From the NCBI RefSeq assembly GCF_025629245.1, contig NZ_JANZXN010000030.1, positions 62,001-126,000 on the forward strand: DNA of 64,000 nucleotides. Direction: 5' to 3'. Each line of letters opens with the position of its first letter. Within the stretch, counting starts at the first letter, position 1. Both the position numbers and the translations under genes were made by a program. Positions 1 to 64,000 of the stretch are shown here, piece by piece. This DNA comes from Natronobiforma cellulositropha. Lineage in GTDB: Archaea > Halobacteriota > Halobacteria > Halobacteriales > Natrialbaceae. A model generated the notes under the pieces. That model did no database searches. It saw only the letters and a list, made by a program, of their open reading frames with translations, and was not told the origin of the DNA.

Positions 1-672
1 GAGTTGACCCACGTCCGCCAGCAGACCGGCGGGCGGATCGACACGTTCTCCGCGGACGAGGAGATTCCGGTCGCCCGAATCCCCATCGACGTCGAGCAGT
101 ACCTCCAATCCGGGGGCGACACCGACGCGTTCCTCCAGTCCGAGAACGAACCGGACGACGACGACCCGCTCGTGTACCACGAGAAGGTCGACGAGGCGTT
201 CACCGAGCGGGTGCGAGAGATCGCTGCCGAACTCGGTGCCGACCCGAACCACCTGATGGCGATCATGGCGTTCGAGACCGGCTACTCGTTCGATCCGGCC
301 CAGGAGAACATGGCCGGGTCGGGGGCGACCGGTCTCATCCAGTTCATGCCACGGACCGCCGAGGGACTGGGGACGAGTACCGACGAACTCGCCGAGATGA
401 CCGCACTCGAGCAACTCGAGTACGTCCGTGCGTACTTCCAGCCCTACGCAGGGAACCTCGACACGGTGGACGACTTCTACATGGCGGTGCTCTGGCCGGC
501 GGCGGTCGGCGAGAGCGACGACTACGTCCTGTTCGAGGAGGGGACGATCCAGTACGAACAGAACGCGGGTCTCGACCACGACGGTGACGGCGTGATCACC
601 AAAGCCGACGCCGCGAGAAGCGTCCGTGAGGCGCTCGCCGCGGGCCAGCGAGCGCTCGAGATCAGCGAGTGA
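1..672 (+). CDS. SLT-type transglycosylase/lysozyme-like protein (5' end outside window)
   Basis: The reading frame is open from base 1, so the true start lies upstream and only the last 223 codons are seen. The middle of the product carries a soluble lytic transglycosylase-like core: a Glu in the context MAFETG, followed by GSGATGLIQFMPRTA, the pattern around the catalytic Glu of goose-lysozyme/SLT folds and phage endolysins. The C-terminus has LDHDGDGVITKADA, an EF-hand/dockerin-like calcium loop. Such enzymes cleave the glycan strand of bacterial murein, which haloarchaea do not make, so the target is probably bacterial or the gene is of phage origin. It ends 9 nt before the convergent dehydrogenase gene. 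Secretion signals cannot be judged without the N-terminus. Confidence 0.7.
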   Translation, partial: ELTHVRQQTGGRIDTFSADEEIPVARIPIDVEQYLQSGGDTDAFLQSENEPDDDDPLVYHEKVDEAFTERVREIAAELGADPNHLMAIMAFETGYSFDPAQENMAGSGATGLIQFMPRTAEGLGTSTDELAEMTALEQLEYVRAYFQPYAGNLDTVDDFYMAVLWPAAVGESDDYVLFEEGTIQYEQNAGLDHDGDGVITKADAARSVREALAAGQRALEISE

Positions 673-681
673 CCGACGAGA

Positions 682-1521
682 TCACTCCCAGTAGGTGATG
701 ATCGCCTCGGCGCTTCCCTCCCCCTCGTCGACGGTCCGGACGGTCTCTTCGTAGGCGTCGTAGACGACACTCGAGAGCGGAAGCGTCGCCCCGGTCTCGC
801 GGGCGACGGCGATCGCGTAGCCGACGTCTTTGTGCCAGATGGCGAGCGTGCCGAGACCCTCGAGTCGCTGACTGAAGTCGCGCTCGTAGTACTCTTCCTG
901 AACGTCCATCTCGAAGAAGTCGCGGAGGAGACGGGCGTCGACGTCGGCGGCTTCGAGGAAGGTGACGAGTTCGGCGTCGAGGGCGCGCTGGCCGGCGTAG
1001 CGAAGCTGTAAGGCGAGTTTGAGGACGGTCGCGTCGCCGGGGTCGCCGACGAGGACGTGGTCGTTGGAGACGGTCTCGATGACCGCGCGGGCGGTCTCGT
1101 AGGCCCCCTCGCGAGCGCCGACCATCATCTGGGTGCCGGGTTTCGGTGCGGCCCCGGTCAGCGGCGCGTCGACGAAGTGGGCACCCCGGTCTGCACAGTA
1201 CTCCGCACAGGCGACGGCCGTCTCGGGGAGCGTCGTCGAGGCGTCGACGACGACCTGACCGGTCTCGAGCGCCGACAGAATCCCCCGCTCGCCGGTCATC
1301 GTCGCTTCGACCTCGGGTGAGCCGGGAAGTGCGAGGAGCAGGACGTCGACGCGGGTGGTGAGGTCCGCCGGATCGCTCGCCGCGCGAGCGCCGCGGTCGG
1401 TGGCAGCGGCGACCTGCTCGTCGGCGATGTCGTATACCCAGGGGTCGTAGCCGGTCTCGAGGAGGTCCTCGAGAAAGCGGGTGCCGATCACGCCGACGCC
1501 GAGGATGCCAACGGTCGTCAT
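682..1521 (-). CDS. NAD(P)-dependent 3-hydroxyisobutyrate dehydrogenase-like oxidoreductase
   Basis: The 279-residue product belongs to the beta-hydroxyacid dehydrogenase family (6-phosphogluconate/3-hydroxyisobutyrate dehydrogenase), which oxidises short beta-hydroxy acids such as tartronate semialdehyde or hydroxyisobutyrate. The N-terminus has the dinucleotide-binding GILGVGVIG at residues 4-12. DAPLTGAAPKPGTQMMVG near residue 135 matches the substrate loop (DAPVSGG in most members), and a Lys in VLKLALQ fits the catalytic Lys position, though the following Asn of the family is not evident. I chose the ATG at 1521 because the glycine-rich fold starts directly after it and a CTTATT box lies 30 nt upstream, giving a leaderless transcript. 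The exact substrate is not known. Confidence 0.85.
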   Translation of the reverse strand: MTTVGILGVGVIGTRFLEDLLETGYDPWVYDIADEQVAAATDRGARAASDPADLTTRVDVLLLALPGSPEVEATMTGERGILSALETGQVVVDASTTLPETAVACAEYCADRGAHFVDAPLTGAAPKPGTQMMVGAREGAYETARAVIETVSNDHVLVGDPGDATVLKLALQLRYAGQRALDAELVTFLEAADVDARLLRDFFEMDVQEEYYERDFSQRLEGLGTLAIWHKDVGYAIAVARETGATLPLSSVVYDAYEETVRTVDEGEGSAEAIITYWE

Positions 1522-1636
1522 GGTATAGGGCGGTGGCCGGACCACAATAAGCGTTGAGGCGGCGGCGAGCGACGGCGCGAGACGGTGAGTGGTCGAGCGC
1601 GACCGAGGCGCACGGTCTCGAGCGCTCACCCCAGAG

Positions 1637-2449
1637 TCAGTCCTTCCAGGAGGCGTAGTCGCGGTCGATCACGCGGTAGCGCCGTTCGATAGCGTCGAGT
1701 AACTCGAGGTCCTCGTCGTCGAGGGCGACGTCCGTGGCGGCGAGGTTCTCGCGCATGTGCGCGTCGCTCGAGGCTCTGGGAATGGCGGCGACGTTCGGTT
1801 TCGAGCACAGCCAGGCGAGCGAGACCTGCGCGGGTGAGGCGTCGTGTTTCCGTGCGACGGCGCGAACTTCGGGCACGTCGAACACCTCGCCGCGAGCGAG
1901 CGGGCAGTAGGCGACGAGCCAGTGGTCGTCCTCGAGCGCAGCGGCGCGGAGGTGCTCCTGTGGGAGCAGCGGGTGACACTCCACCTGGTTGGCGACGATG
2001 GGGGCGTCGAGGAACTCACGGGCGGTCTCGAGGTCGTCGAGTTCGAAGTTCGAGACGCCGACGTGTCTGATCAGGCCGTCGTCGCGCAGGTCGTCGAAGA
2101 CACCGAGGGTGAGTTCGGGGTCGTAGACGCCCGTCGGCCAGTGGACGTAGAGCAGGTCGACGTAGTCGGTGCGCAGGCGCTCGAGCGACGCCTCGACTGA
2201 GTCGACGAGGTCGGTCCGCGTCGGACCCGGCACGTCGACGTGGACGGTCTTGGTCGCGAGAAACACCTCCTCACGGGGGACCGACGAGCGCTCGAGACCC
2301 TCGCCGACGTACGCCTCGTTGCCGTAGACCTGGGCGGTGTCGAGGTGACGGTAGCCACGTTCGAGGGCGCGTTCGACCCGATCGGCCCACCGGTGGCGGT
2401 CGCCGCGGGAGGCGGTGCCGAGACCGATCCGTGGCAGTTCGGGAAGCAT
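1637..2449 (-). CDS. Aldo/keto reductase
   Basis: This 270-residue cytosolic TIM-barrel NADPH-dependent aldehyde/ketone reductase has the full family tetrad: Asp37 and Tyr42 in HLDTAQVYGNE, Lys67 in ATKTV, and His103 in YVHWP. The downstream GVSNF and NQVECHPLLPQ motifs are also typical of the 2,5-diketogluconate reductase-like branch. Length is normal for the family. It lies 115 nt upstream of the dehydrogenase at 682-1521 on the same strand and divergent from the Gfo/Idh gene at 2551. Given the surrounding sugar-acid genes, a sugar or keto-sugar substrate is likely but inferred. Confidence 0.9.
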   Translation of the reverse strand: MLPELPRIGLGTASRGDRHRWADRVERALERGYRHLDTAQVYGNEAYVGEGLERSSVPREEVFLATKTVHVDVPGPTRTDLVDSVEASLERLRTDYVDLLYVHWPTGVYDPELTLGVFDDLRDDGLIRHVGVSNFELDDLETAREFLDAPIVANQVECHPLLPQEHLRAAALEDDHWLVAYCPLARGEVFDVPEVRAVARKHDASPAQVSLAWLCSKPNVAAIPRASSDAHMRENLAATDVALDDEDLELLDAIERRYRVIDRDYASWKD

Positions 2450-2550
2450 ACTCGAGTGGACGGGGTGGAGCGTGCTAAGGCTGGCGGGAAGTGGGGTTCG
2501 CGGGTTTCGGTTCGAAACCTATTTGCGCGTCCGTCGGCGTGGTAGCTGGT

Positions 2551-3642
2551 ATGTCTCAGCGACTCATACAGGTCGGCACCGGCGGCCAGGGTGAGCAGTG
2601 GTGTCGGCGCTTTCTCCCGCCGAACGTCGAGGACGGTCTGATCGAGGTCGTCGCTGCAGTCGACGTCGACGAACGCGCACACGTCCACGCGATCGAGGGC
2701 CTCGGACTCAGCGAAGACGAGTGTTACACCGACGTCCGCGAGGCGTTCGCCGAACACGACGCCGACTGCTGTACGGTGGTCGTCCCCCCGGCGTACCACG
2801 AGGAGATCGTCGACGCGGCACTCGAGTACGGTCTCGACATCCTCTCGGAGAAACCAATCGCGGACACGCTCGAGGCGTCAGTGCGGATCGCGACGAAGGT
2901 CGAACACGCGGGGGCGAAGATGGGTGTGACGATGAGCCACCGGTTCGATCGGGACAAGACGACGCTCAGACGGGCGCTTCGCTCGGGTGTGTACGGCCCG
3001 CTCGACTACCTCGTCTGTCGGTTCACCTGCAACTGCCGGAGCTACGGAAGCTGGGGAGCGTTTCGCCACGACATCGAGGACACCCTCATGGTCGAGGGGG
3101 CAGTCCACCACCTCGACATCTTAGCGGACCTGGCAGATGCACGCTGTGAGACGCTCTACGCCCAGACGTGGCTCCCCGAGTGGGGTGAGTACGCCGGCGA
3201 CGCTCAGGCGCTCGTCCAGCTCACCTTCGAGAACGGAACCCGCGCGACCTACGAGGGCGCGAAGACGAACGCTGCGGGACTCAACGGCTGGGGCCAGGAG
3301 TACGTCCGGGCGGAGTGTCGGGACGCGACGCTCGTCCTGGACGAGCGCGAACTCGAGTGCTACGCCTACGACCCCGAGATGGAGGCAACGTTCGGCGAGA
3401 GCGTGCAGGGGACGAGCGAGGACCTCCCGCTCGCAGACCAGGAGAAGTGGGCGAACACCTGGCTCGTCGAGGCGTTCGTCGCGTGGCTCGAGGGCGGCGA
3501 GCCGATGGCGACCAACGTCACGGACAACCTCCAGTCGATGGCGCTGATCACCGCAGCGATCGAGAGCTCGCGGACGGGCCAGCCGGTGGCCGTCCAGGAA
3601 CTGCTCGAGGAGACGGTCGACCGGGTCTCACTCGAGCAGTGA
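2551..3642 (+). CDS. Gfo/Idh/MocA family oxidoreductase
   Basis: The 363-residue product has an N-terminal Rossmann fold (LIQVGTGGQGEQW near residues 5-17) and the family EKP motif in ILSEKPIADT near residue 113, followed by the alpha/beta substrate domain. Members oxidise or reduce sugars, inositols or sugar acids using NAD(P). The start at 2551 was chosen because the fold begins there and a CTATTTG box sits 31 nt upstream, so earlier in-frame codons lie in promoter DNA. It is divergent from the aldo/keto reductase gene, so the two probably share a 101-bp control region. The substrate cannot be read from sequence. Confidence 0.9.
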   Translation: MSQRLIQVGTGGQGEQWCRRFLPPNVEDGLIEVVAAVDVDERAHVHAIEGLGLSEDECYTDVREAFAEHDADCCTVVVPPAYHEEIVDAALEYGLDILSEKPIADTLEASVRIATKVEHAGAKMGVTMSHRFDRDKTTLRRALRSGVYGPLDYLVCRFTCNCRSYGSWGAFRHDIEDTLMVEGAVHHLDILADLADARCETLYAQTWLPEWGEYAGDAQALVQLTFENGTRATYEGAKTNAAGLNGWGQEYVRAECRDATLVLDERELECYAYDPEMEATFGESVQGTSEDLPLADQEKWANTWLVEAFVAWLEGGEPMATNVTDNLQSMALITAAIESSRTGQPVAVQELLEETVDRVSLEQ

Positions 3643-4129
3643 GCGGGTGAGACGACACCCTCGAGAGCAGCGTCGGATGTGCAGACGGCCAGCGGTGACA
3701 GGGAGTCGATACGAGCGCGTACCCGGAGTCCGCACACAGCATGCAGGCAGTGCGTTGCGATGAGATCCCGTCACGTTTCGAGTGTTATCAGTACAGCAGA
3801 TATCTGTAGTTTTAGTCATATGTGGGGAGATGAAGATTGGTGGGAAGTCTACAGCCCTTTATCGGTCTCTCGAGGGCCTCCCTGCCGCAGTTACGTGGTC
3901 ACCGATATTGGTGTGTAGATTGTACTGTTGTCTATGCAGTTGCTTTGCCGATAATTACGCAAGAGAAACGAGTCACCACCTGCTCGAGCGAGCGTCGGAC
4001 ACAGATCGGATAGCGACCGGGCGAACTGTTCAGCTACGAGAGAGGAGCGGCGGGCGGAGAGTCGTCGGCTAGTCGCTCGTTGCGCGAGTATCGAGACGAC
4101 CCCCGGGGAGTCGCCGATACGTCTGTCGG
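3643..4129. other. Intergenic region between convergent genes
   Basis: About 490 bases lie between the Gfo/Idh gene and the small membrane protein gene. The stretch around 3780-3960 is richer in A+T than its surroundings. No open frame in it shows a recognisable domain or acidic haloarchaeal composition, and I found no tRNA-like fold. It may be degraded sequence. Confidence 0.4.
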
Positions 4130-4582
4130 TCACAGCGAGGTGACGAGCCAGGGGAGAAACGCCGGTGCGAGGTAGACGAACCACTGGAAGAGCCAGGCCA
4201 GCCCCAGCCAGAACAGCCCCCACGGAGCCGACCAGATGGTCGGTTGGACCGGCCACTCCGTGCCCTCGTGGGACATCTCCTTGGGATAGACGAAGTCGAA
4301 GACGAAGTGAAAGAGCATGCCGATCGTGAGAAAGTGAAGTGCGACGACCGCGGCCGGCAACGCCGAGTCGACACCCGACTGGACCAGCAGTTCGTAGAGA
4401 ATCGCCGGCACCAGAAACGTGTGAAAGAGCCAGGAACGGTGGAGTCGCTCGTCGAGCGCGTCGACGGTGGGCAGGAGGACGCCGGCGACCATCGCCAGGA
4501 GGTACGCCGGGTGGAAGCCGAGGATGACGGCGAGCAGTGCCGGAGGGACGAGCGAGACGAGGTGTGTTCTGACGCCCGTCAT
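4130..4582 (-). CDS. Small membrane protein, metal-dependent-hydrolase-like (DUF457/YdjM-type)
   Basis: The 150-residue product is hydrophobic with about four membrane segments. The motif LPTVDALDERLHRSWLFHT near residues 37-55 and a later HFVFDFVYP resemble the conserved Asp/His positions of the YdjM/DUF457 membrane metal-dependent hydrolase family. Its ATG overlaps the TGA of the upstream gene by 4 nt, so the two are probably translated from one message. The role is unknown. The next genes upstream are an unknown membrane protein and sugar-permease genes, so a link to the transporter is possible but not shown. Confidence 0.65.
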   Translation of the reverse strand: MTGVRTHLVSLVPPALLAVILGFHPAYLLAMVAGVLLPTVDALDERLHRSWLFHTFLVPAILYELLVQSGVDSALPAAVVALHFLTIGMLFHFVFDFVYPKEMSHEGTEWPVQPTIWSAPWGLFWLGLAWLFQWFVYLAPAFLPWLVTSL

Positions 4583-5241
4583 GCTGGCATCCGGTACCGA
4601 CTCAGCACCTGTGTGGGGTTCTCTCCGCGCAACTCGGTGTGGCTGGTGATCTCGAGCAACATCGCACCGCCGGGGAGGAGAAAGAGTAGGAAGACCGGGA
4701 AGGCGAACGAGACCACGCCACAGAGGGCAACGATGGTGAGGTGTACGACCGCCACGTGTGGATGGGCGCGCCACGACCGCAGGGTCGCCCGCGTGGCCGC
4801 CAGCAGTCCGTCGCCCGCGTCGGCCTCGAGGTGGGCGACGCGACTCACGAACACCGTGACGAGGAGACACAGGTAGAGACCGGCGAGACCCGCGAGGAGG
4901 AACTCGGGGACCTGCCCGGCGATTCCGAGCAGCGTGTACGCGACGGTGTTTCCGACCGTGACGACGAGGATGGCAGTGATCGGCAGGCCACGGACGACGC
5001 TCGAGCGAACGCCGCCGGCGAACGCTCGGAGTCGGGCGCGTTCCCCCGACGGGGCCGTGCCGTCGTAGATCGAACGCATCGACGCCGCGAGCGAGAGGAC
5101 GGCGGCCCCGCTGGTGAAAATCGGGAGCACCGCGAGCCAGAAGGCACCACTCAGCAGGATGATCGAGACGATTTCGCGGTAGCCGACCTTGACGGTCGCG
5201 GTGAGTGGTCGTTTCAAGCCCGGTGGTCGAGTCCTCCCCAT
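4579..5241 (-). CDS. Membrane protein of unknown function, YesL/DUF624-like
   Basis: The 220-residue product has about five hydrophobic segments: an N-terminal one after a basic stretch, a pair in the middle (ITAILVVTVGNTVAY and EFLLAGLAGLYLCLLVTVFVS), and one or two near the C-terminus. The layout and the position beside MalF/MalG-type permease genes recall the DUF624 (YesL) proteins that accompany bacterial carbohydrate ABC transporters. The start at 5241 was chosen because the codons before it encode a non-membrane, Arg/His-rich stretch, and a weak CTTTGATC box is 32 nt upstream. Function is not known. Confidence 0.6.
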   Translation of the reverse strand: MGRTRPPGLKRPLTATVKVGYREIVSIILLSGAFWLAVLPIFTSGAAVLSLAASMRSIYDGTAPSGERARLRAFAGGVRSSVVRGLPITAILVVTVGNTVAYTLLGIAGQVPEFLLAGLAGLYLCLLVTVFVSRVAHLEADAGDGLLAATRATLRSWRAHPHVAVVHLTIVALCGVVSFAFPVFLLFLLPGGAMLLEITSHTELRGENPTQVLSRYRMPA

Positions 5242-5318
5242 GCTATGCTGTGCGATGGCCGGAACGATCAAAGCGTTTTCGGCGTGAGAGAGGCGTACGC
5301 TCGAGTCGAGAGGTGGGA

Positions 5319-6179
5319 CTACCCTTTGAATCCGCTGAGGGTCATCCCACGGATGAAGTACTTCTGTGCCGAGAGGAACGCGATGACGGGCGGAATCACG
5401 ATGAGTGTCGCCGCAGCCATGACGAGACCCCAGTTGTCGACGTACTGCCCACGGACCGTGTAGAGCGCCACGGGGAGCGTGAACATGTCCTGAGAGGTCG
5501 CGATGATCAGCGGCCACTCGAAGTTGTTCCAGGTGAACATGAACGTGAAGATGACGAGCGTCGCCACCGCCGGTTTCGCGAGTGGCAGGTAGATGTGGTA
5601 GAAGACGCGGAACTTGTTGCAGCCATCTAGCCGGGCGGCCTCGCCGAGGGCCTCCGGAAGGCCGAGGAAGTGCTGGCGGAGCAAGAAGATGCCGAACGGA
5701 CTGGCGATGAACGGCACGATCAGGCCCCGGTAGGTGTTGATCCAGCCGAGTTCCGAGAGGATGATGTACACCGGAATCATGGTCACCATCCCCGGGATCA
5801 TCATCGTCGCGATGAGCAACAGGAAGAGCCGATCACGTCCGACGAAGTCGAGTCTCGCGAAGGCGTAGCCAGCCAGACTGTCGAACGTGACGTTGAAGAT
5901 GGTGACCGCCCCGGCGAAGACGAAGGCGTTGAAGAACCATCGGCCAACGGGAACCTGATCGAAGAGGGCCGAAAAGCTGGCGAACGTGACGGTCTCGGGA
6001 ACGATCGCGACGATACCGGCACCGGGGTCGGCCGACAGCGCCGTCGTGAGCGTCCACCAGAACGGACCGATCGTCCAGAGTGCACCGATGGTGATGGCGA
6101 CGTAGAGCGTGATCGTCTTCAGCCAGTACCACGCGCCCGACCGTTCGTATCCCGGATAGTCGTAGTTGGATTTCGGCAT
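5319..6179 (-). CDS. Carbohydrate ABC transporter permease (MalG-type)
   Basis: This 286-residue protein is an inner-membrane subunit of a CUT1-type sugar importer with six predicted membrane helices. The cytoplasmic EAA loop that docks the ATPase is seen as EALGEAARLDGCNKFRVFYHIYLPLAKPA around residues 181-209. The C-terminal FIRGMTLSGFKG is the usual end of MalG/LacG/UgpE-like permeases. Its ATG overlaps the stop of the partner permease by 1 nt (ATGA). In this genome segment the binding protein and the ATPase of the same system are both truncated, so this permease may have no functional partner. Confidence 0.92.
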   Translation of the reverse strand: MPKSNYDYPGYERSGAWYWLKTITLYVAITIGALWTIGPFWWTLTTALSADPGAGIVAIVPETVTFASFSALFDQVPVGRWFFNAFVFAGAVTIFNVTFDSLAGYAFARLDFVGRDRLFLLLIATMMIPGMVTMIPVYIILSELGWINTYRGLIVPFIASPFGIFLLRQHFLGLPEALGEAARLDGCNKFRVFYHIYLPLAKPAVATLVIFTFMFTWNNFEWPLIIATSQDMFTLPVALYTVRGQYVDNWGLVMAAATLIVIPPVIAFLSAQKYFIRGMTLSGFKG

Positions 6180-7159
6180 CAGTAGGTCACCTCACCCTGG
6201 CCGCGAATGCGATACTGGTAGTAGCTGAAGGCGAAGACGAACACGAACAGGATGAAGGCCATCGCACTCGCGTAGCCGAGGTTCCCGTTCTGGAACGCCT
6301 CCTGGTAGATTCGGACGACGATCACGGTCGTCGAGTAGTACGGCCCGCCCTCGGCGAAGGCCTGGGCGATGCCGAACACCTGGAAGGAGTTGATGATCGC
6401 GAGCACGATGACGAAGAAGTACGTGTTCTGTAAGTTCGGCCACGTCACGTGTCGGAACTGTTGCCACTGGCTCGTGCCGTCGATCCGGGCGGCCTCGTAC
6501 AGCTCCTCCGGAATGTTCTGTAACCCGGCGAGGAAGATGATCATGTTGAACCCGATGCCGCCCCAGACGGCGATCATGATCACGGCGAAGAGCGCAGTGG
6601 CCGGATCGCCCGCCCAGGCGTGGTCGAGTCCGACCGGCGCGAGCAGGGAGTTTACGATCCCATCGACCGAGAGGATCCACCGCCAGATGACGGCGCTGAC
6701 GGCACCCGAGAGCATCACCGGCATGAAGAACGTGGTGCGGTAGAATTTTCGAAAGCGGATCCGCTTATCGAGCACCAGCGCGACTGTGAGACCGCCGAAG
6801 ATACCAAGCGGTACCGTCCCGATCACGAACGTGAGCGTGTTGATGACGGCGTACCACCACAGGTTCTCGGTTGGCCGGTCGAGCACCGCCCAGTCGTTCG
6901 CCCAGGGGAGCGGATAGAGCAGGTCGCGGTAGTTCTCCAGGCCGATCCACGTCGCCTCACCGGCGATGATGCTCCACTCGGTGAACGACAGGTAAAACGC
7001 GTAGATGACCGGGCCGAACAGGAACGCCGAGAAGACGACCAGATTCGGCAGGATGAACAGGAAGCCAGCCAGGTTGTCTGGATGCTTCTCGGCCGAAAAC
7101 GGCGTCGCTGGGAGTGCGCCACCGATGCGGTCTTTGTACTCGTGGAAACCTCTGCTCAT
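6179..7159 (-). CDS. Carbohydrate ABC transporter permease (MalF/UgpA-type)
   Basis: The 326-residue permease has a cytoplasmic N-terminal tail of about 30 residues, six membrane helices, and the EAA loop EELYEAARIDGTSQWQQFRHVTWP near residues 219-242. It would pair with the MalG-type permease encoded directly downstream to form the channel of a CUT1-family sugar importer. It starts 10 nt after the stop of the truncated binding-protein gene, consistent with an original operon order of binding protein, MalF-type and MalG-type. With the 5' end and promoter of that operon apparently deleted, expression is uncertain. Confidence 0.92.
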   Translation of the reverse strand: MSRGFHEYKDRIGGALPATPFSAEKHPDNLAGFLFILPNLVVFSAFLFGPVIYAFYLSFTEWSIIAGEATWIGLENYRDLLYPLPWANDWAVLDRPTENLWWYAVINTLTFVIGTVPLGIFGGLTVALVLDKRIRFRKFYRTTFFMPVMLSGAVSAVIWRWILSVDGIVNSLLAPVGLDHAWAGDPATALFAVIMIAVWGGIGFNMIIFLAGLQNIPEELYEAARIDGTSQWQQFRHVTWPNLQNTYFFVIVLAIINSFQVFGIAQAFAEGGPYYSTTVIVVRIYQEAFQNGNLGYASAMAFILFVFVFAFSYYQYRIRGQGEVTY

Positions 7160-7169
7160 TTACTCGTGA

Positions 7170-8105
7170 TCAGCCATCGAGGACGTTGTCGTTCACCCGC
7201 TGTTGTGCCGTCTCGAGCGCCTCTCGAGCGTCGACTTCGCCGTGGATGACGCCCTCGATCTGTGGATACAGTTCGTTGAAGATCTCCTGGGAGTGTGGTC
7301 CCCACTGCCAGTCGATGAGGCGGTCGTCGTTTGCGTCCAGGAACGGCTGGAAGCGCTCGTCCTCGTCGTAGAGGTCGAGCTGGTCGGTGTGGTACTGCCG
7401 GATCGGCTGGGCGACGCCGGCCTCGAGGTACGGGAGGAGTCCGTCACCGAGCATGTACTGGACGAGGTCGACCGAGAGGTCGACGTGGTCGGAGTTCGCC
7501 GACACCGCGTAGCCCGCACCGAAGACCAAATTCCCGTACTCCCCGTCGTCGGGCCGTGGGGGCCGGGCGACGCCGACCTGCTCGTAGAAGTCGGGGTACT
7601 GGTCTTTGGTCGTGCCGGGTACCCAGCCGCCGCCGGTGACCATCGCGGCCTGTTCCTGGTTGAGGATCGACCACTTGGTCTCGGCGCCGACCTCCTCGAG
7701 CGTCCCGACGAGTTCCGCCTCGCGGAGTTCCTGGAAGAACTCCAGTGCCTCGACGTTCTCCTCGGAAGCGGCGATACACTCCGTCCGATCCTCGTTCATG
7801 ATGTCGCCGCCGTTGGCAGCGACCCACGGGTACCAGATCCACGCGGCCGTGGTTCCGGATCCTTCCTCGACCAGCGGGTAATCGACGTCCGTCTCGGCCT
7901 GGATACCCTCCAGGTCGTCTCTGAACTCCGACCAGGTCTCCGGGAAGGTGTCGTATCCCGCCTCGGCCAGCAACGCCTCGTTGTAGGTGACCCCGATCGT
8001 CGCGTAGGCGTAAGAGATCATGCCGAGTTCGTCGCGGACGCGATACCGATCGATGACGTTCCAGTAGAAGTCGTCGAGGAAGTCGTCGTCGAGTTCCGCC
8101 TCGAG
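7170..8105 (-). pseudogene. Extracellular sugar-binding protein fragment (5' truncated)
   Basis: About 311 codons encode the C-terminal part of a family 1 extracellular solute-binding protein: ISYAYATIGVTYNEALLAEAG, then TWSEFRDDLEGI, AAWIWYPWVAANGGDI and a C-terminal ALETAQQRVND. A complete member has roughly 400-450 residues with a Tat signal and lipobox. Here the N-terminal third is absent. Recognisable homology stops near 8105. The frame runs on to an ATG at 8186, but the added residues are Arg-rich and are the antisense of an ATPase fragment. The gene therefore lacks its export signal and half of the first lobe and is very probably dead. Confidence 0.8.
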
Positions 8106-8498
8106 GTCACCGTCACGGGGTCGACGCTCGTTCACGACTCGTTCGAACTCCCGCTGTCGGCGACGCCGGACACCCCCGACGATCACGCGGGCGAGGACGT
8201 GACGCTCGGAATCCGACCCGAAGACATCACGCTGGTAGCCGGAGACGACCCCGCGGCGATCACCGCGGAGGTGTCCGTGGTGGAGCCGCTCGGGGATTCC
8301 TCACTCGTCTACTTCGACCTGGGGTCGACGACCTGTACCGCGAGCATGTCGGGCGAGCTCTCGATCCAGTCGGGCGATCGACTACACGTGACGTTCCCGG
8401 AGGAGCGGATCCACCTCTTCGACCGCGAGAGCGGCGTGGCGATCAAACACCGCGAGTACACGCCGACAGCCCCCTCGAACCAGTCGATCAACGTCTGA
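8100..8498 (+). pseudogene. Sugar ABC transporter ATPase fragment (C-terminal TOBE region only)
   Basis: About 132 codons encode the C-terminus of a MalK/UgpC-type ATPase: TLVHDSFELPLS, then DVTLGIRPEDITLV, the sequence that marks the regulatory TOBE/OB domain, then the usual C-terminal VTFPEERIHLFDRESGVAIKH. The nucleotide-binding domain with Walker A, signature and Walker B is missing. The fragment begins at the point where the oppositely oriented binding-protein gene loses its homology, at a CTCGAG site. It cannot power a transporter. It ends 70 nt before the convergent IclR gene. Confidence 0.8.
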
Positions 8499-8567
8499 GT
8501 ACCCCACTTCTGGTGGCGACCCGGCCCGCGACGAGTCGGGGTCGAGACCGCCGTTCCCGACGACCGA

Positions 8568-9347
8568 TCACTGATAGGAGAGGTTGATCCCGAGGATGTG
8601 CGCCGTATCGCTGACCTGTTTCTCGATCGAGTGCCGGTACGCCTCGTCGTCGTTGAGCCTGCTGTAAGGCCCACAGAGGCTGACCGCCCCCTGGACGGTG
8701 AGCGCACCCGTCTCGTCGGTCCGGATGATCGGTGCAGCCACGGAGGCGACGCCTCTGACGCGCTCCTGTATCTCGAGTACGCACTGACCGCGTTCACGCC
8801 CCTCGAACGACGCGAGCAACTCGTCGGGGTCGGTGATCGTGAACTTCGTCCGGGCGGCCATCCCCCGTTGCTCGAGCAGGTGCCGCGCCCGTTGACGGTC
8901 CATCTCCGCGAGCATCACCTTCCCGGCGGCCGTACAGTGCATCGGAAACGACGACCCGACGTTGAGGTCAGTTTTGATCGCCTGCTGGCCGTTGCGCTGG
9001 TAGAGGATCCACCCTCGTCCGTTCTCCTCGACGGTGAGGTTGACCTGCTCACCCGTCTCCTCGGCGAGCGACTCGATTTCGGCTTTCGACTTCCGGAAGA
9101 TGTCTTTCGCCTCGCGAACGCTCGTCCCGATCTGGAAGAACCGAAGGCCGAGACGGTACGTACCCTCGTCCGCGGAGACGACCTCTCGCTCTTCGAGCGT
9201 CTTGAGGTGGTTGAACGCCGTACTCTTGTTCATCTCCAGCGCCTCGGCGATCTCCGAGAGACCGGCGCGTTCCCGACGTTGCAAGAACTCGACGATCGAA
9301 TACGACCGCTCGACCGCCCGAATCGGGTAGTTTTCCTGGCGTGCCAT
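8568..9347 (-). CDS. IclR family transcriptional regulator
   Basis: The 259-residue protein has an N-terminal winged helix (IVEFLQRRERAGLSEIAEALEMNKSTAFNHLKTLEEREVV, residues 18-57) and a GAF-like effector domain with HCTAAGKVMLAEM and SVAAPIIRTDETGALTVQGAVSLCGP. IclR proteins bind metabolites, often sugar acids or aromatic acids, and control nearby catabolic operons. A CTATATTCC box 29 nt before the ATG fits a leaderless transcript. Its position between the broken importer and the isomerase gene suggests it regulates this catabolic block. The ligand is unknown. Confidence 0.9.
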   Translation of the reverse strand: MARQENYPIRAVERSYSIVEFLQRRERAGLSEIAEALEMNKSTAFNHLKTLEEREVVSADEGTYRLGLRFFQIGTSVREAKDIFRKSKAEIESLAEETGEQVNLTVEENGRGWILYQRNGQQAIKTDLNVGSSFPMHCTAAGKVMLAEMDRQRARHLLEQRGMAARTKFTITDPDELLASFEGRERGQCVLEIQERVRGVASVAAPIIRTDETGALTVQGAVSLCGPYSRLNDDEAYRHSIEKQVSDTAHILGINLSYQ

Positions 9348-9427
9348 AGCCAGCTATACCGAGGCCAGGAATATAGGGCTTGTTCTGCTCTACAAAATCC
9401 ACGCCCGCCAGGACGAGCGTGGCCGGC

Positions 9428-10195
9428 TCACTCCGCACCGAGTGCCCGTAGGTACTCCCGACTCGCCGCCAGATTGTCGTCACCGGCGATCTCGAGCGTC
9501 GTGTACTCGACGCGCCCCTCGAGTGCGTCGTAGACGCCGTCGATGTCGACGACCCCCTCACCGAGCGGGATCGGACTCATTCCACAGCCGTAGATCTCAC
9601 CACGCTGGTCCGCCCAGTCCTCCGGAATGTCCTTCCAGTGGACGTGCTTGATTCGGTCGTCGAAGGTCCGGGCGAACTCCGCCGGATCGGCGCCGCCGAG
9701 CCAGGCGTTGCCGGTGTCGAGGCTGATCCCCACCGTGTCGGGGTACTCGAGTCGCTCGAGCAACGCCTCCATCCCGTCGATCGGGTCGGTCACCGCGCCG
9801 TGGGTTTCGATGAGCAACTCGACGTCGAGCGCGTCGGCCAGGCGGACCGGCTCGTAGAGCTTCTCTGCGGTGGTGAAGAGCTGTTCCTCCCGGGAGAGCG
9901 CTTCACCCCACTCCGTCGTCGGGTCGCCTTCGGTCGTGATCACGTGGTCGACACCCATACCGTCGGCGAGGCGGATCGCCTTCATGATCTCGTCGGTGCC
10001 GTACCGGCTGGGTGCCGCCGGGTCGAGCAGGTTCGCGTGGGCACAGACGCTCGTCACGGTCAGCCCGTGACGCTCGAACTGCTCGCTGACGGCTGCAGGG
10101 TTGTCGTCGAGGCTGACCGTCGCCGAGAAGCCGAACTCCCGGCCCAGTAGCCCGCCGGGGTGGTTGTCCGTCACGTCGGCGTAGTCGAACCCCAT
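9428..10195 (-). CDS. Sugar phosphate isomerase/epimerase (xylose-isomerase-like TIM barrel), frameshifted at its start
   Basis: The frame encodes 255 residues of a TIM-barrel sugar isomerase/AP-endonuclease-family-2 protein: SVCAHANLL, VDHVITTEGDP, LLIETHG, VGISLDTGNAWLGG and KHVHWKDI contain the conserved metal-binding Glu, Asp and His. The ATG at 10195 lies inside the first helix. In-frame codons upstream (to 10294) continue as CFALIDPFEPLDHQLERVAE but offer no start. An ATG at 10266 with GGAGGT 10 nt before it encodes MKIG and then runs out of frame by one base. One base therefore seems missing near 10255-10257. Unless this is a sequencing error, only a product lacking the first strand could be made. 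Confidence 0.75.
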   Translation of the reverse strand: MGFDYADVTDNHPGGLLGREFGFSATVSLDDNPAAVSEQFERHGLTVTSVCAHANLLDPAAPSRYGTDEIMKAIRLADGMGVDHVITTEGDPTTEWGEALSREEQLFTTAEKLYEPVRLADALDVELLIETHGAVTDPIDGMEALLERLEYPDTVGISLDTGNAWLGGADPAEFARTFDDRIKHVHWKDIPEDWADQRGEIYGCGMSPIPLGEGVVDIDGVYDALEGRVEYTTLEIAGDDNLAASREYLRALGAE

Positions 10196-10472
10196 CTCGG
10201 CGACGCGTTCGAGCTGGTGATCGAGCGGTTCAAACGGATCGATGAGCGCAAAGCACCTATCTTCATCAGTCGTGTAACCTCCACGTCGGCGTACTCACCA
10301 CTGCGTGAAATACTTTTGCGTGGTACACCGTGACACTGTGTTCGAAAAACGGGGGTGCCGTCACGGAGGGCGACGAGCAGCGGGTATCCCCCAGCACCGC
10401 AGTAGCGTCCGTCGTCTCGTGTGCGACCCGTCGAGCGCGAACACCGTCACACTGGCCGACGGCCCAGCGTGC

Positions 10473-11381
10473 TCACTCCGCCAGCAGGGCCTGGAACCGG
10501 TCGTACTCGTCTGCGATCCGGTCTTCGTCCGGTTCGCCGTCGTGGACCCAGAGACCCCACCGCCAGGAGTGTGACTCGCCCGCCTCGAGCGTCAGCACCG
10601 ACCGCCAGGTGGGATTCGCCGCGAGGAAGCCGAACGGTTCGGTCATGATGAACCAGTTGACCGGGTGCGGGTCGTTGTCGGGGTGGTCGAACATCGTGAT
10701 TCCGGCGCGCCAGGGCTCGCCAGCGTCGGTCTTTCCGTCGAGTGGGCCGGTGTAATCACACCACGCCCCGGCCGGACCGTCGACGGCCCGCGGCGGGGTG
10801 GTGGTTCCCGGATCGACACCGTCCGGGAGTCGGACCCGTCCATCCGTCAGACTCCGCGCGAAGCGCAGGCTCAGGCCACTGTAGTGGCCGTGGAGCGTCT
10901 CGCTCGACAGCCGCCGGGTCTCCTCGAGCGCGCTCACCGTCTGTTTCCAGGTGACGAGGTAGCCCTCCGCGTCGGGTTCGTAGACGCCGATCGTCCGCCG
11001 GTCTGCGACGAGCGGGTCGCCCTCGTTCGTCTTCCACGTCGCCGTCTGGTCGATCGAGACGCCCTCCGTCGACGTCTCGAGCGTGTAGCCGTCCGGGTCG
11101 GCGTAGCCGTAGGCCCGGCCGGTGGCCGCGTTGATCTCCGACTCCCAGCAGTTGATCCCGTCGACGAGTTTCTGACAGAAGAACAGCCCGAAGTGCCAGG
11201 GGTGGTCGTGGGGGGAGGAGACGATCAGGTTCTCGCCCGGCTTCGTCTCGGTCCCAGGTGGGAGCGCCACGACGTCGAAGCCGGGCTTGCTCCCGTCGGG
11301 TTCCGCGAGGTAGCGCGTCAGGAGGGTGTCGTCCAGGTAGACGCCGATCGAGCCGTCTGCCTCGGTCACGTCGAGTCCCAT
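10473..11381 (-). CDS. DUF6807 (PmoA-like) family protein
   Basis: The 302-residue product matches the PmoA-like/DUF6807 family of beta-sandwich proteins found in sugar catabolic clusters: SSPHDHPWHFGLFFCQKLVDGINCWE near residues 54-79, then a long beta-rich region and AGITMFDHPDNDPHPVNWFI near residues 227-246. The family name derives from an old annotation as methane-oxygenase related; there is no evidence for that activity. Its ATG overlaps the TGA of the Gfo/Idh gene by one base, so the two are co-translated. A carbohydrate-modifying role is inferred from context. Confidence 0.75.
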   Translation of the reverse strand: MGLDVTEADGSIGVYLDDTLLTRYLAEPDGSKPGFDVVALPPGTETKPGENLIVSSPHDHPWHFGLFFCQKLVDGINCWESEINAATGRAYGYADPDGYTLETSTEGVSIDQTATWKTNEGDPLVADRRTIGVYEPDAEGYLVTWKQTVSALEETRRLSSETLHGHYSGLSLRFARSLTDGRVRLPDGVDPGTTTPPRAVDGPAGAWCDYTGPLDGKTDAGEPWRAGITMFDHPDNDPHPVNWFIMTEPFGFLAANPTWRSVLTLEAGESHSWRWGLWVHDGEPDEDRIADEYDRFQALLAE

Positions 11382-12463
11382 CAGCGCAGGGCCTCCCGGG
11401 CGTCGGCGTAGACGTCGTCGATCGTCGTCGCCTCCCCGTCGTTCGCAGCGCTCCGGTAGATGGCCTCGATAGTCGCCATCGTTCCGAGATTGTCCCGGCC
11501 GCTCGAGATCGGTTCCGCACCGGATTCGATGCAGTCGGCGAAGTGTAGGATCTCGTTGACGAACGCGTTCTCGGACGGGAGGTCGGTCGCCGGCGCGGTC
11601 AGCGTCTCGAACGTCTTCCGGCGCTCCGGGTCGTTGGCGGCGTTGATCCGCGGGTCGGGAAGCCCGACGTAGCCCTCGCGCTGGGTCCCCTCCGGAAGGG
11701 TGTGCATCGCTCCCTCGTCACCGAGCAACCAGAACATCTCCGTGTACGGCATCGCGCCAGCGGAGAGCGTGACGAAGAAGTCCGCGACCGTCCCGGACTC
11801 GAACTCGAGCAAGCCGAGCGAGTAGTCTTCCGCGTCGTCGAAGGCGTCGTTCACCTCCCGTTCCCAGGACACCACTCGCTCGACGTCGCCGAGCAAGTAG
11901 CGCAACAGATCGAGTTTGTGGACGCTGTACCCGATGATGCCGCCCCCACCGGACATCGACCCGTCGTAGAGCCAGTGGCCCGGCGGGACCATGTCCTCCT
12001 GGTTGACGAGGGCGTCACACCTCGCGTGCCTGATCGCACCGAGGTCTCCCCGGTCGACTGCCTCCTTCAGCGCGCGGTACGGCGGATAGAATCGCTGCAT
12101 CTGTCCGACCATGAGCCGACAGTCGCGCTCCTCGGCGAGTTCGACCAGTTCGAGACACTCGGCGAGCGACGTGGCGAAGGGCTTCTCGACGAGCACGTGC
12201 TTGCCCGCCTCGAGTGCGGCCTTCGCGACCGGGTAGTGGAGGTGGTGTGGCAACGGAATGTCGACGGCGTCGACGTCGGTCTCCTCGAGAAACACCTCGT
12301 AGTCGCTCCAGTGGTCGACGTCGAACGCCGCCGCGAACTCGCCCGCTGCCGCCTCGTCGACGTCACAGACGCCACCGAGCTGTACCCGGTCCGGGAACCG
12401 TTCGAACGCCGGTTTGTGATGATTTGCAATTCCACCTACGCCTATCAGTCCTACGCGTACCAT
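11381..12463 (-). CDS. Gfo/Idh/MocA family oxidoreductase
   Basis: The 360-residue protein starts with the Rossmann motif VRVGLIGVGGIANHH and has VLVEKPFATS near residue 92, the family EKP motif. The C-terminal domain includes GGGGIIGYSVHKLDLLRYLLG, where the His is the usual catalytic or substrate-binding residue of this family. The ATG at 12463 was chosen because the nucleotide-binding strand begins directly there and a TTTAAA box lies 34 nt upstream. It forms an operon with the DUF6807 gene. The pair probably oxidises a sugar or sugar acid; the substrate is not identifiable. Confidence 0.9.
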   Translation of the reverse strand: MVRVGLIGVGGIANHHKPAFERFPDRVQLGGVCDVDEAAAGEFAAAFDVDHWSDYEVFLEETDVDAVDIPLPHHLHYPVAKAALEAGKHVLVEKPFATSLAECLELVELAEERDCRLMVGQMQRFYPPYRALKEAVDRGDLGAIRHARCDALVNQEDMVPPGHWLYDGSMSGGGGIIGYSVHKLDLLRYLLGDVERVVSWEREVNDAFDDAEDYSLGLLEFESGTVADFFVTLSAGAMPYTEMFWLLGDEGAMHTLPEGTQREGYVGLPDPRINAANDPERRKTFETLTAPATDLPSENAFVNEILHFADCIESGAEPISSGRDNLGTMATIEAIYRSAANDGEATTIDDVYADAREALR

Positions 12464-12487
12464 ACTCGTCTGTACGTATCTCGGGGT

Positions 12488-12503
12488 ATCTTTTAAATAG
12501 ATT
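12488..12503 (-). promoter_or_regulatory. TATA-like promoter for the Gfo/Idh - DUF6807 operon
   Basis: Read on the minus strand, CTATTTAAAAGA is centred about 33 nt before the ATG at 12463. This is the spacing expected for a leaderless haloarchaeal transcript. Confidence 0.55.
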
Positions 12504-13500
12504 TCGCCCAGTTGGCCGAACGGTTCACGGGCGACGACGAACAGGTACTCGGAGTCGAGTATTGTGTGTGTCTGAACGCCACCGTCCCGGGGACCACCGG
12601 TGAACCGGCCGTCGACGGGGGCGGGACACACGTGCCAGTGGAGTCGGCCGGTACACGCTCGAGCGACGGTGACGAGTACTGGCCTCTGTGTTCTGATGGA
12701 CAGAATGCGTCTGCCCGTCAGGGGCACCCGCCGGGACCGATTCTCAGCCCCCGTTACAACCATAGTATTGTAATGGGAGGTGGATTTCACCCGTTCACCC
12801 GCTCGAGCAGACGTGTGAATGTGTAGCAGGATTCGTGGGGAAGAGTACCATGCGTTCGGAACGGTATCCAATCTCTGGCCGAGTGAGCACGCCTCAGTGA
12901 GAATGCTGTGAGATGGCACAGCGTCACTCGAGCTTTCTGTCGGTCCAAACGTCGGGGCGGCCGCCTCGTACCTGCCGACGGCGACCGTGAGACACCGACA
13001 GTCGCGAAGGTGCCCGGACGAGTGAACGGACGTGAGAACTTCACGCACTCGAACCCCGACGTACGGAGAGAGACGTACACCGTAGAGAATACTCGAAAGG
13101 GTGGTACGATCGAAGGGGTCACAGACGGGCGAGAGGACAGAAGGCCGAAGACAGTACCACGAGTGACCGCGGTAGCATGGGTCGAGGGGACACCGGTTCG
13201 TTCTCCGTTCCGCCCTTTCTGTCACCGACGAAGTCCCCCAGCAGAGACACAGTGGGGTCGAAACCACATCTCGAGACGGCTTCCCCCTCTCTCCCCGTAT
13301 AGTCCATATATTTGTTATTTTTGACCACACGTCAGTGTCAGACACTACAGACCCCCGTGCTACCGGATACCCTGTATGGCACCGTCGCCACCAGTGTCTC
13401 GGCAGTCTCGAGCGAATCACCCACTGTACAGCCCCGGAGTCCTGACCGGTTGCGCGCGAAGACGGATACCGGGGGAACGAACGCGCTGGTGGGACGCCTC
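12504..13500. other. About 1 kb without a recognisable gene
   Basis: Open frames in this stretch (for example 12512-12826 and 12908-13324 on the plus strand) encode low-complexity, Arg/Pro/Ser-rich sequence without domains, and do not look like haloarchaeal proteins. An AT-rich run at about 13297-13325 (around TCCATATATTTGTTATTTTTG) could be a promoter or a decayed end of an element. I see no structured RNA. It may be a gene graveyard inside the catabolic block. Confidence 0.4.
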
Positions 13501-14559
13501 TCAGGCCGACTCGAGGTCGGCCCGGACGGTGTCGATGACGCCCCGGAGATAGCCGACGGTGAAGCCACGAGCACGGTGTCGCCAGTCGTCGTCGCCCTCC
13601 ATCAGCGGCACGTGGTCGGGGATGACGACACCATCGTAGCCGATTTCGTGGAGCGTTCTGACGACCTCGACAGTGTCGAAGTTGCCCTCGTCGACGAACG
13701 TCTCGTGAAAGCGCGGGACCGTGCCGACGACGTCTCGAAAGTGGACGAAGACGATCTGCTCGCGCGCACCGAACCGGCGGAGCACGTCGGTGACGTCCTC
13801 GCCCATCTGGGAGAAACAGCCCAGACACAGCTTCAGGCCGTGGTTCTCGCTCGGGACGAGATCCATCGCCCGCTCGAAGGTCTCGACGCTCCGACAGAGC
13901 CGTGGAATCCCACACATCGACTCGAGCACCGGCGGGTCGACCGGGTGCAAGGCGAGGTCGACGCCCGCGGCTTCGGCGACCGGGAGGACGGTCTCGAGGA
14001 AGGACTCGAAGTTGTCCCAGAACTCCGCTTCGGTGTACTCCCGGTCGAGACCGGGGGCGAGTTCGTCGGGAGCCTCGAGGTCGTCGTAGTCGAAACCGGT
14101 GCCGATGGCCCCGCCCCGGAGTTCGACCGGGTCGGTGCGCATGGGGACGAGTCCGCGCGGGTTCCACTGGTAGCCGAGGACCGGAACCCCCGCCTCACCG
14201 AGGTTTCGGATCAGCGTCGTGATCTGTGCGAGCGCCTCGTCGCGGCCGTCACGCCCGAACATGACGTCGCCGTAGAGCGAGTACGGCAGCGACTGAATGC
14301 CCGCGAACGTCAACCCGGCCGCCTCGATGTGAGTCTTCGCGGTCTCGAGCTGGCCGACCGTCGGGATGGCGTCTCGGCCCACCTCGAGTGTGACCTCGGC
14401 CTCGCGATCGTTGAACTCGTCCGGTTCCTCGTCGATGTCGGCGTGGTCGACGAAGACGTCCGTCGCGCCGAGCTGGCGGACGTACCTGAGCCGCGGCCGC
14501 GAGAGCGAGCGCGTCCGCACGCCTACGCGAACGTCGGCGGTGTCTACACCGGAAGCCAT
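13501..14559 (-). CDS. Mannonate dehydratase-like (UxuA family) TIM-barrel protein
   Basis: The 352-residue product resembles mannonate dehydratase: LALHPVDPP followed by a CGIPRLCRS stretch, GLKLCLGCFSQMGEDV, VFVHFRDVVGT and a late GVVIPDHVP correspond to the metal-binding His, Cys, His and Asp positions of the family. The enzyme would remove water from D-mannonate to give 2-keto-3-deoxygluconate, a step of hexuronate breakdown. Members that act on other sugar acids exist, so the substrate is tentative. It lies in the catabolic block with the two Gfo/Idh dehydrogenases and the IclR regulator. Confidence 0.75.
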   Translation of the reverse strand: MASGVDTADVRVGVRTRSLSRPRLRYVRQLGATDVFVDHADIDEEPDEFNDREAEVTLEVGRDAIPTVGQLETAKTHIEAAGLTFAGIQSLPYSLYGDVMFGRDGRDEALAQITTLIRNLGEAGVPVLGYQWNPRGLVPMRTDPVELRGGAIGTGFDYDDLEAPDELAPGLDREYTEAEFWDNFESFLETVLPVAEAAGVDLALHPVDPPVLESMCGIPRLCRSVETFERAMDLVPSENHGLKLCLGCFSQMGEDVTDVLRRFGAREQIVFVHFRDVVGTVPRFHETFVDEGNFDTVEVVRTLHEIGYDGVVIPDHVPLMEGDDDWRHRARGFTVGYLRGVIDTVRADLESA

Positions 14560-14607
14560 GTGTACACTCGGACACCCGGAGACTAAACGGTAGGGGTGAA
14601 CGCTCGA

Positions 14608-16644
14608 TCACGACACTCGAGTCTGGCTGGCGGGTAGCGTCACGGAGAAGGTCGCCCCATCACCGGGAGTAGAATCGACCCGGATCTCGCCGCCGTGTCG
14701 CTCGACGATCCGCTTGCACATCGCGAGACCGATGCCCGTTCCGGGGTGGTCGTCGTTACGGTGAAGGCGCTGGAACACGTCGAAGACCCGCTCGTGATCG
14801 TCGGGGTCGATACCGATGCCCTCGTCTCGAACCGAGACGATCCAGGAATCAGCCGCACGTTCTGCAGAGACGTGAACCCGCGGCGGCTCCTCGCCAGCGT
14901 ACTCGAGTGCGTTCGAGAGGAGGTTCTGGAACAGCTGGCGGAGTTGACTGGCGTCGCCGTCGACCGACGGCAGCGGCTCGAGGGTGACCTCGGCGGCCGT
15001 CTCCTCGACCTGTGCCCGGAGGTCTGCGAGCGCGTACTCGACGACGGCGTCGAGGTCGACTCGCTCGAAGTCGTCACCCTGCGTCTCGACGCGGGAGTAC
15101 GCGAGGAGACTCGAGACCATCTCCTGCATGCGGTAGGCACCGTCGACGGCGAGGTCGACGAACTCCCGGCCGTCTTCACCGAGGACGTCGCCGTACCCGT
15201 GCTCGAGGAGACCGAGGTAGCCCGAGATGGTCCGCAACGGTTCCTGCAGGTCGTGGCTGTCGACGTAGGCGAACTGCTCGAGGCGCTCGTTCGAGGCTTC
15301 GACCCGGTCGATGGTCTCGCTGAGACGGGTTTCGAAGCGCCGTCGTTCGATCGCTGTCGCGACGACGACCGAGACGCTCTGTAAGACCGCGACGTCGTGT
15401 GCCGGAAACTGACGCGGTGCGCTGTCGTGAACGCCGAGGATGCCCCAGGGCTCGTCGGCCGGGCCGACCACCACGGTGATGCCGCTCCGGATACCGTGGT
15501 CGACCAGGAGCCGGGGGTGAGTGAATCGGGCCTCCGGGCCGAGGTCTTCGACCACGACTGGCTCGCCAGCACACAGCGTGTAGCCCGCCTGTGAGGTCGT
15601 CTCCGTCGCGGGGATAGTATCCGTTCCGATGCGCTCGTCACCCCAGCCGACGCCAGCGCGGAGTGTGAGGGTGTCGGTCTCTGCGTCGAGTTCGAGCAGC
15701 TGACAGAACTCCGCGCCCGTCGCCGCAGCGGTAATCTCGACGACCTTCTCGAAGAAGTCGTCTAAGTCACTCGTCTCGAGGGCGAGCTGGGCGAGATAGG
15801 CGACCGACTCTTGCTGTGAGACCTTCACCGCGAGGGTACGCTGGGCTTCCTTCATCGCAGAGACGTCCCGGAATAGCCCGACGAAGTAGTGGCGGTCGTT
15901 GGCGACGAATTCAGCCAGCGAGATGCCGAGTGGCACCTCGTGGCCGTCCCGGTGTTTCCCCGGCAGTTCGATAGCCTGCCACTCGCGGTGCCGCTCACCC
16001 GTCTCGAGGTAGCGTTCGACCGCCTCGAGATGGTGACGCCTGTGACGGGCAGGGATAATGCGGACGATGCGCTCGCCGACCAGGTCGTCGGGAGCGTAGC
16101 CGAGGATGGTCTCGACGGCGGGGTTGGCGTACTGGATGCGGCTGTCGGTGTCGAGGACGATGATCCCGTCAGGGACGGCCGCCGCCAGTGCTGCGAACGT
16201 CTTCCCGTACGTCGACGCCACCGGTGAAGACCCGAGCGCCGACGGAGGGGACTCACCGGTGACGATGCCGACGAGGGCCGCGTTCTCGTCTCCGGCGTGG
16301 TCGACTCGCTCGAGGTGGACCTCGCAGTCGACGGCGTCACCGCCACCGGTTCGAAACGTGAACGTCGGTCTCGAGTGGGCGTCAGCGTCGACGGCGGCCA
16401 GTACCGTCTCGGCCGTCCCCTCGCCCGCAAGGACGCTCGAGAGTGACGTCTCGAGGAGCGCAGCGCGCGGTCGGCCAACCAGCGAGACGAACTCGTCGGT
16501 GACGGTCAGGAAGGTTCCGGACGCCGACAGCGTGAAACCGGCAGCCGACGCAGCCGTGAGCAGGGAACCCACCCGTTCGACGGAGAGGCTCCCGCGGGGC
16601 CGGTCAGCCGGAGAGGGCGACCGGTCGGACGATCCTGTCGTCAT
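14608..16644 (-). CDS. PAS/GAF sensor histidine kinase
   Basis: The 678-residue soluble kinase has a degenerate N-terminal PAS-like region (about 40-130), a clear PAS domain (about 145-270, with YANPAVETILGYAPDDLVGE), a GAF domain (about 285-435, with PWGILGVHD), a HisKA dimerisation domain with the phospho-acceptor His464 in FAYVDSHDLQEPLR, and a HATPase domain with the N box LFQNLLSNALEYA and the G boxes DEGIGI and GTGIGLAMCKRIV. No membrane segments are seen, so it senses a cytoplasmic signal. I prefer the ATG at 16644 over a GTG at 16653 because it lies 30 nt after a CTTATA box. No response regulator is adjacent. Confidence 0.9.
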   Translation of the reverse strand: MTTGSSDRSPSPADRPRGSLSVERVGSLLTAASAAGFTLSASGTFLTVTDEFVSLVGRPRAALLETSLSSVLAGEGTAETVLAAVDADAHSRPTFTFRTGGGDAVDCEVHLERVDHAGDENAALVGIVTGESPPSALGSSPVASTYGKTFAALAAAVPDGIIVLDTDSRIQYANPAVETILGYAPDDLVGERIVRIIPARHRRHHLEAVERYLETGERHREWQAIELPGKHRDGHEVPLGISLAEFVANDRHYFVGLFRDVSAMKEAQRTLAVKVSQQESVAYLAQLALETSDLDDFFEKVVEITAAATGAEFCQLLELDAETDTLTLRAGVGWGDERIGTDTIPATETTSQAGYTLCAGEPVVVEDLGPEARFTHPRLLVDHGIRSGITVVVGPADEPWGILGVHDSAPRQFPAHDVAVLQSVSVVVATAIERRRFETRLSETIDRVEASNERLEQFAYVDSHDLQEPLRTISGYLGLLEHGYGDVLGEDGREFVDLAVDGAYRMQEMVSSLLAYSRVETQGDDFERVDLDAVVEYALADLRAQVEETAAEVTLEPLPSVDGDASQLRQLFQNLLSNALEYAGEEPPRVHVSAERAADSWIVSVRDEGIGIDPDDHERVFDVFQRLHRNDDHPGTGIGLAMCKRIVERHGGEIRVDSTPGDGATFSVTLPASQTRVS

Positions 16645-16667
16645 CAACGGCACTGGGATAGCGATAG

Positions 16668-16681
16668 GTATAAGTATTTCC
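16668..16681 (-). promoter_or_regulatory. TATA-like promoter of the histidine kinase gene
   Basis: On the minus strand, AATACTTATACC ends about 25 nt before the ATG at 16644. The surrounding 16.66-16.80 kb gap is very AT-rich and also contains paired CTATAG palindromes near 16770-16785. Confidence 0.5.
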
Positions 16682-16802
16682 CATGTGCAGGAAAACTACC
16701 AGAATTTGAGGATAGACATAGCATATATACCTCCAAAGAGTGTTATTTTGTCCACCTATATAGACCTATAGTGTTCTATAGTCAAGAATTCAGCGACGGT
16801 CA

Positions 16803-17762
16803 CTATGAGAACTCCTCGAGGAGTTCCTCGCCGAACGTCTCGATGAACGCCTCCTGCTCGGTGTTGACGTTGTGGAGGTAACAGCGGTCGACACTGAGGT
16901 CGGCGTCGGCGCGAAGCCACTCGAGGTGGTCGTCGAGATCGGCGGAGACGCGGACGTTCGCTTCGACCTGTTGCTCGCCGATTTCCTCGCTGAGTTCGTC
17001 GAACGAGGCGGGCGTCCGTAGCTCCTGGGTGACCGGTCCCGGGACGCAGTTGCTCCGCCACTGGTCGACGGCCCCCTCGAGTGCGCGTGCGTCGTCTTCG
17101 TGGTAGGAGAGCTGGACCTTCAGGTAGACCGGTTTCTCGGGAGCGCGCTCGCGAAACGCCTCGACGCGGGCGGCGTCTGCCTCCTGGTCGGGCGTGCCGA
17201 CCGTGATCATGCCGTCGGCCCACTCGGCCAACCAGGCCGCCGTCTCCGTCGAGAGCGCCGCACCGATCACCGGTGGCGGCGTCTCCGGGCGAGTGAACAG
17301 CGTCGCCTCCTCGACGGTCACCCGGCCGTGGTGGGTGACGGTCTCGCCGTCCCAGAGGCGACGCAGCACGTCGACACACTCCTCGAGTCTGGCGTTTCGC
17401 TCGGCTTTGACCGGCCAGTCGGTGCCGACCACACCCTCGTTGAGCAGCTGGCCACTGCCCACCGAGAGCCAGAACCGCTCGGGGTACTGCTCGCGGAGCG
17501 TCGCCGCCGCCTGCGCGACGATCGCGGGGTGGTAGCGGTAGCCGGGTGCGTTGACCGTCCCGAAGGTCATCGAGGTCGCCTCCATCGCCGAGCCGAGCCA
17601 CGACCAGACGAACCCCGACTCGCCCTGGCGCTCGCTCCAGGGGTGGAAGTGGTCGGAGGCCATCGCGTGCTCGAACCCGCACGCGTCTGCGAGACGGACG
17701 CACTCGAGGAGGTCACTCGGCGCGAACTGTTCGTGCGAGGCGTGGTAGCCGAAGTCGGTCAT
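16803..17762 (-). CDS. LLM-class F420/flavin-dependent oxidoreductase (FGD-like)
   Basis: The 319-residue product is a luciferase-like monooxygenase-fold enzyme. FGYHASHEQFAPSDLLECV at the N-terminus, MASDHFHPW, and FWLSVGSGQLLNE are typical of the branch related to F420-dependent glucose-6-phosphate dehydrogenase. Such enzymes transfer hydride between substrate and F420 (or FMN). The start at 17762 was chosen because homology begins right after it; earlier in-frame codons encode a basic, Pro-rich stretch. The 149-nt gap to the kinase gene downstream is AT-rich. The physiological substrate is unknown. Confidence 0.85.
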   Translation of the reverse strand: MTDFGYHASHEQFAPSDLLECVRLADACGFEHAMASDHFHPWSERQGESGFVWSWLGSAMEATSMTFGTVNAPGYRYHPAIVAQAAATLREQYPERFWLSVGSGQLLNEGVVGTDWPVKAERNARLEECVDVLRRLWDGETVTHHGRVTVEEATLFTRPETPPPVIGAALSTETAAWLAEWADGMITVGTPDQEADAARVEAFRERAPEKPVYLKVQLSYHEDDARALEGAVDQWRSNCVPGPVTQELRTPASFDELSEEIGEQQVEANVRVSADLDDHLEWLRADADLSVDRCYLHNVNTEQEAFIETFGEELLEEFS

Positions 17763-18309
17763 CGGGCAACCACCCGGTAGCGAGCGCGAAGCGGCCGGTG
17801 TGACAGCGGTGAGATCGTCCGCTCGAGTGAAGACGGTCTCGAACCGGGCGGTCGGTGTGGGTGGGCGAACATGCCGTCTCGACCATCCACGGATTCGGCC
17901 AAGTAGCTGGTCCCCACTCGCGGTGACAGTCACACACCAGAGATCAACCTACTGATGAGACGCGATTCGAAGAGGTTCCAGATAGTATCAATGGTGCGTG
18001 ATCTGTTGACGAGGTGTCCCAATTGCGCTCGAGACCGAAGGTGGGTCGGGGCGAAAATGGAACGAGCAGGTGAACGAAGCGAGCGAAAACAGGGTGACAG
18101 AGGAGATTTGCGTGGGGCAGAGACGCAGCCACTGGAAGAGACCGACGATGCTGACCGGGCCGACCGGTTGCCACCGCACGAAACCGCAGAAATGACAGGT
18201 TCGACTGACATATATATTTGGGCTGAATACGTGCACACGGATTCGAGTAGTGGAACGGGACCAGCCCGTACGAGCGGCTGGTGGCGAGGAGTGGGCAGTG
18301 TCGCAGCCG
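17763..18309. other. Intergenic region of about 550 nt
   Basis: No gene is supported here. Near 18208-18222 there is a strong AT-run (CATATATATTTGGG) that could be a TATA box, but neither direction leads to a convincing coding frame. The minus-strand frame beginning just after it is Ser/Arg-rich and domain-free. Confidence 0.35.
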
Positions 18310-19287
18310 TCAGGGAACGAGCACGGTCCGGCCGCGGGTCTCTCGAGCCTCGATGCCCGCGTGGACCGCTGGGGCATCCGCCAGGTCGTGTGTCTCGGCG
18401 ACGGTGACCGTGAGGTCGCCCGACTCGAGGAGGTCGTAGAGCGGCTCTCTCGCGGCGAGGACGCGTTCGGGAATCGACTCGAGCGCGCGGATGAGGTGGT
18501 AGCCGACGACCGAGGTGTTCGCGTAGAGCAGCCGTGGGGTAGCGACCGTCGGCACGTCGCCGGAGGAGACGCCGAAGGAGACCGCGACGCCGCCGGGGGC
18601 GAGCGCCCTGAGACCGTCAGAGAAGACGCGGCCGCCGACGCCGTCGAGGAGGAGGTCAGCACCCGCGCCGTCGGTGATCGTCTCGAGAGCGCTCGAGAGG
18701 GTGGTCTCCTCGTAGTTGACGAGGTGGGCTGCGCCGTGAGCGCTCGCGAACTCGAGTTTCTCCTGGGTGGACGCGGCGGCGACGACGGTCGCACCGGCAG
18801 CGCTCGCGAGTTGGACGGCGATCGAGCCGACGCCGCCGGCGGCAGCGGTGACCACGACCGTGTGATCCGGCGCGACGCCGCCCCACTCGTGGAGGACGTT
18901 GTGGGCGGTGAGACACTGGATGAGCGTGCCGCCAGCCTCGACGAGGCCGACACCCGGGGGCGCGTCGAACACGAAGGGCGCGCGGGCGACGACGGTCTCG
19001 GCGTAGCCGCCGTCGTCCGGGAGGATACACGCGACCTCGTCGCCGGGCGAGTGGGAGTCGACCGCCTCGCCGACCTCGAGGACGGTTCCCGAGACCTCCA
19101 TGCCGGGGACGAACGGTGGCTCCGGACCGCCGTGATACCGACCGCGGCGTTTCTCGATGTCGGCGAAGTTCACGCCAGCGCCGGCGACGTCGACGCGAAC
19201 CGCGTCGGGAGCGAGGTCGGCGGGCGGGCGCTCGGTCAGACTGAGCACCGATGGATCACCGTACTCGGTGGCGACGACACAGCGCAT
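18310..19287 (-). CDS. Zinc-free quinone oxidoreductase / NADPH:quinone reductase (MDR superfamily)
   Basis: The 325-residue product is a medium-chain dehydrogenase/reductase with the N-terminal GroES-like domain (MRCVVATEYGDPSVLSL, then PFVPGMEVSGTVLEVGE) and a Rossmann domain with VVTAAAGGVGSIAVQLASAAGATVVAAAS, the NADPH-binding AAGGVG pattern of zeta-crystallin-like enzymes. The zinc ligands of alcohol dehydrogenases are absent. It probably reduces quinones or enones in the cytosol. It is monocistronic and divergent from the ABC transporter pair that starts at 19410. Confidence 0.9.
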   Translation of the reverse strand: MRCVVATEYGDPSVLSLTERPPADLAPDAVRVDVAGAGVNFADIEKRRGRYHGGPEPPFVPGMEVSGTVLEVGEAVDSHSPGDEVACILPDDGGYAETVVARAPFVFDAPPGVGLVEAGGTLIQCLTAHNVLHEWGGVAPDHTVVVTAAAGGVGSIAVQLASAAGATVVAAASTQEKLEFASAHGAAHLVNYEETTLSSALETITDGAGADLLLDGVGGRVFSDGLRALAPGGVAVSFGVSSGDVPTVATPRLLYANTSVVGYHLIRALESIPERVLAAREPLYDLLESGDLTVTVAETHDLADAPAVHAGIEARETRGRTVLVP

Positions 19288-19409
19288 ACGACCGCCTCAC
19301 AGGCGAGCGTAAAATAGCCTTCCGTTCGGCGAAGAACCGCCGGAACGCGGGAGGACGGATCGGCGGGTGAGAGCGTAGCGTTTAACACGTCCCTATCTAT
19401 GTAAGCTAC

Positions 19410-20327
19410 ATGGAGCGTGCTATCGAAACCAATGCGTTGACGAAGTCGTACGGGGACGTCGTCGCGCTCGACAGCCTCTCGATCACGGTCGACGCCGGGG
19501 AGGTGTTCGGATTTTTAGGCCCGAACGGGGCCGGAAAGACGACCACGATCGACATCCTCCTCGACTTCATCCGGCCGACCTCGGGAAGCGCATCGATCAT
19601 GGGCTACGACACCCAGTGCGAGACCGGAGCGGTTCGCGAGCGCGTTGGCGTCTTGCCCGACGGGTTCGACCTCTGGGGGCGCTCGTCAGGCTACAGCCAC
19701 CTCGAGTTCGCCCGCCGCTCGAAGGGAGCGGACGACGACCCCGACGAACTGCTCGAACGGGTCGGTCTCGACCCCGAGGATGCCGAGCGGCCGGTCAGTA
19801 ACTACTCGAAGGGGATGTACCAGCGGCTGGGGATGGCGATGGCGCTGGTTGGCGACCCGGAGGTACTGATCTTAGACGAGCCCTCGACCGGTCTCGACCC
19901 CCACGGCATCCGAACGATGCAGGACATCGTCCGCGAGGAAGCGGCCGGCGGGACGACCGTCTTCTTCTCGAGTCACCTCTTAGAGCAGGTCGAGGCCGTC
20001 TGTGACCGGGTCGCCATCCTCAAAGACGGCGCGTTGCTCACGGTCGATTCGATCGGTGGGTTGCGAGAGACCGCCGGTCTCGGCTCACAGTTAGTCGTCG
20101 AGGTGACCGACGTGCCGGAGATCGATCTGACGACGATCGACGGCGTGACGGCGGTCACTACCGAAGCAGGCCGCCTCCGGGTCACCTACACGGACCCGAC
20201 GGCCAAAGAGACCGTCATCACCCGTCTCAGCAGTGCCGGTGCGGGCGTGCGTGACTTCACGACCGACGAACCGTCGCTCGAGGACCTCTTTACGGCCTAC
20301 ACCGAACCGACGACGGTGGAAGTATGA
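19410..20327 (+). CDS. ABC transporter ATP-binding protein
   Basis: The 305-residue ATPase has Walker A GPNGAGKT at residues 37-44, a signature region SKGMYQRLGMAMAL, and Walker B VLILDEPSTGLDP. A C-terminal extension of about 90 residues follows, as in CcmA/NosF-type exporter ATPases. It would power the permease encoded by the next gene, which it overlaps by 4 nt (ATGA). A GTTTAAC box lies about 29 nt before the ATG, fitting a leaderless start. The transported substrate is not identifiable. Confidence 0.92.
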   Translation: MERAIETNALTKSYGDVVALDSLSITVDAGEVFGFLGPNGAGKTTTIDILLDFIRPTSGSASIMGYDTQCETGAVRERVGVLPDGFDLWGRSSGYSHLEFARRSKGADDDPDELLERVGLDPEDAERPVSNYSKGMYQRLGMAMALVGDPEVLILDEPSTGLDPHGIRTMQDIVREEAAGGTTVFFSSHLLEQVEAVCDRVAILKDGALLTVDSIGGLRETAGLGSQLVVEVTDVPEIDLTTIDGVTAVTTEAGRLRVTYTDPTAKETVITRLSSAGAGVRDFTTDEPSLEDLFTAYTEPTTVEV

Positions 20328-21220
20328 GCTGGCTGCTGATCGCGCAGAAGGATTTCGAGGACGTCGTCCGCTCGCGGATGGTCTGGAGCATCGTCGCCCT
20401 CTACGCCGTGCTGATGGGGATCGCGACGATGGGGGCGAACCCCGACACCCTCGGCGGCGGTGAGATCGAAGCGGTGATCAACATGTTCATGACGCTCGCC
20501 GGCGAGCTGTTGATCCCGCTGATCGCGCTGATGATCGGCTACATGGCCATCGTCGGCGAGCGCCAGTCGGGGAGCCTGCGGATGCTGTTCGGACTCTCAC
20601 ACAGCCGCCGCGACGTCTTCGTCGGCAAGCTCGTGAGCCGGCTCACGCTCATGAGTATCGTCGCCGTGATCACGTGCGCGCTGGTCGGCGTCTTCACCTA
20701 CGTCCGGTTCGGGTCGCTACCGATGGCCACCTTCGCCCAGTTCCTCGGCGTGACGCTCGTCATGGCGGTCACGTTCACCGCACTCGCCGTGAGCATCTCC
20801 GCGGTGTCGGCGACCAGAATGCAGGCGCTGGGCGGCGCACTCGGCAGTTACGTCGTCTTCGCCCTGCTGTGGCACCCCCTCACCGCAGGCGTCCACTACC
20901 TACTCGAGGGCGAACTCGCCGGGCTCGAGCCAGCGGGCTGGTACCTCTTCCTCCAGCGTCTCAGCCCGCTGACGGCGTACCGACAGACCGTCGCCTCCGT
21001 CATCGACCAGTACCTCTGGTCGATGTTCGGGTGGCCGAACATCGTCGAGGACATCCCGCCCGAGGAGGTGACGGCCGACGCGCTCGCGTTGACCAACCGC
21101 GCCGGTGGCGAGTTACCCGTCTACCTCGGCGACGGCGTCGCCCTGCTCACGCTGCTCGCGTGGATCGCGATTCCGGCGGCCGTCGCCTACTGGGCGTTCG
21201 AGCGTGCGGACCTGAACTGA
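20324..21220 (+). CDS. ABC transporter permease (ABC-2, NosY-like)
   Basis: The 298-residue membrane protein has about six helices and, near residue 75, GERQSGSLRMLFGLSHSRRDVFVGKLVSR, the cytoplasmic coupling motif (E-x-x-x-G-S/T-L) of the ABC-2/NosY family. It follows its ATPase with an ATGA overlap. Its TGA directly abuts the stop codon of the convergent permease gene at 21221, leaving no intergenic space for separate terminators. The two neighbouring ABC systems are thus tail to tail. The substrate is unknown. Confidence 0.88.
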   Translation: MSWLLIAQKDFEDVVRSRMVWSIVALYAVLMGIATMGANPDTLGGGEIEAVINMFMTLAGELLIPLIALMIGYMAIVGERQSGSLRMLFGLSHSRRDVFVGKLVSRLTLMSIVAVITCALVGVFTYVRFGSLPMATFAQFLGVTLVMAVTFTALAVSISAVSATRMQALGGALGSYVVFALLWHPLTAGVHYLLEGELAGLEPAGWYLFLQRLSPLTAYRQTVASVIDQYLWSMFGWPNIVEDIPPEEVTADALALTNRAGGELPVYLGDGVALLTLLAWIAIPAAVAYWAFERADLN

Positions 21221-22012
21221 TCAGTAATCGCCCAGCACGCCCAGTCTCCGGGCGCGCTTCTGTGACCGTTGAAACACCAGGTAGCCGAGCGCGAGGTAGC
21301 CGACGGCGGTCACCACCAGGATGGCGAGCGACGACGGCGGGAGTTCCCAGAGGCGGATGCCGTCGCGCATCGCCCGCTGGAGGAGGTGGCTCCCCTGGAC
21401 CAGCGGCAACAGCACCGTCCACTCCCACTCGAGTGCCGGGGCGGCGACGAGACCGACGAAGCCGAACTGGAGCAGTCCCGTCCAGTTGCTGACGCTCTTG
21501 TAGAGGACGGTCACGCCGGCCATCGCGAAGCCGACGCCGAGCACCGAGAGGAGCGTCGCGACCGCCAGCGGGACGATGGTGAGCACGTCGACGTGGAGGC
21601 GCGTGCCGGTGACGGCGAGCATCACGACGAGCAAGAGGGCGGCGTAGACGAACGCGAGGACGAGTTTGGCGACCGACTTCGCGAAGAGGACGTTCGCGAA
21701 GCCGAAGGGTGAGACGAAGTGGCGCTCGAGGGTGCCCCAGCGCGCCTCGGCCTGGATGTCCTCGGCGATGGTCATGTAGGCGGTGGTCGCGAGCATCCAG
21801 AGGAAGTAGCCGACGACGACGGCGTCGAGCGAGTCGGCGAACGCGCCGCCGGCGACGGCCGTGCCGCCGACGAAGAGGATGGCGAAGATGATGCTGTGGA
21901 CGACGACGGCACCCATGGCGTCGACCGGATAGCGGACGAAGACGAGCAGTTCGCGGCGCAAGACGGCGACGAAGAGGTGGCCGTAGCCACCGAGCGGCAT
22001 CGACGCCATCAC
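21221..22012 (-). CDS. ABC-2 type transporter permease
   Basis: The 263-residue protein has about six membrane helices and the cytoplasmic segment EDIQAEARWGTLERHFVSPFGFANVLFAKS, the E-x-x-x-G-T-L-E-x-x-x-x-S-P signature of ABC-2 exporters. It is translated after the ATPase gene with a 4-nt overlap. The two form an exporter distinct from the convergent 19.4-21.2 kb pair. A drug, lipid or peptide cargo is possible; none can be assigned. Confidence 0.88.
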   Translation of the reverse strand: MMASMPLGGYGHLFVAVLRRELLVFVRYPVDAMGAVVVHSIIFAILFVGGTAVAGGAFADSLDAVVVGYFLWMLATTAYMTIAEDIQAEARWGTLERHFVSPFGFANVLFAKSVAKLVLAFVYAALLLVVMLAVTGTRLHVDVLTIVPLAVATLLSVLGVGFAMAGVTVLYKSVSNWTGLLQFGFVGLVAAPALEWEWTVLLPLVQGSHLLQRAMRDGIRLWELPPSSLAILVVTAVGYLALGYLVFQRSQKRARRLGVLGDY

Positions 22013-23034
22013 GGGTCACCGCCGGTCAGGCGGACGAACACGTCCTCGAAGGCGGGTGTGAGCGTCTCGACGGCCGAGAGGCGTACGTCCTCGGACTCGA
22101 GAACGGCCACGAGCCGGTAGAACTCGCGGCTGTCGGTCGAGAGTTCGAGGCGCGTCCGGTCGCCGACGTGGGTGATCTCGTCGATCGGAACCGTCGCGTC
22201 GAGTCGCTCGAGCGTCCGCTCGTCGAGCCGGCCGACCGTGATCCGGTAGCCGGTCACCTCGAGTGCGCCGACGAGGTTCTCGACGGTGTCGTCCGCGACG
22301 ACGGCGCCGTCGTCGATGACGATGACGCGGTCGCAGACGTCCTCGATGACGTCCATGTCGTGACTCGAGAGGACGACCGTCACGTCCGCCTCGCTCGCGA
22401 GCGTACGGAGTTCGTTCCGGAGGGTGAGCGAACTCTCGACGTCGAGACCGAGGGTCGGTTCGTCGAGGAAGGTGACGGCGACGTCGTGGGCGAGCGTGCT
22501 GGCGATCGCCGCGCGTTGTTTGACGCCGCGAGAGACGTTCCTGACCTGAGTGTCGGCGTACTCGGTGAGACCGAACCGGTCGATGAGGTCCTCGTGGCGG
22601 TCGGCCACCGTGTCGGGGTCCTCACCGGCGATGCTCGCGAAGTACCGGAGGTTCTCCCGAACTGTGAGCCGCCAGTAGAGGTTTCGTGCGCCCTCCATCA
22701 TCGCCTCGACCCGGCCGTAGGCGCGGCGTGGTGCGTCGTGGACGGAGACGCCGTCGATCTCGACGCGCCCGCTGTCGGGGACGACCAGCCCGAGCAGACA
22801 CTTTATCAGGGTCGTCTTCCCGGCCCCGTTCGGGCCGAGCAGGCCGACGATCGATCCGGACGGGATCTCGAAGGAGACGTCGTCGACGGCGACGACCGCG
22901 TCCGGGCCGTCGCCGAAGCGCTTCGAGAGGTTCGTCACGCGGACGGCCGGACGGGCGGACGAATCCGTCGCGGCGGTACGGTTCGACCGGTCCCGCTCGA
23001 GGGGGACGGGCGCAGCCTGCGGTGGCGGAACCAT
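22009..23034 (-). CDS. ABC transporter ATP-binding protein (DrrA-like)
   Basis: The 341-residue ATPase has Walker A GPNGAGKTTLIK, a signature segment NVSRGVKQRAAIASTLAH and Walker B VTFLDEPTLGLDVE, followed by an H-loop His in SSHDMDVIEDV. About 25 hydrophilic residues precede the first beta strand, so an internal start closer to residue 28 cannot be excluded. It pairs with the ABC-2 permease downstream. It is divergent from the flavin oxidoreductase gene at 23134. Confidence 0.9.
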   Translation of the reverse strand: MVPPPQAAPVPLERDRSNRTAATDSSARPAVRVTNLSKRFGDGPDAVVAVDDVSFEIPSGSIVGLLGPNGAGKTTLIKCLLGLVVPDSGRVEIDGVSVHDAPRRAYGRVEAMMEGARNLYWRLTVRENLRYFASIAGEDPDTVADRHEDLIDRFGLTEYADTQVRNVSRGVKQRAAIASTLAHDVAVTFLDEPTLGLDVESSLTLRNELRTLASEADVTVVLSSHDMDVIEDVCDRVIVIDDGAVVADDTVENLVGALEVTGYRITVGRLDERTLERLDATVPIDEITHVGDRTRLELSTDSREFYRLVAVLESEDVRLSAVETLTPAFEDVFVRLTGGDP

Positions 23035-23133
23035 CGATCAGTCCTGGTCCGGGAGGATGCAAAAACATTCTGATACTCGAGGGGAGTCAACGGGGCGACA
23101 TCACTAAATATACGACGGCGAAATACGAACGAA

Positions 23134-24414
23134 ATGACGACTCTAGGTGTGTCGTTCGAGGGGATGCCGCACTTCCCGCTCAAGCGACTTCCGAACGGCT
23201 ACGTCGTACCGGAGCTCTCGGTCGCCGAGATCATCGACCGACACAGAGCGGGACTTCGAGAAGGGGTCGAACTGGCGGTCGCCGCCGAGTCACTCGGCTA
23301 CGAGTACGTCGTCCACTCCGAACACCACGCGAACTTACTCTCGACGGTGTCACCGAACCCGATTCTCACACAGACTGCGATCGCCAGCCAGACCGACGAG
23401 ATCAGACTGCTCCAGATGGCGAACATCCTCCCCTGGCACGAACCCGTCCGCCTCGCCGAACAGCTCTCGATGCTCGACGTGCTGAGCGACGGCCGGGTCG
23501 ACGTCGGCATCGGCTGGGGCGGAACGGACCCCGCCGCCGAGACCCTGGGCCAGTACTGGGGCGGCACACCCGTCGACGAGACGAAAAACCAGCTCTCGTT
23601 CGAGGAGAAGTACGAACTCCTGCTCGAGGCCTGGACCAGTGACCTCGTCACCCACCGCGGACAGTTTCACCAGGTGCCGCCGGCCTACACGGGACACGAG
23701 AAGCGACAGGAGTACTTCTACTTCGCCGACGACGTCTGTGAGTACAGCCCGGAAGACTACCTGAACATCGTCCGCGAGACGCCCACCCTGGAGGCGCTCC
23801 CGATCCTGCCGCGGCCGGAACAACAGCCCCATCCACAGCTCTGGAAGCCCGCGCTCTCGGCGCACTCGGCCGCGTGGGCCGCACGCCGTGGGATGAACGT
23901 CTGTACGCACGTCTTCGACATCGAGAGGACGGGCGAACTGGTCGACACCTACTACGAGGCGGCCGAGGCGGCCGACTGGCCCGACCGGCGCGAGGCGGTC
24001 GCCGGCGGGCCGTTCAGACGCGGCTGGGACGAGCGCTCGAACCGCGGTATCGGCGTGATCGTCCCCGTCTTCAACACGGCGGTCGCCGACGAGGCGACCG
24101 TCGACCGCTGGAAACTCGGCATCGAGTACGTCCGCTCGCGCAAGGAGGGCGCACACGAGGTCGTCGACGGCAGACTCGAGATCGACGTCGACGCGTTCGT
24201 CGAAGAGAGCGACGTGCCGGTCGTCGGCGACAGCGAGGCGATCCTCGCCCAACTCGAGTCGTTCGTCGAGACCTGCGGGTTCGAAGACGCCTGCTTCATC
24301 CTCGATCCGAACACGATCGGTCTCACCTTCGAGGAACGGCGAACACAGCTCGAGGCGCTCGCTCGAGACGTCCGGCCGGGGCTCGAGGACGTGCTCTCGG
24401 CGTCCGTCCGGTAA
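23134..24414 (+). CDS. LLM-class flavin-dependent oxidoreductase
   Basis: The 426-residue protein is a luciferase-like monooxygenase family member: YEYVVHSEHHANLL, SPNPILTQTAIASQTDEIRLLQ, and RVDVGIGWGG give the TIM-barrel flavin-binding pattern. It is longer than the F420-type relative at 16.8 kb, with an insertion after residue 155 and a C-terminal extension. A CTAAATATACG box begins about 30 nt before the ATG, a leaderless arrangement. It could be a monooxygenase or a hydride-transfer enzyme. Whether it belongs to the biosynthetic locus that follows is unclear. Confidence 0.85.
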   Translation: MTTLGVSFEGMPHFPLKRLPNGYVVPELSVAEIIDRHRAGLREGVELAVAAESLGYEYVVHSEHHANLLSTVSPNPILTQTAIASQTDEIRLLQMANILPWHEPVRLAEQLSMLDVLSDGRVDVGIGWGGTDPAAETLGQYWGGTPVDETKNQLSFEEKYELLLEAWTSDLVTHRGQFHQVPPAYTGHEKRQEYFYFADDVCEYSPEDYLNIVRETPTLEALPILPRPEQQPHPQLWKPALSAHSAAWAARRGMNVCTHVFDIERTGELVDTYYEAAEAADWPDRREAVAGGPFRRGWDERSNRGIGVIVPVFNTAVADEATVDRWKLGIEYVRSRKEGAHEVVDGRLEIDVDAFVEESDVPVVGDSEAILAQLESFVETCGFEDACFILDPNTIGLTFEERRTQLEALARDVRPGLEDVLSASVR

Positions 24415-24495
24415 CCGTACGCAGCCCCCGCGGTGAATTATAAACCCATCAGTACGAATAAACTTATATGATATCGTTGAAAAAGCTCGGACACT

Positions 24496-25734
24496 GTGAG
24501 TGATCTACGATCGAACAGGGAGTTCATGAGCCTCCTCGCCGGACGGGTGATAACGAACATCGGCGACAGTCTGTACTTCATCGCCGCGATGTGGCTGGTC
24601 TTCGAGCTGACCGGGTCGGCGCTGTACACGGGAATCGCGGGCTTTCTGGTCAGAGGTCCCGCGGCGCTGCAGTTTCTCCTGGGTCCGCTGGTCGACGACT
24701 GGTCGTTACGGCGCATCCTGGTCGGCACCCAGTTGATCCAGGGTGTCGTTATTCTCGCGATACCCATCGTCGCGTTCACGGGTCACCTGTCGGTGTGGGC
24801 CGTCCTCGCCGTGATGCCGATTCTCTCGCTGTTGAACCAGTTCGTCTACCCGGCGCAGTCGGCGGCGCTGCCACAGCTCGTCGAGGACGAACAACTGGTG
24901 CAGGCGAACTCCCTGTTCGCGATGGCCCGAAACGGAATGGACATGCTGTTCAACGCCGTCAGTGGCGTCCTCATCGCGATCCTCGGAGCGGTCATCATCT
25001 TCCTCATCGACGCGGTAACCTTCTTCATCGCCGCCTTCCTCTTCGCCGGCGTCGTCCTCACCTCCGACATCGAGGGGAAGATGGGCGAAGCGGACGAGGA
25101 ACCCGAGCAGAGCTACATGGAGAAGCTCATGGAGGGGATCAACTACGTCCGTGGCTCGGTGCTCGTCGCCATCGTCTACGGCGCGTTGTTGGCGAACTTC
25201 GTCTTCGGTGCCGGCATCGCCGTCTTCCCCGCCTTCGCCGACCAGATCGGTGGCTCGGTCGCCTACGGACTGCTCATGTCCGTCGCCGGCGCGGGCGTCT
25301 TCGCCGGTGCCATGCTCTCGAACCTCGTCGATCAGTACCCCTACGGCTGGTTCCAGATCTACAGCAAGGTGTTCGCCGGTGCCTGTATCGCCGCCGCGGT
25401 CTACGTCCTCTGGCTACCGGCGACGCTCGCACTCGTCTTCATCGGCTTCATCGCCATCGGGATGGACGGCCCGATGACCGAGTCGATGATCCAGTCGAGC
25501 GTCCCCGAATCGCTGCTCGGACGCGTCTCCTCGCTCATGGGCAGCGTCAGCACCGCCATGATCCCGGTCGGGGCACTCCTCGGCGGCGTGCTCAGCGAGT
25601 TCATCGGCGTCAACGGCGTCATGTACCTCGTCGCCGCCTCCGCGGCCTTCTACGGCGTCTACTTCCTCCTCTACCCCCCGCTCAGAGCGCTCCCGCCGGT
25701 CGCACAGATGGACGCCTCTACCCTCCGTCTCTGA
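24496..25734 (+). CDS. MFS exporter (MefA/EntS-like), candidate lanthipeptide exporter
   Basis: The 412-residue protein begins with GTG and has 11-12 membrane helices. The N-terminus (SLLAGRVITNIGDSLYFIAAMWLVFELTGSALYTG) and the QSAALPQLVEDEQLVQANSL segment match the MFS_3 family of macrolide and siderophore exporters such as MefA and EntS. An AACTTATATGAT box lies roughly 25-35 nt before the GTG. It is followed at 90 nt by the GNAT gene on the same strand. No LanT-type peptidase-ABC exporter is present near lanM, so this MFS protein is the best local candidate to export the peptide product; that is inference. Confidence 0.88.
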   Translation: MSDLRSNREFMSLLAGRVITNIGDSLYFIAAMWLVFELTGSALYTGIAGFLVRGPAALQFLLGPLVDDWSLRRILVGTQLIQGVVILAIPIVAFTGHLSVWAVLAVMPILSLLNQFVYPAQSAALPQLVEDEQLVQANSLFAMARNGMDMLFNAVSGVLIAILGAVIIFLIDAVTFFIAAFLFAGVVLTSDIEGKMGEADEEPEQSYMEKLMEGINYVRGSVLVAIVYGALLANFVFGAGIAVFPAFADQIGGSVAYGLLMSVAGAGVFAGAMLSNLVDQYPYGWFQIYSKVFAGACIAAAVYVLWLPATLALVFIGFIAIGMDGPMTESMIQSSVPESLLGRVSSLMGSVSTAMIPVGALLGGVLSEFIGVNGVMYLVAASAAFYGVYFLLYPPLRALPPVAQMDASTLRL

Positions 25735-25823
25735 GGATCCGGCCACGCACGACTCGAGCGAGCCACACCGTCCCGCGATCTCCACTACCTATTTAGCGGA
25801 TCGAACGGGACCTACACCAACCG

Positions 25824-27026
25824 ATGTCCGAAGCCGTCACCTACGAGGAAGTCCCGACCCGTGAGTACGAAACCGTCTCGGCGTTCGTCCGCTACTCGTT
25901 CGACGCCGAGAGCGGTGCGGACGCCGACGACGACACCTACCGGGCGCTCGTCGAGAAAGACGTCGTCACCCCCTTCGGCGTCTACGCCGACGGCACGCTA
26001 CAGTCGGTGATCCTCGAGGTCGACACCCAGGTCCGGATCCGCGACCGAACCCACGACGCGACCATCCTCTCGTTCATCGCGACGCCGCCCGAGTACCGCC
26101 GGGGCGGGTCGCTCTCGGCCGGGTTTCCGAAGGTGTTCGCGTCGTGTGTCGAGCGCGGCTACGACATCTGTCTCGGCCGAACGTTCAAACACGGCTTCTA
26201 CACGCAGTTCGGCGGCGAGATGGTGAGCACGCACGCTCGGTGGACGTGTGAGCCGAGCACGCTCGTCTCCACGGTCGACCGGCCGCGCGGACGGTTCCGT
26301 CGGCTGACGCCCGCCGACTGGCGTGAGATCGACGCGGTCCACCGGGCGTTCAGCGGCGAGTACGGTCTCTCGTTCGAGCGGAGCCAGGCCTACTGGAACG
26401 AGGTGACGTTCCAGCCCTACGAGAAACGCCACCACATCGCCGGCTGGGAGCACGACGGAGAGCTTCGCGGCTACGTCGTCTACGACATCACCACGGAGAA
26501 CGGGCAAACCGTCCTCCGCGAACTCGACACGAGCTACCGCGACTACGAGGCGCTCTCACACCTGCTCTACTACCTCGGCAACCACGACTCACAGGTCGAC
26601 GAAGTCGCCTTCGTCACGCCCGAAGACGCCGCCGTCTTCTCACTCGTCGACCGAAACGGTCTCTCGTGTGAGCGTCGGCCCGGTCCCATCTTCCGGGTGA
26701 CGAACGTCGCCAACGCCCTCGAGCGGGTTCGTTACCCGCCAGATCTCGAGGGAACGGTCACGCTCGCGGTCAGCGACGAGACCGCCCCCTGGAACGACGA
26801 GACCTACCGCCTCTCGGTGGCCGACGGCGACGCGACCTGTACCGTCTCGAGCGACGAGCCGGCGGCGAGACTGGACGTGCGCGCGTTCACACAGCTGCTC
26901 GTCGGCTACCACGACGCCGAGACGCTCGAGGAGATTTCGACGCTCACCGTCGAGGACGAGCGGACGCGCACGTTCCTCTCGCGTGCGTTTCCGCGTCAGC
27001 GGGTGTTCCTCCGCGACGAGGTCTGA
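25824..27026 (+). CDS. Eis-like GNAT N-acetyl/acyltransferase
   Basis: The 400-residue protein has the Eis layout: an N-terminal GNAT domain with the acyl-CoA loop region TPPEYRRGGSLSAGFPKVFASCVERGYDICLG, a second GNAT-like half (WNEVTFQPYEKRHHIAGWEHDGELRGYVVYDI), and a C-terminal sterol-carrier-like domain ending with LDVRAFTQLLVGYHDAETLEE. Eis proteins transfer acetyl or longer acyl groups to amines. Its last 31 bp overlap the 3' end of lanM on the opposite strand. In goadvionin and lipolanthine pathways a GNAT enzyme joins an acyl chain to a lanthipeptide, so a role in acylating the local peptide is possible but unproven. Confidence 0.85.
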   Translation: MSEAVTYEEVPTREYETVSAFVRYSFDAESGADADDDTYRALVEKDVVTPFGVYADGTLQSVILEVDTQVRIRDRTHDATILSFIATPPEYRRGGSLSAGFPKVFASCVERGYDICLGRTFKHGFYTQFGGEMVSTHARWTCEPSTLVSTVDRPRGRFRRLTPADWREIDAVHRAFSGEYGLSFERSQAYWNEVTFQPYEKRHHIAGWEHDGELRGYVVYDITTENGQTVLRELDTSYRDYEALSHLLYYLGNHDSQVDEVAFVTPEDAAVFSLVDRNGLSCERRPGPIFRVTNVANALERVRYPPDLEGTVTLAVSDETAPWNDETYRLSVADGDATCTVSSDEPAARLDVRAFTQLLVGYHDAETLEEISTLTVEDERTRTFLSRAFPRQRVFLRDEV

Positions 27027-30000
27027 TCCCAGAACAGGACCGGCGGGAGCGACGGCTCACAGAGGCGAAGGAGCGTGTAGCCGATTCCGGACTCGCCGTC
27101 GAAGAACGAGGGGTTGTACCACCGGTCGGTCCCCCAAGGAACGGTGAACCGGCCGGACTCGTGGCTACGCTCGACGGTCGCACCCGCCAGACGGCGCGCC
27201 GCGCGTTCGGACGCTGGCCGGTCGCAGTGGCGTCCGGTCTCGAGCAGGAGTTCGATGCGCGTACAGTTCCCGGCGTAGACGTGGTCGTGCGGAGCGAGCG
27301 GTGCGTCTGCGAGCGCGTCACAGACCGAGCGCGCCTCGTCCCGGAGGCGCTCGTCACCCGTGTAGCGGTACAGGTCGAGTCTGGCGAGACCCTGGCCCGC
27401 TCGCCCGTCACACCAGCCGTTGGTCGTCTGCGCTCGCGTCTGGATGCGCAGGTCGGGACAGGGGTCCCTCGAGAGACCGACGCGGCCGTACTCGATCGTC
27501 TCGAGGGCGGTCTCGCGGTGGCGCTCGTCGCCGGTGTGCTCGGCGAGACGGGCGAGCGCGGTGGCGATGGCGTCACCGCCGTGAGCGACGCCGAGGCGGC
27601 TCGTCTCCCGCGGGTCGACGTCCCAGGAGGAGAGACTGGTGGGATCGATCTCGTCGACGTCGAGTTTCCACATGTCGATGCCGCTCGCGTCGGTTCGGTG
27701 TGCCTGCAGGTAGGCACCGGCGAGTGTCGCCCGCTCGAGGACGGTCTCCTCGCCCGTCCCCTCGTAGAGCGCCAGCAGGCCGTGGATCAGTCCGGAACTC
27801 CCGCGGTGTGGGCCGAGGTGGTTGTCGTCCTCGAGTCGTGCGGGCGTCACCGTCCGGGCGGCTGCGAGTGCCGCGTCGACGTACCGGGGTTCTTCGAGGA
27901 GGTCGCCGACCGTCGCGAGACCGTAGATCACCGACCCGACGCCGAGGGTCCCGCCGAGTTTCATCATCTCGAAGGGGCGGTCGTCCGCGAGTTCATCGAG
28001 CGTCGGCCGGAGGACGCGGCCGGCCGCCTCGCGGTAGTCGTCCCGGCCGGAGACGGCGGCGAGCGCCGCCAGAAACGTCGCGATGCCGACCCGGCCGGTG
28101 TAGAGGTTGTCCGGCATCTTCGGCAAGTACGCACCCGAGACGCGGTGTTCGCGCATCCCCCAGTAGAGCGAGCCGTCGGGTGCGACGCGTGCGTGCTCGT
28201 GGAGGCGACGGGCGATATCGTGGGCGGTCTCGAGGGCGCGCTCGTCTGTGAGGAGGTCGGTGGCCGTGTCGGGACCAGTCCGCGGCGGCGTCGGGTGTGA
28301 GAAGCGTCGGGGTGTGTAGGCCAGTTCGACGTAGGCCAGCTGCTCGTCGAGGTCGTCCTCGCAGAGACCCTCGAGCGTCCGGTAGGTGGTCGCGAGTGGC
28401 GGCTCGTCGAACTCGATCCCGGTCGGGCCGTCGGCGTGGACCAGCGCGGTGTCGTCAGCGGCGACGGTGAACCGGGGCACGTCGAGCCGCCACAGCGACG
28501 CGCACTCGGTCTCGTACAGCGGCCACAGCCGGGTGTCGGTCTCACCCTGTGCGAACGGCCGGGCGAGCGTCTCGAGGCGCTGGGAGAACGCCAGGCCGTC
28601 GCGGAGGTACTTCGGCGTCTCGAGCAACGAACAGAGTTTGCCGTAGACGGCAGTCGAACGGTAGAGAAACCGGATCTCCGCGCCCTCGAAGCGCTCGAGT
28701 GGACTCCCGGGCGAACAGAGCGTCTCGCGCTGCTCGAGGAGAAAGCGATACATCGCCTCGAATCCCTCGAGAATCGCGTCGGCGTGGCGGGCGGGGTCGG
28801 TGGGCGCCCCGTCGAGCGTCGGGAGGTTTCGCCCCTCGATCCGTGTCTCCCGGGCGAACGAGAGCTCCATGCGGTCGGTGTTGATCGCTTCGTACACCGG
28901 CCGGTCGACGTTCTCGACGGTGGCGAGCGCGCTCGCGAAGCCGTTCTGGTCTCGGACGTCCGCAGCGGGAACGAACAGCGGGAGCAGGTGTGTCGAGAGG
29001 ACGGAGTCGGTGGCGACCGAGAGTCCGTCGTCGAGGTCCGCGTGTTCGGTCTCGATATCCGGCGGGTGAAAGAGCGTCTCGAGGTCGACGACCACCGGCT
29101 GTTCGCCCGCCGCGACGACGTTCTCGAGGTGGCCGTCGGTGAAGTTGAGCGCGTAGGCCAGTGCGAGGAGGAGACCCGCCCGGTGGTAGTAGCGTTCGAC
29201 CGCCTCGCTCGAGTCACAGGGCTGTTCCTCGACCCACTCGGCCCAGCCGTAGCCGTCACGGGTGACGTGCGCGAGCGCCCGCAACTCGGGGAGGTCCCCG
29301 GTGTCGTTGATCCACTCGAGCAGTGACGAGAAGGCCGCCTCGACGGCCACCGAACGCGGCTTGTACGCGAGTGTCGTGCCGGAGGCGAACGAGACGGCGA
29401 AGACGAGTCGGCCGCGCTGGTGGACGTCGCCGAGGGGCTCGAGTCCGGTGACCGCTCCGAGTGTGACGCCCGCGAACCGAGCGCCGAGACGGTCCCTGTC
29501 GGCACGGAGCCGTGCGGCGAACTCCTCGACGACCGCGACCCACTGGTCGACGAGGGTGACGAGCAGTTTCGACAGCACCGCGTACTCCGTGAAGAACGCA
29601 CGGAGTCCCTCCCGGTGTGACTCGGCGACGAACGCGTCGTAGTACTCGCGGCGTCCGGGTGGGACGTCAGTGTCCTCGCCGAACGCCAGCGCCTCGTCGT
29701 AGCCGGCGACGTAGGACTTGAACTCGATGAACAGCGGGTGGGCACAGATAGACGAGAGCCGGGTCACCAGCCAGCGCTCGAGGTCCGCGAGCGCCTGCGC
29801 CGAGAGGTCACCGACCGGTCCCGGCGAGTCGAGCCGTGAGCGGGCGTGTGCCGCCAGCGGATAGAGGAGGTCGCCGAACGGATGCTCGTCGGCCCACGAG
29901 GGAGTCGACGCGCGGTCGTCGTCACTCCACGACTCGAGGGCCGCGATCAGGTCCTCGAGACCGTCGAGCCAGTCGGGCAGCGGTTCGTCGGGTGGCCAGT

Positions 30001-30238
30001 CGCCGGTGTCGATACCGACCTCGGAAGGAGGACTCGAGAGACCGGCCAGCTCGAGTCGCGTTCGAAACGCCCGCTCGTCCCCCTCGGCGACGGTCTCGCG
30101 CCAGCGCGCGAGCCACTCCTCGGCGTCGCCGTCGGTGTCGGTGTCGGCCGCCGTCGGTGTCGACTCGGCAGCCGCAGTGAGACGGTCCTCGAGCGTCCGG
30201 GCGCGAGCAGCGATGGCGTGTTTCTCCTGGGAGTCCAT
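26996..30238 (-). CDS. lanM: Class II lanthipeptide synthetase LanM
   Basis: The 1080-residue enzyme would dehydrate Ser/Thr in precursor peptides and close thioether rings. The N-terminal dehydratase half (DUF4135, about 115-655) has the kinase-like residues: Lys293 in AYKPRS, His370 and Asn373 in FTDGHLENVV, Asp385 in VVDLETLFHP, and RNLPTLDG at 470-477. The LanC-like half (about 665-1062) has His886 in GVAHGG and zinc ligand Cys943 in NGWCDG. The expected CHG/CCG zinc pair is Tyr988-Ala989 here (HVYAGNC). The ATG at 30238 follows a small ORF by 4 nt; codons further upstream are basic and unlike the family. Three precursor genes lie upstream. Confidence 0.93.
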   Translation of the reverse strand: MDSQEKHAIAARARTLEDRLTAAAESTPTAADTDTDGDAEEWLARWRETVAEGDERAFRTRLELAGLSSPPSEVGIDTGDWPPDEPLPDWLDGLEDLIAALESWSDDDRASTPSWADEHPFGDLLYPLAAHARSRLDSPGPVGDLSAQALADLERWLVTRLSSICAHPLFIEFKSYVAGYDEALAFGEDTDVPPGRREYYDAFVAESHREGLRAFFTEYAVLSKLLVTLVDQWVAVVEEFAARLRADRDRLGARFAGVTLGAVTGLEPLGDVHQRGRLVFAVSFASGTTLAYKPRSVAVEAAFSSLLEWINDTGDLPELRALAHVTRDGYGWAEWVEEQPCDSSEAVERYYHRAGLLLALAYALNFTDGHLENVVAAGEQPVVVDLETLFHPPDIETEHADLDDGLSVATDSVLSTHLLPLFVPAADVRDQNGFASALATVENVDRPVYEAINTDRMELSFARETRIEGRNLPTLDGAPTDPARHADAILEGFEAMYRFLLEQRETLCSPGSPLERFEGAEIRFLYRSTAVYGKLCSLLETPKYLRDGLAFSQRLETLARPFAQGETDTRLWPLYETECASLWRLDVPRFTVAADDTALVHADGPTGIEFDEPPLATTYRTLEGLCEDDLDEQLAYVELAYTPRRFSHPTPPRTGPDTATDLLTDERALETAHDIARRLHEHARVAPDGSLYWGMREHRVSGAYLPKMPDNLYTGRVGIATFLAALAAVSGRDDYREAAGRVLRPTLDELADDRPFEMMKLGGTLGVGSVIYGLATVGDLLEEPRYVDAALAAARTVTPARLEDDNHLGPHRGSSGLIHGLLALYEGTGEETVLERATLAGAYLQAHRTDASGIDMWKLDVDEIDPTSLSSWDVDPRETSRLGVAHGGDAIATALARLAEHTGDERHRETALETIEYGRVGLSRDPCPDLRIQTRAQTTNGWCDGRAGQGLARLDLYRYTGDERLRDEARSVCDALADAPLAPHDHVYAGNCTRIELLLETGRHCDRPASERAARRLAGATVERSHESGRFTVPWGTDRWYNPSFFDGESGIGYTLLRLCEPSLPPVLFWDQTSSRRNTR

Positions 30239-30242
30239 ACGT

Positions 30243-30347
30243 CTAGAGCAACGGTCGTCTCGGCGGGCTGGCGGTGTCGGTCGGTGCGGTATCGGCCGGT
30301 GGCAGTGTCCGCTCGGGAGACACGGCGGACTCACGTCTGAGAGACAT
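30243..30347 (-). CDS. Possible 34-aa leaderless ORF preceding lanM
   Basis: An ATG at 30347 sits 30 nt after a CTATTTTTAT box, the same spacing as for the precursor genes. It opens a 34-codon frame rich in Pro, Thr and Arg (MSLRRESAVSPERT..., ending RRPLL) that stops 4 nt before the lanM ATG. It has no Cys and is not a lanthipeptide precursor. It may be a translated leader that couples ribosomes into lanM, or a chance frame within an untranslated leader. Its existence as a protein is uncertain. Confidence 0.35.
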   Translation of the reverse strand: MSLRRESAVSPERTLPPADTAPTDTASPPRRPLL

Positions 30348-30367
30348 CAGCTTCACCGACGGCCGTA

Positions 30368-30383
30368 CTGATAAAAATAGGTG
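30368..30383 (-). promoter_or_regulatory. TATA-like promoter for lanM
   Basis: On the minus strand, CACCTATTTTTATCAG lies about 30 nt before the ATG of the 34-codon frame and about 140 nt before the lanM ATG. It shares the CACC-T-rich form of the precursor-gene promoters. Confidence 0.55.
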
Positions 30384-30455
30384 TCGATCCAGCTGAACGT
30401 GATCGGCCGGACCGAGGGGCACACCACGGCCCGTCCGAACCGATCCACACGGCAC

Positions 30456-30581
30456 TCAGTTGCAACTCGAGGACCAGCAGGAGTCCGGGACGAGCACCGT
30501 CCACCATCGGGCCTCGGCGGTCGGGTCCTCGCGCTCGTACATCGATTCCAGTCGGTCTTTCACGGTCTGGTTAGTCTCCAT
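30456..30581 (-). CDS. lanA: Lanthipeptide precursor LanA (copy 1, nearest lanM)
   Basis: This 41-codon gene encodes a charged leader and a C-terminal core PDSCWSSSCN. The leader segment VKDRLESMYEREDPTAE (residues 7-23) matches, with substitutions, the leaders of the two copies upstream, after which a hydrophobic ARWWTVLV insert differs from them. The core offers four Ser and two Cys for dehydration and lanthionine rings by the LanM encoded next to it. There is no GG or GA cleavage motif before the core. The gene has its own T-rich promoter. Its small size makes it easy to miss; support comes from the shared core in three copies and the adjacent LanM. Confidence 0.85.
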   Translation of the reverse strand: METNQTVKDRLESMYEREDPTAEARWWTVLVPDSCWSSSCN

Positions 30582-30604
30582 ATCACCCGAGAGTTCAGAC
30601 GAGA

Positions 30605-30624
30605 GCGTAAAAAACCTTGCGGTG
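30605..30624 (-). promoter_or_regulatory. Promoter of lanA copy 1
   Basis: On the minus strand CACCGCAAGGTTTTTTACGC precedes the ATG at 30581; the last TTTT run starts 31 nt before the start codon. The same CACCG-N-AGG-T-TTTTAC design precedes copy 3. Confidence 0.6.
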
Positions 30625-30687
30625 GTGATAGGTAGACCGGACGGTCACACAGCAGCGCAAAAAAATGGCGGTAGGTGGCGTCCGTGG

Positions 30688-30804
30688 TTACGCGCCACAG
30701 CTCGACGACCAGCAGGAGTCTTTCGGACCCTCGGTCTCGAGCGTGGGTTCGTCACGGGCGTACTGTGCTTCGAAGTGCTCTTTGAGCGACTTAGTTGCCG
30801 ACAT
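30688..30804 (-). CDS. lanA: Lanthipeptide precursor LanA (copy 2)
   Basis: The gene has 38 sense codons. The leader LKEHFEAQYARDEPTLETE (residues 7-25) is followed by GPK and the core DSCWSSSC with a terminal GA. Codons 9-36 are identical at the DNA level to copy 3 over 84 nt (30697-30780 versus 30941-31024), so the two arose by recent duplication or gene conversion, while the first eight codons and the last residues differ. It lies 106 nt upstream of copy 1 and has its own promoter. The product should be a substrate of the local LanM. Confidence 0.87.
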   Translation of the reverse strand: MSATKSLKEHFEAQYARDEPTLETEGPKDSCWSSSCGA

Positions 30805-31024
30805 GGCGGTCGAGAAATCGAAAAGTATGTTGAAAAGTCTATCGGTCACGAGCACTGTCTCGTTTCTCCGGACGGGTCACAGCCAGCGGTGCTGGCCGTC
30901 TCAGTCGGCAAAAGTGGGGCGCTACCGATTCGGTTCAGTTACAGCTCGACGACCAGCAGGAGTCTTTCGGACCCTCGGTCTCGAGCGTGGGTTCGTCACG
31001 GGCGTACTGTGCTTCGAAGTGCTC
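30697..31024. repeat. 84-nt perfect direct repeat (30697-30780 and 30941-31024)
   Basis: The two 84-base units are identical and lie 160 nt apart. They cover most of the leader and the core codons of lanA copies 2 and 3. The DNA between them differs, so the duplication is limited to the coding part or has been homogenised by gene conversion. Confidence 0.9.
30825..30847 (-). promoter_or_regulatory. Promoter of lanA copy 2
   Basis: On the minus strand ACCGATAGACTTTTCAACA (within this interval) precedes the ATG at 30804, with TTTT starting 32 nt before it. The ACCGATAG element is shared with copy 3. Confidence 0.6.
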
Positions 31025-31048
31025 ACGGAGCTGTGTCGATTCCGACAT
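30935..31048 (-). CDS. lanA: Lanthipeptide precursor LanA (copy 3)
   Basis: The gene has 37 sense codons: MSESTQLREHFEAQYARD opens the leader, then EPTLETEGPK and the core DSCWSSSCN. Two Cys (31 and 36) and Ser at 30, 33, 34 and 35 give the ring chemistry; Trp32 sits between. It differs from copy 2 only in the first eight codons and in ending with Asn instead of Gly-Ala. It is the first precursor gene of the minus-strand set and is divergent from the acyl carrier protein gene, whose ATG is 195 bp away. It has a typical leaderless promoter. Confidence 0.87.
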   Translation of the reverse strand: MSESTQLREHFEAQYARDEPTLETEGPKDSCWSSSCN

Positions 31049-31069
31049 ACAGTATCTGTATCGAACAGC

Positions 31070-31090
31070 ATCGTAAAATACCTATCGGTG
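31070..31090 (-). promoter_or_regulatory. Promoter of lanA copy 3
   Basis: On the minus strand CACCGATAGGTATTTTACG precedes the ATG at 31048 with the TTTT run starting 30 nt before it. Spacing implies little or no 5' leader. Confidence 0.65.
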
Positions 31091-31205
31091 ATAGTGAACG
31101 AATTTGCGGTGCCGTGGCCTGAGAGCACGCGGTGTCGTAGCCGGTGGCGAGCGTTCGACCGCAACGTGCTGGCGCGGTCGGCGATTGTGTTCCGGGGTGG
31201 TTGTA

Positions 31206-31220
31206 TCGGAATATTCAAGT
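31206..31220 (+). promoter_or_regulatory. Possible promoter of the ACP-ketosynthase operon
   Basis: The AT-rich GGAATATTCAAG lies about 25-35 nt before the ACP ATG at 31244, the usual distance in this window. It is weaker than the lanA promoters. The 195-bp space to lanA copy 3 would serve both directions. Confidence 0.4.
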
Positions 31221-31243
31221 ATCGATGATCCAATTGATTGCCA

Positions 31244-31489
31244 ATGTCGTCTGAGACAGCCGTGGATGGACCAGTGACGGAAATTATCGAGACTGCGCTC
31301 GGGGTCGATGCAGACGCGTTCGACGACGACACTGCCTTCGGTGCATCGGGCTTAGACGTCGACTCGATCACGATCGTCGAGATCGCCGAGATGGTCGACA
31401 TCGAACTCGGGGTACACGTGCCGAACGAGGACCTCGGCGACCTCGAGACCGTCGGCGACCTGAAGGCGTACGTGCGCGAACACCGCTGA
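31244..31489 (+). CDS. acpP: Acyl carrier protein
   Basis: The 81-residue acidic protein has the ACP four-helix pattern and the phosphopantetheine site Ser in GLDVDSITIVEIAEMVDIELG, matching the family DSLxxVEL motif. It would carry growing acyl chains as thioesters after modification by the AcpS encoded two genes on. The ATG at 31244 was chosen; a TTG two codons earlier is less likely. The ketosynthase gene starts 3 nt after its stop. ACPs are uncommon in archaea, whose lipids do not need them, so the operon is probably of bacterial origin. Confidence 0.92.
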   Translation: MSSETAVDGPVTEIIETALGVDADAFDDDTAFGASGLDVDSITIVEIAEMVDIELGVHVPNEDLGDLETVGDLKAYVREHR

Positions 31490-31492
31490 CCG

Positions 31493-32728
31493 ATGGCGCC
31501 GAACGACGTCGTCGTGACGGGAATCGGGTCGATTACGCCGCTCGGAGCGACCGCAGACGAGACGTGGGCGAACCTGTGTGAGGGAGTGAGCGCCACGGGA
31601 CCGGTGACGCGATTCGACCCCGACTCGTACCAGCAGTGTATCGACCTGGCGTGTGAGATCGACGCGGACCTGGACGAGCACCCGAACGTGAACCCGCGGC
31701 GGATGGGGCGGTACACCCAGTACGCCGTCGTCGCCGCGGCCGAAGCGCTCGCCGACGCCGGACTCGAGCCCGGAGGCGAGGCGTGGACGGCCGAGCGAGT
31801 GGGGACGAACGTCGGCTGTGGCGTCGGCGGGTTTCCCGAACAGGGCGAGGCGATGGCCGACCTCTACGCCGGTGAGCGACTCTCACCGCGATACATCCTC
31901 CAGTCGATCCCGAACCTCGCTTCGGGGTACGTGAGCATCGAGTTCGACGCCGGCGGGCCGAACCGGGCGCCGGCGACCGCGTGTGCGGCGGGCACCCACG
32001 CGATTGCGGGAGCCGTCGACGACGTTCGGCTCGGCCGGGCGGACGTGATGCTCGCCGGCGGCACCGGCGGTGGCGTGACGCCGACGAGCATGGCGGGGTT
32101 CGCCGCCCTCAGAGCGCTCAGCACGCACACCGAGCCACGCGAAGAAGCCGTCAAACCGTTCGACGAGCGCCGCGACGGCTTCGTCCTCAGCGAGGGAGCA
32201 GGTCTCCTCGTCCTCGAGTCGCGGGACCACGCCGCGGCGCGTGGAGCCGAGGTGATCGCCGAACTCACCGGCTGTGGCTCGAGCGCCGACGCGAGCCACC
32301 CGACCAAACCCCGCGAGGACGGCACGGGACTGAGCCGCGCCATCTCGAGCGCGCTCGAGGATGCAGGGTGTGCACCCGAGGCGGTCGACCACGTCAACGC
32401 CCACGCCACCGGTACGCCACACGGGGACCGACACGAGGCGCGGGCGCTGGCGAACGTCTTCGCGGACGTGCCGCCGGTGAGCGCGCTCAAATCGATGCTC
32501 GGGCACGCCCTCGGCGGTGCCGGCGCGATCGAAGCGGTCGCGGCGGTCCAGACGGTACGCGACGGGACGATACCGCCGACGATCAACTGTCAGCGCTCAG
32601 CGTCGGACATCGACGTGCCGGTCGTCACCGAGACGACCGAAACGCCCGTCGACGTCGTCGTGAGTAACTCCGCCGGGTTCGGCGGAACCAACGGCGTCCT
32701 CGTCTTCGAATCACCGACCGATGCCTGA
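31493..32728 (+). CDS. fabF: Beta-ketoacyl-ACP synthase II (FabF-like ketosynthase)
   Basis: The 411-residue thiolase-fold enzyme has the complete Cys-His-His triad: Cys in PATACAAGTHAIAGAV, His in NAHATGTPHGD, and His in KSMLGHALGGAGAIEA. GFGGTNGVLVFE closes the protein as in FabF. It would extend an ACP-bound acyl chain by condensation with malonyl-ACP. Because the Cys is present it is not a chain-length-factor partner. It overlaps acpS by 8 nt. The absence of a nearby FabH leaves the starter unit open. Confidence 0.93.
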   Translation: MAPNDVVVTGIGSITPLGATADETWANLCEGVSATGPVTRFDPDSYQQCIDLACEIDADLDEHPNVNPRRMGRYTQYAVVAAAEALADAGLEPGGEAWTAERVGTNVGCGVGGFPEQGEAMADLYAGERLSPRYILQSIPNLASGYVSIEFDAGGPNRAPATACAAGTHAIAGAVDDVRLGRADVMLAGGTGGGVTPTSMAGFAALRALSTHTEPREEAVKPFDERRDGFVLSEGAGLLVLESRDHAAARGAEVIAELTGCGSSADASHPTKPREDGTGLSRAISSALEDAGCAPEAVDHVNAHATGTPHGDRHEARALANVFADVPPVSALKSMLGHALGGAGAIEAVAAVQTVRDGTIPPTINCQRSASDIDVPVVTETTETPVDVVVSNSAGFGGTNGVLVFESPTDA

Positions 32729-33200
32729 GAGTACATCAGAGAGCCGTCCCGAATCACACGGCGGCGTCGCGGCGACGGACCACGCCGTCGCGGACGTCCG
32801 CGTCGGCGTCGACGTGCAGTCGATCTCGCGGTTTGCGGCGATGGACGACGCGGTCAGACGCTCGCTGCTCGAGCGCGTGTTCACCGACGACGAACGCGCC
32901 TACTGCGACGGCACCCGTCACCCGAACCAGCACTACGCCGTCCGGTGGGCAGCGAAGGAGGCGTTCGTGAAGACCCTCGACGACGCGTCGGCAGTGCCGT
33001 TCACCGGCGTCAGCGTCCGTCGAACCGACGAGCGACCGTCGATCGAGCTCAGCGACGTCTCGACGGCCGCGCTCGAGCGGAGCCTCGGGACCGCTCCCGG
33101 AGCGTGGACGATGGACGTGAGTCTCAGCCACGACCGGGACGCCGACACCGCCTTCGCGCAGGTCGTCGTCCTCGCGACCGGAGGGCGAGCGGATGACTGA
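32721..33200 (+). CDS. acpS: Holo-ACP synthase (4'-phosphopantetheinyl transferase, AcpS type)
   Basis: The 159-residue protein has an N-terminal acidic extension of about 25 residues and then the AcpS core: VGVDVQSISRF (magnesium-binding Asp), FTDDERAYC, RWAAKEAFVKTL (the WxxKEAxxK signature), and VSLSHDRDADTAFAQVVV. It transfers phosphopantetheine from CoA to the Ser of the ACP encoded at 31244. Overlaps of 8 nt with the genes on both sides show a tightly coupled operon. The presence of a dedicated AcpS supports the ACP being functional. Confidence 0.92.
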   Translation: MPESTSESRPESHGGVAATDHAVADVRVGVDVQSISRFAAMDDAVRRSLLERVFTDDERAYCDGTRHPNQHYAVRWAAKEAFVKTLDDASAVPFTGVSVRRTDERPSIELSDVSTAALERSLGTAPGAWTMDVSLSHDRDADTAFAQVVVLATGGRADD

Positions 33201-34110
33201 GACGGCGTTCGTCTTTCCCGGCCAGGGGAGTCAGACGCGACGGCCCATCGAGGCGTTTCTCGAGAGCTGGCCGGAGGCGGAGGCGGCGCTCGAGCGTCTC
33301 GAGGAGTCGGCCGCGATCCGTGAGCTACTCGAGTGTGACGACCCAGAAGTGCTCCGGGAGACCGTCCACACCCAGCAGTCGGTTCTCGCCGCGGGTATCG
33401 TGGTCTACGAGGCGGTCCGTGAGCGGTACGGACTCGTCCCCGATGTCGTCGCCGGACACAGCCTGGGACACATCACGGCGGCGACCGCCGCCGGGGTGTT
33501 CACGCCGGACGACGCGATAGCTCTCGTCGGCGAACGCGGCCGCGCGATGGCTACCGCCGAGGCGACCGACGGGCCGGGAACGATGCTGGCGGTACTGTTC
33601 GCCGACGTCGACCACGTCGAAACGGTGCTCGCCGACTACCCGTCCGTGGCGGTCGCGAGTTACAACGCGCCGCGACAGATGGTCATCAGCGGCGCTGAGC
33701 CGGCCGTCTACGACGCGGCGGAGGCGATCGAATCGGGCGCGGGGCGGGCACGCTGTGTCGAACTCGAGGTCGCCAGTGCATTTCACTCGCCGGTGATGGA
33801 CTCGGCGGTCGACCCGTTCGAGCGCCGTCTCGAGGCGACGCGCTTCGCCGACCCGGAGCGTCCGGTCGTCTCGGACGTGACTGGCGAGGTATACGAGCAC
33901 GCGAGCGTCGCCCGCCAGGCGTTCGCCGACCAACTCACCGCTCCGGTACGGTGGACGGCCGTCACGGAGGCCCTCGCGGACCGTGGGATCGAACGCGTCG
34001 TCGAACTCCCACCGGCAGGAACGCTCGCGGGGTTACTCGAGCGCTCGCCGTTCGAGTTCGACGTGGTCGCCCTCGAGCGACCGGAGCAGCTAGACACCCT
34101 TGAGCTATGA
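33193..34110 (+). CDS. fabD: Malonyl-CoA:ACP transacylase
   Basis: The 305-residue acyltransferase has FVFPGQGSQ at the N-terminus, the nucleophile Ser in VAGHSLGHITAATAAG (GHSLGE in most FabD; here the Glu is His), and the catalytic His in SAFHSPVMDSA. It would load malonyl units onto the ACP. The Arg that binds the malonyl carboxylate is expected near QQSVLAA/AxxR; I did not fix its position, so a different acyl specificity is possible. Its last 4 nt overlap the reductase gene. Confidence 0.92.
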   Translation: MTETAFVFPGQGSQTRRPIEAFLESWPEAEAALERLEESAAIRELLECDDPEVLRETVHTQQSVLAAGIVVYEAVRERYGLVPDVVAGHSLGHITAATAAGVFTPDDAIALVGERGRAMATAEATDGPGTMLAVLFADVDHVETVLADYPSVAVASYNAPRQMVISGAEPAVYDAAEAIESGAGRARCVELEVASAFHSPVMDSAVDPFERRLEATRFADPERPVVSDVTGEVYEHASVARQAFADQLTAPVRWTAVTEALADRGIERVVELPPAGTLAGLLERSPFEFDVVALERPEQLDTLEL

Positions 34111-34892
34111 CCGATAGAGACGATTCGATGGAGTTGAGCGACGAGGTCGCGCTGGTAACCGGCGGGACCAGAGGTATCGGACGGGCGATCACCGCGGCAT
34201 TCGCCGCACGCGGGGCGACCGTGATCGCGAACTACCACACTGACGAGGCGAGCGCGCGCGAAACGAGCGCCGACCTCGAGACCAGTCCCGGTGAGGTGGC
34301 GGTTCGCCAGTTCGACGTCGGCGACTACGACGCCGTCGACGGGGCGATCGAAGAGATCGAAGCCGAGTTCGGCTCGATCACCTCGCTCGTGAACAACGCG
34401 GCGATCATGGCCAACGAGCCGCTGATCCGGCTCGAACCCGACCAGTGGGAGCGTGTGATCCGGACCAACCTGACGGGGACGTACAACTGTACGCGACGCG
34501 TCGCCCGGTCGATGTTGTTCGGCGACGGCGGCAGTATCGTCTGTTGCAGTAGCGTGACGGCCCAGAAGGGGTGGGCCGGACAGTCGAACTACGCGGCGAG
34601 CAAGGCGGGAATCGTCGGCTTCGTTCAGTCGACGGCGCGGGAGTTAGCCGGCCGGTCGATCCGGGTCAACGCCGTCGCACCCGGCTACACGCGGACGGAC
34701 CTCTACGACGAGGTCGAAGCCGACCTCAGCGGCGTCGAGAGCGAAGCGGACATGGTCGCACAGGAGGGCATCCCGCAGGGTCGCATCGCCAGCCCGGACG
34801 AAATCGCCGAAGTGGTCGCGTTCCTAGCGAGCGAGCGCGCCTCGTACATCACCGGCGAGGTGGTGCGCGTCGACGGCGGACTACTCGCCTAG
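34107..34892 (+). CDS. fabG: 3-oxoacyl-ACP reductase (SDR family)
   Basis: The 261-residue short-chain dehydrogenase has the NADPH motif TGGTRGIGRAI, LVNNAAI, and the catalytic Ser-Tyr-Lys set in CCSSVTAQKGWAGQSNYAASKAG, followed by RVNAVAPGYTRTD. It would reduce the beta-keto group made by the ketosynthase to a beta-hydroxyl. No dehydratase (FabZ) or enoyl reductase lies nearby, so the local set alone would stop at a beta-hydroxyacyl chain. It is the last gene of the five-gene operon and is followed by a stable hairpin. Confidence 0.92.
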   Translation: MTDRDDSMELSDEVALVTGGTRGIGRAITAAFAARGATVIANYHTDEASARETSADLETSPGEVAVRQFDVGDYDAVDGAIEEIEAEFGSITSLVNNAAIMANEPLIRLEPDQWERVIRTNLTGTYNCTRRVARSMLFGDGGSIVCCSSVTAQKGWAGQSNYAASKAGIVGFVQSTARELAGRSIRVNAVAPGYTRTDLYDEVEADLSGVESEADMVAQEGIPQGRIASPDEIAEVVAFLASERASYITGEVVRVDGGLLA

Positions 34893-34912
34893 TGATTCGG
34901 CAAGCCTGAAAA

Positions 34913-34952
34913 GATGAGTGAAACCGAATGTGGGTGTCCGGTTTCACTCATC
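34913..34952 (+). terminator. Perfect 14-bp hairpin after the fab operon
   Basis: GATGAGTGAAACCG (34913-34926) is repeated inverted at 34939-34952 around a 12-base loop. It begins 20 nt after the fabG stop. It can form a strong stem and may end the transcript or protect its 3' end; a relic of a mobile element end is the alternative. Confidence 0.6.
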
Positions 34953-35433
34953 GGTCGACGCTTATCGGAGTACTAGATCGACGGGTTCGTACCCGCACGT
35001 GATCGAGACGCCCGGGCGAACAGGACAGCGATCAGATTTAAAATTGTAGCCACATTACGGACATACGATTGTAACGAAAGCGAGAGGCGACATCGGTTAC
35101 TGATTGTACGATGAGATGGTCAAATAGGATAAGATTTGAGAATTAGCATCGGCGGTGCGTAGTGGCCCGTACCAGGTACAGCCAGGCCAGACGTACCGCT
35201 TATCCACATATAACATTCAACATTCACTATTTAATAGTAACCACTTGGTGAGTAGACATCTGGATTCTTTTACCCATATTTAGGGCGATAGAGCTGCCAT
35301 AGACACATACACGATATACCACATAGGTTTCAATATATGGAAGTATATTTACTAATTTCTATAAATTGTCACACTGGCAGACAACACTCGAGCGGTGCAG
35401 TAGGCGAGTGGGTGGGTAAACACTCGAGACAGC
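34953..35433. other. AT-rich intergenic region
   Basis: This region is far lower in G+C than the rest of the window, with runs such as TTTAAAATTG near 35036 and ACTATTTAATAG near 35227. No coding frame or RNA fold is convincing. Low G+C next to a probable transferred operon suggests an insertion boundary. Confidence 0.5.
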
Positions 35434-35517
35434 TATAGTAGCCACTGCAAGTCAGTGCACACCTGATCGCCAGACGGGTCGGCGATCAGTGTGTAAATCG
35501 TTGCAGTTGTTACTATA
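35434..35517. repeat. MITE-like imperfect palindrome
   Basis: The left arm (35434-35471, starting TATAGTAGCCACTGCAA and ending TGATCGCC) is mirrored by the right arm (35481-35517, starting GGCGATCA and ending TTGCAGTTGTTACTATA) around a 9-nt loop. Ends and centre match best, the middle less. Size and structure resemble a miniature inverted-repeat element. It lies just upstream of the glucoamylase gene. Confidence 0.65.
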
Positions 35518-35575
35518 CCACGACGGTCGACACCGCCCCCACAGGACAAAGGCCTTCGAGGTGGAGGGGATGGCT

Positions 35576-37453
35576 ATGGAGTACGCACCACTCTCGGCGT
35601 ACGGTGCGGTCGGGAACGACGACCGCGTCGCACTGATCTGTCGAGATGGCTCGGTCGACTGGTGTCCGTTCCCCCACCTCGAGTCACCGAGCCTCTTCGC
35701 GAGTATCCTCGACGCGGAGCGTGGCGGCCACTTCGCGATCCGGCCGACGAACGAGTACGAGTCACAGCAGCGCTACGTCGAGCGAACGAACGTCCTCGAG
35801 ACGGTCTTCGAGACCGCCGATGGGCGTGCCGTGCTGACCGACTTCATGCCGGTCGGTGGCGAGGACGTGTACGCACAGCAGGCGCTCTACCGGCGGCTCG
35901 AGTGCGAGGAGGGGAGTGTCGAGGCGACGGTGTCGTTCGCGCCGCGGTTCGACTACGCACGCGCCGAGACGAGTCTCCGCGAGACCGACGGCGGCGTGCT
36001 CGCGATCGGAAACGGCTCGCGCGAACACGAACGCGAGCGGGTCTCGCTCCACGGCACCGTCGACCTCCGAGTGGACGACGAGACCGCGACGGGGACGGTC
36101 GACCTCGAGGCGGGCGAGTCGGCCTGGCTCGGTCTCCACTACGGGACCGAGCGCCGACCGTCGCGGGAGGCGTTCGAGGACGCACTCGAGGAGACGGTCA
36201 GCTACTGGCGCGAGTGGATCGGCGGCTGTGAGGGTGACGCGCCGACGCTGTTCGACGGCGAGTGGGGCGACGCGGTGACGCGCTCTGCGCTCGTGCTCAA
36301 ACTCCTGACTCACGCCGAGACGGGGGCGATTCCGGCGGCCGCGACGACCTCGATCCCCGAAGAAATCGGTGGCGACCGCAACTGGGACTACCGCTACAAC
36401 TGGATTCGCGACGCGAAGTTCACCGTCCAGGCGCTGTACAACATCGGCCAGACACAGGAAGCGAGCGACTACTTCGAGTGGTTCCTCGAGATTGCCCACG
36501 ACGATCCGGCGGAGATCAGGCCGCTGTACGGTCTCCACGGCGAGACGGAGATCGAAGAGATCGAGCTGTCCCACTTCGAGGGCTATCGCCAGACGACGCC
36601 GGTCCGGGTCGGCAACGGCGCGGCCGACCAGCACCAGCTAGACGCCTACGGGACGATCGTCCAGGGCATCTACGAGACGGTCCGACACGAAGACGTCCTC
36701 ACCGACGACGTCTGGGCCGACCTGCGGGAGATCGTCGAGTACGTCCGAGAGGTCTGGGAGGAACCGGACGCCGGAATCTGGGAGTTCCGTGACGACCCGA
36801 GACACTTCGTCCACTCGAAACTCCTCGCCTGGGTCGCCCTCGACCGCGGTCTCTCGCTGGCCGACGAGTACGACTTCGACGCGCCGTTCGAGGAGTGGGA
36901 GACCACGCGTGCGGAGATACGACGCGCGATCTGTGAACACGGATTCAGCGAGTCGGCGAACAGCTTCGTCCAGTACTTCGACGCCGAGGAGGCGCTCGAC
37001 GCGACCGCCCTGTTAGTGCCGATCTACGGCTTCCTGCCGCCGGACGACGAGCGCGTCCAGGGAACGATCGACGCCGTCTGCGACCGGCTGACGACCGACG
37101 ACGGTCTCGTCCGCCGGTTCGTCGACAGCGAGGTCCGCGAGGACGAACACGCCGGGTTCGTCCTCTGCTCGTTCTGGCTCGTCGACGCGCTCGTCCTCTC
37201 GGAACGGACCGACGAGGCGCAGACGGTCTTCGATGCCGTCCTCGAGCGGGCGAGTCCGCTCGGACTCTTCTCGGAGAAACTCGACCCCGAATCGGGGGAG
37301 TTACTCGGCAACTTTCCGCAGGCGTTCAGCCACATCGGCCTGATCAACAGCGCCGTCTACCTCGAGAAAGCACGCGGAAACGGTCCCGGCGAGAACCTCG
37401 AGCCGGAGGAGTTCGCCGACCTCGAGTCGACGATGTTCGGCCGTGACAGCTGA
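35576..37453 (+). CDS. Glycoside hydrolase family 15 protein (glucoamylase/trehalase-like)
   Basis: The 625-residue cytosolic enzyme has the GH15 layout: an N-terminal beta-sandwich (YGAVGNDDRVALICRDGSVDWCPFP) and an alpha/alpha barrel with GDRNWDYRYNWIRDAKFTVQALY, the substrate-binding block of the family. It would release glucose from alpha-glucans or trehalose. The ATG at 35576 was chosen because GGAGGG lies 7 nt before it; an ATG two codons earlier has no room for that site, and further upstream the frame runs into the palindromic element. No secretion signal is seen. It ends back to back with the channel gene. Confidence 0.9.
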   Translation: MEYAPLSAYGAVGNDDRVALICRDGSVDWCPFPHLESPSLFASILDAERGGHFAIRPTNEYESQQRYVERTNVLETVFETADGRAVLTDFMPVGGEDVYAQQALYRRLECEEGSVEATVSFAPRFDYARAETSLRETDGGVLAIGNGSREHERERVSLHGTVDLRVDDETATGTVDLEAGESAWLGLHYGTERRPSREAFEDALEETVSYWREWIGGCEGDAPTLFDGEWGDAVTRSALVLKLLTHAETGAIPAAATTSIPEEIGGDRNWDYRYNWIRDAKFTVQALYNIGQTQEASDYFEWFLEIAHDDPAEIRPLYGLHGETEIEEIELSHFEGYRQTTPVRVGNGAADQHQLDAYGTIVQGIYETVRHEDVLTDDVWADLREIVEYVREVWEEPDAGIWEFRDDPRHFVHSKLLAWVALDRGLSLADEYDFDAPFEEWETTRAEIRRAICEHGFSESANSFVQYFDAEEALDATALLVPIYGFLPPDDERVQGTIDAVCDRLTTDDGLVRRFVDSEVREDEHAGFVLCSFWLVDALVLSERTDEAQTVFDAVLERASPLGLFSEKLDPESGELLGNFPQAFSHIGLINSAVYLEKARGNGPGENLEPEEFADLESTMFGRDS

Positions 37454-38449
37454 TCAGTCCTCGGCAGGCGGCCAGTGCCAGGCGTCGGCCTCGACGACAC
37501 CGAGGAGGGTTCGCCGACGGTCGGTCATTCCGTCGAGGGCGTCGGCGAACGCCTCGTCCCCCACCGTCGGAACGCCCGCCGCCCGCAGCCGCTCGAGGTC
37601 GGGCGGCGGCGGCACCTCGTCGCTCGGCTCGACGAACGCCGCGTCGAGCGTCTCGAGGTAGCTCTCCGTACTCGAGCGGGCGCGCTCGACGAGCGTCGGA
37701 CTCGGGCCGTGTTCGTCGGGGACGCCGTGGCGGACGAGCGTGAGCGCGTCGTCGAGGATGGGGACGGCCATCGCGGAGGCGCGACTCCCGCGTTCGCTGT
37801 GGTAGTAGTGGAGGATCGGGTAGGACTTGTGCTGCTCGGCGAGCGTGCTGAGGTCGGTCGCGAGCGTCTCGAGCGGCAGGTCGAGACCCTCGAAGCCGTC
37901 GTGCCACCCGGCGGCGACGAACGCCTCGCTGGTCTCGCCGAGACCGGTGACGTCGCTCGCGAACGAGCGCTTCTGAGTGACCGCCCCGAGGACAGTGAGC
38001 ACGTACGAGACACCGAGTGTGACGAACGCCATGCCCGTCGCCGTGGTGAGCGAACTCGCGAGTTCCCAGCGCCCCGCCGTCGGCGTGTAGTCGCCGTTTC
38101 CGTTCGTGAACATGGTGTAGGCGGCGTAGTAGAAGCGGCCCGTCCAGTCGGCGGGGTCGCCGGTGTGCGTCGAGCGCAACGCGGGTTCACCGCCCGCGAA
38201 GACGAACGCCCACCCGGTCCAGATGAGAGCGATCCACAGCGCGAGCGTCAGCGCGAGGATGAGCGGACCAGCGATACTGAGCGCACGCGAGTCGTCTCGA
38301 GTGAGCGCACGGAGCGCCCGCCAGGTTCCCGTCGCGAGCCGACTCGAGAGCGGTCCGGAGCCGCCGTCGACCCAGAGCGTCGTCCAGAGGATGTCCACGA
38401 CGACGAGGACGAGCACACCAGTACCGACGACGAGATACACCGCGTTCAT
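37454..38449 (-). CDS. Two-pore-helix type potassium channel family protein
   Basis: The 331-residue protein has an N-terminal membrane helix, a second at about 58-86, a re-entrant pore region (FYYAAYTMFTNGNGDYTPTAGRW, about 106-128) and a further helix at about 131-155, then a cytoplasmic domain of about 175 residues. The TNGNGDYTP segment occupies the place of the K+ channel filter TVGYGD, so ion selectivity may differ. The cytoplasmic part has no RCK signature that I recognise. Its stop codon abuts that of the GH15 gene (TGATCA). Confidence 0.8.
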   Translation of the reverse strand: MNAVYLVVGTGVLVLVVVDILWTTLWVDGGSGPLSSRLATGTWRALRALTRDDSRALSIAGPLILALTLALWIALIWTGWAFVFAGGEPALRSTHTGDPADWTGRFYYAAYTMFTNGNGDYTPTAGRWELASSLTTATGMAFVTLGVSYVLTVLGAVTQKRSFASDVTGLGETSEAFVAAGWHDGFEGLDLPLETLATDLSTLAEQHKSYPILHYYHSERGSRASAMAVPILDDALTLVRHGVPDEHGPSPTLVERARSSTESYLETLDAAFVEPSDEVPPPPDLERLRAAGVPTVGDEAFADALDGMTDRRRTLLGVVEADAWHWPPAED

Positions 38450-38649
38450 GCCACCTGTCTACGGGACGCAGACACACAAACCCGGGGCGGAGCGGAACTG
38501 AGAGTCCGGCCGGCGGCGAGTGAGAACGGGGTCGCTCTCGACGGGACGGAGACGCACCGAGGGACCGATCGGAGAGCGATCTCTCTCGAGGGGGCAGAGG
38601 GGAATTGCTCTCGAGATGGCGGCGGGGGACGAGACCCGGCGGACCGTGG

Positions 38650-38793
38650 TCAGATGCCCTCCTGTAAGAACCGCCCCTCCTGTTCGTAGATGGCGAGCAG
38701 TTCCTCGATGAACTCCTCGAGCGTCTCTCCCTCCTCTAAGTGTGTCTCCATGCGTGCCGCGAGGTCGTCGTCGAGTTCGATCGTTCGGCCCAT
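38650..38793 (-). CDS. Small DUF7557-type protein (antitoxin-like)
   Basis: The 47-residue acidic protein (MGRTIELDDDLAARMETHL..., ending GRFLQEGI) fits the short haloarchaeal DUF7557 family, which resembles ribbon-helix-helix antitoxin N-termini: a beta strand, then two helices. I chose the ATG at 38793 because upstream codons are Arg/Ser-rich noise. No toxin gene is visible nearby, so a stand-alone regulatory role is possible. Function is unproven. Confidence 0.75.
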   Translation of the reverse strand: MGRTIELDDDLAARMETHLEEGETLEEFIEELLAIYEQEGRFLQEGI

Positions 38794-38955
38794 CACTACG
38801 GCTACCGGGCGCGACGACCAAAGTGCTCGACTTGCATACTCGGGTACGGTGGCTGTGTCCACGCTCGCCCGCACGCAGGCCCGCCGTCGAGACGGGCGAC
38901 TTTCGAGAGACGGGCGGTGGTTTATCCCGCTCACCGGTGTCGACTAGGCGAGACT

Positions 38956-39324
38956 ATGATCGGCGCTAAACGCTGGGCGATCGCAGACGGCTACATTCCG
39001 GAGGGAAGCCACGGTCCCGAACCGGAGATGGACAGCCACGGCACCGTCTCGATCCTCAATACGGCAGACGAGGACGTAGACGTCGAACTGACCATCTACT
39101 ACGCCGACCGCGACCCGGCCGGTCCCTACGAGATTGCCGTCGGGGGCGAGCGGACGAAACACGTCCGGTTCAACGACCTCGAGGAACCCGAGTCGGTTCC
39201 GCGGGCGACGCCGTTCGCGGCCGTGATCGAAGCCGACGGGCCGATCGTCTGCCAGCACACGCGACTCGACTCGCGACAGGCCGAGAACGCCCTTCTCAGC
39301 ACGATGGCCCACCCCGGAGACTGA
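38956..39324 (+). CDS. Sensory rhodopsin transducer (ASRT) family protein, copy 1
   Basis: The 122-residue protein (KRWAIADGYIPEGSHGPEPEMDSHGTVSILNT near the start, and VVCQHTR-like VCQHTRLDSRQAENALLSTMA near the end) is a beta-sandwich of the Anabaena sensory rhodopsin transducer superfamily. Comparative work on the superfamily proposed binding of small molecules such as carbohydrates. It is the first gene of a three-gene operon with a sugar-lactone oxidase 7 nt downstream and a second ASRT gene. No rhodopsin gene is in the window, so light signalling is not supported. Confidence 0.85.
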   Translation: MIGAKRWAIADGYIPEGSHGPEPEMDSHGTVSILNTADEDVDVELTIYYADRDPAGPYEIAVGGERTKHVRFNDLEEPESVPRATPFAAVIEADGPIVCQHTRLDSRQAENALLSTMAHPGD

Positions 39325-39331
39325 GAGGACG

Positions 39332-40618
39332 ATGGACGACGTCCCAACTGAAGACCTCGAAGAGTGGACGAACTGGTCGGGAAACCTGCAGTTCGAACCG
39401 GGGGTGATCGCGACCCCCGAGACAGAAGGGCAGGTCCAGTCGCTCGTCGAGCACTGCCGAGCCGAGGGGAAGACGCTTCGCGTCGTCGGCGCGGGCCACT
39501 CCTGGACGCCGGTCGTCGAGACCGACGGGGTGCTCGTCAGCCTCGAGCGACTGACCGGGCTGGTCGAACACGACCGCGAGGCTGGCGAAGCTGTCATCCG
39601 CGGCGGGACGACCCTCGGCGAGGCGACGGCCGCCCTCCAGGAGGTCGGCCTGGCGATGACCAACCTCGGTGACGTCTCGCTCCAGACCGTCGCGGGCGCG
39701 TTCGGAACGGGCACCCACGGGACGGGAACGGAGCTACAGAGCCTCTCGAGCACGCTCGTCGGTGGTCGGATCGTCACCGGGACGGGCGACGTGAAGGCGT
39801 TCAGTGCCGAGGACGACCCCGAGTTTCTCCGGGCGGCGCGACTCTCACTCGGCACGCTCGGCGTGTTCACCGAACTCAGGCTCGACCTCGAGCGGGCCTA
39901 CAAGATCGAACGACGGGAGTACTGTACGACCGCCGAGGAGGCGCTCGAGCACGTCCCGACGCTCGCGGCGGAGAACCGTCACTTCGACTTCTACTGGTAT
40001 CCCCGCTCCGACGAGGTGAAACTGCGGCTGCTCAACGCACCCAACGGCGGGACCGACGAGCGTGACCTCGCGTTCGCCTCGCTCGTCAAGAAAGGGACCG
40101 GCTGGTGGCACCAGACCATCGCCGAACACGACGACATGACCCGGCTGTTCGAGGAGATGGAGTACGCCGTGCCCGCCGAGGAGGGTCTCGAGTGTTTTCG
40201 CGAGGTGCGCGAGCGGATCCGCGAGAACTGGCGTGCCGACGTGGGCTGGCGCGTGCTCTGGCGGACCATCGCCCCCGAGGACACCTACCTCTCGGCGGAG
40301 TACGGCCGGGAGACGGTGACCATCGGAATCCTCCAGAACGCCCAGCTCGAGTTTCGCGAGTACTTCGAGGACCTCGAAGGAGTCTTCAGGAGCTACGACG
40401 GCCGCCCCCACTGGGGAAAGCGCCACAGTCTGCGCGCACCGGAACTCGCGAAGCTGTATCCCGAGTGGGACCGCTTCCAGGAGATCAGGCGCGAACACGA
40501 CCCCGACGGGGTGTTCACGAGCGACTACCTGCGCACGCTGCTCGAGGGAGCGGGTGTCACGGCCGAAGAGCAACCCCGTCGCATCGGCGAGCGGGAGTCG
40601 GAGGTCGAGGGCGAATGA
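39332..40618 (+). CDS. FAD-linked sugar/aldonolactone oxidase (ALO family)
   Basis: The 428-residue oxidoreductase has a PCMH-type FAD domain with GAGHSWTP (the His is the usual covalent FAD site), LGDVSLQTVAGAFGTGTHGTG, and a C-terminal D-arabinono-1,4-lactone oxidase domain ending with PHWGKRH. Related enzymes oxidise sugar alcohols or aldonolactones with O2 and release H2O2. The ASRT genes on both sides may supply sugar-binding partners. The stop overlaps the start of the second ASRT gene. A nearby large catalase could remove peroxide, which is inference. Confidence 0.88.
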   Translation: MDDVPTEDLEEWTNWSGNLQFEPGVIATPETEGQVQSLVEHCRAEGKTLRVVGAGHSWTPVVETDGVLVSLERLTGLVEHDREAGEAVIRGGTTLGEATAALQEVGLAMTNLGDVSLQTVAGAFGTGTHGTGTELQSLSSTLVGGRIVTGTGDVKAFSAEDDPEFLRAARLSLGTLGVFTELRLDLERAYKIERREYCTTAEEALEHVPTLAAENRHFDFYWYPRSDEVKLRLLNAPNGGTDERDLAFASLVKKGTGWWHQTIAEHDDMTRLFEEMEYAVPAEEGLECFREVRERIRENWRADVGWRVLWRTIAPEDTYLSAEYGRETVTIGILQNAQLEFREYFEDLEGVFRSYDGRPHWGKRHSLRAPELAKLYPEWDRFQEIRREHDPDGVFTSDYLRTLLEGAGVTAEEQPRRIGERESEVEGE

Positions 40619-40998
40619 GCGACGAACCGATCGGGAAACGACGCTGGTCGTTCGCCGGCGGCTTCGTCCCCGTCGAGAGCACCGGGCCGGAACCCGAGAT
40701 GGTGAGCCACGAGAAACTGGCGATCGTCAACGCCGGTGACGAGATGGCGACCGTCGAACTGACGCTCCACTACGAGAACGGCCGCGTCGCCGGTCCCTAC
40801 ACGCTCACGACCGCCCCACAGCGGGTGCGCCACGTCCGGGTGAACGACCTCATCGAGCCGTACGCCCCGCCGTTAGGCAGAGCCTACTCGGGCGTGCTCG
40901 AGTCGACCGCACCGGTCGTCGTCCAGGTGACTCGCCAGGACACCCGCCAGTCGGAGAACGCGACGATGGGGACGGGTGCGTACGCCGAGTCGACGTAG
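40615..40998 (+). CDS. Sensory rhodopsin transducer (ASRT) family protein, copy 2
   Basis: The 127-residue protein shares the ASRT pattern with copy 1: KRRWSFAGGFVPVESTGPEPEMVSHEKLAIVNAGDE at the start, then GPYTL, HVRVNDLIEP and VQVTRQDTRQSENATMGT at the end. It overlaps the oxidase gene by 4 nt (ATGA), so translation is coupled. The two ASRT copies are clearly related but diverged, which suggests a heteromeric complex or binding of two ligands. The function of the operon is unknown. Confidence 0.85.
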   Translation: MSDEPIGKRRWSFAGGFVPVESTGPEPEMVSHEKLAIVNAGDEMATVELTLHYENGRVAGPYTLTTAPQRVRHVRVNDLIEPYAPPLGRAYSGVLESTAPVVVQVTRQDTRQSENATMGTGAYAEST

Positions 40999-41106
40999 GT
41001 GGCCACGGTACTGGCGAGAGGGCGAGAAAGCGGGCACGGCCGAGCGTCGCCACCGAACGGGTTCGCACGAAGCGTTATATGCCACCATCGAAAAATTCTG
41101 GTGAGA

Positions 41107-41472
41107 ATGAGTGAAAAAACACTCTACGAACGACTCGGTGGCGAAGACGCGATCGCGGCCGTCGTCGACGAGTTCTACGATCGGTTGCTCGCAGACGAGA
41201 CGGTCGCTCACTTCTTCGAAGAGACGGACATGCAGAAACAGCGAGCGCACCAGACGGCATTTCTCAGCGCGGTCGCCGGCGGCCCGGGCGAGTACACCGG
41301 CCAGGACATGGAGACCGCCCACGCCCACCTCGAGATCGACCACCACCACTTCGAGACGATCGCGAGCCACCTCGGGGAGACGCTCGCCGCGTTCGACGTC
41401 GGCGAGGACGAACGCGAGGCGGTACTCGAGGCGGTCTCGAGCTACGAAGACGAGGTCGTCACGGTCGCTTGA
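41107..41472 (+). CDS. Group 1 truncated haemoglobin
   Basis: The 121-residue protein is a truncated globin: SEKTLYERLGGEDAIAAVVDEFYDRLLADETVAHFF at the N-terminus is the family signature, and His in TAHAHLEID fits the proximal haem ligand. It may bind O2 or NO in the cytosol. The ATG at 41107 was chosen since the family starts there, and a GTTATATG box lies about 34 nt upstream. It is monocistronic. Proximity to the catalase and the oxidase operon suggests an oxidative-stress or oxygen-related neighbourhood. Confidence 0.9.
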   Translation: MSEKTLYERLGGEDAIAAVVDEFYDRLLADETVAHFFEETDMQKQRAHQTAFLSAVAGGPGEYTGQDMETAHAHLEIDHHHFETIASHLGETLAAFDVGEDEREAVLEAVSSYEDEVVTVA

Positions 41473-41540
41473 ACCGCGGGCTCGGACCGAGCCCGCGAGC
41501 CACGCAGGTGGCCAGAGTGACGAAGAGACGAACGAATCGG

Positions 41541-42023
41541 CTACGTTGACGACTCGTCTCCGTCGTCGTCGAGCAGGTCGTCGACGACGTCGTCCTCGAC
41601 GGTCAGTTCGCCCGGCCGGGCGGGCGTCTCCTGGATGTTCGACTCGCCGAGGCTCTCGAGTTCGTCCGGAGAGCGCTCGGGACCGAGCACGTCGATATCG
41701 CTACCCTCGTCCGCGGGCGTCTCACTAGAGAGCCGTTCACGCAGGCCGAGGCGGTCGGCGACCCGCTCGAGCGGCGTGTCTTCGAGGCGGTCGGTGAGGG
41801 CGGCCGCTCGAGCGCCGTCGGCGTACTCGCTGGCTCGAGTACGGGCCTCGTCGATCGACTGCACGTCGGCACGCCGTGAGAGCGCGTAGACGACCGCGGC
41901 GACGGCGAGGACGAGAGCGAGACGGCCGAACGAGAGGCGAGACGAGCGTCCGGCGGTCGCCGTCCGCTCGGGCTCGGACGGAGTCCGTTCGGCCGACTGG
42001 CGGCCGATCACTGGGCGTTGCAT
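41541..42023 (-). CDS. Hypothetical single-span membrane protein
   Basis: I do not recognise this 160-residue protein. It has one hydrophobic helix at about 34-52 (LSFGRLALVLAVAAVVYALSR) after a basic N-terminal tail, and a long acidic C-terminal part ending DDLLDDDGDESST. Orientation is probably N-out or signal-anchor with the acidic tail on one side of the membrane. The ATG at 42023 was taken because the preceding codons are not protein-like. It is convergent with the globin gene and downstream of katE. Confidence 0.65.
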   Translation of the reverse strand: MQRPVIGRQSAERTPSEPERTATAGRSSRLSFGRLALVLAVAAVVYALSRRADVQSIDEARTRASEYADGARAAALTDRLEDTPLERVADRLGLRERLSSETPADEGSDIDVLGPERSPDELESLGESNIQETPARPGELTVEDDVVDDLLDDDGDESST

Positions 42024-42199
42024 AGGGTCGACTACTGCACACACGGACAGGCCGGTTTGGCACGCACTCGCAGGGGTGGCCGACTGACGGCGCTGAGCGG
42101 TGGCCAGCGCGGTGGACACAGCGAGAGCAGGAGTACAGCGAGAGCAGGAGTACAGCGAGAACAGCGGAGAGCGCCAGCAGAGGAGGTGAGTCGGGCAGA

Positions 42200-44401
42200 T
42201 CAGGCCGGGACCTCCTTCTGCGTCCGTTCCCAGTGGCGGTGGGCCGCGATGGCGTCGACGAACTCGTTCGCGAACGTCTCGAGGTCGTCGCCGCCCGCGG
42301 TGACGAGACCGTCGACGGTGGTGACGCCGTCGCCGTCGGTGTCGTACTCGTCGGGGAGGTCGACGCGCTCGAGCAGCGAGCGCCCCTCACCGATGGCACC
42401 GACCGGCTTGTAGTGTTTGAACGCCTCGGCGACGAACGATTTGGCGTCGCCCTGCTCGGTGAGGGCGTCGACGCTGTCGCTCCCGCCGGGGACGACGACC
42501 GCATCGAACACGATCGAACCGGTCGTGACGTGGCTCTCGTCGGTCTCGACGGTCTCGCCGTCGGCACCGGTCCGCTCGCCGAGCAGTCGCGAGACGACTT
42601 TCACCGTCGCGCCCTCGTCCTCGAGTCGCTCGGTGAGTGTCTCGAGGTGGGCTCTGTCGAAGCCGTCGTCGACGAGGATGGCGATTGTGCGGGATTCGAT
42701 GGTGTCGGTGACGGTGTTCTCCATGCTGAGCGCGGGTGAGTCGGCGTCGTGGTCGGTGTGGTGCTCGCCGGGTTTTTCGGGTGGGTCGACGCCGATGCCC
42801 TCGGCGGCGCGTCTCGCGAGTTCGTGGTCGACGTTGTTGAATATCTCGTAGACCATCCGCTCGCGGACGGCCATCGTGTCGACCTTCCCGAGTTCGAAGT
42901 GGGTCGCGTCGACGATGTGTTGTTTCTCGGTCTCGGTCATGCTGTTCCAGAAGAGCTTCGCCTGGGTGAAGTGATCGTGGAAGCTCTCGCTTCGCTCGCG
43001 GATCTTCTCGCCCTCGACCTTCTCGGCGTGGTGGACGTAGCCGCCCTCGTCTTCGGGGGTCTCCTCGGGGTAGTCCTCACCGAGTGAGTTCGGCGAGTAC
43101 GACGCCCTGCCCTCGTTGATCGTCTGGCGCATGAAGCCGGCGCGCTGGTTGGTGTGTTTCTTCGCGAGCGGACGGTTGATCGGAATCTCGTCCCAGTTGG
43201 CGCTGTTGAAGCGGTTGAGCTGGGTGTCCTGATAGGAGAACAGCCGCCCCTGCAACAGCGGGTCGTTCGTGAAGTCGATCCCGGGGACGACGTTTCCGGG
43301 GTGGAAGGCGACCTGTTCGGTCTCGGCGAAGAAGTTGTCCGGCGTCTCGTCGAGCACCATCTTCCCGAGCGGCCGGACGGGAACCTCCTCTTCGGGGATG
43401 ATCTTCGTCGGGTCGAGGAGGTCGAAGTCGAAACGGCCGGTCTCGTCTTCCTCGACGATCTGGACGCCGAGTTCCCACTCCGGATACTGTCCGTTCTCGA
43501 TCGCCTCGTAGAGTCCCTCGCGGTTGAAGTCCGGGTTCTTCCCGGCGATCTTCTGGGTCTCGTCCCAGACGAGCTGGTGGGTGCCGTAACGTGGCTTCCA
43601 GTGAAACTTCACGAACCGAGAGTCGCCCTCGTCGTTGACGAAGCGGAAGGTGTGGACGCCGAAGCCCTCCATCATGCGGTACGACCGCGGCAGCGCCCGG
43701 TCGGAGAGCACCCACATGAGCATGTGCGAGATCTCCGGCATGAGCGAGGCGAAGTCCCAGAAGGTGTCGTGAGCGGCCGACGCCTGCGGCGTACCGTCGT
43801 CCGGTTCGGGCTTGATCGCGTGGACCAGGTCCGGAAACTTGATCGCGTCCTGGATGAAGAACACCGGCATGTTGTTCCCGACCAGATCGTAGTTGCCGTC
43901 TTCGGTGTAGAACTTCGTCGCGAAGCCGCGAACGTCCCGGACGGTGTCGGCGGAGCCTCTCGAGCCGACGACCGTCGAGAACCGGACGAAGACGGGTGTC
44001 TTCCGGTCTGAGTCCTGGAGGAACGACGCCTTCGTCAGCTCCGAGATGTCGTCGTACTCGCCGAGGTCGGGGTCCCCGTAGGGCTGGAAGTAGCCGTGTG
44101 CACCGGTGCCGCGGGCGTGGACGACGCGTTCGGGGATCGACTCGTGGTCGAACTGCGTCATCTTCTCGCGGAAGTGGAAGTCCTCCATCAGCGTCGGCCC
44201 ACGCCCGCCCGCCTTCAGCGAGTCGTCGGTATGCTCGACGCGAACCCCGTGGTCGGTAGTGAGGTACTCCCCCTCGGGATTCTCGCGTACCCGATCGAGC
44301 TGGCGCCCTTTGCTGTCTTCGTCTATCTCGTCGCCGTGTCGGTCGCTGATTCCGTGTCGGTCGTCGTCACCGTCGTCGGGTGGATCGTTCGTATCTGTCA
44401 T
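42200..44401 (-). CDS. katE: Large-subunit catalase (HPII/KatE type)
   Basis: The 733-residue monofunctional catalase splits H2O2 into water and O2. It has the distal His in [16 protein letters not shown], the distal Asn in [13 protein letters not shown], and the haem-ligand Tyr in [14 protein letters not shown]. After about residue 560 a class-I-amidotransferase-like domain follows ([22 protein letters not shown]), as in E. coli HPII. The acidic N-terminal 45 residues are typical of halophilic versions. Most haloarchaea use the bifunctional KatG, so this is an additional or alternative catalase. The start at 44401 precedes this acidic segment. Confidence 0.93.
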
Positions 44402-44728
44402 AGTCGAAGTGTCGGAGATCGCTGCTGCTGACTGTCGGCCACCACGCCGTCCGGACGGACCGCAACGGTCACCCGGGCGTCGACGCCACACGAGACGACT
44501 CGAGAACGGCCGCGTCCATCGGACACCGTGACGCACTCCTGCCGGTCGACCTTCCAGAATCACCGTTGTAATACTATCCACCACCACGGCGACTGATACG
44601 TATCCAACCGTGAGCGTCGTGGTCCTCGGACGCTCGGCAATCCGGCGAGAGGCGCGGACTTCGGTGACGCGAGCGAGCCATCCACGGCCCGCTTCCACAC
44701 GGAGATTATTCCACGCGTGAGGGAGGCA
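44402..44728. other. Upstream region of katE
   Basis: No gene is seen in these 327 bases. An AT-containing run near 44563-44580 (CGTTGTAATACTATCC) might hold the katE promoter, which would give a leader of over 100 nt, unlike most genes here. A direct reading of a closer TATA box was not possible. Confidence 0.35.
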
Positions 44729-44736
44729 GTTTTACA
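44729..44736 (+). promoter_or_regulatory. TATA-like box before the small ORF and integrase
   Basis: GTTTTACA is followed after about 33 nt by the ATG at 44763. This matches the spacing and T-rich sequence of the other leaderless promoters in the window. Confidence 0.45.
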
Positions 44737-44762
44737 GGGGTGGAGCGCATCTGTCCCACCAG

Positions 44763-44933
44763 ATGCAACTGGGCGACTGGACCTGCACACTCGGTGACCT
44801 CGAGCGGGCGAGGTGGCACCTCGGTGGACACTCGAGTCGTCGCCACCGACGCGAGCGGCGCGGTCGGTCCAGCGTGAGACGCTGGCGGGCGAGCGACCCA
44901 GAGAGCGCCACCCCGGAGGTGAGCGAGACGTGA
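44763..44933 (+). CDS. Possible 56-aa Arg-rich small protein coupled to the integrase
   Basis: A leaderless-type ATG opens 56 codons (MQLGDWTCTLGDLERARWH..., ending TPEVSET) that stop at TGA overlapping the integrase GTG by 4 nt (GTGA). The middle third is very basic, as in DNA-binding or excisionase-like small proteins, but there is no clear family. The coupling and promoter spacing support a real gene; composition alone would not. Confidence 0.4.
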   Translation: MQLGDWTCTLGDLERARWHLGGHSSRRHRRERRGRSSVRRWRASDPESATPEVSET

Positions 44934-46045
44934 CCGCCGTCGGCGACACCATCGACGCCTACCTCGAGCGCAAGGCCGTCGGCGACCCGAACGGACCGGG
45001 CGCTGGAACCTACGCCTCGAACGCCGAGTCGATCCTCCGGCGGTGGGCCGAGTGGCTCGCCCGCGAACACGAGGTCACCTCGACGTTCGACATCGAGGTC
45101 GAGCACATGCGCGCCTACGCCGAGACGCTGCGCGCACGAACCGAGGGCGGCAGGTACACGGCGTCGACCGCAGGCACCTACTTCGCGGTCGTCCGCGCCT
45201 TCCTCACCTGGTGTGTCGACGGCGGCATCCTCGAGGAGAACCCCGCCGCGAGCGAGACCGCGACCGGCGCACTGCCGACCGACGACGGCACGAGCGGTTC
45301 GCGCGGACAGTTCTGGACCAGTGAACACCGGCGCACACTCGAGTCCTACGTCGCAGATCGGGCGCTCGAGGCGAGCGATGCCGACCGGGACGAGCGGTTG
45401 GTACGGCTCCGTGAGTACGCGATGGTCGCCGTCCTCACCCACAGCGGGGTGCGCGGGGCCGAACTCTTTCGCGTCCCCGAGGACGACCGACGGGGCGGCG
45501 CGACGTGGGGCGACGTCGACTTCTACACCGGAACGATCCGCGTCCTCGGAAAGTCACAGCGACTCGAGGACGTCGCGCTCCCGGCGGCCGCCCGGACACC
45601 GCTGCGCCGTTACCGCGTCGTGCTCGACCCACCGTCGAACGAGTGGCCGCTGTTTCCGACCCGTCACGCCCCGTCGATCGCTCGAGAGGTCAGGTCGGTA
45701 CTCGGCGAGCGAGGCTACAGCGACGAGGAAATCGAGCGGATCACGAGCGAGGGGACGGCCGCCGAGGTCTCGCGCGAGCACGCCATCGATCCGCCAGCGA
45801 TCACGACCGAGGGGGCGCGTACGATTCTCAGACGGCTGTGTACGGACGCCGCAGTCGACGTCGACGGCGACTACCTGACCCCACACGGTGCCCGGCGTGG
45901 ACACGACGGGGAGCCGTACCGCACAGACCCGACGACGGCACAGACGGCGCTGCGATCGACGTTTCTCGAACAGTCGATCGCGGTCGTCGAGGAGGACCTC
46001 GTGTTCGTCCCGCCGGGAAGCGACGACCGGCGTGAGCGGCGCTGA
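44930..46045 (+). CDS. Tyrosine recombinase/integrase-like protein
   Basis: The 371-residue protein has an N-terminal SAM-like core-binding domain (DTIDAYLERKAV..., about 5-95) and a catalytic domain with Arg in LTHSGVRGAELFRV, Lys in RVLGKSQRL, and the HxxR pair in LTPHGARRGHDGEPY. The C-terminal helix that usually carries the nucleophile Tyr reads ALRSTFLEQSIAVVEEDLVF and has no Tyr, and the His/Trp before it is Ser. The GTG start at 44930 has GGAGGTGA about 9 nt upstream. It may be a degenerate integrase or a non-cutting DNA-binding relative. Confidence 0.75.
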   Translation: MTAVGDTIDAYLERKAVGDPNGPGAGTYASNAESILRRWAEWLAREHEVTSTFDIEVEHMRAYAETLRARTEGGRYTASTAGTYFAVVRAFLTWCVDGGILEENPAASETATGALPTDDGTSGSRGQFWTSEHRRTLESYVADRALEASDADRDERLVRLREYAMVAVLTHSGVRGAELFRVPEDDRRGGATWGDVDFYTGTIRVLGKSQRLEDVALPAAARTPLRRYRVVLDPPSNEWPLFPTRHAPSIAREVRSVLGERGYSDEEIERITSEGTAAEVSREHAIDPPAITTEGARTILRRLCTDAAVDVDGDYLTPHGARRGHDGEPYRTDPTTAQTALRSTFLEQSIAVVEEDLVFVPPGSDDRRERR

Positions 46046-46125
46046 AGCGAGTGGGCGTCGACGAGGGTCGTGTGCTAACACATGCACCACAGATTGTTTA
46101 TCCTGCTGATGTGTAACGAACGCGT

Positions 46126-47655
46126 ATGAAACTCTCGCGTGCGGTACGGGCCGTCGGAACGACGTTTCGACGACGGGCGGTGGACCTGTTGCCGTTCTAC
46201 GTGCTGGGCGCATCGGTGCCCGCGGTCGCTCGCGTCGTCGTCTTCCTCGCCGCGTTCGTCGGCTACCTCTGGCTCCAGAGCACTGGCCGACTCGAGGCGT
46301 TCTACGACGGCATCCGCGAAGCGGGACTCGAGATGCCGGAGTTCGAGTCGGAGGAGGCGATGGTAGAGTGGATGGACGCCATCGGAGCCATACTCGCCGA
46401 CACACTCACCTCGACCGACGCGGCCGTCCTCGGCGGTCTCTTCGTACTCGCCTCCTTCGTCTTCCTCGTCCTGTTCGTCCTCCTCAGCGCGCTCGCCAGT
46501 GCGGGCCAGTTAGCGGCCTGCATCGCGTGTCTGCGAGGAGAGCGCGGACTGGTTCCAGGAGTCGCGGGTGTCAGGAACTACTGGCTCTCGTTTCTCGGCC
46601 TGTTCGTCCTCGAGTTCCTGGTGTGGGCGCTGGTGACGGTCGGCGTCGCCCTGATCGGTGGCGTTCTCTGGCTCGGCGCGGGTGGCGAGTCGGCGCTCGA
46701 GGTGCTCATCGTCGTCGTCGGCGTACTGGTGTGGCTGCTCGCCGTCCTGGTGATTCGCGCGCTGTTTACGTTCGCCCCGGCAGCCATCGTCGTCGACGAG
46801 GTGGGACCGATCACCGCGCTCAGAAACGGCATCGGGTTTCTCCGCCGCCGGCCCGTCGAGGCGGTCTTCTACTACGTCGTCTCGATCGGTGTCGCCGTCG
46901 GCTTCACGAGCGTCCTCTCGGTGCTGTTCATCGTCGACGTCGTCACCATCGTGCCGCTCGTCACGGCACTCGTCCTGACACCCGTCCTCGACCTGCTGAA
47001 GACGACCCTCTACGGCGGCTACCGTGACGCGATCGCACCACCCGGACCGGCCGGGAGACGCCTGCGGACACAGCTTCGTTCCGGGGTCGGCCGCGGCGTC
47101 GGCGAGTTGGCCACGTTCGTCCGTTCGACGCCGTTACTGCACGGGTTCACCGTCGCCATCGGTCTCGTCGGCTTCTGGATGGGGTGGGTCGCCGCCGAAC
47201 CGCTCGCCGACATCGTCGAGGTCTCGATCAGGAGCCGCGTCCAGGGACTCATCCCCCCGGCGTTCGCCCTCGAGCTCTTCGGCAACAACTGGCTGGTCGC
47301 GCTGACGACCGCCTTCTCCGGACTCGCCCTCGCCATCCCGGCCGTCGTCGCCATCTGGTTCAACGGCGTCAACATCGGCATGCTCTCCCAGCTCGAGGCG
47401 GACCCCGACGTGTTGCTGGCGTTCGTCGTCCCCCACGGCATCATCGAGGTTCCGGCGATCATCGTCGCTGGCGCACTGGGCATCCACCTCGGGCTGGTCT
47501 GGTGGCGGAGCGTGCGTGGACGGCTGAGCCGCGTCGAGCTAGCCGACGAACTCGAGCGGGCGGTCTGGGTGCTGATCGGTATCGGCCTGCTGCTGGCGAT
47601 CGCCGCGGTGATCGAGGCGTTCGTGAGTCCGTACTACTGGCGGCCGTTCCTGTGA
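46126..47655 (+). CDS. Stage II sporulation protein M (SpoIIM)-domain membrane protein
   Basis: The 509-residue protein has two parts: an N-terminal half of about 310 residues with six or so helices of a haloarchaeal DUF7847-like type, and a C-terminal SpoIIM domain (about 320-509) with NNWLVALTTAFSGLALAIPAVVAIWFNGVNIG and PHGIIEVPAIIVAGALGIHLG. Archaeal SpoIIM proteins are widespread and unrelated to sporulation in role; they may shape membranes or transport. A GTTTATCC box lies about 30 nt before the ATG. It is monocistronic. Confidence 0.85.
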   Translation: MKLSRAVRAVGTTFRRRAVDLLPFYVLGASVPAVARVVVFLAAFVGYLWLQSTGRLEAFYDGIREAGLEMPEFESEEAMVEWMDAIGAILADTLTSTDAAVLGGLFVLASFVFLVLFVLLSALASAGQLAACIACLRGERGLVPGVAGVRNYWLSFLGLFVLEFLVWALVTVGVALIGGVLWLGAGGESALEVLIVVVGVLVWLLAVLVIRALFTFAPAAIVVDEVGPITALRNGIGFLRRRPVEAVFYYVVSIGVAVGFTSVLSVLFIVDVVTIVPLVTALVLTPVLDLLKTTLYGGYRDAIAPPGPAGRRLRTQLRSGVGRGVGELATFVRSTPLLHGFTVAIGLVGFWMGWVAAEPLADIVEVSIRSRVQGLIPPAFALELFGNNWLVALTTAFSGLALAIPAVVAIWFNGVNIGMLSQLEADPDVLLAFVVPHGIIEVPAIIVAGALGIHLGLVWWRSVRGRLSRVELADELERAVWVLIGIGLLLAIAAVIEAFVSPYYWRPFL

Positions 47656-47670
47656 GCGTCCCGGCCGTCA

Positions 47671-48746
47671 CTACCGCGAGACCTGCGTCGCTCGCGGTCT
47701 GGTACGACGGGACTCACCCGCCTGGGCGGTGAGCAACTCCGTCAACAGGGTCGTCACGTCGAGTTTGTCCGCGAGCAGCCGGTCGCGACGGCGACGCCAG
47801 CGCTCGCTCGCCTTCTCGTCGCTGACGAGCGCCTCGACGTAGCCGAACGCTTCGACCTCGTCGTGAGTCGACCGGAGCAGGTCGTACTCCTCCTCGAGTT
47901 CGACGAAGTTGCTCAGGTCATCCTCCCAGGCGGCGAACGACTGGATGCGGACCGCCGGCGTCGCGAGGAGGGCAGCCTCGGTCGCCATCGTCGCGGAGTC
48001 GCCCGCGTAGAGGTCGGCGTAGTAGAGTAAGTCGTGGATCAGGTGCGGTGGGACGGGAAGGCGATACGGCTCGAGACTCGGCGGGAGGGGGTCCGTACTC
48101 GTGATGAACACCTCGCCGTGGTCCGCGAGCAGCGAGACCAGCGTCTCCTTGCCCTGTCTGCTGAGACCGTTCTCGCCGACGTCGTGGAGGGCGTCCCACT
48201 TCCGGAAGCGGAGCACGAAGTAGGGGTCGTCGGGTTCGACGCCGTAGCGTCGGAGCCGCTCGGGTGAGGGATCGAAACGGTCGGGGTGGAGGTAGGCGAG
48301 TTCGTGAAAGCCGTCGTAGCGCAGCTGCTTCGCGCCGTAGTCGTCGCCGAAGCGCTTGGGCGTACAGACGACGTCGGCGAACGGAATCGTGATCTTGTGC
48401 GAGGTCGCCCCCTCGTTGTCGACGAAGATCACGCTCTGGGCACCCACGAGGCTGGCCACGTGTGAGACCGCGACACCGCCGATGGCAGTCATCACGTCCG
48501 GCCGGATCGAGAGCGCCCGCCGCAAGAGTTTGAGTTCGTAGGTCGCCTGGACGCGAGCGAGACCGAACAGCGAGTCCTGCGGGCCCGCGAGCACCTCGTG
48601 TGGAACGTCGTAGCGCTCGAGCAACGGCACCGCGAGGTCGTTCTCGCGGGCGAAAACGTGCACCTCGTGGCCGTCGGTCTCGAGTTCGTCGATGGCGTGA
48701 CGGTAGAAGTGGACGTGGGCAGGGTGCTGGATGGTCACGATCAGCT

Positions 48747-48750
<4 letters not shown>
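47671..48750 (-). CDS. DUF354 family glycosyltransferase-like protein
   Basis: The 359-residue product matches the archaeal DUF354 family, a GT-B-fold group: IVTIQHPAHVHFYRHAIDELETDGHEVHVFARE at the N-terminus, AIGGVAVSHVASLVGAQSVIFVDNEGA in the middle, and LYAGDSATMATEAALLATPAVRI for nucleotide-sugar binding. It probably transfers a sugar in surface glycan or S-layer glycan assembly. It follows the GT2 gene with a 4-nt overlap, so the two act together. Confidence 0.85.
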
Positions 48751-49802
<1,052 letters not shown>

Positions 49803-50149
49803 GGTCTCACGTCACGACCTCGAGTGTGACTCGAGTACTCCCTCGTTCGGAACACGGCCGGAACGGCTGCGGTCTCACGTACACCCTCATCTACTCCCCT
49901 CAGAGCGGGTCCCCGTTCATTGTAATTCCGCGCTTGTCGGGGCGTAACCACTGCCTATCCCGACACGGGGAGCGGGGTCGACACGCGTGGGCGAGCGCGG
50001 CGACGGTGAAGCGACGACGGGAGAACGTGCGAGCACTCGGCGCACACGCTCGAGCGGCGGCGCGTGCTGCGTGTCCGCGGCGTGGTACGTCGTGGTTACT
50101 CGAGAGAGCGGGACGTCTCGAGCAGCGAGACGAGGTCGGTGAGCGAGAG
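49803..50149. other. Intergenic region of about 350 nt
   Basis: No coding or RNA feature is convincing. The left part should contain the glycosyltransferase promoter, but no clear TATA box is visible. The right part is the 3' side of the Mrp operon. Confidence 0.35.
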
Positions 50150-51991
50150 CTAGAGGAGCAGCCAGAGGACGACCGTGAGCACGAGCGTCACGAGCAGGAT
50201 GATGAGACCGATGCTGGCTCTGAGGTGGATCGTCGAGGGGCGGCCGCCGTTGGTCGGGTGGCGTTCGTCGACCTCGACGAGGCTGTCGGGGAGTCGGCGG
50301 GCGACCTCGTCGACGGCGAGCGTCGGGTGTGAGCCGGCCCAGTAACACCGACGGACGGCACCGACGGCGGCGCGGTCGACGGCGGCGTAGGTGCCGGTGA
50401 CGGCGAGCATCGAGCCGCGGCCGAGGTAGAACGTCGCCGGGTTGAGGACGAACGCCGGGTCCGGCAGGTCGATCTTCGAGAGCGGCTTCCGGATGAGTTT
50501 GAAGCCGATCACCGACACCGTGAGCAAGACGGCGGCGTCCCACAGGTGGCTCGGACTGTAGGGGTTGAGCGTCTCTGGACCTTCGGTACCGATGAAGCCG
50601 GTGCCGTCGACGAGTGGGAGCAGGTCCGTAAAGACGGGCCAGCCCAGAGCAGGCAGGCCCAGCAGGAGACAGGCACCGCCGACGGAGAACATCGCCACCG
50701 TCTGGCCGGTCTTGGCGTCCCTAACCGTGTACTGGGCGGGACCGTGGAGGAAGGCGTAGTAGCCCAGTTTGATAAAGGAGAGGAAGGTCCCGACGGCGCC
50801 GATGAACAACAGCCAGTAGAGCGCCTGGTACTCGGGACCGCCGAAGTAGCCGGAGGCCGCGTCGAGCACCATCCCCTTGCTGATGAAGCCGCTGAAGCCA
50901 GGGACGGCAGTAATCGAGAGCGCCCCGATGAGGAACGCAACTGCGGTGATCGGCATCTCGCGCCAGAGTCCGCCGAGTTTGTAGAGGTCGTTCTCGCCGG
51001 TCCGGTAGATGATGACGCCGACGGCCATGAACAGCAGGCTCTTGTAGAGGACGTTGTTGAACAGGTGGCCCATTGCCCCCGCGATGCCGATGGTCGTTCC
51101 GATACCGATCCCGGCGACCATGTAGCCCAGCTGGGCCTGGATGTGATAGGAGAGCAGCGCCCGCATGTCGTGCTGGAGCAGCGCGAAACAGACGCCGTAG
51201 ACGGCCATCAGCCCGCCCATGTAGGCGAGGTAGAGGTTGCCCTCGGGGAACGCCCGGAAGAGGATCAGCGCGCTCGTCTTCGTCGTGAACGCCGCGAGAA
51301 ACACCGACGCGGCGAAGTGCGGCCGTGGGTAGGTGTCCGGCAGCCAGGTGTGGAAGCCGACGAACGCGACGTTGACGCCGATCCCGAGGACCGCGAGCAG
51401 CGCCGGAACACCGGCCGCGATACCGAGCATCTCGCCGTCGGGACCGACCATCGAGAAGGTGTCCGTCGCGGCGTACTGGGCGGCGACGGCGAACAGCACC
51501 AGACTGCCACCGATGCCGTGGGCGATGGCGTAGCGGTAGCCCGCGCGGACGGCGTCACCGCCGTAGTGCCAGACGACCAGCGTGCTCGTCAACGCCATGA
51601 TCTCCCACATGAACACCAGCGTGAGCCAGTCGCCCGCGAAGACCGCGCCGATCGCACTCGAGACGTACGCGAGCGCGAAGGCGGCCGTCACCCGTGGAGC
51701 CTCGCTCGAGTAGGCGTAGATGACGGCGAACGCGCCCAAAAAGCCCAGGCCGATACCGACGAGGCGGCTGAAGTCGTCGACGTAGAACGGCGCGACCTCG
51801 AAGCCGAGGAAGGTGCCCGCGAGGTGAGAGCCGTCGGGGACGAACAGCGCGATGGCGAGGACGCCGAAGAGACTCAGCGCCCCCAGCGTGTAGCCGACGA
51901 TACGCGGGAGGACGACGACCAGCAGCGCCGCTGCGAAGACGAGCAGCGGCGGGTAGAGCATCGTGAGCGCCTCGAGTTCGGTTCCCATCAT
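50150..51991 (-). CDS. Mrp-type antiporter, proton-conducting subunit (third D/L-type)
   Basis: The 613-residue protein has about 14 membrane helices and the proton-channel core of the NuoL/MrpA/MrpD family: LVFMWEIMALTSTLVVWHYGGDAVRAGYRYAIAHG (with the key Glu) and FHTWLPDTYPRPHFAASVFLAAFTTKTSALILF. The C-terminus has an amphipathic stretch and a last helix, as in NuoL-like subunits. It is the last gene of the nine-gene operon and overlaps the preceding gene by 4 nt. Confidence 0.88.
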   Translation of the reverse strand: MMGTELEALTMLYPPLLVFAAALLVVVLPRIVGYTLGALSLFGVLAIALFVPDGSHLAGTFLGFEVAPFYVDDFSRLVGIGLGFLGAFAVIYAYSSEAPRVTAAFALAYVSSAIGAVFAGDWLTLVFMWEIMALTSTLVVWHYGGDAVRAGYRYAIAHGIGGSLVLFAVAAQYAATDTFSMVGPDGEMLGIAAGVPALLAVLGIGVNVAFVGFHTWLPDTYPRPHFAASVFLAAFTTKTSALILFRAFPEGNLYLAYMGGLMAVYGVCFALLQHDMRALLSYHIQAQLGYMVAGIGIGTTIGIAGAMGHLFNNVLYKSLLFMAVGVIIYRTGENDLYKLGGLWREMPITAVAFLIGALSITAVPGFSGFISKGMVLDAASGYFGGPEYQALYWLLFIGAVGTFLSFIKLGYYAFLHGPAQYTVRDAKTGQTVAMFSVGGACLLLGLPALGWPVFTDLLPLVDGTGFIGTEGPETLNPYSPSHLWDAAVLLTVSVIGFKLIRKPLSKIDLPDPAFVLNPATFYLGRGSMLAVTGTYAAVDRAAVGAVRRCYWAGSHPTLAVDEVARRLPDSLVEVDERHPTNGGRPSTIHLRASIGLIILLVTLVLTVVLWLLL

Positions 51992-53880
51992 CGCTGGATC
52001 ACCCCCTCACCGGTGACCGACTCGACGACGGTGTCGGCCACCTCGAAGAAGACGGCGTAGTCGGGGACGATACCGAGGACGACCGCGCCGGTCGCGATGA
52101 CGCTGATCGGGAGCAACATGAGCCAGGTGCTCTCGCCGAAGAAGGGCGAGCGCCGCTCCCAGCCACCCGGCGGCGCACCGCCGTGGTGGTGGTCTTCGTG
52201 GCCGTGGTGGTCGTCGCCGTCGTCGTGGGTGTGATCGTCATCGTCGTGGACATCGGTTCCGCGGGTGTGGTCGCTCGGGTACTGATCGACTGCGTACTCG
52301 TAGTCCTCGTCAGTTGGCTCGTCGTCAGTCGCGGACTCGTCGGCTTCCGTCTCGTCGTCTCCGCCGCCCGCTGGCTGTGGTGCGCCGCCGTCGGTCGCGA
52401 CGCCCTCGAGGACGCCGTAGGACTCGCGTTTGCCACCGGGTGGGAACTCGAGCAGGGGTTTCGCGTCGTGGCGGTCCTCGCTCTCGAAGAAGGCGGTGTA
52501 GACGACCGGCCAGAGGTAGGCGACGTTGAGCACGCCGGAGACGATCAGCGCGAGGGCGAACGGCCAGTAGCTGGCCTGCATCGCGCCGGTCAGCATGTAG
52601 AACTTGCTGACGAAGCCGGCGACCAGCGGCATGCCAGCCATTCCGGCCGCACCGATGGCGAAGGCGCTCATCACGAGCGGCATCCGTTTGCCGATGCCCG
52701 CCATCTCGCTGACGTAGTCGGTGTGGGTCTCGACGTGGACCGCCCCCGCACAGAAGAAGAGGGTGAGCTTGCCGAAGGCGTGGGCGGGGATGTGAAACAG
52801 CGCCCCGAAGATCGTCAGCGGATTGAGCAGCGAGAGTCCGAGGACGATGTACGAGAGCTGTGCGGTCGTCGAGTAGGCCAGCCGTCGCTTGAGGTGGTCC
52901 TTGCGCAGGGCGATGATACTCGCCGCGAGTAAGGTGAACGCCGCGAGAATCGCGATCGGTACGTTGAGGCCGACCTCGCCGACGAGTGGGACCTGTAAGG
53001 GAAGTGCCTGAATCGTCTCGACGCCGTAGACGTCGAGGATGACGCGGGCGACGCCGAACGCCCCGGATTTGACGACTGCCACCGCGTGGAGCAGCCCGGA
53101 GACGGGCGTCGGCGCGACCATCGCGTCGGCCAGCCAGGAGTGAAGCGGCATGACGGCCGCCTTTACGCCGAACCCAGCGATCAGCAGGAAGAACGCGGCC
53201 TGAGCGATTCCCGGATCGACGGCCGCGGCTTCCGCGAGTGCGCCCATCCCGCCGGCTTCGAACTCGAGCGTTGGTTCACCGACGAGTCCGGTGAGCCAGT
53301 AGACGAGCACCGTCCCCGCCAGCAGGAACACCCCGCCGCCGAAGAAGGTGTAGGTGAGGTACTTCCGGCCGGCGATTCTGGCCTCGTCGTCCTCGTTGTG
53401 GGCGACCAGCGGGTAGGTCACGAGCGAGAGGAGTTCGTAGAAGACGAAGATCGTGAGTAAGTTCCCGGCGAAGGCGATACCGACCGCCGTCGAGAGGCTC
53501 GCCGCGAACGCCGCGAAAAAGCGCGTCTGGGCGTGTTCGTCCAGCCCGCGCATGTAGCCGGCCGCATAGAAGGAGGTGAAGATCCAGAGAAAACTCGCGA
53601 GTAAGGCGAAGAGCATCCCCAGCGGGTCCGCTCGCAGCGTGAAGTCGATGCCGGCGACGAACTCGAGTCCGGTCGACTCGGCGAGGCTCCACTCGTAGAC
53701 GGTGCCCTCGAGGACGCCCGGAAGCATACTCAGGACGATCCCGAACTTGGTGAGCGCGGCCAGCACCGACCAGCCTTCACGGACGTTCGGGTGGCGGTAC
53801 GAGGCGACGATCAGGACGACCGCGATGGCCGAGACGAGGACGGCCGCCAGCGGGCGCGGGTCAGAGACTGGATCTACCAT
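51988..53880 (-). CDS. Mrp-type antiporter, proton-conducting subunit (second D-type) with His-rich loop
   Basis: The 630-residue protein has the D-subunit core (FYELLSLVTYPLVAHNEDDEARIAGRKYL with the key Glu, and AAVMPLHSWLADAMVAPTPVSGLLHAVAVVKSG). Between the last two helices it carries an insertion of about 100 residues rich in Asp and His (DDDDHTHDDGDDHHGHEDHH), which could bind metal ions or be a flexible acidic loop. One-base overlap with the MnhD gene upstream and 4-nt overlap downstream show co-translation. Confidence 0.88.
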   Translation of the reverse strand: MVDPVSDPRPLAAVLVSAIAVVLIVASYRHPNVREGWSVLAALTKFGIVLSMLPGVLEGTVYEWSLAESTGLEFVAGIDFTLRADPLGMLFALLASFLWIFTSFYAAGYMRGLDEHAQTRFFAAFAASLSTAVGIAFAGNLLTIFVFYELLSLVTYPLVAHNEDDEARIAGRKYLTYTFFGGGVFLLAGTVLVYWLTGLVGEPTLEFEAGGMGALAEAAAVDPGIAQAAFFLLIAGFGVKAAVMPLHSWLADAMVAPTPVSGLLHAVAVVKSGAFGVARVILDVYGVETIQALPLQVPLVGEVGLNVPIAILAAFTLLAASIIALRKDHLKRRLAYSTTAQLSYIVLGLSLLNPLTIFGALFHIPAHAFGKLTLFFCAGAVHVETHTDYVSEMAGIGKRMPLVMSAFAIGAAGMAGMPLVAGFVSKFYMLTGAMQASYWPFALALIVSGVLNVAYLWPVVYTAFFESEDRHDAKPLLEFPPGGKRESYGVLEGVATDGGAPQPAGGGDDETEADESATDDEPTDEDYEYAVDQYPSDHTRGTDVHDDDDHTHDDGDDHHGHEDHHHGGAPPGGWERRSPFFGESTWLMLLPISVIATGAVVLGIVPDYAVFFEVADTVVESVTGEGVIQR

Positions 53881-55433
53881 CAGTTGAACACCTCCGCAGT
53901 GAACGGCTCGAGTAACTCGAAGAACAGCCCTCCGGCGAAGCCGAGGAGGACGGCCAGCACGGCGATACAGACGACGACCGCGAGCATGGCGACCGTGACG
54001 CGGCCGGTGGTCCCGCCGTTGGCGGCGTCAGTACCGCCGTCGGTCGCCGCAGCGGGCGCGTGGTCGTGAGCGGTATCGTGGGGGTCAGAGAGTGGGTGGG
54101 CGGGGGTGAAGTACATCCGCTCGAGCAGTCGGGCGACGTAGGCGAGGGTGAGCATCGTCGAGAGGAAGATGACCGCGGAGACGACCCACGCCTCGGCCTG
54201 GACGGCCCCGAGGGCGATGTACCACTTGCCGATGAAGCCGACCGACGGCGGGATGCCGACGAGGGCGATCAGGAGGACGGCCATCCCGCCGGCGACGTAG
54301 GGGCGTTCGTGGGCGAGTCCGGCGTACTCGCCGACGGTTCGCGCGCCGTAGCCGAGGGCGACGACGCCGACGGCGAGGAAGAGTCCGGCTTTCAGCAGGC
54401 CGTGGCCGAGCAGGTGAATCACCGCGCCGACGAACGCGGTCTCGGTCGCGATGCCGTAGGCGGCGACGATGAGCCCGAACTGCGAGACCGACGAGTAGGC
54501 GAGCATCCGCTTGACGTCGTACTGGATGACCGCGAGGACGCTCCCGGCGACGACGCTGGTCGCGCCGACGGCGACGATGATCTCACTCGCGTAGGGCGTC
54601 GCCGTGACGAAGTCGACGGTGAAGACGGTGAACAGGACGCGACCGAGCGCGTACGCCGAGACCGTCGAGACGAGTGCGGCGACCAGCGGCGTGACCCCGT
54701 CGGGGGCGTGCTGGTAGGCGTCCGGCTGCCAGCCGTGGAGCGGCCACTGGGCGACCTTGATCGCGAAGCCGACGAAGATGAACGCGAAGCCGGCGACGAC
54801 GAGCGTGTTGTCGTAGCCAGCCGCCTCGACCTGCGTCTGGAGGTCGAGCATGTTGAGCGTCCCCGTCGCCATGAACAGGAAGCCAACGCCGAGGAGGTAG
54901 AGCGACGCACCGACGGTGCCGACGATCAGGTACTTCAGCGCCGCGACCGCCGACTCCGGGCCGTCGCCGCTGGCGACGAGCGCGTAGGTCCCGAGACCGA
55001 CGATCTCGAGGAAGACGAACATGTTGAAGACGTCGCCGGTCAGCGAGAGACCGAGTAAGCCACCAACTAACAGCAGGTAGCCGCTGTAGAAGGTGTTCCC
55101 GCGCGGGCCGCCGACGCGCGTGTAGGCGAGGACGGCCAGCGAGACACCGGTGACGAGCAGGACGATCAGCGTCGAGAACTCGTCGGCGACGAGTTCGATG
55201 CCGACCGGGCGGGCGAAGCCACCCAGTTCGTGGATCACGAGCACGTGTGTGGCGTCGCCGAAGACCGTCGTCGCCAGCGAGAGCGACGCGAGGAACGTCC
55301 CCGCACAGGTCACGAGCGCGACCGACCAGCCGGTTCGCTCGAGTCTGAGCCCGAAGATCAACGGCAGCGTCGCCGCGAGGATGGGCGCGGCCACGAGCAA
55401 GATTGGGAGGACGCTCCCGATCTCTTCACTCAT
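53880..55433 (-). CDS. mnhD: Mrp-type Na+/H+ antiporter subunit D
   Basis: The 517-residue protein has about 14 helices and the MrpD signature KVAQWPLHGWQPDAYQHAPDGVTPLVAALVSTVSAY, with the Lys/Glu residues of the proton path. It forms part of the membrane module that exchanges Na+ for H+. The start at 55433 was chosen because the family begins with a short acidic segment before helix 1; it overlaps MnhC by 8 nt. Confidence 0.92.
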   Translation of the reverse strand: MSEEIGSVLPILLVAAPILAATLPLIFGLRLERTGWSVALVTCAGTFLASLSLATTVFGDATHVLVIHELGGFARPVGIELVADEFSTLIVLLVTGVSLAVLAYTRVGGPRGNTFYSGYLLLVGGLLGLSLTGDVFNMFVFLEIVGLGTYALVASGDGPESAVAALKYLIVGTVGASLYLLGVGFLFMATGTLNMLDLQTQVEAAGYDNTLVVAGFAFIFVGFAIKVAQWPLHGWQPDAYQHAPDGVTPLVAALVSTVSAYALGRVLFTVFTVDFVTATPYASEIIVAVGATSVVAGSVLAVIQYDVKRMLAYSSVSQFGLIVAAYGIATETAFVGAVIHLLGHGLLKAGLFLAVGVVALGYGARTVGEYAGLAHERPYVAGGMAVLLIALVGIPPSVGFIGKWYIALGAVQAEAWVVSAVIFLSTMLTLAYVARLLERMYFTPAHPLSDPHDTAHDHAPAAATDGGTDAANGGTTGRVTVAMLAVVVCIAVLAVLLGFAGGLFFELLEPFTAEVFN

Positions 55434-55815
55434 CGGCACGCACCTCCCTGAGGGTGTCCTCACGGAGTGTTCCGTACTCCGAATAGATGCGGACGATCAG
55501 CGCGAGGGCGACGGCCGTCAGCGCCACCCCGACGACGATGGCCGTCAGGACGATCACGTGCGGGAGCGGGCTCGCGACGAACAGCTCGCCGGGGGCCACC
55601 TCGGCCGGGACGACCGGCGAGTCGCCGGGTTCGCCGTCGACCTCGACGTAGGCGACCGAGACGAAAAAGAGGAAGATGGCCGTCTGGAAGAGGTTGACGC
55701 CGATCACCTTCTTGACGAGGTTCTCGTTGGCGATCATCATGTAGAGACCGACGCCCAGGAGGACGAACATCAGCGCGTAGGCGTAGTGGCTGGCGAGGAT
55801 CTCGAGACCGATCAT
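55426..55815 (-). CDS. mnhC: Mrp-type antiporter subunit C (NuoK-like)
   Basis: This 129-residue protein has three membrane helices and the NuoK/MnhC pattern YAYALMFVLLGVGLYMMIANENLVKKVIGVNLFQTAIFLFFVS, with conserved acidic and Lys residues near the second helix. The C-terminal helix continues into the cytoplasm with RIYSEYGTLREDTL. It overlaps mnhB by 4 nt. Confidence 0.92.
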   Translation of the reverse strand: MIGLEILASHYAYALMFVLLGVGLYMMIANENLVKKVIGVNLFQTAIFLFFVSVAYVEVDGEPGDSPVVPAEVAPGELFVASPLPHVIVLTAIVVGVALTAVALALIVRIYSEYGTLREDTLREVRADE

Positions 55816-56342
55816 CGCTTCTCACCTCCCTCGAGACCGCCGTCGGGGCGGGTCTCGACCTCGCTCGAGTCGCGCCGTTCGGGAGTGAACCCGGAGGCGG
55901 TCGCGAAGAAGAGCGTGATGACGACGCCCGCGACGATCAGGGCGATGCCGCCGATCTCGATGGCTTCCATGCCCCACTTGGTGCCGCCGGGGATGCCGAG
56001 GACGGACTCGAAGAGTTCGTACTCGAGGAACGCCCCGCCGAGGAGGATGGTCGCGAGACCGACGCTCAGGAAGATGAGCACGCCGCCGGCGACGAGCGCG
56101 ACGAGGGCGGTGTTCGAGAGCCACTGACGAGTGGGTTCGATACCGAAGGCGAAGGCGAGCATCAGGACGGTGACGCCGATGATGGCCCCACCCTGGAAGC
56201 TACCGCCGGGGGTGTCGGCCCCGTGGAAGGTGAGGAAGAGACCGTAGGTGAGCGTAAACGGCGCGATGATCTTCACGGCGGTGAGGATCACCTGGCTCTC
56301 GGTGTAAGTGTCGTCGAAGCTCTCGCTCGTATCGCTGGCCAT
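55812..56342 (-). CDS. mnhB: Mrp-type antiporter subunit B
   Basis: The 176-residue protein has four helices and the MnhB motif LTYGLFLTFHGADTPGGSFQGGAIIGVTVLMLAFAFG, including the HGxxxPGGGFQGG-type loop. It abuts the preceding DUF4040 gene with a one-base overlap. In single-polypeptide MrpA proteins this region is a separate B subunit, as here. Confidence 0.92.
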   Translation of the reverse strand: MASDTSESFDDTYTESQVILTAVKIIAPFTLTYGLFLTFHGADTPGGSFQGGAIIGVTVLMLAFAFGIEPTRQWLSNTALVALVAGGVLIFLSVGLATILLGGAFLEYELFESVLGIPGGTKWGMEAIEIGGIALIVAGVVITLFFATASGFTPERRDSSEVETRPDGGLEGGEKR

Positions 56343-56881
56343 CAGGCGAACACCTCCCGTTTGAGGACGATGAGAACGGCGACACCGGCGGCGAAGACGA
56401 CGACCGCCTCACCGAAGGTGTCGAAGCCACGGTAGGCGGCGAGGACGGCGGTGACGGCGTTCTGGACGCCGGTGTCCTCGTAGGTGTGCTGGATGTAGTA
56501 CTGGGTGACCTCGGTGTTCGCCCAGACGGGGGCGGCCGGATCGCCGACGGCGTACATGTCGCCGAGGACCGTCGAGACGAGCACGAGAACGAACGCGCTC
56601 ACGACGACGACCGCAGGCAGGTTCACCCGCTCGAAGATCTTCTCGGAGGTCGGGCGCGTCGTCCGCGCGATAGTGAGCAACAGCAAGATCGTCGTCACCC
56701 CGGCGCCGATGGCAGCCTCAGTCATCGCCACGTCGGGAGCGAGCAAGAGGGTGTAGAGGATCGCCATGCCCAGGCTGTAGGAGCCGAAGACGACGATCGC
56801 AGAGAGCACGTCTCGGAAGAGCGCCGTCGCGACGGCGGTCGCGAGGATGAAGACCGCGAGCGTGTAGGCGACGAGGCTCAT
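56342..56881 (-). CDS. Mrp-associated DUF4040 membrane protein (MbhD/E-like)
   Basis: The 179-residue protein corresponds to the C-terminal tail of MrpA (DUF4040): FRDVLSAIVVFGSYSLGMAILYTLLLAPDVAMTEAAIGAGVTTILLLLTIART is the MbhD-type core. A further helix pair at the C-terminus resembles MbhE. Separate encoding of this region is normal in haloarchaea. It starts inside the end of the mnhG gene (ATGA overlap). Confidence 0.88.
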   Translation of the reverse strand: MSLVAYTLAVFILATAVATALFRDVLSAIVVFGSYSLGMAILYTLLLAPDVAMTEAAIGAGVTTILLLLTIARTTRPTSEKIFERVNLPAVVVVSAFVLVLVSTVLGDMYAVGDPAAPVWANTEVTQYYIQHTYEDTGVQNAVTAVLAAYRGFDTFGEAVVVFAAGVAVLIVLKREVFA

Positions 56882-57210
56882 TTCTCTCCCACCTCCTCGT
56901 CGGTGTCGGCCGTCCACGGCTTCACGCCGGTCTCGGCGGCCGCTCGAGCGATGGCGTGGGCGGCCGTCGGGTTCGTGATGAACACGAAAAAGAGCAACAG
57001 GACGGTGTGGATCGTCGCGCCCTGCCAGCCGAGGGCGAGCGCAACGGCGGCGAGCGCGAGTCCGGCACCGAGCGTGTCGGTCTGGGAGGCCGTGTGTGCC
57101 CGCGAGTAGACGTCGGGGAGGCGGATCACGCCGACGGCGGAGACGAAGGTGAAGAGGATGCCGCCGACGAGGAGGACGACGATCGCCCAGAAGCGGAGGG
57201 TCTCGATCAC
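56878..57210 (-). CDS. mnhG: Mrp-type antiporter subunit G
   Basis: The 110-residue protein has three helices and the MnhG pattern IRLPDVYSRAHTASQTDTLGAGLALAAVAL, then FFVFITNPTAAHAIARAA. It begins with GTG overlapping the mnhF stop by 4 nt (GTGA). The start further upstream would give a basic non-membrane stretch, so it was rejected. Confidence 0.92.
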   Translation of the reverse strand: MIETLRFWAIVVLLVGGILFTFVSAVGVIRLPDVYSRAHTASQTDTLGAGLALAAVALALGWQGATIHTVLLLFFVFITNPTAAHAIARAAAETGVKPWTADTDEEVGEK

Positions 57211-57488
57211 AGCACCCCACCTCGTTCGACGGTGAACTTCGAGATGGCGACAGCCATCAGGAAGTTGAGCAGCGCGTAGATCAGCGCGATGTCGAGGAAC
57301 CAGGGCTGGCCGAGTCCGGCGGCCAACAGCGCCAGGATCACGACGGTGTTCGTCCCGAGGACGTTCACCGCGAGGACGCGGTCCTGGGTGGTCGGTCCCG
57401 CGACGGCGCGGTACAGCATGGCGATGGCGAGCAGGACGAAGATCGCCGCCGTCGCCAGGAAGATGTCGTCGAGCAACTCGGCGGTCAT
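57207..57488 (-). CDS. mnhF: Mrp-type antiporter subunit F
   Basis: The 93-residue protein has three helices with the MnhF motif AMLYRAVAGPTTQDRVLAVNVLGTNTVVIL and ALIYALLNFLMAVAISKF. It overlaps mnhE by 4 nt. It would be a small accessory membrane subunit of the antiporter. Confidence 0.92.
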   Translation of the reverse strand: MTAELLDDIFLATAAIFVLLAIAMLYRAVAGPTTQDRVLAVNVLGTNTVVILALLAAGLGQPWFLDIALIYALLNFLMAVAISKFTVERGGVL

Positions 57489-58516
57489 AGCTCGTCACCA
57501 CCGATGATCTCGGTGTCGCCGCGTTCGCGCGGGGTCGGAATCGCCGCCCCATCGCGGCCGTAGAAGACGAAGCGGACGGCGCGCTCGAGTGAGCCGTCGA
57601 AGAGGTCTTCGCGGGCGTCGGGGACGAGCGCGTGGACGATCAGTTGCTGGTCGTTCGCCCGGACGGTGAGCGTGCCGGGGGTGAGCGTGATGCTGTTGGC
57701 GAGGGCGAGCAGCGGGAGACCGCTCCTGACGCGGGCGTTGACGCGACAGACCGACGGATCGATCGGCATCGACGGCCGGAGGATCACGAGTGCGATGGCG
57801 ACGTTCGCCCGGATAATCTCGACTAACAGGTACGGAATGTAGAGCGCGAAGCGGATCGTCCGCAGCGGCGAGCCGACGAGCGTCGGTGCCGTGGTGAACG
57901 TGACGTGTGAGAGCGTGATCGCGACGATGCCGGCGACCGCCGCGCCGGTGATCAGATCGAACGGGTAGAACGGATCCCCGAGGACGAGGTAGAAGCCGTA
58001 AGAGATGAGAAACATCGTGACGAGGCGGCTGCGACTGCCGGGTCCGACCAGGCGCTCGTGGCGCGCCGGCCGTTCGACCGGCGCTTCCTCGAACTCGAGG
58101 TCAGTCGTGGCGAGTTCGCGCTCGAGTGGCTGGAGCATCGGGGCGGTCGCGCCGGGCTGGTACTCCGGGTCGAGGACGACGCGGCCGATGTCGTGGTCGG
58201 CGGCGTAGGTTTCGAACGCGCGGACGTAGTCGCGCGGGCCGAAGAGGTACTCGTCGGCGCCGATGACGGCCGTCTCGACGGTGAGCGTCTCGGGGTCGGC
58301 GTCCTCTCTGACCCAGGCGGCCGCGCGGTCGAGCAGTGCCTGAGCGCGCTCGATGTCTCCGCTCCCTTCCGGGCTGGTGGTCTCGTAGGGAACGGCGACG
58401 ACGAGGTGCAATTCGGCGTCCTCGTCGGTCCCCGCGGCCGCTCGAGCGGCGTACCCGACGGTCTGTCGGACGGTGATCGATTCCGACAACGGGACGATGA
58501 CGCGCTTATCCGCCAC
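57485..58516 (-). CDS. mnhE: Mrp-type antiporter subunit E fused to a UspA-like domain
   Basis: The 343-residue protein starts with GTG, with GGAGGG 7 nt before it. Residues 1 to about 140 form a universal-stress-protein-like alpha/beta domain (VIVPLSESITVRQTVGYAARAA), and residues from about 165 to 320 form the MnhE membrane domain (YLLVEIIRANVAIALVILRP). This is the first gene of the operon, and the Usp domain may sense nucleotides or stress. A 15-codon frame starting at ATG 58553 overlaps its start and could be a translated leader. Confidence 0.9.
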   Translation of the reverse strand: MADKRVIVPLSESITVRQTVGYAARAAAGTDEDAELHLVVAVPYETTSPEGSGDIERAQALLDRAAAWVREDADPETLTVETAVIGADEYLFGPRDYVRAFETYAADHDIGRVVLDPEYQPGATAPMLQPLERELATTDLEFEEAPVERPARHERLVGPGSRSRLVTMFLISYGFYLVLGDPFYPFDLITGAAVAGIVAITLSHVTFTTAPTLVGSPLRTIRFALYIPYLLVEIIRANVAIALVILRPSMPIDPSVCRVNARVRSGLPLLALANSITLTPGTLTVRANDQQLIVHALVPDAREDLFDGSLERAVRFVFYGRDGAAIPTPRERGDTEIIGGDEL

Positions 58517-58640
58517 GGCGTTTCCCTCCGTCCGACAGTTTCTCGTTGCTCATGGCTCGAGTTTCGTTAGTCGACTCAAGCGGTAGCCACAGGAAAACTA
58601 TTTCGTTATCCGTCAGCCAGACCCCGCGAGTTTTGCGGCC

Positions 58641-58650
58641 GATATTTTAC
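58641..58650 (+). promoter_or_regulatory. Strong TATA-like box upstream of pyrD
   Basis: GATATTTTAC lies 31 nt before an ATG at 58674, but that ATG opens a frame that merely shadows pyrD. If transcription starts near 58670, pyrD would carry a leader of about 225 nt. The rest of the 58517-58896 gap has no other feature I can support. Confidence 0.5.
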
Positions 58651-58896
58651 GCCCGGTGGCGATAACACACAACATGGGCGATTATCGCAGCAGTTTTCGA
58701 CTATATGTCAATAAATGGCAGTCAGCGACGATTCGGGGGTGTCCGGCCGGAACTCGAAGACCCGTCGCGGTCGGGCCGGTGGGCGACGGTCGGCCATCGG
58801 AGCGGCCGACAGCCGGAAAAAGAGGGCACGTGCAGGGTGTCGACGCCCGAGCGCGTCCCGAGGGGTTTAATCGGTCTCGCCGCAGAGGAGAGGGAA

Positions 58897-59958
58897 ATGG
58901 CGCTGTACGAACTCCTCCGGCCGGCACTCTTTCGACTCCCGGCCGAGACCGCCCACGAACTGGGGAAACTCGCCTTGCGAACTGGGGGAGCCACCGAGTC
59001 GACCCGACGGGCACTCCGGTACGCCTACGGCTACGAACACCCCGCACTCGAGGTCGAACTCCTGGGGACGACCTTCCCCAACCCGGTGGGTGTCGCCGCC
59101 GGCTTCGACAAGAACGCCGAGGTGACCCACGCGCTCGCGGCGCTCGGGTTCGGGTTCGTCGAAGTCGGGACGGTCACCCCCTACCCCCAGCCAGGCAACG
59201 AACGGCCGCGACTGTTCCGCCTGCCCGCCGACGGTGCGATGGTCAACCGGATGGGGTTCAACGGCCACGGAGCCGAACGCGTGAAAGACCGCCTCGAGAC
59301 CGGCGGTCTCCCACCGCGGCCGGTCGGCGTCAACGTCGGGAAGATGAACACCTCGAACGCCGAGGAGGCCATCGAGGACTACCGACGGGTGTTCGACCGC
59401 CTCTACCCCTACCCCGACTACTTCGTGGTCAACGTCTCCTGTCCGAACACCCCAGAGACGTTCGACCAGCAGTCGCCCGAACACCTGCGAGCGATCTTCG
59501 AGACGCTCGAGGACGAGAACCCCGAGGAGAAGCCGGTCCTCGTGAAGATCGGTCCCGACGCCCCCGAGTCGTCGATCCTCGAGTTACTCGAGATCGTCGA
59601 ACAGTTCGACCTCGACGGCATCGTCGCGACGAACACGACGACCGCCCGGGACGGGCTCACGGAGGACCCCCGCGAGTGGGGCGGCCTGAGCGGGAAGCCA
59701 CTCGAGGGGCGCTCGACGGAGGTGGTCCGCCTGCTGGCGGCGAACACCGACTTGCCGATCGTCGGCGTCGGCGGCGTCGACTCCGCCGAGAGTGCGTACG
59801 CGAAGATCCGCGCAGGCGCGTCGCTCGTCCAGCTCTACACCGGCTTCGTCTACCGTGGCCCGTCGACCGCCAGCGAGATCAACCGTGGCCTGGTCGCGTT
59901 ACTCGAGCGCGACGGCTTCTCGTCGGTCGAGGAGGCCGTCGGCGCGGACCTCGAGTGA
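58897..59958 (+). CDS. pyrD: Dihydroorotate dehydrogenase, quinone-type (class 2)
   Basis: The 353-residue FMN enzyme oxidises dihydroorotate to orotate in pyrimidine synthesis, passing electrons to quinone at the membrane. The short N-terminal helix (LLRPALFRLPAETAHELGKLAL), NPVGVAAGFDKNAE, VEVGTVTPYPQPGNERPRLFRL, and the catalytic Ser in NVSCPNT are class 2 features. The ATG at 58897 is preceded by GGAGAGGG. Upstream in-frame codons to 58705 are hydrophilic and not family-like. PyrC is encoded close by on the other strand. Confidence 0.95.
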   Translation: MALYELLRPALFRLPAETAHELGKLALRTGGATESTRRALRYAYGYEHPALEVELLGTTFPNPVGVAAGFDKNAEVTHALAALGFGFVEVGTVTPYPQPGNERPRLFRLPADGAMVNRMGFNGHGAERVKDRLETGGLPPRPVGVNVGKMNTSNAEEAIEDYRRVFDRLYPYPDYFVVNVSCPNTPETFDQQSPEHLRAIFETLEDENPEEKPVLVKIGPDAPESSILELLEIVEQFDLDGIVATNTTTARDGLTEDPREWGGLSGKPLEGRSTEVVRLLAANTDLPIVGVGGVDSAESAYAKIRAGASLVQLYTGFVYRGPSTASEINRGLVALLERDGFSSVEEAVGADLE

Positions 59959-59972
59959 AAAACTGGCGAGAG

Positions 59973-60266
59973 TCACTCGTCGGCCGGTTTTTCGAGGGCC
60001 GCCGTATCGATCTCGGCTTCGAGCCACGCCTCGTGGTCGGCGCGGACCTCGTCGCGGTCGGGACCGCGGGCGACCTCGCGCCAGGTCGAGGTCTCACGGT
60101 CGCAGTGGAGACCGACCGTCTCCTCGCCGACGGTGACGAGAAACGAGATGACGTGGCCCTGGTACTCGAGGAGCGATTCGACGTAGGTGACCCGCTCGTG
60201 GCGTTCGAGCGCGAGCATGTCGAGGTGAGTTCGTGGTCCGTCCGGGAGACTCGAGCGGATGGTCAT
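59973..60266 (-). CDS. Hypothetical small acidic protein
   Basis: I do not recognise this 97-residue protein (MTIRSSLPDGPRTHLDMLA near the start, then TYVESLLEYQGHVISFLVTVGEETVGLHCDRETSTWREVA). It has no membrane segment and an alpha/beta look. It lies between convergent pyrD and co-oriented pyrC, whose stop is 56 nt upstream of its ATG. Composition is normal for the genome, so it is probably real and expressed. Confidence 0.65.
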   Translation of the reverse strand: MTIRSSLPDGPRTHLDMLALERHERVTYVESLLEYQGHVISFLVTVGEETVGLHCDRETSTWREVARGPDRDEVRADHEAWLEAEIDTAALEKPADE

Positions 60267-60322
60267 TGGTCCCGATTGGGGCGTTCGAACCATGAATTTT
60301 CTCACTCGAGCGTGAAGTGAAC

Positions 60323-61687
60323 TCAGTCGACGTCGACGCGGGTGCCGAAGCCGGGTTCGCCGACGACCTCGCCGTTCTCGTAGACGACCTCGCCGCGGAC
60401 GACGGTCGCGGTCGCCTTCCCGGTGAAGGTCTCGCCTTCGAACGGGGTCGCCGTCGACTTCGAGTGGAGGGTGTGACGGTCCTCGAGTGTCCACTCGTAG
60501 TCGGGGTCGACGACCGTGAAGTCGGCGTCGGTGCCGACCTGGAGCGAGCCTTTCTGGGGGTACATCCCCCACACCTGGGCGGGGCGGGTCGAGTGGTGGT
60601 AGACCCACTCCTCGAGCGTGAGTTTGCCCTTCGCGACGAAGGTGAGCATGGCGGGGACTTCGGTCTCGAGACCGACGAAGCCGGACATGGCGTCCCAGGT
60701 GTTTCCGAAGGGGGCGTCGACGAGTTTCTCGTCGTCGGTGTGGGGGGCGTGGTCGGTCGCGATGGTGTCGATCGAGCCAGCCTCGAGGGCGTCCCAGAGG
60801 CGGGCCTGTTCGCGTTCGTCGCGGATCGGCGGCTGGATGCGCGCGACGTTGCCCTTCTCGCGCATGACCTCCTCGGTGAACCAGAGGTAGTGTGGGCAGG
60901 TCTCGGCGGTGACGTCGACGCCGCGGGCCTTGCCACGGCCGACCGCTTCCGCGCCGGAGCCGGAGGAGACGTGGTACATGTGGATCTTCGTGCCGGTCTC
61001 CTCGGCGAAGGTGATCATCCGCTCGATCGCTTCGCGTTCGGCGATCACCGGCCGCGAGTGGGAGTGGTCGATCGGGTCGGTTCGTCCCTCGGCTCTGAAC
61101 TTCGCCTCGTAGTGGTCGATGATCTCGCCGTTCTCCTCGTGGAAGCCGAGGCGTTTGCCGGTCTCTCTGATCTCGGCCATCGCCTCGAGAATCTCGCCGT
61201 CGGTCGGGGCGGGCACGTCGCCGACGGTCGATCCGAGGAAGATCTTGAAGCCGAGCGCACCCGCCTCGTCGAGCGCGGAGATACGCTCGAGGTTCTCGGA
61301 GGTGACGACGGCGAAGCTCTGGAAGTCGACGTGTGCGCGACGCTCACCGCGACGGAACTTCAGCGCGAGGTGCTGTGGCCGGTCGATCACGGGGTCGGTG
61401 TTCGGCATGCCGACGACGGTGGTGACGCCGCCTGCGGCCGCCGCGCGCGTCGCCGACTCCCAGTCTTCTTTGTACTCGAGACCGGGTTCGCGGTTGTGGA
61501 TGTGGCAGTCGACGATGCCGGGGACGACCACGTTGCCGTCGGCGTCGAGGGTCCGCTCGGACTCCGGGAGGTTCGCCGGGCGGCCGACGGCGACGATGCG
61601 TCCGTCGTCGACGGCGATGCCGGTGTCGGGACTGCTCGAGGTGTGCGTAACCACGCGACAGTTTCGAACCACGAGATCGACGGTCAT
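60323..61687 (-). CDS. pyrC: Dihydroorotase
   Basis: The 454-residue amidohydrolase has the metal site HxH in VDCHIHNREPGLEYKEDW, a Lys in LGFKIFLGSTVGD that is normally carbamylated, His in GFHEENG and HVSSGSG contexts, and the final Asp in ATDHAPHT. It cyclises carbamoyl-aspartate to dihydroorotate. The family is close to allantoinase and hydantoinase; the neighbouring pyrD favours dihydroorotase. Confidence 0.9.
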   Translation of the reverse strand: MTVDLVVRNCRVVTHTSSSPDTGIAVDDGRIVAVGRPANLPESERTLDADGNVVVPGIVDCHIHNREPGLEYKEDWESATRAAAAGGVTTVVGMPNTDPVIDRPQHLALKFRRGERRAHVDFQSFAVVTSENLERISALDEAGALGFKIFLGSTVGDVPAPTDGEILEAMAEIRETGKRLGFHEENGEIIDHYEAKFRAEGRTDPIDHSHSRPVIAEREAIERMITFAEETGTKIHMYHVSSGSGAEAVGRGKARGVDVTAETCPHYLWFTEEVMREKGNVARIQPPIRDEREQARLWDALEAGSIDTIATDHAPHTDDEKLVDAPFGNTWDAMSGFVGLETEVPAMLTFVAKGKLTLEEWVYHHSTRPAQVWGMYPQKGSLQVGTDADFTVVDPDYEWTLEDRHTLHSKSTATPFEGETFTGKATATVVRGEVVYENGEVVGEPGFGTRVDVD

Positions 61688-61843
61688 CAGTCGGGAGTTC
61701 CCGAGGAACGTCCAAATAGCTTGTGTTGCACGGGCAGCACCGCTCGAGGCGGCGAGTAAGCAGTGGTTATCGGCCCGAGAACGTGCGTGAGGAGAACGGT
61801 ACGCGAGCTATACTAAACCACGCGAACGGGGTACGAGCGAGGC

Positions 61844-62821
61844 ATGACCGAACCAGCGGTTCGCGGGCGGCGGATTCTCGTCACCGGCGGTCTCGGGTTC
61901 GTCGGCAGTCACCTCGTCGACGCACTCGCACCCGAGAACGAGGTACGCATTCTCGACGACCGCTCGAGCGGCACGCTCGCACACGTTCCCGAGTCGGCGA
62001 CGGTGATCGAGGGTGACGTCGGCGACCGGGCGACGCTCGAGCGAGCAACCCACGGCGTGGACCTGATCTTCCACGAGGCGGCGGTCGTGAGCGTCGAGCG
62101 CAGCGTCGAGGCCCCGCTCGAGACGAACCGGACGAATCTGGCGGCGAGTCTCGCGTTGCTCGAGTGCGCCCGTCGGGAGGACGCACGGGTCGTCGTCGCC
62201 TCGAGCGCAGCGATCTACGGCCATCCGGCGGAGGTGCCGGTCCGGGAGACGACACCGGCGGCGCCGACCTCACCCTACGGCGTGCAGAAACTCGCACTGG
62301 ACCAGTACGCGCGGCTGTATCACGATCTGTACGGTCTCGAGACGGTCGCGTTGCGCTACTTCAACGTCTACGGGCCGCGCCAGCAGGGACCGTACAGCGG
62401 CGTGATCTCGACGTTCCTCGAGCAGGCTCGAGCCGGTGAACCGATCACGATCGAGGGCGACGGCGAGCAGACGCGCGATTTCGTCCACGTCGCGGACGTG
62501 GTTCGGGCGAACCTGCTGGCGGCGACGACCGACAGGGTGGGGGAGGCGTACAACGTCGGAACCGGACGGCGGCTCACGATCGAGTCGCTCGCAGAGACGG
62601 TGCGGGACGCGACCGGGTCGTCGTCGGCGGTCGTCCACCGGGAGCCACGCCCCGGCGACGTCCGCCACAGCGTCGCGGACCTCTCGAAGAGCAGGCGAGC
62701 GCTCGGGTTCGACTCGCAGGTCGAACTCGAGGAAGGACTCGCCGACCTCGCGGGGCGAGCGGGGGAGGCGAGCGCCGACGGAGTCCTCGAGCGGGCCGAC
62801 CGGCCGAGTGCGGACGGGTGA
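61844..62821 (+). CDS. NAD-dependent UDP-sugar epimerase/dehydratase
   Basis: The 325-residue extended SDR has VTGGLGFVGSHLVDAL at the N-terminus, the catalytic YxxxK in SPYGVQKLALDQYARLY, and ALRYFNVYGPRQQGPYSGVISTFLEQA, typical of UDP-glucose 4-epimerase-like enzymes. It would supply UDP-activated sugars for glycan synthesis, perhaps for the glycosyltransferases at 48 kb. A GCTATACTAAAC box lies about 36 nt before the ATG. The exact sugar is not determined. Confidence 0.9.
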   Translation: MTEPAVRGRRILVTGGLGFVGSHLVDALAPENEVRILDDRSSGTLAHVPESATVIEGDVGDRATLERATHGVDLIFHEAAVVSVERSVEAPLETNRTNLAASLALLECARREDARVVVASSAAIYGHPAEVPVRETTPAAPTSPYGVQKLALDQYARLYHDLYGLETVALRYFNVYGPRQQGPYSGVISTFLEQARAGEPITIEGDGEQTRDFVHVADVVRANLLAATTDRVGEAYNVGTGRRLTIESLAETVRDATGSSSAVVHREPRPGDVRHSVADLSKSRRALGFDSQVELEEGLADLAGRAGEASADGVLERADRPSADG

Positions 62822-62998
62822 GCGGCTGGCGCGCATAACTGTTGTCGACGGTTTCGCACGAACGGTACCGTTGTCGAGACCGTCTCGACAGCTGTTCGAT
62901 CTGCACTGATGGGTTTGACGACGCGAACGGAGGGCGTCGAGAACGGGAGACTGTGTAGGACGGAGATAACTATCACTGAGAGTCGCTACCTCCTGGTT

Positions 62999-63355
62999 AT
63001 GGTCCTAGACACTATCATAGTGTTCGCCGTCAGCCTGTTGATCGGTGCCCTCGGCATCTACGCCGGGGCTCGCGTGATCGTCGACGCGGACGACTACACG
63101 TACGCGATCGTCACGGCGCTGATCGGGGCGATCATCTGGGCGGTAGTGGGGTTCTTCTTCGGGTGGATCCCGTTACTGGGACCGCTACTCGTGTTCATCG
63201 CGTACCTCGCGGTGATCAACGCGCGCTACCCTGGCGGCTGGATCGAGGCGATCGGAATCACGTTCGTCGCGTGGCTGACGGTGCTCGTCGTCCTCTACGT
63301 CCTCGCGTTCTTCGGCGTGATGACCTTCGAGGCCGTTGGCGTCCCGGGAACGTAG
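62999..63355 (+). CDS. Small four-helix membrane protein
   Basis: The 118-residue protein is almost entirely membrane-embedded: helices near 2-24, 35-58, 60-75 and 88-112 separated by short charged loops (RVIVDADDYTYA between helices 1 and 2). The type is common in haloarchaea but the function is not known. The ATG at 62999 is where hydrophobicity begins; 30 codons upstream in frame are hydrophilic and lack a start site feature. Confidence 0.75.
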   Translation: MVLDTIIVFAVSLLIGALGIYAGARVIVDADDYTYAIVTALIGAIIWAVVGFFFGWIPLLGPLLVFIAYLAVINARYPGGWIEAIGITFVAWLTVLVVLYVLAFFGVMTFEAVGVPGT

Positions 63356-63518
63356 GCGTCCAGTCGGCACACACGCGCGGTCCGGAGAGTGACGTGAGCG
63401 CGACCGGTCACCAAACGTGACCGAATTCAGATACGAATACTGCCACCCGTAGTCCGTACTGACGAGGCGCATAACACTCACAGAACGGAGAGATACAGAT
63501 ACTGCACTAACAATACAT

Positions 63519-63532
63519 CACTTATAAAAAAC
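63519..63532 (+). promoter_or_regulatory. TATA-like promoter of the final membrane protein gene
   Basis: CACTTATAAAAAAC lies 66 nt before the ATG at 63598, so this transcript would carry a leader of about 40 nt, longer than most in this window. Confidence 0.5.
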
Positions 63533-63597
63533 ATTTTGTGGTGGTCTCACGTCCGTATCTGAAGACGAGCGGGTCGTCGGCCGGAGTGGTCAATACT

Positions 63598-64000
63598 ATG
63601 TATGGGACGTACACGCGAACGCTCGTGCTCACGGTGACGGTCGCCAGCCTCCTCGTAGGAGGGTGGGGTCTCACGGCGAGCGCGAGCGAGAGCGCGGCTG
63701 TGCTCGAGGGGACGGCCACAGATCGGACACCGGCGACGGCACCGGGAGCGGGGGGAGGGGGAGAGGCGTCCACGACGGGTGACGCCGTCGAGGGCGGGTC
63801 GCCGATGGCGTCCGCACCCAACGGCGTCGACGCGATACTCAGCCAGCAGTTCCAACCACACCTCGCCGCGCTCGTCGGACTGGTCGTCCTCGCGGTGCTG
63901 GGCGGGGTACTCGTACTCCGAAACCGCATCGAGGACCGGTCGACGACCCAGGTGACGGGACGCTCGAGTCAGGACGAACCGTTCGTGACCGACCGCGAGC
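63598..64000 (+). CDS. Secreted or membrane-anchored protein, 3' end outside window
   Basis: The 134 codons seen start with a signal peptide (MYGTYTRTLVLTVTVASLLVGGWGLTASAS), followed by a Gly/Thr-rich external linker and a membrane helix at about 80-102 (HLAALVGLVVLAVLGGVLVLR), then a charged cytoplasmic start SQDEPFVTDRE. This layout is that of haloarchaeal membrane-anchored winged-helix (DUF7343-type) regulators, whose DNA-binding domain would follow, but that part lies beyond base 64000. The assignment is therefore a guess from topology. Confidence 0.6.
   Translation, partial: MYGTYTRTLVLTVTVASLLVGGWGLTASASESAAVLEGTATDRTPATAPGAGGGGEASTTGDAVEGGSPMASAPNGVDAILSQQFQPHLAALVGLVVLAVLGGVLVLRNRIEDRSTTQVTGRSSQDEPFVTDRE

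Follow-up and report, generated by a model that had tools for sequence, protein, structure and literature searches.

A gene cluster at about 18.3-34.9 kb, in which a class II lanthipeptide module lies together with a self-contained acyl-ACP module, was found in the window, that is, the whole 64,000-nucleotide stretch of DNA analysed, part of the 3.76-Mb draft genome of the haloarchaeon Natronobiforma cellulositropha (G000 in the genome comparisons). We propose tentatively, at just short of an even chance, that the two modules are united in one biosynthetic cluster, and this single-pathway reading is slightly favoured over that of two neighbouring modules. The product may be the first archaeal ribosomal peptide decorated with a fatty acyl group, though these acyl genes are found by themselves more often than not. 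A tie to the lan genes beyond chance follows from a second co-location in the genome G251, the interleaving of the modules, the agreement of the cassette and LanM trees against RpoB and the association of SCxxxSC precursors with the cassette. Overall, the acylated-lanthipeptide interpretation of a preliminary description of this DNA was partly supported.

Cluster layout and lanthipeptide genes

The LanM with three precursors, the five-gene acyl operon at 195 bp from them, the GNAT and the MFS exporter were all recovered where the preliminary description had placed them (24496-34892), and its parts list was correct. The cluster is wider than that interval: its left limit was moved to about 18.3 kb to take in the ER, two ABC transporter pairs and the oxidoreductase LLM2 (Table 1). 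LLM1 may mark the left edge; among the related lan and cassette loci that were listed, none showed a match to it. The grouping goes beyond chance, since the precursor family is conserved upstream of LanM in three more genomes (G008, G031 and G251) and about 30 haloarchaeal loci share the order of the five acyl genes. A promoter scan of the divergent region between LanA3 and ACP gave no match with models that do not cover archaeal promoters. Further to the right, at 38740-39324, the window encodes a protein akin to the sensory rhodopsin transducer of Anabaena; genes for a globin and for a sugar-lactone oxidase-like protein lie close by.

Table 1. Features of the cluster in the window, and related precursors in other loci (positions in the locus named).
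Feature	Position	Strand	Evidence and remarks
LLM1, luciferase-like oxidoreductase	16803..17933	-	Pfam Bac_luciferase
ER, MDR-type enoyl-reductase/quinone oxidoreductase	18310..19287	-	Pfam ADH_N + ADH_zinc_N
ABC transporter ATPase	19410..20327	+	Pfam
ABC-2 permease	20324..21220	+	Pfam
ABC-2 permease	21221..22012	-	Pfam; 47% and 57% identity to permeases of the G251 cluster
ABC transporter ATPase	22009..23034	-	Pfam; 43% and 56% identity to ATPases of the G251 cluster
LLM2, luciferase-like oxidoreductase	23134..24414	+	Pfam Bac_luciferase
MFS exporter	24496..25734	+	Pfam, above cut-off
Eis-like GNAT N-acyl/acetyltransferase, candidate acyl-transfer enzyme	25824..27026	+	Pfam GNAT + GNAT-like + SCP2_2, above cut-off
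LanM, class II lanthipeptide synthetase	26996..30238	-	TIGR03897; Pfam DUF4135 + LANC_like
LanA1 precursor	30456..30581	-	Sequence METNQTVKDRLESMYEREDPTAEARWWTVLVPDSCWSSSCN; C-terminus VPDSCWSSSCN
LanA2 precursor	30688..30804	-	C-terminus KDSCWSSSCGA
LanA3 precursor	30935..31048	-	C-terminus KDSCWSSSCN
Divergent intergenic region, LanA3/ACP	31049..31243	.	195 bp, start codon to start codon
ACP	31244..31489	+	PF00550; phosphopantetheine Ser in LDVDSITIVE
KS, beta-ketoacyl-ACP synthase, FabF type	31493..32728	+	Pfam, NCBIfam FabF-like
PPTase, AcpS-type phosphopantetheinyl transferase	32721..33200	+	Pfam, NCBIfam
AT, FabD-type acyltransferase	33193..34110	+	Pfam, NCBIfam FabD-like
KR, FabG-type ketoreductase	34107..34892	+	Pfam, NCBIfam FabG-like
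Further (D/G)SCxxxSC precursors	L051 11136-11270; L052 11160-11321; L070 10777-10914; L082 15172-16351		

The class II assignment of the synthetase was correct: in the NCBIfam search LanM scored 649 bits against TIGR03897 lanti_2_LanM (cut-off 304) and 55 bits against the class III LanKC model (cut-off 575), and both the DUF4135 dehydratase and the LANC_like domains were present in Pfam. The dehydratase residues that are invariant across the alignment are retained, and in the ligand table of the cyclase the WC cysteine and the AHG His are kept with YA replacing the zinc-ligand CC, a site at which nearly all other haloarchaeal LanMs scored retain a CC or CH pair. Every zinc ligand is gone from the LanM of G008 and likewise from the second LanM of G251 (G251-C1); the LanMs with degenerate ligands, those of the window, G008 and G251-C1 (L051 and L070 loci), all come from cassette-bearing genomes. 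These three zinc-site-deficient enzymes are of the SCxxxSC type, and their occurrence in genomes with the cassette would fit an altered thiol chemistry linked to acylation. Class III cyclases work without zinc ligands, so that ring formation by the window LanM is possible though not assured; the incomplete site lowers confidence in ring formation, not in class II membership, and the ring chemistry, read from residues, is uncertain. By its predicted synthetase domains and precursors, this is a class II lanthipeptide cluster with an incomplete zinc site.

The precursors are 37-41 residues long in all, with short acidic leaders, and a leader (K/R)xxFExxYARxEPT followed by a core (D/G)SCxxxSC is common to those of the window, G008 and G031. 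This core family was found in four genomes only, in five lan clusters, and its spacing would allow crossed Ser-Cys/Cys-Ser bridges of the larlan kind. Larlan/DADC lanthipeptides are marked by two antiparallel chains linked through thioethers, with the loop cut. For the core SCWSSSCN carrying 2, 3 or 4 dehydrations, the calculated [M+H]+ is 837.2655, 819.2549 or 801.2443. A wider LanM scan of contigs gave matches mostly in cyanobacteria, and few extra haloarchaeal loci.

The acyl cassette and its association with lan genes

The ORFs of the acyl operon overlap or adjoin one another, all rightward, in the order ACP-KS-PPTase-AT-KR that the other haloarchaeal loci share, mostly with an ER. The KS exhibits the Cys-His-His triad by sequence (TACAAG, NAHATGT, LGHALGG) and 45-56% identity to KSs of other cassettes, and the AT, with its motifs GHSLG and AFHS, is predicted to be malonyl-type. 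The ER subfamily is normally found directly upstream of ACP; in the window it lies 12 kb away, beyond the lan and transporter genes. Its homologues adjoining ACP-KS in most cassette loci are 43-52% identical to it and the next paralogue in its own genome 34%; unlinked copies of the subfamily also exist, and in the ER tree the window protein falls in a polytomy, outside a well-supported clade of seven unlinked copies; its derivation from a cassette is possible rather than certain.

The cassette is a stand-alone mobile acyl module, recurrent in haloarchaea, and the idea that the operon is lan-specific was rejected because it is so widespread by itself. In the main sample of 392 Halobacteriales genomes, LanM was present in 41, KS in 17 and both in four (G000, G008, G227 and G251), which is not a significant genome-level co-occurrence (Fisher p = 0.09; 0.22 without the window); 13 of the 17 KS-positive genomes had no LanM, and neither had any of seven further KS genomes. 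Family-level searches gave the KS cassette in 14/125, 1/148 and 7/146 genomes, G251 being the sole carrier in the 148-genome draw from its family. Two of the roughly 30 cassette loci are near LanM, a proportion that counts against a single pathway; nevertheless, for about 29 cassettes, co-locations with LanM within 20 kb were expected 0.04 times by chance and observed twice (p = 8e-4; 0.04 without the window). The cassette was also found in 3/4 genomes with SCxxxSC precursors against 17/392 overall (p = 3e-4; 0.005 without the window), in a post hoc count. Wide occurrence of the fab-like operon without lan genes, named in the preliminary description as adverse to its proposal, tells against that proposal in part, and the lan ties remain beside it.

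The second cassette-plus-LanM cluster was found in G251, a genome of another family, where it spans about 17 kb on a replicon of 589 kb; its order is KR-AT-PPT-KS-ACP-ER, ABC ATPase-permease, five precursors with LanM, and finally LLM2 and a second KS. The five short SC-rich precursors end in SCxxxSC or close variants, and an MMPL-family exporter and the second KS, its Cys-His-His residues intact, are encoded there (L083 340-2802 and 4319-5599). The modules are interleaved in both the window and G251, where the lan genes have KS genes on either side.

In the concatenated cassette tree the window is sister to G008 (100/100), and so it is in the LanM tree (SH-aLRT 99, from a short search without bootstrap). 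The RpoB tree, in contrast, places the genome of the window within its own family (100/100), to which G008 does not belong, so that the two modules have a common history that departs from the species phylogeny. A single inherited lan-linked lineage for the window and G251 cassettes was rejected (AU p = 0.0005); since they do not group together, the two lan linkages do not represent one inherited cluster. In G008 the lan module and the cassette are on separate contigs, which counts against a single pathway, and adjacency across a contig break was sought and not found: there is no contig-end overlap and the lan contig terminates in rpoB. About 10 kb separate the G008 lan cluster (G008:C33:182010-201591; L193, L226) from rpoB, an uncommon setting for accessory biosynthesis genes.

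Proposed pathway and alternatives

In the pathway that we infer, the PPTase would charge the ACP and the FabD-type AT would load malonyl; the KS would then condense and the KR reduce, and the ER at 18310 could saturate the chain. As no dehydratase is encoded in the window cassette or with the ER, the chain would be beta-hydroxyacyl, or a dehydratase would be supplied from elsewhere in the genome. LanM would dehydrate Ser of the short SCWSSSC cores, on which crossed Ser-Cys/Cys-Ser rings of the larlan type may form in the absence of the usual zinc site, and LLM2 may reduce or oxidise the peptide. The Eis-like GNAT would move the acyl group onto the peptide, most likely at the new N-terminus or at a Lys before the core, and the MFS and ABC transporters would carry the product out of the cell and shield the producer. 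The full proposal, in which a type II acyl-ACP line feeds the SCxxxSC peptide of a zinc-site-deficient class II LanM as the first archaeal lipo-lanthipeptide pathway, with the cassette recruited at least two times, we hold to be conceivable and rather doubtful.

The evidence from the accessory genes is divided. The GNAT is Eis-like both by Pfam and by its PDB relatives, all of which are Eis/GNAT acetyltransferases of the acetyl-CoA type, and it is missing from the G251 cluster, two findings that count against a single pathway. The protein closest to it is the GNAT linked to LanM in G008 (41%), with unlinked paralogues at 32-34%; a lan-linked GNAT was found in two cassette genomes, and the lan cluster of the cassette-free genome G031 has none. 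This pattern is consistent with the predicted acyl transfer, though two cases prove nothing. LLM2 has LanM-linked counterparts in G008, in G251 and, as two copies, in G031; its best NCBIfam match is the MsnO8 family, below cut-off. Because it is present in G031, which has no cassette, LLM2 has the peptide as its more likely substrate, by analogy with LxmJ through reduction of dehydroalanine (PMC8498797), or through oxidation. The MFS gene is linked to LanM in G008, G031 and G251-C1.

The same linkages fit a reading with a substantial though lesser probability, namely two independent modules in a shared accessory-gene neighbourhood, one (LanA, LanM, LLM2, MFS, GNAT and ABC) making an unacylated lanthipeptide and the other a fatty acyl or beta-hydroxyacyl group for another end, such as a lipid, a storage compound or a signal. 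GNAT, MFS and LLM2 accompany LanM in G008 with no cassette nearby, as do MFS and LLM2 in G031. The cassettes, mostly lan-free, lie largely in housekeeping surroundings, which makes a lipid role possible, and some are on megaplasmids, for instance beside phaC in Haloferax mediterranei; the characterised haloarchaeal lanthipeptides were, moreover, reported without an acyl group (PMC10105419, PMC12144867). Against independence stand the second co-localisation in G251, the interleaved position of the ER and the cassette and LanM trees that agree against RpoB. Cooperation of the modules without a covalent hybrid, in which the GNAT would acetylate either the peptide or a target involved in immunity while the cassette would alter the lipids of the producer for self-protection, appears improbable: it agrees with the acetyltransferase relatives of the GNAT, with GNATs known in self-resistance (PMC13060382) and with the anti-archaeal action of haloarchaeal lanthipeptides (PMC10105419), but lipid remodelling is without direct evidence and the G251 cluster carries the cassette with no GNAT.

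The general view is that archaea do not produce long-chain fatty acids (PMC11948995). With a carrier-protein acyl module now seen twice beside lan genes, the question of an archaeal lipopeptide becomes testable, as does the role of the orphan haloarchaeal ACP-KS cassette, on which the haloarchaeal FAS and PKS literature searched was silent.

Comparison with known systems

The cassette of Haloferax mediterranei pHME505 (E6P09_RS15845-15870, L219 12826-18448), about 2 kb from phaC, has the same gene order as the window, its genes being a hypothetical gene, a quinone-oxidoreductase-type ER, ACP, KS, holo-ACP synthase, MAT and FabG, but no lan genes nearby. This species is a well-studied genetic model and would be convenient for finding the function of the cassette. 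In many stand-alone haloarchaeal cassettes an R2-like di-iron oxidase comes first; this ribonucleotide-reductase-small-chain-like protein regularly precedes ER-ACP-KS (L072, L073, L075-L078) and may oxidise the acyl chain.

The archalans, medlans and larlans (PMC10105419, PMC12144867) resemble the window system in their class II LanM, short acidic leaders, small Ser/Cys cores and haloarchaeal host, and the [ST]C...[ST]C spacing of larlans resembles SCxxxSC. The larlan core is STCTY...CPTCDF (PMC12144867). We found also a precursor in G242 (L069) ending in VSTCTY...CPTCDF, which matches the described LarA core, and one in G339 (L213) ending in VSTCTY...CHTCG, which looks like another larlan-type relative. 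The window has an ACP-KS operon and a linked GNAT; neither of these, nor an acyl group, is reported for any of the three groups, and the two papers characterising them mention no acylated product and no acyl synthesis genes (PMC10105419, PMC12144867); the window LanM, unlike theirs, is without part of the zinc site. That the medlans from Haloferax mediterranei, itself a cassette carrier, are reported without an acyl group (PMC12144867) counts against a single pathway.

Selidamides, including nostolysamides (PMC13060382), likewise combine a class II LanM with a GNAT acyltransferase. Their GNATs use long-chain acyl groups, NpuN preferring palmitoyl-CoA, with no dedicated cassette described (PMC13060382), and their precursors carry NHLP or Nif11 leaders, unlike those of the window, which have neither. 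In the lipolanthines or lipoavitides (microvionin, goadvionin, nocavioguas), as in the window, lanthipeptide genes adjoin carrier-protein acyl synthesis genes and a GNAT, and the dedicated FAS/PKS genes with an ACP that mark this family have their counterpart in the ACP, KS, PPTase, AT, KR and ER. Those systems are class III, whereas the window system is class II, archaeal and has an Eis-type GNAT; their GNAT joins the acyl chain to the peptide N-terminus, a role for which the window enzyme is a candidate only. Their LanD decarboxylase makes avionin, and no flavoprotein decarboxylase of the LanD type was among the Pfam assignments of the cluster, so no avionin would be made. Without class III LanKC and LanD, the family name lipolanthine used in the preliminary description does not apply, and the window cluster is at most lipolanthine- or selidamide-like.
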